Assembly (NCBI GenBank): GCA_012515885.1
Contig: JAAYXN010000059.1
Location: forward strand, 1-32,526
Length of the DNA: 32,526 bases
Source: Rhodococcus sp. (in: high G+C Gram-positive bacteria)
GTDB taxonomy: Bacteria; Actinomycetota; Actinomycetes; Mycobacteriales; Mycobacteriaceae
Direction of reading: 5' to 3'
Position numbers and translations under genes: made by a program. Shown piece by piece: positions 1-32,526 of this stretch (position 1 is the first letter of the stretch; each line of letters begins with the position of its first letter). The notes beneath the pieces are model-generated. The model had not been told where the DNA came from, did not search any database, and saw nothing but the letters and a program-made list of their open reading frames with translations.

Positions 1-165
1 GACCCGAGGGTGTGGTTCCTATCGGGGTTGTCATCACTGTCATGTGTGTGCCTGTTTCCCCGCTCTGGCTGTCAGCGTGGATGTGTCTCACAACTAGGCT
101 GGCAGCCAGGGCAGGAACCCTGTGAGAGCACGAAAAACCCTGTGACAGCGAAGGCGAGAACGCAA

Positions 166-1245
166 CTACACGTTAAACCGGAACTCCACGACATCGCCGT
201 CGGCCATGGTGTAGTCCTTGCCTTCCATGCGGACCTTGCCTGCCGCCTTAGCTGCGGCCATGGAACCGGCCTCAATCAGATCCTCAAACGAGACGATCTC
301 GGCCTTAATGAAGCCGCGCTCAAAATCCGTGTGAATCACGCCAGCAGCCTGAGGGGCCGTATCGCCCTTACGGATCGTCCAAGCCCGCGCTTCCTTCGGG
401 CCCGCCGTCAAATACGTCTGCAAACCAAGCGTATGGAAACCAGTACGCGCCAACGCATGCAGACCCGGCTCGGACTGGCCAATCGACTCCAACAACTCAA
501 GCGCCGACTCGTCGTCCAGCTCCAACAGCTCGGCTTCAACCTTCGCGTCCAAGAACACGGCGTCAGCGGGCGCAACAGCCTCACGCAACTCCGCCTTCTT
601 CGCATCATCGGTAAGCACCGACTCATCCGCATTGAACACGTAGAGGAACGGCTTCGTCGTCATCATGTTCAGTTCACGAAGCAGCGAGAAATCCAGCTTG
701 TCCTTCGCCGAAAACAGAGTCTTGCCCTCTTCCAGCACGGCCTGAGCCTTCAACGCCTCATCGTGCTGGGGTTTGAGCTCCTTGTTCTTCTTCGCTTCCT
801 TCTCCAGACGCGGCACAGCCTTCTCCAGCGTCTGCATGTCAGCGAGAATCAACTCGGTCTCGATGATCTCGATATCAGCGAGCGGATCAACCTTGCCATC
901 AACATGGATGACATCGTCGTCGGCAAACACACGAACGACCTGGCAGATCGCGTCCGCCTCACGGATGTTCGCAAGGAACTTATTGCCCAGGCCCGCGCCC
1001 TCAGACGCGCCCTTCACAATGCCTGCAATGTCGACGAACGACACGGTGGCAGGGACCAGACGCTCAGACCCAAACACCTTGGCGAGCTGCCCCAACCGCG
1101 GGTCCGGCAACTCGACGACGCCAACATTCGGCTCAATCGTGGCGAACGGATAGTTCGCAGCAAGGACGTCGTTCTTCGTCAACGCGTTAAAAAGCGTCGA
1201 CTTGCCGACGTTGGGAAGACCGACGATTCCAAGGGTAAGGCTCAC
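166..1245 (-). CDS. ychF: Redox-regulated ATPase/GTPase YchF (Obg family)
   Basis: 359 aa ORF starting [44 protein letters not shown] (G1 P-loop), ending [14 protein letters not shown], a typical YchF TGS C-terminus. Confidence 0.97.
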
Positions 1246-1295
1246 GATCGATGGATTCTACGTCGTCCGCGAGCCTTACCGGAACATGCGGTGGG

Positions 1296-1730
1296 TTACC
1301 AGCTACTCGAAGATGCCGAACCTGCAGCCGAAACCGCCGCGATGATGATGAAGATCCACAGCACAAAAAGAAGGCCCCAGCCGATGATGAAGATCCACAT
1401 CGCGATCTTGCCGAGGCTCTTCGCCCGGTCAGACGCATACTGTGCGCCCTGGTAATCGCCGGCAGCCCACTTCGGGTACACGTCGTGCACGTGATTCCAT
1501 GCGGCGAACGCGATCGGCCAAAAGAAGATGATCGTAGCCACGGCCCACCCCGCGTTGCGCGGCGGCAGCGGGACACCAGTGGACGAAACGATTTGCCCAG
1601 GTGCGGCCTGTGCACCGTAGGCGCCATACTGCGCGGCCGCGGGATATTGAGCAGTCGCTGTCGACTGATCGGTGTACTGCGAAAACTGCTGCCCCCCATA
1701 CGCCTGCTGATGCTGCGACGGATCGGTGAT
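1296..1730 (-). CDS. Small CD225/dispanin-like membrane protein with a Q/Y/A-rich N-terminus; apparent ATC start
   Basis: The ORF track gives only 81 aa from an internal GTG at 1541. The frame is open upstream: ITDPSQHQQAYGGQQFSQYTDQSTATAQYPAAAQYGAYGAQAAPGQIVSSTGVPLPPRNAGWAVATIIFFWPIAFAAWNHV..., two TM segments separated by WAAGDYQGAQYASDRAKSLGKIA. GAGGGG sits about 8 nt upstream of ATC at 1728-1730. Confidence 0.7.
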   Translation of the reverse strand: MTDPSQHQQAYGGQQFSQYTDQSTATAQYPAAAQYGAYGAQAAPGQIVSSTGVPLPPRNAGWAVATIIFFWPIAFAAWNHVHDVYPKWAAGDYQGAQYASDRAKSLGKIAMWIFIIGWGLLFVLWIFIIIAAVSAAGSASSSSW

Positions 1731-1915
1731 GGTGGAATCCCCTCGAAGGTGTAATGAGACGGGAAGAATCTAGCCGATAACCGCATGATTACCGAACTCG
1801 ACAAAACCCACACCAACTGCGAACACTTCCGAAGCCCTACACGCCGCACGCCCGTTCAGTCAGTACGATCGGTCACGCCGAGAGTGACTGCACCGGCAGA
1901 CGGAGGGAACAACGC

Positions 1916-3136
1916 GTGGCCCAAGAACACACTGCACAGTCAGCGAAGCCAGATCGCGGTCAACTCATCGGCAAAGGCGGCATGTGGCTCGCGAAATGGT
2001 CACTCATCGTGGTGTCCATCGCCGCAGGCGCCTGGGTGCTCGGATGGATCATTGAAGAACTGTGGGTCATCATCCTCCCGGTCCTCCTCGCCATCGTTGT
2101 CGCCACCGTTCTCTGGCCACCGACACGAGCGATGACCAAACGTGGCGTCCCTCCAGCCGCAGCTGCTGCCCTCTCGCTGATACTCGCCTTCGGCGTTGGT
2201 GCAGGCATCATCGCTGGCATCGTCCCGTCGGTCGTCAGCCAAGCCCCAGATCTGGCAAACCAAGCGACCCAAGGCATCCAGCAGGTCCAAGACTGGGTGA
2301 AGGGCCCGCCAATTAACCTGCGTGATGAACAGCTCGACGAGGTCGTGCACGTGGTGGTCAACAAGGTCCAAGAAAGCGGATCGATGATCGCCTCCGGTGT
2401 GTTCACCGGCGTCACCACCGTCGGCTCGCTTCTGATCACGTTGGCTCTGGTGCTCGTCCTCACGTTCTTCTTCATCAAGGACGGCCCTCGCTTCGTCCCC
2501 TGGGTTCACGTCGTGTGCGGCAGTCGCGGTGGCCGTCACGTTGAAGCAGTTCTCGTCCGCATGTGGGACACCCTCGGCGGGTTCATTCGCACCCAAGCGA
2601 TAGTCAGTTTTATTGACGCATTCTTTATCGGCGTTGGCTTGTTGATCCTCGGGGTGCCCCTCGCGCCGGTGCTGGCGATCCTGACGTTCATCGGCGGGTT
2701 CATTCCGATTGTCGGTGCGTTTGTGGCTGGCGCGTTGGCTGTCCTCGTTGCACTGGTCGCCAACGGATTCACCACGGCCCTCATCGTGCTTGCCCTGATC
2801 ATCGCGGTCCAGCAGATCGAGGGCAACGTGCTCCAGCCCGTGCTGCAAAGCAAGACGATGAAGCTCCACGCCGTCGTGGTGCTTCTCGCCGTCACCGCGG
2901 GTGGTTCGGTATTTGGCATTGTGGGTGCGTTCCTCGCCGTGCCTGTCGCCGCTGTCGCAGCGGTGCTCATCCGCTATGTCGGTGAGCAAATCGATGAACG
3001 GGTCGGCGACTCTGAACCAAAAATGAGCGACATGGACGAGTTGGAAGTAGCTGTCTCCGACGCGTACTCCAAAGACTCCTCATCAGAGGATTCGTCATCG
3101 GACGGGTCAGACACGACATCGTCAGACGACAAGTAA
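1916..3136 (+). CDS. AI-2E family transporter (TqsA/PerM-like membrane protein)
   Basis: 406 aa, multiple TM segments, PerM-like C-terminal region (GGFIPIVGAFVAGALAVLVALV...QQIEGNVLQPVLQSKTMKLHAVVVLLAVTAGGSVFGIVGAFLAVPVAAV); GTG start preceded by CGGAGGG. Confidence 0.92.
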   Translation: MAQEHTAQSAKPDRGQLIGKGGMWLAKWSLIVVSIAAGAWVLGWIIEELWVIILPVLLAIVVATVLWPPTRAMTKRGVPPAAAAALSLILAFGVGAGIIAGIVPSVVSQAPDLANQATQGIQQVQDWVKGPPINLRDEQLDEVVHVVVNKVQESGSMIASGVFTGVTTVGSLLITLALVLVLTFFFIKDGPRFVPWVHVVCGSRGGRHVEAVLVRMWDTLGGFIRTQAIVSFIDAFFIGVGLLILGVPLAPVLAILTFIGGFIPIVGAFVAGALAVLVALVANGFTTALIVLALIIAVQQIEGNVLQPVLQSKTMKLHAVVVLLAVTAGGSVFGIVGAFLAVPVAAVAAVLIRYVGEQIDERVGDSEPKMSDMDELEVAVSDAYSKDSSSEDSSSDGSDTTSSDDK

Positions 3137-3180
3137 AACGTGGCGGCTCGGCGATCTCATCGCCGAGCCACCACGTTTAA
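3135..3180. terminator. Bidirectional intrinsic terminator between two convergent genes
   Basis: AAAACGTGGCGGCTCGGCGAT-CTC-ATCGCCGAGCCACCACGTTTAA: stem of about 18 bp with one G/U-type mismatch, A-tract on one side and T-tract on the other, lying at the stop codons of the transporter and sbcC. Confidence 0.85.
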
Positions 3181-6158
3181 CTGGCGATTGTTTCCAGATG
3201 TGATCCAGTGCGTCCCCGGATGACGTGGAGCCGCGATGGGATGCGCTGACGCATCTCGTCGACGTGACTGACGATGCCCACGACGCGTCCACCGTCACGG
3301 AGTTCGTCCAGCACCCCCATCACCGCATCGAGGGTGTCCGCGTCGAGCGTTCCGAACCCTTCGTCAATGAACATCGTGTCGAGCACCACTCCCCCGGACT
3401 CGGCAGCAACGACGTCGGCGAGCCCCAACGCGAGTGACAGTGACGCCAGGAACGACTCACCACCTGAGAGAGTTTTCGCGGATCGGACAGCTCCGGTGAA
3501 ATCGTCCCGGATATCGAGGCCAAGACCACCTCGCTTGCCGTGAGAGCCTGCGGAATCTGAATGGACGAATTCGTAACGTCCCCCGGACATGCGACGCAGT
3601 CGGACCGATGCGGACGCCGCCACTTCTTCTAACCGCGCGGCCAAGACGTACGCACTGAGCGACATCTTGCGGATGTTGGCTCCGCGGCCTGCCACCACAT
3701 CAGCAAGCGCCGCCAATTGGTCATGTCGTGCCTGCACCGGGCCGATCTTCTCCATGGCGTCACGCAGTTGGCTTCCGTACCGTTCAAGGCCAGACAGCGT
3801 CCGCTCAGTTTCAGCAGCGGCTGCGATGGCGTCGGCTTCAGCATCAGCTGCCTGCTGAGCGCGCTGCGCCAAATCGTCGACGTCGACTGCAATGTCATCA
3901 GCCAGCGCCGCGATCTCCGGCTCTTCCAACACCGCTTGCGCAGACACCTCTCGATCCCTGGCAGCACTAAGGATTCCATCGATCTCTGCGAGCTGCTGAT
4001 CGGTACGTACCGCAGCGAGTGCGTCAGCGACGTCGGCAAACCCCGCTTCAGCAGCCGTCTCTCGCACCCGCGAATCAGCTTCTGCTGCGGCTGTTTCGCT
4101 ACGAAGCGCGTCATCACGCGCATCGACGAGCGTTGATGCCAGCTTCTCCAGTTGGTCCAGCCGAGCACGCCGAGCCGTGACCGAGCTGTCTGTGCCTGCA
4201 ACCTGCGCGAGCTTGGCGCGGATTTCCTGGATGCGCGCGCGCCGTGACTCGATCTGACCGGACACCTCGGCGCGGGTAAGGCCGAGGTGTTCCTTGCGCG
4301 CTGCAAGAGTCTGCGAGCGTTCGACAGCAGCGTTCAATGCAGCCTGCCGAGATGATAGTTCGTCAGCAGCGGCCGTAGCCGCGTTGTAGGCGGCAGAGGC
4401 CGCGGCCAGTTCGGTGTGTGCACTGTCTGCATCGCGTGTGCCCACGCGTTCTTGCACCCGCTCAACCGCTGCATTGGCATCCTTCGCTGCGCTAGCTGCG
4501 GCATTGAACTTTTCGTGTGTCCGTTGCTCGGCACGCTGCGCTGCCTGCTCGTCGTCTTCGCTGACGACGACGCCGGTGGCCGACGCAGGTTGGGGGTGCT
4601 CGCATGACCCGCACACAGCACAGGGCTGGCCGTCTTCGAGGCCCGCGGCCAGCTCGGCGGCCATTCCATTGATGCGCTGCTCACGCAACGTCAGCCACTG
4701 CTCGCGCGCGCTATTCCAGCTGGTGCGGCAGGCCTGTTCTGCCGCGGCAGCTTTCGATGCTGCGGCAGCCAGTTGCGTCAGTTGATCAACGGCCGCTACG
4801 ACCTCTGCGGCTTCGCGGCGTTCACGCTCGCGTACCGACACGATCTCTGCTGCCTTCTCCGCGGCAATGACGGCGCTGCGTAGATGCTCAACGTTCTCAG
4901 GTAGTTCAGCAAGCTCACGGGAAACCTGGGCTAGCTCACTATCTATCTGTTCGATGCTGGCCTGAGCCTGAGCGCTTTCTGACTCAAGTGCGTCAGCTTC
5001 ACGAGACTGTTGAACAGCATCATCGAGTCGAACAATGTCGTTCTGCCACTGCCGGATTGCGTCGCGAATGGTGTTGCGGGACTGCCCGGTCGGTGGCCAC
5101 GTCAACTCGCTTGCCACCTTCTCGGCACCTGGGATCTGGTGCAGCCGAGCCGTGATGTCGTCAACTCGCTGACGGTCAGCTTGTGCCTGCGCTCGCTGGC
5201 GCTTCGCATCCGCTTCGGCACTGGCAACCGGGGCAGCGCGCCGCGCTGCCGCAGCTTCCTGGGCGTACCGTTCGCGCTCGGCATTGCCCTGCTTGAGTTT
5301 GTTCAACTCATCGAGAGCACGGTGTTTGCGCACGTGCCGATCACGCACCGTACGGCCCTGCGTCAGCGCATCGTTGGCGGCCTTGAGCTGTGCACTGGCC
5401 TCCGTCTTGGCTGCTGCGGACTCATCGCGGGCCAGTACGGCTTCGTCAAGCAACTTCTGTGCCCACGTCAAGGGATCTGCATCGGCACCTGCCTCGATCC
5501 CGGCGGTTGCCATGATGCGTGAGGTCACGTCATCAATACCCCGCCGCTGCTCGGAGAGGGCTTGCTCGCTGAGCTTGCGCTGATTCTTAAACCACTCCTC
5601 GACCGAACCGAATCGGAAGGTGTCAAACAGTCGCTCTAACAGCACACCTCGCTCGTCGCTGTCCGCGCGCAGAAACCTCGCGAACTCACCCTGCGGCAGG
5701 AGAACAACCTGAAAGAACTGATCCGCGGTCATACCGACGAGACGACTGATTTCCGCAGCGATATCGGGAATACGCGAGAGGTTTTCTCCAGACCCGTCAA
5801 GCCACTCGAGCGTCGCTTTCGCCTGCTGCTTTACGGTGCCGTCACCACGCTTTTTGGCGCGTTCAAACTCGGGGCTACGAATCACGCGTATCCGTCGACC
5901 ACCAACTGTCGCCTCCAAAGACACTGTGGGCGTGGCACCTTGGGGAGCGTGATCGGAAAGAAGACGCTTACCGTCCTTTCGTGCACCGGGAACCGTGCCG
6001 TACAGCGCGAAGGCAACGGCATCGAGCACCGTGGTTTTACCCGCCCCCGTTTGACCGTGCAGCAGGAACAGCCCGTCTGCCCCCAACTTGTCGAAGTCGA
6101 CACACACGGTCTCTGAGAAGGGACCGAAGGACGTGATCTCCAGCTGATGAAGCCTCAT
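3177..6158 (-). CDS. sbcC: SbcC exonuclease subunit (SMC-like ATPase)
   Basis: MRLHQLEITSFGPFSETVCVDFDKLGADGLFLLHGQTGAGKTTVLDAVAFALYG (Walker A), CxxC zinc hook CAVCGSCEH, C-terminal LSGGESFLASLSLALGLADVV and FIDEGFGTLD. The true start is probably ATG at 6158 (ATGA overlap with sbcD), not the ORF-track start at 6251. Confidence 0.95.
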   Translation of the reverse strand: MRLHQLEITSFGPFSETVCVDFDKLGADGLFLLHGQTGAGKTTVLDAVAFALYGTVPGARKDGKRLLSDHAPQGATPTVSLEATVGGRRIRVIRSPEFERAKKRGDGTVKQQAKATLEWLDGSGENLSRIPDIAAEISRLVGMTADQFFQVVLLPQGEFARFLRADSDERGVLLERLFDTFRFGSVEEWFKNQRKLSEQALSEQRRGIDDVTSRIMATAGIEAGADADPLTWAQKLLDEAVLARDESAAAKTEASAQLKAANDALTQGRTVRDRHVRKHRALDELNKLKQGNAERERYAQEAAAARRAAPVASAEADAKRQRAQAQADRQRVDDITARLHQIPGAEKVASELTWPPTGQSRNTIRDAIRQWQNDIVRLDDAVQQSREADALESESAQAQASIEQIDSELAQVSRELAELPENVEHLRSAVIAAEKAAEIVSVRERERREAAEVVAAVDQLTQLAAAASKAAAAEQACRTSWNSAREQWLTLREQRINGMAAELAAGLEDGQPCAVCGSCEHPQPASATGVVVSEDDEQAAQRAEQRTHEKFNAAASAAKDANAAVERVQERVGTRDADSAHTELAAASAAYNAATAAADELSSRQAALNAAVERSQTLAARKEHLGLTRAEVSGQIESRRARIQEIRAKLAQVAGTDSSVTARRARLDQLEKLASTLVDARDDALRSETAAAEADSRVRETAAEAGFADVADALAAVRTDQQLAEIDGILSAARDREVSAQAVLEEPEIAALADDIAVDVDDLAQRAQQAADAEADAIAAAAETERTLSGLERYGSQLRDAMEKIGPVQARHDQLAALADVVAGRGANIRKMSLSAYVLAARLEEVAASASVRLRRMSGGRYEFVHSDSAGSHGKRGGLGLDIRDDFTGAVRSAKTLSGGESFLASLSLALGLADVVAAESGGVVLDTMFIDEGFGTLDADTLDAVMGVLDELRDGGRVVGIVSHVDEMRQRIPSRLHVIRGRTGSHLETIAS

Positions 6159-7345
6159 GCCGTCATCTCCTCGGATCCGGCGGACGAGCGACTGGTTTGA
6201 GCGCTGGCTTCCGTGCCGCGGCCAGTTGATTCCAGAGCCTGCTGCATCCACTCCAGTTCCGCGGATGTGGGCTCACCGTGAACATCGGTGAGGAAGGACT
6301 GCATGATCTCGATATCGCTGCGTCCACGTACCTTCTCGCGGTACTGCAGCACCGCGCCCGCTTGCGGACGCCGCCATTCCAGATGCACGGCGTGCGGGAA
6401 ACGCACCTGAAGCGCCCGCATGGCGTCCACTGGACGCTTGAGGTCCGTAAGAATCGCGGATACGTAGTGCTCTTGAGCGTCAGCGAACTGCTCTGACGTC
6501 AACAGCTCGTCCAGGGTGCCTTCAATTTGGCTCAGGCCCCGAACTTCTGGAAGGTCGACGCGCTGCACTGCCGCCAACCCGTTGGCGTCAAGGTCAACAA
6601 TCAGCACTGCCTTGCGGTGGGACCGCTCGCCAAACGAATACGGAAGCGGCGAACCTGAATAGCGGACGTTCTCGCGCAAGGTCTGCGGAGAATGCAGATG
6701 CCCCAGCGCCACGTAATCAACACCATCGAACGCCGATGCTGGAACGGTCTCCACACCGCCTACCGAAATGGACCGTTCCGAACCCGTGGCCTCAGCACCC
6801 ACCACGAACGCGTGCGCCAACACCACAGACCTCGCATCATCCCCACGATCATCAAGATCAGCGCGAACACGACCCATAGCGGCCGCGAGGATGTCCGTGT
6901 GCGAGCGCGCCTCAGGAACGCCCAACTCGGCGCGAGTGATTTCTGGCTCAAGATAGGGGATTCCATAGAAGTAGACCGGCCCGTGCTCGTCACTAAGAAC
7001 AACGGGCTTCCCGACAGTCGACACCTTCGTCACAAGATGCAGGCCGCCTAAGGCGGTAAACGCCGAGCCAGCGCCGAGCCGCGTAGCGGAATCGTGATTG
7101 CCCGACGTGGCAACAATGATGGCCCCCGCTTCACGGATGGCTTGAAAGCCGCGGTCACAGACGGCCACCGCATTGGAGCTGGGGATGGAACGGTCATAAA
7201 TATCGCCAGGAACAACTACGACGTCAACGGCATGCTCGGCGACAAGCGCCGCGATGTCGGTGAGCACGTGCTCCTGGTCAGACAGGAGATCGACACCATG
7301 AAACGTGCGGCCTATGTGCCAGTCGCTAGTGTGCAAGATCTTCAT
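6155..7345 (-). CDS. sbcD: SbcD exonuclease subunit (Mre11-like nuclease)
   Basis: MKILHTSDWHIGRTFHGVDLL... VVPGDIYDR, TSGNHDSATRL, ALGHLHSPQ metallophosphoesterase motifs; stop overlaps the sbcC start. Confidence 0.95.
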   Translation of the reverse strand: MKILHTSDWHIGRTFHGVDLLSDQEHVLTDIAALVAEHAVDVVVVPGDIYDRSIPSSNAVAVCDRGFQAIREAGAIIVATSGNHDSATRLGAGSAFTALGGLHLVTKVSTVGKPVVLSDEHGPVYFYGIPYLEPEITRAELGVPEARSHTDILAAAMGRVRADLDDRGDDARSVVLAHAFVVGAEATGSERSISVGGVETVPASAFDGVDYVALGHLHSPQTLRENVRYSGSPLPYSFGERSHRKAVLIVDLDANGLAAVQRVDLPEVRGLSQIEGTLDELLTSEQFADAQEHYVSAILTDLKRPVDAMRALQVRFPHAVHLEWRRPQAGAVLQYREKVRGRSDIEIMQSFLTDVHGEPTSAELEWMQQALESTGRGTEASAQTSRSSAGSEEMTA

Positions 7346-7523
7346 AGCTAGGAACGTAGAGCACGGGACCGACAATGTTCGCTGACGGGCGCCGGATCTG
7401 GACGAACTTCGCGGCGCTACCCATCATTGCCGAGCGGATTGAGGGCATTCGAAGTGCGACACTCCCAACATTCCAGCGGCACACCGGCGGTACCGGGCGG
7501 TCAAGGCAAGTACTGTCGTTTGA

Positions 7524-8531
7524 GTGTCACGTAACCAACGCGCCCGTTCGGGGGTGCCACGCGAACGCCGATCGATCCTTCCGGGAGTTTTAGGACTCCC
7601 GGCGTGGGGCGCTGTCGCGGTCGCCGTGGGCTTCACTCTTGTCGGGTTCGGTGTGGACGCAGTCAGCGGCAACGAGCTGACCTCGACGTTCTCGGCGTTT
7701 TATGCACTGGGTTGCCTGCTGGCAATCCTCGTTGCTGCTCAGCGGGCAGTGTTCACCGCGATGGTGCAGCCGCCGTTGATCCTGTTCGGTGCCGTGCCGC
7801 TGGGCCAGTTCGTTCTCGCCGACGGGTCCAGCCTTGCCCTCCGCGACCTTGCCATCAACGTCGCGTACCCGCTGGTTGACCGCTTTCCTGTCATGTTGGC
7901 CACCACCGCGGCAACGGTCATTATCGGAATTTTGCGGCTGACGGTGCTAAGCCGCGATCAGGGTGGCGAGCAGCGTCGGCAAGACCGGCGGCGGCCTTCC
8001 CAACGTGGCACCTCGAAAAAGTCGTCAGCGAGAGAGTCGTCGGCGAAGACGACGGCTATCAACACGCAGAAGCCGCGGCCACCCCGGAAAGATCGCGACG
8101 CCACCGATCCCATTCGCCGTACCCGCGAGCCTGCTCCGACGGCGCGAACGTCTGGGCGTCCGGCACCGGGGCGCGGGACTGCACCGCAGCGAGGCCCCCA
8201 GCCGAATCCGCGCCGCGCAGCAGATCCGCAGCGTGCACAGCAACCAGGGCCCGACCCGCGACGCGCTGCCCCGCAGCCGGGGCGTGGGCCCGCACCCTCA
8301 CCGCGGCGCGCTCCAGGACCGGCACCTCAGCGCGAGCCCGCGCGGGGACGATCGCAGGATCCTCGGCGTATGCCGGAACAGCCTCAGCGTGCACACGAAC
8401 CTCAACGTGGCAGCGAGCCCCGCCGTCGGCCGCAGCCGCGTCCGCCCTTTGACGAGGTGCCAGCGCATCCGGTTCCGCAGGTGCGGTACCGCGAACGCGG
8501 CGACCGTTCCCCCTTCGAGAGAAACGACTAG
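7524..8531 (+). CDS. DUF6542-type membrane protein with a long Arg/Pro/Gln-rich C-terminal tail
   Basis: N-terminal four-TM-like region LPGVLGLPAWGAVAVAVGFTLVGFGVDAVSG... then a low-complexity basic tail (RRAADPQRAQQPGPDPRRAAPQPGRG...). Convergent with ispH, as in many Mycobacteriales (from memory). Confidence 0.7.
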   Translation: MSRNQRARSGVPRERRSILPGVLGLPAWGAVAVAVGFTLVGFGVDAVSGNELTSTFSAFYALGCLLAILVAAQRAVFTAMVQPPLILFGAVPLGQFVLADGSSLALRDLAINVAYPLVDRFPVMLATTAATVIIGILRLTVLSRDQGGEQRRQDRRRPSQRGTSKKSSARESSAKTTAINTQKPRPPRKDRDATDPIRRTREPAPTARTSGRPAPGRGTAPQRGPQPNPRRAADPQRAQQPGPDPRRAAPQPGRGPAPSPRRAPGPAPQREPARGRSQDPRRMPEQPQRAHEPQRGSEPRRRPQPRPPFDEVPAHPVPQVRYRERGDRSPFERND

Positions 8532-8540
8532 GCGGGAAAC

Positions 8541-8565
8541 GTCTAGCGGCCGACCGCCGCTAGAC
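8541..8565. terminator. Hairpin between convergent genes, likely bidirectional terminator
   Basis: GTCTAGCGGC-CGACC-GCCGCTAGAC, perfect 10-bp stem with 5-nt loop; no strong T-tract. Confidence 0.6.
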
Positions 8566-8570
8566 CGTCC

Positions 8571-9581
8571 TTACCCGGATTGCCGGGCTGCACGCAGTTC
8601 ACGTGGCAGCGCGAAAACGAGTGTTTCGTTGGCGGTCGTCACGGACTGCACGTCAGCGAAGCCGTGTTCTGCGAGCAGATCGACCACTCCGCGCACCAGA
8701 ATCTCCGGCACAGATGCGCCAGAGGTGATACCGACGGTGCGGACGCCGTCGAGCCAGGCCAGGTCTACTTCACGCGCGTAGTCGACCAGGTAGGAGGCTT
8801 TCGCTCCAGCACCAAGTGCCACCTCGACCAGACGGACCGAGTTTGAGGAGTTGCGCGATCCCACCACGATCACCAGGTCACACTCGGGTGCCATCGCCTT
8901 GACCGCTACCTGACGGTTTTGGGTGGCGTAGCAAATGTCGTCGCTCGGCGGATCCTGCAGGCCGGGGAATCGTTCACGCAGGCGAGCAACCGTCTGCATC
9001 GTTTCGTCGACGCTCAGAGTGGTTTGGGACAGCCAGATGACCTTGGACTCGTCGCGCACGGTGACGTTATCCACTGCGTTGGGGCCATCAACGAGTTGCA
9101 CGTGGTCGGGGGCTTCTCCGGCGGTGCCCTCGACCTCTTCGTGCCCTTCGTGGCCGATGAGCAAAATGTCGTAGTCGTCGCGGGCGAAACGTTTCGCTTC
9201 CTGGTGCACCTTGGTCACGAGCGGGCAGGTGGCGTCGATGGTGTGCAGGTTGCGCTCTGCGGCGGCCTCATGCACTGCCGGCGAAACGCCGTGTGCCGAG
9301 AACACCAGCAGCGACCCTTCTGGCACCTCGTCGGTCTCGTCTACGAAGATAACGCCCTGGTCGGTGAGTGTTTCCACGACGTGGCGGTTGTGCACGATCT
9401 CCTTGCGGACATAGATCGGTGCACCGTGCTTCTCCAGTGCTTTTTCGACCGTTTCGACCGCACGATCGACGCCTGCGCAGTAGCCGCGCGGCTCTGCGAG
9501 CAGCACTCGCTTGGCCCCGGTGTGGGGACCGGTGCCTGCGGATCGGGTGATGCCGAGGTTGAGGGGTACAGCCGAAGTCAT
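8571..9581 (-). CDS. ispH: 4-hydroxy-3-methylbut-2-enyl diphosphate reductase
   Basis: [91 protein letters not shown]. Start [10 protein letters not shown] at 9581 is more plausible than 9623. Confidence 0.96.
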
Positions 9582-9669
9582 GCCTCCCAGGGTACGGGCC
9601 GATGCACGACCTTGACAGCGCACGGGGAGTCAACTACCGAAATACCGATCTATCAGGCAGGCTATCGGC

Positions 9670-10332
9670 ATGATCCGACCACCTTTCGCGGCCCGAGTTG
9701 CGGCCGGTATTGCCGTTACCGCGGTAGAGGGCGCTATTAAGCTGCCTGGCGCTGCGGCCACCATGCCGATGACCGCTGTGAGTCAGGTTCTTCAAACCAC
9801 GATGCGTGTCCAGCAAACGATGACTGCGCTCGCGATTAAGGGCGATCAGGCGTTTGAACTCCTGCATTGGACGCAGGAGCCGGAGCAGCCCGAGTGGGCG
9901 GTATTTGACGAGGACACCCCGGCAGCGGCGTCGACGGCGACTCCGGCCACGTCCCGCGAGCATAAGAGCCGCACGGCGCCCAAGGCTGCGGCCACGAAGG
10001 CGTCGACAAACGGCTCTGACGTCGCGACTGCCTCGCTGAACTCCGATGGCTCCGATAAGGCACCCGGTCATTTCGCCCTGTACTCGCTGAATCCTGATGA
10101 GACCCCCGTCATTGCTGACGAGGTCACAGAGACTGTCGCCCCCGCGGAGATCCCCGAGATCGTCACCTACCTCGACTACGAGTCCCTCACTCTTGCGCAG
10201 TTGCGGGCCCGGCTCAAGAACCTGTCGGTCGAAGAGCTGACGACTCTGCTGGAGTTTGAAGACGCGACCTTGGCGCGGGCACCGTTCCAGACGATGATCG
10301 CGAACCGGATCACCACCGCCAAAGCCAAGTGA
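9670..10332 (+). CDS. Lipid droplet-associated-type protein (conserved in Mycobacteriales next to xseA)
   Basis: [60 protein letters not shown]-terminus; C-terminal [40 protein letters not shown]; overlaps the xseA start. Confidence 0.65.
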
Positions 10333-11594
10333 GTTCACCCGCTTCGAGTTCGCCAAACCCCAATTCGCCAAATCCCAACTCGGCGGAGAATCCGTGGCCG
10401 GTTCGCTCGGTGTCGGTGAAGGTCGCGGAGTGGATTGATCGGCTTGGCAGCATTTGGGTCGAGGGGCAGATCACTCAGATCAATTCCCGACCTGGCACGC
10501 GGACCGCGTTCCTTGTCATTCGTGACCCTTCAGCTGACATGTCGCTGTCGGTGACGTGTTCGCCGCAGCTTCTGCAGAGTCTGCCCGTTCCGTTGACCGA
10601 GGGCAGCCGCGTCGTCATGTTCGGCAAGCTCTCGTTCTATTCTGGCCGGGGCTCTATTTCGTTGCGAGTGACCGATATTCGCCCTGTCGGTATTGGTGAG
10701 CTTCTGGCCCGCATCGAGCGGTTGCGCGCGCTACTGGCCGCCGAGGGGCTTTTCGACGTCCGCCTCAAACGTCCAGTCCCGTTCCTGCCGAAGACAATTG
10801 GACTCATTACTGGTCGCGCCAGCGCAGCCGAACGTGATGTTGTGTCGGTCGCTCAGCGTCGTTGGCCCGCAGTCCATTTCGAGATTCGAAATACGGCGGT
10901 GCAGGGTCCGACCGCCGTCGCACAGATCGTTGAAGCGCTACGCGATCTCGATAAGAACCCCGATGTCGACGTGATCGTTCTGGCTCGCGGAGGCGGCAGC
11001 GTCGAAGACCTGCTGCCTTTTTCTGACGAGACGCTGTGCCGTGCGATTTCCGCATGCACCACTCCCGTAGTGAGCGCGATCGGCCACGAACCCGATAGTC
11101 CGCTTACCGACCATGTCGCGGATGTGCGGGCAGCGACCCCCACTGACGCCGCGAAACTTGTCGTGCCTGATGCCGCCGCGGAACAGGCCCGCGTCGACGA
11201 TCTGCGTGCCCGCGCGACAGCTGCGCTCCGCAATTGGGTGCAGCGCGAATCGCGCCAGCTTGACCAATTGCGGAGCCGCCCCGTCCTGGCTGATCCGTTG
11301 CAGGGGCTCACACACCGCACCCAAGAAGTGGAGCGCCTTCGGGAGCAGGGGCGCCGCGCCATCACCCGCACCATCGAATCCCACACCAACGCGGCCACCC
11401 ATCTGCGTGCCCGCCTAACCACGCTCGGTCCCGCGGCGACGCTGGCGCGTGGTTATGCCGTCGTGCAACGCATCGTTCCCGACGGCGACCCCGAGGTGGT
11501 GCGTTCGATCGACGAGGCACCCATGGGTACGCAGGTACGGATTCGAGTCGCTGACGGCGCGATGCGCGCCGCAGTCATCGGAAAGGACACGTAG
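10329..11594 (+). CDS. xseA: Exodeoxyribonuclease VII large subunit
   Basis: [94 protein letters not shown] start overlaps the upstream stop (GTGA). Confidence 0.95.
10349..10378. repeat. 15-bp tandem duplication in the 5' end of xseA
   Basis: TTCGCCAAACCCCAA / TTCGCCAAATCCCAA; encodes [10 protein letters not shown]. Confidence 0.9.
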
Positions 11595-11600
11595 GAGCCA

Positions 11601-11831
11601 ATGTCTACTGAGGAAACCCCGGTCGCGCAGCTTGGCTATGAAGCCGCCCGTGATGAGCTGGTCGAGGTCGTCCGCATCCTGGAGCAGGGCGGACTCGACC
11701 TTGATGCGTCGCTGGCACTGTGGGAGCGCGGTGAGGCGCTAGCCAATCGCTGCGAAGAGCACCTGGCCGGGGCGCGTAAACGCGTCGAAGACGCTATTGC
11801 CCGGTCCGAGGTAGCGGGCGACGCGGAGTAG
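11601..11831 (+). CDS. xseB: Exodeoxyribonuclease VII small subunit
   Basis: [54 protein letters not shown], 6 nt after xseA. Confidence 0.95.
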
Positions 11832-11864
11832 AACCCGCTAGTCGGCTATTAGCCCACAATTCAC

Positions 11865-12431
11865 TTAGCCCAGGACGGGAGCTTCAGCGACAGCGGTAGC
11901 CAACGTCGCGAAGGATTCTTCGTCAGCGCTGCCAGTGAGCAGGAGCCGCACGCCTTCGAAGTCGGCGATCCAGATTGGTTCGACGCCCTCGCCGCCGTAC
12001 ACCACCCAGTTGTGTCCGGCGACATCCTCGACGCCGGTGGCGGTGCGCAGCCCGCCCGCAACATAGGAGACCAGAGACATCTCGTTAGCACTGCTCTGCG
12101 TGAATTGGATGTAGCGGCCGGGTGGGGTGATGAACCCGACGGTGCTGGTCTCTCCCCCGTTGTCGCCGGTCACCACGCTGCGGCTACCTGAATTCGGGGT
12201 CCATCCTTCAGGGATAACGGGCTGGCGAACCGGGAAATCCAGGTCCTGCGAGTCGTAGCGCAGTGCCGATTCCAGGTCGAAGCTGGGGATCGGACCGGTT
12301 GTGGGGCCACCGGGGCTGAACTGGCATTGGCTAGCGACACCGGCGAGCAGCACACACATCAGCGCAAGCGGAATCAGCGACCAAAACATGTCTCGGTTGC
12401 TCTGCAGAATGCGGGGTTTCTGGTAGGCCAC
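11865..12431 (-). CDS. DUF4245-type membrane-anchored protein
   Basis: GTG start at 12431 gives (M)AYQKPRILQSNRDMFWSLIPLALMCVLLAGVASQCQFSPGG..., one TM then an extracytoplasmic domain. The larger ORF-track start (13157) runs antisense through glpX and is unlikely. Confidence 0.75.
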   Translation of the reverse strand: MAYQKPRILQSNRDMFWSLIPLALMCVLLAGVASQCQFSPGGPTTGPIPSFDLESALRYDSQDLDFPVRQPVIPEGWTPNSGSRSVVTGDNGGETSTVGFITPPGRYIQFTQSSANEMSLVSYVAGGLRTATGVEDVAGHNWVVYGGEGVEPIWIADFEGVRLLLTGSADEESFATLATAVAEAPVLG

Positions 12432-12617
12432 GGGTATCAGTATCCAGTGTCGACGGTGGAGGTGGCGGGCCGGGCGGTCTTGACGTGATCTCCGCCGCAC
12501 AGCGAGACCCCCACCACAGGCGCGAGACCCACAGTCCCGTGACGCAGCGCTTTCTGAAAGAATCGGCGCGAACCTACCCCGACCGGCCGGTCGGCCAACC
12601 AGCAGGAGGCACAGTCT

Positions 12618-13658
12618 ATGACTGCCAGCAACACGTCGAGTCGCCGCGAAGCCCCGGATCGTAACCTGGCCTTGGAGCTGGTGCGGGTGACCGAGGCTGG
12701 CGCTCTTGCTGCTGGCCGCTGGGTGGGTCGCGGAGATAAAGAGGGCGGCGACGGCGCTGCTGTTGACGCGATGCGTGAGCTGGTTTCCAGCGTGTCGATG
12801 AACGGCATCGTCGTGATCGGTGAGGGCGAGAAGGACGAAGCCCCGATGCTCTACAACGGCGAAGAGGTCGGCAATGGCGATGGCCCTGCCTGCGACTTCG
12901 CGGTTGACCCGGTGGACGGCACCACGTTGATGTCCAAGGGTATGCCGAACGCGATTTCTGTCCTCGCGGTCGCTGAGCGCGGCGCCATGTTTGATCCGTC
13001 GGCCGTGTTCTACATGGAAAAGATTGCTGTCGGTCCTGAGGCTGCGGATGTCATCGACATTTCCGCTCCGGTTGGTGAGAACGTCAAGCGTGTCGCGAAG
13101 GCCCGCAAGGCGTCGGTCTCGGACGTGACCGTGTGCATCCTCGATCGCCCACGCCACGCCGAACTGATCCAGCAGGTCCGCGACACCGGCGCGCGTATCC
13201 GTCTGATCTCTGACGGCGACGTCGCTGCCGCGATCGCTGCCGCCCGCCCCGAGTCGGGCACCGACATGCTTCTCGGTATCGGCGGCACCCCTGAGGGCAT
13301 CATTGCGGCCGCCGCTATGCGCTGCATGGGCGGTGCGCTGCAGGGCAGGCTCGCCCCCAAGGACGACGAAGAGCGCCAGAAGGCCATCGACGCTGGCTAC
13401 GACCTGGACCAGGTGCTGCGCACCGAGGACTTGGTGTCCGGCGAGAACGTGTTCTTCTGCGCTACCGGTGTCACCGACGGTGATCTGCTGCGCGGCGTCC
13501 GCTACTACGGTGGCGGCGCGTCAACGCAGTCCATCGTGATGCGCAGCAAGTCCGGCACGGTCCGCATGATCGACGCCTACCACCGCCTTGAGAAGCTGCG
13601 CGAATACTCGGCTGTCGATTTCGACGGCGTTGACGGAGCTGTTCCGCCCACGTTCTGA
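12618..13658 (+). CDS. glpX: Class II fructose-1,6-bisphosphatase
   Basis: [89 protein letters not shown]. Confidence 0.96.
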
Positions 13659-13688
13659 TCGGCGCTAGTTACGTCCACATCAGCAGAA

Positions 13689-13728
13689 GGTGCCTTGTCG
13701 TCGCAGAAAGCGATGGCAGGGCCTTTTT
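13689..13728 (+). terminator. Probable intrinsic terminator downstream of glpX
   Basis: Imperfect stem GGTGCCTTGTCGTCGC-AGAAA-GCGATGGCAGGGCC followed by TTTTT. Confidence 0.5.
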
Positions 13729-13815
13729 GCTATCAGGTGCACACGAAGTTCAACCGGAGTGTGTGTCTGATCGAGCCTGCTGCCGAAATCACCTCTAAGT
13801 GGCAGGGTTCGATGC

Positions 13816-15225
13816 ATGACTTCAGATCAAGAGCAGTTCCGGATCGAGCACGACACCATGGGCGAGGTTCGCGTCCCCAGCGACGCACTCTGGCGGGCGC
13901 AGACGCAACGCGCCGTTGAGAACTTCCCCATTAGTGGTCGTGGTCTTGAGCGCGCACAGATCCGCGCGCTCGGCCTCCTCAAGGCCGCCTGCGCCCAGGT
14001 CAATAAGGATCTGGGTTTGCTTGATGCGACCAAGGCTGACGCAATCGTGGCGGCGGCGATGGAAATCGCGGACGGCCTGCACGACGACCAGTTCCCCATC
14101 GACGTGTTCCAGACCGGGTCAGGCACCAGCTCGAACATGAACACCAACGAGGTGATTGCTTCGGTCGCTGCCCGAGCGGGAGTGACGGTGCACCCCAATG
14201 ACGATGTGAACATGTCGCAGTCCTCGAACGACACATTCCCGACGGCGACGCACGTGGCTGCCACCGAGTCTGCGGTTAAGGAACTCCTGCCCGCGATCGA
14301 TCACCTGCGTCTTGCCTTGAACGACAAAGCTGCGCAGTGGAAGACCGTCGTCAAGTCGGGACGTACGCACCTGATGGACGCCGTCCCCGTGACGTTGGGC
14401 CAGGAGTTCAGCGGATACGCCCGTCAAATGGAGGCGGGAATGGAGCGGATCACCGCTGCCCTGCCTCGCGTCGGCGAATTGCCGATCGGTGGCACCGCCG
14501 TCGGGACCGGCCTTAACGCTCCCGCTGGGTTTGGGCCCAAGGTTGTGGACCGGTTGGTAGAGCTGACCGGCCTCGATTCGCTCAGCCCCGCGCGCGACAG
14601 TTTTGAAGCTCAGGCTGCACGCGACGGACTGGTGGAGCTGTCGGGAGTGTTGCGCACGATCGCCGTCTCGCTGACCAAGATCGCGAACGACATCCGGTGG
14701 ATGGGTTCTGGCCCGCTGACCGGCCTCGGCGAGATCCTTCTTCCGGACCTGCAACCAGGCAGTTCGATCATGCCGGGCAAGGTCAACCCGGTGCTGCCGG
14801 AGTCGGTCACACAGGTGGCAGCGCAGGTTGTTGGCAACGATGCGGCAGTCGCTTGGGCAGGCGCTGGTGGGCATTTTGAGCTAAACGTCTATATTCCGGT
14901 GATGGCACGCAACGTGCTTGAGTCCTTGACGCTGCTGGCGAATGTTTCGCGATTGTTTGCTGACCGCTGTGTTGAGGGTTTGGTGGCCAATGAGGATCGG
15001 TTGCGTACCCTCGCAGAATCGTCGCCGTCGATTGTGACGCCGTTGAATTCACTCATTGGCTACGAAAAGGCCGCTGAAGTCGCGAAGACTGCGTTAAAAG
15101 AAAAGAAGACTATCCGGCAAACCGTGATCGATATGGGTCTTGTCGGCGACAACCTGAGCATCGAGGAGCTCGATAAGCGACTCGATGTTCTCGCCATGAC
15201 GGGCGTCGATGCCTCTGACTCATGA
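13816..15225 (+). CDS. fumC: Class II fumarate hydratase
   Basis: [78 protein letters not shown] signature. Confidence 0.96.
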
Positions 15226-15262
15226 GTCGCATCGGGTGAGTACGCCCTAGAGAGAAAGTTGG

Positions 15263-16498
15263 GTGACGGTAGGCATGAGTAGTGTCGCGCCGCGCATCGT
15301 GCGGGTGTCCCCGCTCGACGCCCTCCACACTGGAACACGGTCCTTTGCGGTATTCGGACCGATTGAACCGGTCAGTCGCGACGATATTTATCGACGCCTT
15401 CACCAATTGACGGCGATGGGGCCGACGACACGTGTCGGCCTCATCCCCACCCCCGGGACGACGCAGTGGCAGTACGAGCCGTCGCTGGACAGCGTGATTG
15501 TTGAGGAAGTTCCAGAGCCCGCGAACGCTGCGGAACTGCACGCGGCGCTTCTTGCTTCGCGGTCAACAGCACCGATGCGGATTGTGTCGGCAGGCAAGTA
15601 TCTCGCCACTGAATACGACCACGGCTTCGGTGAGATCGCGTTTGCCCGGTCGCTCCATGAGGTGCTTGCTCTGGGACTTGAGCGGGCTCAGACAACACTT
15701 CCTAGCAGTCGCCTTCGCCCACCACTCAGCGCTCTTGGACTGGTACTCGGCCGACACCCACTGCGCGCTGCGGCGCTGCTGCGTGGACAGGAATCTGCGG
15801 AGGAACCCGGTACGGACGAAGAACTCACCGAGCCGAATGCCGTCGACGTCGATTGGACGCCGTCCACCGCGATGCTCACGTTCACGATGCCGCGCGAGAC
15901 TGTGCAGGCTGTGCGTGACTATCGAGATCAGGCGATGCCGGGGGTCTCGCTCTTTTCACTGCTGACTGCGGCGACCTATCGGATGCTTGCCCGCGAACTC
16001 CAGGCGCAGAGCGCGGTCGCGATCCCCTTCGACTGCCGCCGCTTTCTCCCCAGCCGAATGTTGGTGTGGGGCAATTTCGTGGCGGGCCTTGAGTTCGAAT
16101 TGCCGGCCGATATTTCCGCTGCCAGCCTGCAAGAACGCCTCGCCCAAGCCGCGAGAAACGGTCGCCCGGCAGCCAATGTTCTGGTCAGCGCAGCTAAAGC
16201 ACACGTCGCACTACGGCGGGGTGGACTGCCGCCGATTCCGACGCAGGTCTCGTCCACGCCTCGGCCTCGCGTGTTGTTCTCCTCGATGGGGACGACACCG
16301 CGCAGCGACAACGATCCCTTGGCACTGAAGGAATATGTCGCTAATAGCGATCCGGGTGGTCCCGAGTCGCTCACGGTGTGTTCAGCGAATGTTGGGGGCA
16401 GTGTGCAGACAACGGTGTCTTTTCATTCCAACGTGTTCGACATCGCGACCGTCAGGGATATTTTCCAGCGGCTATATGCAGATCCGCTTAACCACTAG
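15263..16498 (+). CDS. Stand-alone condensation/acyltransferase-like protein (CAT/C-domain/PapA-like superfamily)
   Basis: 411 aa; N-terminal RIVRVSPLDALHTGTRSFAVFGPIEPVSRDDIYRRLHQLTAMGPTTRVGLIP; HHxxxDG-equivalent EYDHGFGEIAF at the expected place; GNFVAGLEF; C-terminal CSANVGGSVQTTVSFHSNVFDIATV like the end of C/WES folds. Family assignment is by fold-pattern reading only. Confidence 0.6.
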   Translation: MTVGMSSVAPRIVRVSPLDALHTGTRSFAVFGPIEPVSRDDIYRRLHQLTAMGPTTRVGLIPTPGTTQWQYEPSLDSVIVEEVPEPANAAELHAALLASRSTAPMRIVSAGKYLATEYDHGFGEIAFARSLHEVLALGLERAQTTLPSSRLRPPLSALGLVLGRHPLRAAALLRGQESAEEPGTDEELTEPNAVDVDWTPSTAMLTFTMPRETVQAVRDYRDQAMPGVSLFSLLTAATYRMLARELQAQSAVAIPFDCRRFLPSRMLVWGNFVAGLEFELPADISAASLQERLAQAARNGRPAANVLVSAAKAHVALRRGGLPPIPTQVSSTPRPRVLFSSMGTTPRSDNDPLALKEYVANSDPGGPESLTVCSANVGGSVQTTVSFHSNVFDIATVRDIFQRLYADPLNH

Positions 16499-16545
16499 CA
16501 CCGTCAGAGTGACCGACCTGACTGTAAAACTCCAACGAACGTCAG

Positions 16546-16564
16546 TTAGCATAGGTGAGCCTAA
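16546..16564 (+). promoter_or_regulatory. Iron box (IdeR/DmdR/DtxR-type operator)
   Basis: TTAGCATAGGTGAGCCTAA matches the actinobacterial consensus TTAGGTTAGGCTAACCTAA at 14 of 19 positions; intergenic, about 65 bp upstream of the likely TTG start of the glycosyltransferase fragment. Confidence 0.75.
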
Positions 16565-16629
16565 GCATAGGCACGCCTTTCCTACTCCAGGTTGAGGCCA
16601 GCCGTCCCCCCGGAACGTCGGAGTTCGAC

Positions 16630-17055
16630 TTGACCTCGAATCACGCCAACGATCGCCTTGCTGTGGTCATCTGCTGCTACACATCTGACCGTCTCCCCAC
16701 CCTCACCCAGGGCATCGACGCTGCACGGTCACAGCTCGCTAGCGGCGATGAGCTGATCGTCGTCGTTGATCACAACGACGACCTCCTTGCTCAACTCACC
16801 GCTCAGCTACCGGCGAGCGACCGCGTCATCGCGAACACGCACACCCGCGGTCTGTCCGGTGCGCGCAACAGTGGCGCCGACGCGGCGTCCGCCGAGGTCC
16901 TCGTGTACCTCGACGACGACGCCGTGCTGCGTGACGGTTCGCTTGATGCCATTCGTGCCGCATTTGCTCGCCCCACCACCGTTGCTATTGGCGGCGCCGT
17001 GCATCCGCGCTGGGAAACCCACTTCGCTCCGTCGTGGTTCCCGGAAGAGTTCGGG
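16630..17055 (+). pseudogene. GT-A/GT2-like glycosyltransferase, 3'-truncated
   Basis: RLAVVICCYTSDRLPTLTQGIDAARSQ...TRGLSGARNSGADAASAEVLVYLDDDAVLRDGSLDAI...GGAVHPRWETHFAPSWFPEEFG, then similarity ends abruptly and the frame reads antisense of the next gene (Arg/Pro-rich nonsense to 17340). Confidence 0.75.
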
Positions 17056-17680
17056 CTTTCATCGCGAGCCGGAAGGTTGCGGCAATGTCTTCGTATTTGC
17101 GGTCTTCGTCCCACGGCCGGTCACCGAGTATGTCGCGGCGGAACAGCTTGGTGCAGGGATACGCCTTTGCGTCCCCCCGCAGAAGCAATCGCGCGAACTC
17201 TTGACCGGACAGCGAGTGCGTGGGATACGACGGTTCGTCGACACCCAACACGACGCCGTCTTCGTCGACGCGGTGGGTGCGGCACACCGCAAAGTCCGCG
17301 CCGTCGCCGTCCTCAAGCGCACCCGCCAACTTTTCAATGAACTGCGCGTCAGCAACGTCGTCGGCGTCGAGGAACCAGATGAGTTCCCCCGTCGCGGCGG
17401 CTAGTCCTGAGTTGCGTGCTGGTCCCGGTCCACGGTTAACAGGGTGCGTGACGACGTGGTACTTGATGTGGCGCTCGTCTAAGAAGGCGCACGCAATCGA
17501 GATCGACTCGTCGCCGCCGCAATCGTCGACGAGGATGATTTCGTCGACGCTTCGCGTTTGGTCCAGCACTGATTGCAACGTCGCGCTCACGTAGGGGATG
17601 CAGCGGTAGACGGGGATGATGACGCTAACGCGATTTCCGCGACCGTCGCTGCCGTGTCCTTTCTCCCTGCGGATCGTCAC
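17056..17680 (-). pseudogene. GT2 glycosyltransferase, 3'-truncated
   Basis: NRVSVIIPVYRCIPYVSATLQSVLDQTRSVDEIILVDDCGGDES...GPGPARNSGLAAATGELIWFLDADDVADAQFIEKL...YEDIAATFRLAMKA, then continues as the antisense of the forward glycosyltransferase to a stop at 16985. GTG start overlaps the upstream EEP gene stop (GTGA). Confidence 0.75.
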
Positions 17681-18657
17681 GGGTTACTCGCTTCTGTGGC
17701 CCCCGCTGTCGTGAATACTGCAAAGAGCCCGTGATGATCTGAGCCGGGAAGATCGACGACGTTGAACTCCTGCACGGTTAAGCCGCGGATGATCATCCGA
17801 TCGATCCCCACAAGCGCGGGGTACCACGTGTTTGCCGGGTACGAAGGTGTGATTCCGGCCCCCACACGCTCGGCGACGTCGTCGAATCCGTCGGTGAGGA
17901 ACGTCCGATACCGGGTGTGTGAGTACGTCGAATTGAAGTCTCCGCTGACGAGGACCGGCACCTCCGGGTCCTGTGCGGCGCGGCTATGAACGGCCTCGCG
18001 TAGGCGTTCCATTTCGTCGGCCCACCGCCACGCGGGTTCGGGGTAGGGCGCTCTCGGGTGCACCGCGAACAGCGCCAGTTGTTCGCTGTCAGATACTTCG
18101 ACAGTCGCAGACAGGTTGGCCATTGCAAAGTGCGGCAACAAGTGTTCGTCGCTGAGCGGGAACTTCGAGTAGATCCCGGTGCCGCCGCCCCCATCAGGTT
18201 TGGGGACGAGGAACTGCTCGGGTAACAACTGGTCGATACCTTCATCAGCGAGCCGCTGCACCGCGTCGTCGGTGAGTTCTTCAATGGTCAAGATGTCGAC
18301 ATCGCGGCGAGAAATCTGCTGAACCAAATCCGCTGCGTCGGATTCGCCGAGCATGATGTTCGCTTGCAGCACACGCAGGGTTGTTCCCTCCCCGGGCTCG
18401 TCCAGGCTGCCCACATACAGGGGAGCCTGCGTCGCCATCGCGGCGGCAACCACGACGGTTGCCACTGCCGCAATCACCCACTTTCGAGCGAGAAGCAGGA
18501 TGACGATGCCTACGACTCCGACAACGACGAGGAGTGGGACGAACGACGACGCCAGGATCAGGATGTTGCTTTCGGGCCCGACGTAGTGCGTCACCACGCC
18601 GAGCACCGAAACACCAACCGCGATATAGGCAATCGCGAGGAAGAACTTACGGATCAC
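17677..18657 (-). CDS. Membrane-anchored endonuclease/exonuclease/phosphatase (EEP) family protein
   Basis: Three hydrophobic N-terminal segments, then TLRVLQANIMLGESD, DILTIEELTDD, GIYSKFPL, VLVSGDFNSTYSHTRYR, GSDHHGLFAVF (EEP catalytic motifs). Confidence 0.85.
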   Translation of the reverse strand: MIRKFFLAIAYIAVGVSVLGVVTHYVGPESNILILASSFVPLLVVVGVVGIVILLLARKWVIAAVATVVVAAAMATQAPLYVGSLDEPGEGTTLRVLQANIMLGESDAADLVQQISRRDVDILTIEELTDDAVQRLADEGIDQLLPEQFLVPKPDGGGGTGIYSKFPLSDEHLLPHFAMANLSATVEVSDSEQLALFAVHPRAPYPEPAWRWADEMERLREAVHSRAAQDPEVPVLVSGDFNSTYSHTRYRTFLTDGFDDVAERVGAGITPSYPANTWYPALVGIDRMIIRGLTVQEFNVVDLPGSDHHGLFAVFTTAGATEASNP

Positions 18658-20012
18658 CTCTCGGCCAGCTCCGCTCCAGAATCGCTACCGGAATGAGGTT
18701 CGCCGTCGACGACGATGGGGGTGGTCTCCCCCGATACTCGGCGCAACCCGCCCGCGAACGCCAGCAAGATCAGCGACAGCACGAAGCCGCTCAGGCTGTA
18801 GTAGATGACGGCGTCGGCGGCCGAGAAGATTGAGCCGAACGCGCCAGCAATAACGGCGCCGACGGCGAGGCCACCAGCTTGCTGAGCAGAAAACAGACCG
18901 TTGACCCGGCCCAGCATCGAGGTGGGTGTGTGGATTTGTAGCAGCGAGAACCGCAGCACTTCCTGCACCGAACTCAGTGCGCCGGCAAGGACGAGGAAGA
19001 CGAACGCGACAGCGATGGCCGCGACAGCGCCCACCGCGGCCTGCACTAGGAACGCTAATGCACCTGCGACCAGCAGGACCATGCCTGGCCGCGCCGAGCG
19101 TGTGAGCCAACCGCTCGTCACCGTCGCGACGACAGCGCCGACCGCCATGGCCGCGTACAACATTCCCGCTGCGCGCGAGTCGCCACCGAACTGCTGGTCG
19201 ACCAGTGCGGGAACAAGCACGAGGACACCGCCGCCGAGCATCGCGATAATGCCTGATGCCATCACGCCGCCGACGACTCGTGAGCGAAGCAGCAGATCGC
19301 CGACTGTTTCTTCGCGAGCCTGCTCGCCTGCGGCCGCCGACGACTTGTCGCTGTCACGTTGCTCCCCATCATGTTGCTCGCCGTCATGTTTGGGGGGCAG
19401 TAGCGGAGGCAAGCCGTACAGCAGGGCGATCGTGATGGCAGTGCCGATTGCCGCGATCCAGTAGTTCCATGCCACCGACGCGGCAGCGATCACCATTCCG
19501 CCGAGGGCCGGTGAGACGACGGCACCGGCCCGGGCGCCCAGAACATTCAGTGCACCCGCACCAACCAACTGGTCTTTCGGGATGAGCGCGGGGATGACGG
19601 CGAGGAGCGCCGCCACACTAATCGAACCGATCAGCCCGTTGATGAACGCGAGAACAAAGATCGCGATCACCGACGGTGAGTCGAGCATGGCGTTGACCGC
19701 CAAACCCACGAAGGTGATGCCGGATACTGTGCGCGCAAACAGGATCAGGAGACGACGGTCGTAGCGGTCGGCGAGCCCACCACCAACGATCATGCCGACG
19801 ATGGCGGCGCCACCTTCGACTGCCGCGACCAAACCAACGAGGAACGATGACTCTGTGAGCGCGTACATCTGGATCGGCACACCCACCATGAGCATGCCGA
19901 TACCGAAGATGGAGATTGTGCGTGCAATGAACACCCTGCGGAACGGCGCACTTTCGCGCAGTGGCCGCAGGTCCATCAGTATCCGGCTATCAGCCTTCGA
20001 ACTTTCCGGCAT
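18654..20012 (-). CDS. MFS transporter, EntS-like siderophore exporter
   Basis: MPESSKADSRILMDLRPLRESAPFRRVFIARTISIFGIGMLMVGVPIQMYALTESSFLVGLVAAVEGGAAIVGMIVGGGLADRYDRRLLILFAR...; about 12 TM; between siderophore-binding protein and EEP genes; GTGA overlap with the next gene. Confidence 0.85.
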   Translation of the reverse strand: MPESSKADSRILMDLRPLRESAPFRRVFIARTISIFGIGMLMVGVPIQMYALTESSFLVGLVAAVEGGAAIVGMIVGGGLADRYDRRLLILFARTVSGITFVGLAVNAMLDSPSVIAIFVLAFINGLIGSISVAALLAVIPALIPKDQLVGAGALNVLGARAGAVVSPALGGMVIAAASVAWNYWIAAIGTAITIALLYGLPPLLPPKHDGEQHDGEQRDSDKSSAAAGEQAREETVGDLLLRSRVVGGVMASGIIAMLGGGVLVLVPALVDQQFGGDSRAAGMLYAAMAVGAVVATVTSGWLTRSARPGMVLLVAGALAFLVQAAVGAVAAIAVAFVFLVLAGALSSVQEVLRFSLLQIHTPTSMLGRVNGLFSAQQAGGLAVGAVIAGAFGSIFSAADAVIYYSLSGFVLSLILLAFAGGLRRVSGETTPIVVDGEPHSGSDSGAELAER

Positions 20013-20013
20013 A

Positions 20014-21087
20014 TCAGCGTGCCGAGCCCTTCTCGATCGCCTCAGCGATCTCCGGTGCAACCTGATCGGTCGCCCAATCCAGGGACAGCGCTGACGGGAA
20101 GCCCACCGCGTTGGGGCGTCCGGTGTTGCGGGCCAGCGACACGACAGCGCCAGCCTGGACGGCGGGCAGCTGGTTCCATGCTTCGAACTTGGTCAGGTAT
20201 TCGAGGTCACCGGTCGGTGAGACGACGACGAGGACGTCCGCGTCGAGATCACCGATGTTTTCGTACGACAGCAGTCCGCGGCCGTCGGGATCGACAGGCA
20301 GCGTGGTGGCGTAGGGGCTCAGCGTCAAACCGAGTGAGCTGAGGAACTGTCCGATACCGCGCTCATCGGAGGCGAGGACAGCGAGCTGGCCGCCGCCCAT
20401 GTCACCGATGATGGCGTTGTAGGTCTTGCCCTCGAACTCGGGGTGCGCCTGCTTCGCTTCTTGAAGGCTTGCGTCGGCCTGCGCGATGACTTCTTCAGCC
20501 TTCTCCGGGATACCGAGAGCTTCGGCGACCTTGCGTGTCGAGTCCTGCCACGGCTCACCGTTGGCCTGAGTGTCGAAGTGCACGACGGGGATCTGCGGGT
20601 TCAGCTGGTCAAACGAGGTCTGATCCAGGCCCCAGAATCCGGTCGAGACGATGATGTCCGGTTCAAGCGCAACGATGTTTTCGGTCACTGATCCCAGGCC
20701 CGCATCGAGCTGCAGGAGTTCCGGGGTGGCCGATCCGAGGTCCTTGAGGGCCTGCTCTTCCCACGGCCACACGCCGGTGTTGTTGGTGGCAGCGAGGTTC
20801 TGGCGGTCCACGGGCAGCGCGATGGGTGTCACGCCGAGCGAGAGCAGAATGTCTGCGTCCTGCGGGGACAGCGGCAGCGCCCGTACCGGCGGTGCCTCGA
20901 CCGTCGCCTCACCGAACTTGCCGGTGAGGGTCACCGGGAAGGCGTCGGCGTTGGCCGATACCGGTGCGGACGTGTTGTCGGCGTCATCGTTCGAGCTGCA
21001 CGCACTGACACCCACAACTAGCGCTGCAGCCGCGAGGGCGGCCCCCAACCTGATCCGGCCCTTGCGGGTCCACTGCAGTTTCATCAT
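20014..21087 (-). CDS. Iron-siderophore ABC transporter substrate-binding lipoprotein (FepB-like)
   Basis: Signal peptide with lipobox VSAC|SSN; VRALPLSPQDADILLSLGVTPIALP...LEPDIIVSTGFWGLDQTSFDQLNPQIPVVHFDT...; immediately downstream of the NRPS with ATGA overlap. Confidence 0.88.
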   Translation of the reverse strand: MMKLQWTRKGRIRLGAALAAAALVVGVSACSSNDDADNTSAPVSANADAFPVTLTGKFGEATVEAPPVRALPLSPQDADILLSLGVTPIALPVDRQNLAATNNTGVWPWEEQALKDLGSATPELLQLDAGLGSVTENIVALEPDIIVSTGFWGLDQTSFDQLNPQIPVVHFDTQANGEPWQDSTRKVAEALGIPEKAEEVIAQADASLQEAKQAHPEFEGKTYNAIIGDMGGGQLAVLASDERGIGQFLSSLGLTLSPYATTLPVDPDGRGLLSYENIGDLDADVLVVVSPTGDLEYLTKFEAWNQLPAVQAGAVVSLARNTGRPNAVGFPSALSLDWATDQVAPEIAEAIEKGSAR

Positions 21088-24000
21088 GATCCTCTCGTTG
21101 TGCTCTCGAACGTCTGACTTGAAGATTCCATGTGCGTCGCCAATTCTGCGATGGATTGCGCCGCAAACACCGCTGCCGCGGTGGTGTCGAAGCCTGCCTC
21201 GCGGACCTTCCGCAGCAGCGCCATCACGCCGATGCTGTCGAGTCCTAGCGAGAAGACGTCGTCGTCAGCTCCGACTTGATCCACACCCAAAACCTGCGCG
21301 ATCGCATCGCACAGCACCTGTTCTGCGGGCGTCGACGGTTCACGATAAGCCGTCAGGTCGAGTTCTGGGCGTGGCAGCGCACGGCGGTCAACCTTGCCGT
21401 TGGCTGATGTCGGGATTGCTGCCAGGACGGTGATCGTTGCCGGAACCATGTAGTCGGGCAGAAGCGTGCGCAGGTCTGAGCGCAGCGCATCGAGGCTGAA
21501 TGTGCCCTGGTCCGCGGGCACCACGTAGGCGCATAGTGCTGTGGGTGCACCCAGATCTGTCCGGGCGATGACGACCGCGTCTTGGATGTCGGCGCGGGCG
21601 AGGAGTGTCGCCTCAATTTCGGCGGGCTCCACCCTGTGTCCACGAATCTTGACCTGGTCATCGCCGCGGCCGCGGTACGCAATGGTGCCGTCTGGCAGCC
21701 ACCGAGCGCGGTCCCCGGTGCGGTACATGCGGGTTCCGTCGCTGTCCGCCACGAAACGTGTTGCGGTCAAAGCTGATTCGCCGCGGTATCCGCGTGCGAG
21801 TCCTTCGCCGGACAGGTACAGCTCGCCGGTCACACCGACCGGTACTGGCTGTAGCCAGCGGTCGAGGATGCGCGCCGCGGTGCCTGCGACAGGGCCGCCG
21901 GCCACCGGCTGCGCGGACTGCGACGTGCGGGCCACCAGTGCATCGACGGTGCTTTCGCTGGGTCCGTACAGGTTGAACGCCAGTGTCCCGCGGGTGGCAG
22001 CCAACCCGTTCAACCGGTCCCACAGCGGACCCGCGACGGCCTCGCCGCCGAATCCGAGTGTCGTCGGCCCCTCGTCGCCCACGAGTCCCGCATCGAGCAG
22101 CTGGGTCAGGTGTGATGGAGTGACTTCCAGGAAGTCCCAGCGTTGACGGTGTGCCTGCGCCACCATCTGCACGGGATCGCGGCGGGTGTCCTCATTGACC
22201 AGGTACAGCGTGTGCCCATCGAGCAGCCACAACTGCGGCTGCCAGGACGCATCGAACGCGAAAGACCACGCGTGCCCGACGTGCAGGTGGTCACGGCCAG
22301 CCTGCGCTGTCGTCGGCTGGTAGAGGTCCGCGCGGTGACTGTGCCACAGCGCGACGAGGCCACGATGCACTGCCTCCACAGCTTTCGGTGTGCCTGTGGA
22401 ACCTGACGTAAACACCACATACGCGGGGTGCTCCGCGAGCAGCGGAGCCTTCCGATCGGTATCGGTCAGCGGCGCATCCGAGTAGGCAGCAAGCGCATCG
22501 TCGAACGTCGGGTCATCAAGAACAACCACGTGACCGCGATACGTGCCTGGAAGCGCTGACGCTGTCGATTCTGTAGTGAGAACAACCGTGGGCTGCGCGG
22601 TCTCCAGGATCGTTTCGATGCGCGCCGTCGGGGTCGCCGGATCGATCGCGACGTAGGCGCCGCCCGCCGTCATGACACCGAAGATCGCGGACAGTGCGTG
22701 TGTCGTACGCGGCAGCAGCAAGGCGACCGGAACTTCCGGGCCGACGCCTTGAGCCACAAGGTGGCGCGCGAGGCGACGCACCCGGCTTGCCAGTTCGGTA
22801 AACGACCACTCCCGCTCGCCATCAACGACGGCGACTCGATCGGGGTACTGCTCGGCAGCGTGATCGAACAGGTCTACCGCAGTGTTCGCGGCGCCGCTGA
22901 TCCCTGGCCGCGACGACGCCGTGTCGATGAGCTGGCGATCCTGCACTGGAATAGCCGACAGCTGCGAAAGCCGTTCGGTCGGTGCAGCGTTCGCGAGCTG
23001 ACCAAGAAGTACGGTCAGTCCATCGGCGAGGCGCTGTACAGTCTCGCGATCGAACAGATCGCTGCTGTATTCAATGACGCCAACCACGACATCAGCGCTC
23101 TCGCCTGCGTCAGCACCAGCGAGCCCGGTGTATTCGACGAAGTCGAAAGACAAGTCGAACTTTGACGTATCCGGCTCGATCGGCTGCGGCGTGATGCCGC
23201 CGCCAAGCAACTGGGTCGGATCAGGCTGTGTCAGATACACAATCATCGTCTGGAACAGCGGATGCACCGAGCGCACACCGGCCCGTCGACCTGACACAGC
23301 GTCAACGACCTGGTCGAACGGCACATCCTGGTTCTCGAACGCAGCGAAGTCGGTGGCCCGCACGCGGTCCAGTAACTGTGCGACCGTCGGGTCGCCAGAG
23401 AGATCCGCGCGCAGCACAAGCGTGTTGAGGAAGAAGCCCACCAACGGCTCCAGGCTCGCATCGCGTCGACCGGAGACCGGTGTGCCCAACGGAATGTCTT
23501 CCCCGGCACCAGATTTGCTGAGAAGCGCCGCGACAGCAGCGTGCATGAGCATGAACATGCTCACCCCATGATCGGCGGCAAGTGCCCGCAAACCACGCAG
23601 CGTAGGTGCATCGACGCCCAGCGGGACAGCGCCACCACGATAGGTGAACCGGGCCGGACGAGACCGATCAGTGGGTAGTTCAATCACGTCAGGAAGGTCC
23701 GCGAGCGCACTCTTCCAGTAGTCGAGCTGACCGGTCGCCAACTCACTCGGAGCACCCGCGTCGCCGAGGATCTCACGCTGCCACAGCGCATAATCCGCGT
23801 ACTGAACATCGAGTGGCTCCCACGCCGGGCTCTGCCCCACCTGCCGCAAACCATAAGCGGTAGCGAGGTCCGTGAGCAGCGCCGACGTCGACCACTCATC
23901 CACCGCAATATGGTGAATGACCAGGGCAACGACGGTGTCATTGCTCGCGTCCCGCTCGGTGTCATTGCTCGCGTCCCGCTCAGTATCGCCCTCTACGGAG

Positions 24001-27000
24001 AACAGGCTGACCCGCACAGGCACTTCGAACTGCAGATCGAAGCGGTGGCGAGTGGCCTCACGCAGCGCCGCGGTGAGGTCGGCTTCCGCAATCGTCTGAG
24101 TCGAGACATCGACACGCACCTGGTCGGTGGGCACGATGACCTGGACGGGCTCACCATCGGGGCCTGCCGGGTAGATGGTGCGCAGCGCCTCGTGGCGAGC
24201 AAGCAGGTCACCGATAGCCGCGGCAAACGCGTCAGCGTCGACGCCGCCCGCAACGCGCCACGAGATCGGCACGTTGTACACGCCAGCGCCCCCCGCTACC
24301 GCAGTGTCAGCAGATACGGCGGCATCGGCTGAGGCCGCAGCTCCGAGTTGTTCCACGAGCCACATGCGTCGCTGCGCTGCCGAAACGGGGATGCCTTCGC
24401 CGGACTCGGGTCGCTCGTAGCGGGTCAGCGGCGGCAGTGCGGTGCCGATCGCTCTGGTTCCCAGGACGATAGCAAGGGCGGCCGGTGTGGGGGACTCGAA
24501 AATATCCCGTACACCGAGGTCAACGCCCCATTCCCGCTTGATCGCATTGACCAGGCGGATCGCGGACAGTGAATGCCCGCCAAGCGCGAAGAAGCTGTCG
24601 TCGGGGCCGACGCTGTTGCCGTCTTCGCTATCGGCGAGTACGCCAGCGAACAGTGCGCACAGGCGAGCTTCCGTCTCAGTGGACGGTTCCCGCTGGGCGC
24701 GTGCTGAGGTGTCCGGGGTGGGCAGTCGGCGACGATCCAGTTTGCCGTTGGGGCTCACCGGGATCTCGTTGATTTCCATAATCACTGACGGCACCAGGTG
24801 GTCCGGAATCGCACCGATCAGTGCACTGCGTACCGCAGCGGTGTCGAATGCGCTGCGTACCGCGGCGGTATCGAATGCGGTGGCGTCCGCTGCCGCCACG
24901 ACGTAGCCAACAAGGATGGGTCCGGTTTCGGCGTTGTGAACCGAGACGGCAGCACGGGAAACACCGGGAGCTGCTTCCAGGTAGCCGGTGACCTCACCCA
25001 GTTCAATGCGCATACCGCGGATCTTGACCTGGTCGTCGGCGCGGCCGAGGAAGTCGAGTTCACCGCGTGCATTCCAGCGTGCGACGTCGCCGGTGCGGTA
25101 CAGGCGTGATGCGGCGTCGCCAAACGGATCGGCAACGAATCGCTCCGAGGTGAGCGCGGAACGACCCAGGTAGCCGTCGGCGACCTGAATGCCGCCGATG
25201 TAGAGGTCACCGGAGACGCCTTGCGGGACGGGCCGCAACCGCGCATCGAGGACATACATCTGGACGCCTTCACCGACGCGCCCGATGGTGGGCGCGCTGT
25301 CGCTGTGGCTCACGTCAGCTGCGAGGGTCACTTCGACCGCCGCTTCGGTGGGGCCGTACAGGTTGTCCAAACGCACCTGTGGCAACCGCTGTGCGACCCG
25401 ACGCGCTGTCGATGCCCCCAGCGCTTCACCGCTGGCGACGATGCGCCGCAGCGAGGTCAGGTTCTCTGGTGTAGCGAGCGCCTCATCCAACATCGACGGG
25501 ACAAAGTGTGCGATGGTGACGGCGTGGTCGCGGATGAGTGCGCCTACTTCGGCCGGATCACGGTGCGCCTGCGGGCCAGCGACGATGGCGGTGGCGCCGT
25601 GCAGGAACGGCCAGAACAGTTCCCAGACGGAGACGTCGAAGCTGGCCGGGGTCTTGACGATGATCCGGTCGGCGTCGGTGATCGCGTCGTCGGCCTGCAC
25701 CCAGTCGAGTCGGTTGGTGACGCTGCGATGCGCGACGACGACGCCCTTGGGGTTGCCGGTGGAGCCGGACGTATAGATCACGTAGAGCGGATGCGCTGTG
25801 GTGACTGCTCCCCCACGCTCAGCATCGGTGATCGCGGCCGTGTCACTGCTGGTGATCGCGGCCGCTGTTTCCGGGTCGTCGAGAACGATGACTGAGCTGG
25901 CGGTGTCAGGTAGCTCGACTCCGGTGGCAGTCAGTACCGATGCGGGCTTCGCGTCGGTGAGTAGGTACTCAATTCGGCTCTGCGGCAATGTTGTATCGAT
26001 CGGCAGGTACGCGGCGCCCAACTGCACGGCGGCGTGAATGGCCACGATCTGGTCGATCGAGCGGGGAACGGCGATGGCAACAATGTCACCGGAGCGGGTT
26101 CCCTGCGCCGCCAAGTACCGCGCTATCTGCGCGGTGCGTGCAGCGAGTTCGCGGTAGGACAGTTCGACGCGCTCGCCCGAGAGCGTGGCGCCGACCAGCG
26201 CGGTCGCCTCGGGTGTGCGCTGCGCGGCAGCGCGCAGCGCCTCACCCACAGTGGAGGCAGAAATCGACTGCTGCGGAGCGGTATTCGCGATTGCGGGACC
26301 ACCGTCTCCGAGCGCCAAGGCCGCGCTGGCTGCGGCGTCAGAGAGCACGGTCAATTCATCGATGCGTGCCTGTTCACCCGCACCGCAGGCGCCCAACAGC
26401 TGAACGAGAGCGTCGGCAAGTGACTGTGCTGTCGCCTCGTCGAACAGATCAGTCGCGTACTCGACGTTGATCGAAATCTCGCCGGTGTCCGGCGCGTCGA
26501 CGTAGGTGATCGTGAGATCAAACTTGGCGCGCACATTCGACAGCGGCTCCCACTCGGTGGGGATGCCGAGGAAATCAGGCAGCACAGCGGGGCGCTGCAG
26601 GTAGCTGAGCATGACCTGGAACAGCGGGTTCCGGCCGTCAACACGTGCAGGCGCCAGCTTTTCTACGAGAAGCTGGAACGGCAGCTCTTGATGCTCCATC
26701 GCTTTGAGGTCAGCGTCGCGCACACGCTCGACAAGCTCACCGAAGGTGGGGTTGCCGGACACGTCGGTGCGCAGTACCACGGTGTTGACGAAGAAGCCCA
26801 CCAAATCGTCGAGGGCACTGTCGCTGCGTCCCGATGCGGGCGAGCCGACGACGATGTCCTCCCCTGCTCCGAACCGAGACAGGGCCGCGGCAGTGGCTGC
26901 GTGCAGAACCATGAAGGGGCTCGCGCCGTGGGCGTCCGCAATCGTTCGCAGCGCATTACCGACATGGGGATCGACGGTGGCGCGCACTGTTCCGGCATTG

Positions 27001-30000
27001 CCGGTGGGGTGCGCGGGGCGACTACGGTCAGTCGGCAACGGCATTTCTTCAGCCAGACCCTCAAGGGTCTGCGTCCAAAATTCCAGTTCCGATTCGCTCG
27101 CACCGGAGTCGAGGATCTGCTGTTGCCACAGCGTGTAGTCGGCGTACTGCACGGGCAGTTCCTGCCACTGCGGCGCCGTCCCTGACACTCGCCCCAGGTA
27201 AGCGCGGGTGAGGTCACCGAGCAGAGGCGCATCGGACCATTCGTCGGTGGCGATGTGGTGCATCGCGATCGCGATGAGGTGCTGCTGCTCGCCGACCTTG
27301 ATGACGGTCAGTCGAATCGGAAGGTCTTCGCGGAGATTGAAATTCGCGGTGAGCTTCTCGAAAGCGATGGTGCGTGCTGAGGCCTGCGGGTCAGCGTCTG
27401 CGCTGACGTCGAGCACCGTGAACTGCAACTGCTCGGCGGCGCTGCGCGGATCGAGGATCAGCTGGTAGGCGTCGTCGTTATTGGCGGTATCCACACCGAT
27501 GAGGGTGCGCAGGGTTTCATGACGCGTCACCACATCCACGAACGCCGCCTGCAATGCGGTGACGTCAAGGTCGCCGCGCAGAATCGCCGCGTGCGCGTAG
27601 TGGTAGGGCACGCTGTCGCGTTGCAACTGCTGCAGCATCCACAGCCGTTCCTGCGCCGCGGAAAGCGGCACCCGCTCCGGGCGGGGTCCAGCGACAATCG
27701 CCGGCTTCGCTTGCTGCGCGGACGGCAGCCGCTTCGCGATAGCCGCGACGGTGCGTGCCTCGAAAAGGTCGCGAATGCTCAACTGAACGTCGAACTCCGA
27801 ACGCACTTTGGAGACCATACGCATAGCGATCATCGAGTGACCGCCCAGTTCGAAGAAGTCGTCTTCGGCACCGACAGTGTCGATCCCGAGTAGCTCCGCG
27901 AAAATCTCGCACAGGATGCGTTCTTCACGTGTTGCAGGCTCGCGGCTGCCTACCGCTGGGCGCAGCGTCGGTTCGGGAAGTGCCTTGACGTCGAGCTTGC
28001 CGTTGACCGTCATCGGCAGTACATCGACGGCCTGGACGTGGCTGGGCACCATGTAGTCGGGCAGCAGCTCGCGCAGATGCTTGAGGACGGGTGCGGAATC
28101 GAAACTCGCCGCATCACCGGAGGCGGGAACAACGTACGCCGCGAGGCGTTTGGTGCCGGGAACAAGCGGATCCGCGACGGCGATCACCGCGGCAGTGGCC
28201 ACCAGCTCATGTGATTCGAGGACCGAGTCGATCTCGTGGAGTTCAACGCGGTAGCCGCGGATCTTCACCTGATCGTCAGTGCGGCCCAGGTAATCAATGT
28301 TGTCATCCCACACGCCGGAGTCGTCACCGGACGCATACGCAGGACGCCTACGCACCAGGTCACCGGTGCGGTACATACGTGCGCCCGGTTCAGCGAAAGG
28401 ATCGGCAATAAATCGCTCAGCAGTCAGGTCGAAACGACCGAGGTAGCCGCGCGCCAAACCCACACCAGCGATGTACAACTCACCGGGAACACCGTCCGGC
28501 ACCGGCCGCAGGAACGAGTCCAAAATGTGCGCCCGCGTGGCCCGGATAGGGACACCAACCGTGGGTGTTTCGCTGTCGTCGGTGCCCGCACCGAGCGTGT
28601 TAATCGTGTATTCGGTGGGGCCGTACAGGTTGTAACCGAGCGTTCCGTCGGTGTCACGCAAGCGATTCCACACCGAGTCCGGTACCGCTTCACCGCCAAG
28701 AAGCACCAGCGGTGGGCGGTGACGCTCGCCCGAATCGTCGAGCAGTCCGTCAGCGAACAACTGTGTCGCGTAGGTGGGCGTGACGTTGACGACATCGATG
28801 GCGTGGGCGTCGCAGTACTCGACCAGCGCCAGCGAGTCCCGGCGCAGTTCTTCGTCGCACACGTGCACTTCGTGGCCTTCAACGAGCCACAGCAGCTCCT
28901 CCCACGACATGTCGAACGCGAACGAAACGGTGTGGGCGACGCGCAGCCTCGCCGTGTCTCCATTCGGACCGCTAGCCGCAGCCACCACGGGATCGAAGAT
29001 CGCGGCCTGGTGGTTGCGCTGCATGTTCGTCAGACCGAGGTACGGCGTGATGACGCCCTTCGGTTTGCCTGTCGAACCGGAGGTGTAGATGACGTAGGCG
29101 GGGTGACGGAGCCGACCTGGGGTGCCCGGCGCGAACGCACCGAGATCGCTGTCGCGCACCGCAGCGTCCGGGTTGGCCTGTCCGACGTACACGCACTGGT
29201 CTGCAGGCAGATCCAGGCGTCCTCGCACCGTATCGGCGGTAACGAACAGGGACGGCTGTGCGTCCTCAATGATGGTGGTCAAGCGTCCGTCTGGCTGGTC
29301 GAGTTCGAGCGGCAGATACGCCGAACCCGTACGCAGCACCGCGAACAGTGCCACCACCATGTCAATCGACCGTGGCAGGCCGAGAGCGATCACCACTTCC
29401 GGACCGGCGCCGCGGGCTAGCAGCTCAGACGCGAGCGTCTCGACGGCGTCAGCGAGTTCACGGTAGCTGTAGCGCACCTCATCGAAAACGAGGGCGGTGA
29501 CATCGGGAGTCTGGTTCGCTTGCGCGAGAAGCATTTCCGCGACGGTGATGTCATCAACATCCGGCAGCGGGGTCTGCCACTGCACCCGGGTGGCCGCCAA
29601 CTCGGTCGGAGTGAGCGCATCGACGGAACCGACAAGGCCGTCACTGTCGGCGGCGAACAGTTCCAGCAGCGCACGGAAACGCTCATGCAGTGCGCGTGCC
29701 CGCTGGACGGGAATGAGATCGGGGCGGTAATCGATTTTGATGTGCAGAGTTTGTGACGGCGACACCACCACAGCCAACGGGTAGTGGGTGTGGTCAAGGC
29801 TGTCTTCGCTGACAATGCCGTAGCGCTTGGACTGCGCCTCGATCGTGGCGTTGTCTTTGAAGTTCTGCAGCACGAACAGGGTGTCGAACAGTTCGGTGCG
29901 GCCCAGTGCCTGCTGGATTTCGCCGAGCCCGAGGTACTCGTGTTCCATGCGCTCGACGTAGTCGTCCTGCATGCGCCGCAACAGCTCCGTGAGCGTCTCA

Positions 30001-32526
30001 CCGGGGTTGAGCGTGACGCGGATAGGGACGGTGTTGAGGAACATGCCGACCACGCGGTCCAGGCCGTCGATCTCGGTGGGGCGACCGGCCACTGTCGAGC
30101 CAAACACGATGTCGCTGCGGCCTGATTCTGCGGAAAGCAGCAGACCCATCACCGCATTCATCAGCGCGTTGAGCGTGACGCCAGCGCGGCGTGCACTCGC
30201 ACGCAGCGCCGTCGTCAGCTCTTCAGATACATACGATTCGATGCGCTCAGGCACCTGCGCGGTGCGTTCACGAATGGGTCCAGCGAGCAGCGTCGGCTCA
30301 TCGAAACCGTCGAAAGCCTCACGCCACGCCTGCGCTGCTGCCTGCGGGTCGCGCTGAGCGAGCCACGCCAGGTAGTCGGTGAACTGTGCGTTCGACAGCT
30401 GCGGATCGTCGTCGGCATAGAACGCGAGTAGCTGGTCGACGACGAGGGCACCGGACCAGCCGTCCCACACGATAAATTCGCGGTTGACGACGAGGCGGTC
30501 GATGCCGTCCAGGTGGATGAGCAACATGCGCCACAGCGGCGGTGCAGTCAGATCGAAGGGTTCGTGGCGATCTGCTTCCATCAGTTCCTGCGCGCGTGCC
30601 TGCTGGGCCTGCGGCGCAAGGTCGGTGAGATCTACCTCGGTAAACGGAACTTCCAGGCCGGAGCTAGACCCACGGGCAATGAACTGGACTGGATCAGCGA
30701 CGCCGTTGCCGACGAAACCAGCACGCACTGTGGGGTTGGCGTCGAGGAGCTTGGCTGCGGCGCCGCGCATCCGCGCAACATCGATGCGATGACCAAAGTC
30801 GAGGGAAAACTGCGCGGTGTAAATGTCGGTGCCCTCGGAATCGAAGGTCGACTGGAAGTACAGGCCACGCTGGAGCGGTGAGAGCGGCCAAATATCTTCC
30901 ACCACAGCGTCAGTAGCAGCCTGGACGCTATCGATTTCCGCCTGAGTCAACGAAATATGTTGCACGTCAGAGGGAGTAAGACCTGCTCCCCCGCTGAGAC
31001 TAATGATCTCGACAGCAGCCTGCTCCCACAGCGCCGCCAATTCACCCAGCTGTGCGTGATCGAGACGGCCGTCGGTGCGCAGTACCGCACCGGCAGCACT
31101 CGTGTTAATCGCAACATCGAGTGCGTAGTCACGCAGAGCTTCACCGTCGACACGAACCAGCACCTGCGGCGCGGACAGCGGCGCCAACGCCGGACCAGCC
31201 TGAACGTTGGAGTAGCGGAGCATCGGCCAGCCGATGCCGTCATCGGGTACCCGCCGCGCAGCCTCTTTCGCTGAACGCAACGCTTCAAGAGCGGCACCGT
31301 CAGTATTGGCGGCACCGCCGCCGTCAGCATTGGCGGCACCGCCGCCGGAAAGTTCCAGCCGAACCGGAGTGGTCCAGCCGATCGGACCCACTGTGCGATC
31401 AAGTCCGCCGGTGCGGCCGTCACGCCACACATCGATCAGCAGGGAGTCAGCCTGACGAGCAGAGAACCGGCTGACGGCGAGAGCAGTCACTGCCGCCCAC
31501 ACGTCGGCGGCGGTACCGCCCACCAGGGCTGCCGCGTCGTCGGCGCCGACAGGAAGGGCGATCGTCACCTCATCGGGGGTCGCCGCCGCGCCGCCGCTAA
31601 CAAGTTCAGCGCCGGGTGCAGCGATTTCCATCCACGTTGAGATCTCCGCCAAACGTTCAGGCGCTGCTGCCGCCGCAGCAAAGACCCGCGCGTGCGACTT
31701 CAGGGAGACGGGCACGGTCGGCAACTGCGGTGCCAGACCGGCGACAATCGCACCCAGAGCGCGCCGAAGATCGCTGACCACGATCTCCCACGAGCGGGGG
31801 TCGAGGACGGACTTGGCTCCGCTGACGCGTAGTTCACTGGGCTCGTCGCTGATCTCGACAGCCAGGACCCGGCCGACCGATACGTCAGTATCAATCTTGG
31901 TGGCTGCGTCAGCATCAATCTTGGTGGCTCCGTCAGCATCAGACTCGGCGACAATGCTTTCCGCTAGCGCATCGAGGTCGATGGCGTCTGGAACTTCCAG
32001 CGTCCACAGGATGGGCGCGAGGGCGCTGAGCTTGGCGCGCGTGCCGTGGTGATGTTCAAGTACTGCGCGAACAGCGTCAACCACATGCTCACGTTGCGTG
32101 CCCCGCGGAAGCGCGAACTCTGCGGTGTATTCACTGACCGACGTGGCAGCGCTGTCTCGGCGCATCGCCACAGCTGCCGGTAGCGCCAGCGGGCCGATCC
32201 CATCCGTGTCGTGCTCGCCGCGCGGAGCCGCCGTCCATACCGGTGCATCGAGGTCACCGAGGACGTCATCGATAAATTCGTTGACGCCAGCAGAAAGGTT
32301 GCGAGCTGCATCGACGCAATCGGGGTGGGCACGCAGGTTGATGCCGATCGGCTCGCCTGCCTTGTACAAAATGATCGTGTACTCAAGCTCGCCCACCGGG
32401 CCCGACGACAGCAAGTGCGCTTCGGTGTCGGTGCCCTTGCCGAGTGCGCTACGGGAAACAGCGGCGGGCATCACGTTAATTCCGATGCCGGGCGGCCGCC
32501 ACGACGGATCACGCTCGGCGAGTTCC
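21084..32526 (-). CDS. Multimodular non-ribosomal peptide synthetase, 5' end outside the window; visible order (C-tail)-E*-C*-A(hOrn)-T-C-A(Ser-like)-T-C-A(?)-T, no TE
   Basis: ORF of at least 3796 aa, open to the window edge (ELAERDPSWRPPGIGINVMP upstream of the tracked GTG). Three A domains (YTSGSTGKPKG, YTSGSTGNPKG, FTSGSTGTPKA), three carrier domains (LGGHS, LGGHS, LGLDS), C-domain motifs; ends T-domain then ESSSQTFESTTRGS-stop. Confidence 0.97.
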   Translation of the reverse strand, partial: ELAERDPSWRPPGIGINVMPAAVSRSALGKGTDTEAHLLSSGPVGELEYTIILYKAGEPIGINLRAHPDCVDAARNLSAGVNEFIDDVLGDLDAPVWTAAPRGEHDTDGIGPLALPAAVAMRRDSAATSVSEYTAEFALPRGTQREHVVDAVRAVLEHHHGTRAKLSALAPILWTLEVPDAIDLDALAESIVAESDADGATKIDADAATKIDTDVSVGRVLAVEISDEPSELRVSGAKSVLDPRSWEIVVSDLRRALGAIVAGLAPQLPTVPVSLKSHARVFAAAAAAPERLAEISTWMEIAAPGAELVSGGAAATPDEVTIALPVGADDAAALVGGTAADVWAAVTALAVSRFSARQADSLLIDVWRDGRTGGLDRTVGPIGWTTPVRLELSGGGAANADGGGAANTDGAALEALRSAKEAARRVPDDGIGWPMLRYSNVQAGPALAPLSAPQVLVRVDGEALRDYALDVAINTSAAGAVLRTDGRLDHAQLGELAALWEQAAVEIISLSGGAGLTPSDVQHISLTQAEIDSVQAATDAVVEDIWPLSPLQRGLYFQSTFDSEGTDIYTAQFSLDFGHRIDVARMRGAAAKLLDANPTVRAGFVGNGVADPVQFIARGSSSGLEVPFTEVDLTDLAPQAQQARAQELMEADRHEPFDLTAPPLWRMLLIHLDGIDRLVVNREFIVWDGWSGALVVDQLLAFYADDDPQLSNAQFTDYLAWLAQRDPQAAAQAWREAFDGFDEPTLLAGPIRERTAQVPERIESYVSEELTTALRASARRAGVTLNALMNAVMGLLLSAESGRSDIVFGSTVAGRPTEIDGLDRVVGMFLNTVPIRVTLNPGETLTELLRRMQDDYVERMEHEYLGLGEIQQALGRTELFDTLFVLQNFKDNATIEAQSKRYGIVSEDSLDHTHYPLAVVVSPSQTLHIKIDYRPDLIPVQRARALHERFRALLELFAADSDGLVGSVDALTPTELAATRVQWQTPLPDVDDITVAEMLLAQANQTPDVTALVFDEVRYSYRELADAVETLASELLARGAGPEVVIALGLPRSIDMVVALFAVLRTGSAYLPLELDQPDGRLTTIIEDAQPSLFVTADTVRGRLDLPADQCVYVGQANPDAAVRDSDLGAFAPGTPGRLRHPAYVIYTSGSTGKPKGVITPYLGLTNMQRNHQAAIFDPVVAAASGPNGDTARLRVAHTVSFAFDMSWEELLWLVEGHEVHVCDEELRRDSLALVEYCDAHAIDVVNVTPTYATQLFADGLLDDSGERHRPPLVLLGGEAVPDSVWNRLRDTDGTLGYNLYGPTEYTINTLGAGTDDSETPTVGVPIRATRAHILDSFLRPVPDGVPGELYIAGVGLARGYLGRFDLTAERFIADPFAEPGARMYRTGDLVRRRPAYASGDDSGVWDDNIDYLGRTDDQVKIRGYRVELHEIDSVLESHELVATAAVIAVADPLVPGTKRLAAYVVPASGDAASFDSAPVLKHLRELLPDYMVPSHVQAVDVLPMTVNGKLDVKALPEPTLRPAVGSREPATREERILCEIFAELLGIDTVGAEDDFFELGGHSMIAMRMVSKVRSEFDVQLSIRDLFEARTVAAIAKRLPSAQQAKPAIVAGPRPERVPLSAAQERLWMLQQLQRDSVPYHYAHAAILRGDLDVTALQAAFVDVVTRHETLRTLIGVDTANNDDAYQLILDPRSAAEQLQFTVLDVSADADPQASARTIAFEKLTANFNLREDLPIRLTVIKVGEQQHLIAIAMHHIATDEWSDAPLLGDLTRAYLGRVSGTAPQWQELPVQYADYTLWQQQILDSGASESELEFWTQTLEGLAEEMPLPTDRSRPAHPTGNAGTVRATVDPHVGNALRTIADAHGASPFMVLHAATAAALSRFGAGEDIVVGSPASGRSDSALDDLVGFFVNTVVLRTDVSGNPTFGELVERVRDADLKAMEHQELPFQLLVEKLAPARVDGRNPLFQVMLSYLQRPAVLPDFLGIPTEWEPLSNVRAKFDLTITYVDAPDTGEISINVEYATDLFDEATAQSLADALVQLLGACGAGEQARIDELTVLSDAAASAALALGDGGPAIANTAPQQSISASTVGEALRAAAQRTPEATALVGATLSGERVELSYRELAARTAQIARYLAAQGTRSGDIVAIAVPRSIDQIVAIHAAVQLGAAYLPIDTTLPQSRIEYLLTDAKPASVLTATGVELPDTASSVIVLDDPETAAAITSSDTAAITDAERGGAVTTAHPLYVIYTSGSTGNPKGVVVAHRSVTNRLDWVQADDAITDADRIIVKTPASFDVSVWELFWPFLHGATAIVAGPQAHRDPAEVGALIRDHAVTIAHFVPSMLDEALATPENLTSLRRIVASGEALGASTARRVAQRLPQVRLDNLYGPTEAAVEVTLAADVSHSDSAPTIGRVGEGVQMYVLDARLRPVPQGVSGDLYIGGIQVADGYLGRSALTSERFVADPFGDAASRLYRTGDVARWNARGELDFLGRADDQVKIRGMRIELGEVTGYLEAAPGVSRAAVSVHNAETGPILVGYVVAAADATAFDTAAVRSAFDTAAVRSALIGAIPDHLVPSVIMEINEIPVSPNGKLDRRRLPTPDTSARAQREPSTETEARLCALFAGVLADSEDGNSVGPDDSFFALGGHSLSAIRLVNAIKREWGVDLGVRDIFESPTPAALAIVLGTRAIGTALPPLTRYERPESGEGIPVSAAQRRMWLVEQLGAAASADAAVSADTAVAGGAGVYNVPISWRVAGGVDADAFAAAIGDLLARHEALRTIYPAGPDGEPVQVIVPTDQVRVDVSTQTIAEADLTAALREATRHRFDLQFEVPVRVSLFSVEGDTERDASNDTERDASNDTVVALVIHHIAVDEWSTSALLTDLATAYGLRQVGQSPAWEPLDVQYADYALWQREILGDAGAPSELATGQLDYWKSALADLPDVIELPTDRSRPARFTYRGGAVPLGVDAPTLRGLRALAADHGVSMFMLMHAAVAALLSKSGAGEDIPLGTPVSGRRDASLEPLVGFFLNTLVLRADLSGDPTVAQLLDRVRATDFAAFENQDVPFDQVVDAVSGRRAGVRSVHPLFQTMIVYLTQPDPTQLLGGGITPQPIEPDTSKFDLSFDFVEYTGLAGADAGESADVVVGVIEYSSDLFDRETVQRLADGLTVLLGQLANAAPTERLSQLSAIPVQDRQLIDTASSRPGISGAANTAVDLFDHAAEQYPDRVAVVDGEREWSFTELASRVRRLARHLVAQGVGPEVPVALLLPRTTHALSAIFGVMTAGGAYVAIDPATPTARIETILETAQPTVVLTTESTASALPGTYRGHVVVLDDPTFDDALAAYSDAPLTDTDRKAPLLAEHPAYVVFTSGSTGTPKAVEAVHRGLVALWHSHRADLYQPTTAQAGRDHLHVGHAWSFAFDASWQPQLWLLDGHTLYLVNEDTRRDPVQMVAQAHRQRWDFLEVTPSHLTQLLDAGLVGDEGPTTLGFGGEAVAGPLWDRLNGLAATRGTLAFNLYGPSESTVDALVARTSQSAQPVAGGPVAGTAARILDRWLQPVPVGVTGELYLSGEGLARGYRGESALTATRFVADSDGTRMYRTGDRARWLPDGTIAYRGRGDDQVKIRGHRVEPAEIEATLLARADIQDAVVIARTDLGAPTALCAYVVPADQGTFSLDALRSDLRTLLPDYMVPATITVLAAIPTSANGKVDRRALPRPELDLTAYREPSTPAEQVLCDAIAQVLGVDQVGADDDVFSLGLDSIGVMALLRKVREAGFDTTAAAVFAAQSIAELATHMESSSQTFESTTRGS
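21360..22890 (-). other. NRPS adenylation domain 3, substrate not assigned
   Basis: Pocket residues FDASWQ, FLEVTPSH, GFGGEA, LYGPSESTVD give DAQEGGLVDK. Confidence 0.75.
22960..24420 (-). other. NRPS condensation domain 3
   Basis: IPVSAAQRRMWLVEQL..., IHHIAVDEWS. Confidence 0.85.
23934..23981. repeat. Perfect 24-bp tandem duplication (x2) inside NRPS C3
   Basis: GGTGTCATTGCTCGCGTCCCGCTC twice, identical; encodes DTERDASN-DTERDASN. Confidence 0.95.
24823..24876. repeat. 27-bp tandem duplication (x2, 3 mismatches) inside NRPS A2
   Basis: GCACTGCGTACCGCAGCGGTGTCGAAT / GCGCTGCGTACCGCGGCGGTATCGAAT; encodes AFDTAAVRS repeat. Confidence 0.95.
25827..25874. repeat. 24-bp diverged tandem repeat inside NRPS A2
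   Basis: GGTGATCGCGGCCGTGTCACTGCT / GGTGATCGCGGCCGCTGTTTCCGG; first 14 nt identical. Confidence 0.6.
26340..27690 (-). other. NRPS condensation domain 2
   Basis: VPLSAAQERLWMLQQL..., MHHIATDEWS (both His present; HHxxxDE). Confidence 0.85.
28000..29560 (-). other. NRPS adenylation domain 1, predicted substrate L-N5-hydroxyornithine
   Basis: Pocket residues read by alignment to GrsA: D(FDMSWEE) M E, N(VVNVTPTY), L/G(VLLGGEA), L/I/N(LYGPTEYTIN), K = DMENLGLINK. Confidence 0.8.
29590..30900 (-). other. NRPS condensation domain 1, degenerate HHxxxDG
   Basis: WPLSPLQRGLYFQS...; catalytic motif reads NREFIVWDGWS (EF in place of HH) at about 30459-30485. Confidence 0.8.
31297..31344. repeat. 24-bp tandem duplication (x2, 1 mismatch) inside NRPS E-like domain
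   Basis: CCGTCAGTATTGGCGGCACCGCCG / CCGTCAGCATTGGCGGCACCGCCG; encodes GGGAANADGGGAANTD. Confidence 0.95.
31883..31943. repeat. 24-bp tandem repeat (about 2.5 copies) inside NRPS E-like domain
   Basis: CGTCAGTATCAATCTTGGTGGCTG / CGTCAGCATCAATCTTGGTGGCTC / CGTCAGCATCAGA; encodes DADGATKIDADAATKIDTD. Confidence 0.95.

Follow-up and report, generated by a model that had tools for sequence, protein, structure and literature searches.

Two truncated glycosyltransferase genes mark a probable deletion in a conserved siderophore-type locus of Rhodococcus sp.

The window analysed here is one entire contig (C12) of a Rhodococcus sp. draft genome (G000), 32,526 bases long and without N, and the draft consists of 2.83 Mb in 509 contigs with a completeness of 75.8%, i.e. 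24% of the genome is missing. The left flank of the region of interest (13816..16498) carries on the plus strand a Lyase_1/FumaraseC_C-type lyase (13816-15225) and a protein without Pfam or NCBIfam match (15263-16498). These are followed by the 5′ part of a double-domain family-2 glycosyltransferase gene (GT-A, 16555..17054, plus strand; Pfam PF00535, E=7.6e-16), which is met on the minus strand by the 5′ part of a second family-2 glycosyltransferase gene (GT-B, 17055..17680; PF00535, E=1.3e-31). The right flank, also on the minus strand, encodes an exo/endo phosphatase-like protein, an EntS-like MFS exporter and a FepB-like substrate-binding protein (17677..21087), and a multimodular NRPS (21084..32526) that runs off the contig end. 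Overlapping DmdR/IdeR-like iron boxes (TTAGCATAGGTGAGCCTAAGCATA, 16546..16569) precede GT-A, with matches of 14/19 at 16546 and at 16551 to the DmdR/IdeR consensus, the sites being defined by consensus match only. Since the GTG codon at 16555 is located inside this iron-box-like sequence, the true start of GT-A is probably further downstream.

Two overlapping ORFs were present as reported in the initial annotation, 16555-17340 (+, 261 aa) and 16985-17680 (-, 231 aa), with a common break point around 17,055, where similarity to four congeners stops at residue 167 of the plus ORF and residue 209 of the minus ORF. The junction is bordered on the left by the first 167 codons of GT-A and on the right by the first ca. 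208 codons of the convergent GT-B. The congeners compared were G002, G013 (R. rhodnii NBRC 100604), G010, and G008 (R. globerulus NBRC 14531). Up to residue 167, the GT-A fragment was 49-63% identical to its counterparts in the four relatives, and the Pfam GT2 match covered residues 37-157 (profile positions 2-124 of 168). Identities of the GT-B fragment were 78, 64, 53 and 53% to G002, G013, G010 and G008, respectively, with the GT2 match extending over residues 19-185 (profile 1-164 of 168). In the relatives, GT-A is a double-GT2 protein of ca. 680-695 codons and GT-B has ca. 330-340 codons, both continuing past the break. It is therefore correct that neither gene in the window has a normal C-terminal part: the GT-A remnant keeps part of the first GT2 domain and has lost the second, GT-B is short of ca. 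120 C-terminal residues, and neither combines a complete GT2 domain with a normal C-terminus.

At the junction (GAGTTCGGGCTTT, 17047..17059), similarity of both GT-A and GT-B to 4/4 relatives ends. The breakpoint sequences read GAGTTCGG(G/C)TGG in GT-A of the relatives, GGCGCCCATCGCGAGCC in GT-B of G002, and GAGTTCGGGCTTTCATCGCGAGCC in the window. The earlier proposal that the ends were joined at a few bases is compatible with these sequences, which allow a microhomology of no more than a few bases. Neither remnant showed decay before the junction; their substitution patterns resembled those of neighbouring genes, and base composition was similar to the left and right. The undecayed state of the remnants implies that the joining event is either young or artificial.

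Beyond the junction, each ORF continues antisense to the other gene, the plus-ORF tail (17056..17340, +) to GT-B and the minus-ORF tail (16985..17054, -) to GT-A. According to the initial annotation, the fused ORFs, if expressed, would be novel overlapping convergent proteins, i.e. short glycosyltransferases with new C-terminal tails, and 356 common bases are indeed open in both frames. Such openness is, however, expected by chance. When GT-B or GT-A was recoded with the codon usage of the window and ORFs at least as long were counted, the plus ORF was equalled or exceeded in 35% of the simulations (P=0.35, GT-B recoded) and the minus ORF in 97.5% (P=0.975, GT-A recoded). In addition, no homologue with the same tails or overlapping convergent arrangement was seen among the relatives compared, and GT-A, left with an incomplete first GT2 domain, is a poor candidate for a functional protein. 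Expression of both ORFs as functional convergent genes is accordingly very improbable, and the overlapping tails are by-products of G+C-rich antisense reading, not new proteins.

A DNA search of 60 relatives located both glycosyltransferase halves in G002, G013, G010 and G008, with the orientation to each other that they have in the window. The halves in G002 occupy 868,965-869,545 and 886,671-887,240 on one strand, and the spacing of the breakpoints in the relatives ranges from 17.1 kb (G002) to 19.1 kb (G013). The left flank order of ExoVII large subunit, DUF4245 protein, lyase, unknown protein and GT-A is common to G002 and G013, and the right flank order of GT-B, phosphatase-like protein, EntS-like exporter, FepB-like protein and NRPS was found in 4/4. 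The remaining window genes are all collinear with G002. Alignment to these strains thus agrees with the suggested deletion of both 3′ ends and everything between them, as all four possess full-length copies of both genes, in the same orientation and 17-19 kb apart, with intervening genes. Another option raised initially, a simple inversion breakpoint, is excluded by the GT-A/GT-B orientation being conserved in the four relatives. A junction shared with relatives was likewise rejected: in 0/8 Rhodococcus/Gordonia loci with 10 kb of flank beyond the GT-B 3′ end was GT-A found there.

The interval missing from the window comprises in G002 the remainder of GT-A, to which a second GT2 domain belongs, along with genes for a large membrane protein, a GH16 protein, two flippase-like proteins, further GT2s, a 4-hydroxybenzoate 3-monooxygenase-like (PHBH-like) protein, a DhnA-type aldolase together with a DHQS-II-type protein, an LLM oxidoreductase, and an A-T-TE protein. 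Homologues of these genes are present in the same interval of G013, G010 and G008. The supposition that an ornithine N-hydroxylase had been lost here was not supported, as no ornithine hydroxylase was seen in the interval of the relatives, which instead comprises polysaccharide-type genes, an aminohydroxybenzoate-type pair, two oxygenases and the A-T-TE protein. The aldolase and DHQS-II pair matched the models of bagremycin and ferroverdin biosynthesis (BagB/FevI, BagC/FevH), but below the NCBIfam cut-offs and with DHQS-II scanned only in part, and the pair was not found in the 75.8% complete G000 draft. An equivalent iron box is located before GT-A in G002 (L014:9006), and together with the iron-box-like site in the window it suggests that the missing interval is probably iron-regulated.

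The continuation of the window was found on contig C287 (L118; 19,134 bases). Window positions 32514-32526 overlap C287 positions 19122-19134 by 13 bases, one NRPS reading frame runs through, and in G002 the ends of both contigs fall at the same place in a single NRPS, so that they can be placed side by side. The joined locus contains together genes for 2,3-dihydroxybenzoate synthesis and activation, NRPSs and iron-siderophore transport, as is characteristic of a catechol siderophore cluster. EntA-like and EntE-like proteins were the best NCBIfam matches, below equivalog cut-offs, and the start of an EntB-like protein is at the C287 end. The EntS-like protein scored above its NCBIfam cut-off, and the FepB-like protein, a SIP, the NRPSs and iron-box-like sites complete the set. 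On the basis of gene content, the locus would represent an NRPS/catechol siderophore-type cluster with a predicted catecholate product.

The loci of R. rhodnii, R. globerulus, G002 and G010 share with the window the flanking genes and the orientation of GT-A and GT-B, as well as the EntS-like exporter, the FepB-like binding protein, the large NRPSs and the SIP reductase, and, where that part was compared, the EntA and EntE homologues. They differ in keeping the 17-19 kb interval and the full-length glycosyltransferase genes, both of which the window lacks. The locus is a known kind of system with a probable deletion, not a new kind. Heterobactin, rhodochelin/rhequichelin and rhequibactin are likewise products of NRPS siderophore clusters of Rhodococcus (PMC5550956); no identity with these is claimed. 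A literature search returned no paper on a Rhodococcus cluster combining the functions seen here.

One component of the missing interval has a counterpart on C287. The ORF at 2928-6341 of this contig encodes half a condensation domain and A-T-TE. Its T-TE portion groups as sister with the TE of the G002 interval (tree support 85/86) and is, in difference to the relatives, fused to another adenylation domain. The adenylation part resembles an NRPS module and shares 57% identity with G002 and 54% with its own neighbour. Given an identity of only 54%, a recent duplication of the adjacent NRPS module was rejected as the source of the C-A part. The fusion preserves the reading frame at a domain boundary and ends 21 bases away from the SIP gene, and it is preceded by a good ribosome-binding sequence before its GTG and by an iron-box-like site at 2861. 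It is situated between SIP and the EntE-EntA-EntB block (C287 182-2648), the orientation of which relative to SIP and the NRPS genes is opposite to that in G002, G013 and G010, the three relatives compared for this feature. As an in-frame fusion at a domain boundary, 21 bases from the next gene, is hard to obtain from a random chimera, the arrangement indicates genuine lineage-specific remodelling, although C287 originates from the same draft.

The rest of the interval was searched for in G000 with the interval DNA and with four proteins spread over the interval as probes. No orthologue in G000 was obtained with the second glycosyltransferase domain of GT-A (66-69% in relatives), the PHBH-like oxygenase (69-70% in relatives) or the LLM protein (79% in relatives), nor with DHQS-II, a protein probe without control in the same search. 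Apart from short hits to paralogues, the DNA scans gave a single real match, the T-TE on C287; matches to GH16 on contigs C265 and C187 were dismissed as interval pieces, being other GH16 proteins in unrelated surroundings. With these probes, no part of the interval except the T-TE was found in the rest of G000, and as the draft is 75.8% complete, this absence is weak evidence, which with a quarter of the genome missing perhaps favours a true loss about fourfold.

The main rival to a deletion is an assembly or amplification artefact, in which a chimeric fragment of MDA type or an ordinary misjoin would link two sites 17-19 kb apart in an intact locus, the interval being simply missing from the draft. 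The fragmentation into 509 contigs at 75.8% completeness and the lack of decay in the joined halves are compatible with this, and chimeras of the same geometry are known from MDA, where 58/475 chimeric junctions were in direct orientation between segments >10 kb apart (PMC1855051), an amplified origin of the present DNA being conceivable. Moreover, the junction is known from this one genome in a single draft, and C287 also differs from the relatives in order and orientation. Against an artefact, the ends share only few bases, presumably too few for a k-mer repeat collapse, no interval piece other than the T-TE occurs on any contig, and the T-TE stands in a clean new context. We thus consider an artefact distinctly the less probable explanation, though one of real weight, and a real and young deletion scar in a conserved siderophore-type locus the probable one.

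From these observations we infer that the ancestor would have possessed, as the congeners do, an intact NRPS siderophore-type locus under iron control, in which an illegitimate deletion of ca. 17-19 kb, of the microhomology or end-joining type, joined the insides of two convergent glycosyltransferase genes and took both 3′ ends along with the genes between. In G000 a contig end carries a Ku fragment, and the relatives have whole Ku genes, so the cell can probably carry out end joining; the data would also fit replication slippage. Both remnants would presumably be inactive, the plus-strand one retaining the iron-box-like promoter, and product release, formerly the task of the lost A-T-TE protein, was seemingly retained through the T-TE on C287. 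It is possible, yet tentative, that the lineage rebuilt its siderophore assembly line, fusing the relocated T-TE with another adenylation domain, preceded by its own iron box, and thereby freeing the glycosyltransferase/aminohydroxybenzoate interval for loss, with a simplified siderophore as the outcome.

The full genome is estimated at ca. 3.7 Mb (2.83 Mb at 75.8%), which is smaller than all 27 congeners compared (4.4-10.3 Mb) and as expected for a gene-losing lineage. Matches to LLM, FAD_binding_3-type and GT2 families were also fewer in the G000 draft than in congeners, and these low counts together with the small estimated genome suggest gene loss in the lineage.

For annotation, the two overlapping ORFs are to be corrected to gene remnants. 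If the junction is real, the natural deletion marks a dispensable part of a conserved Rhodococcus siderophore-type locus, and the product would be directly comparable with and without the glycosyltransferase/aminohydroxybenzoate block.
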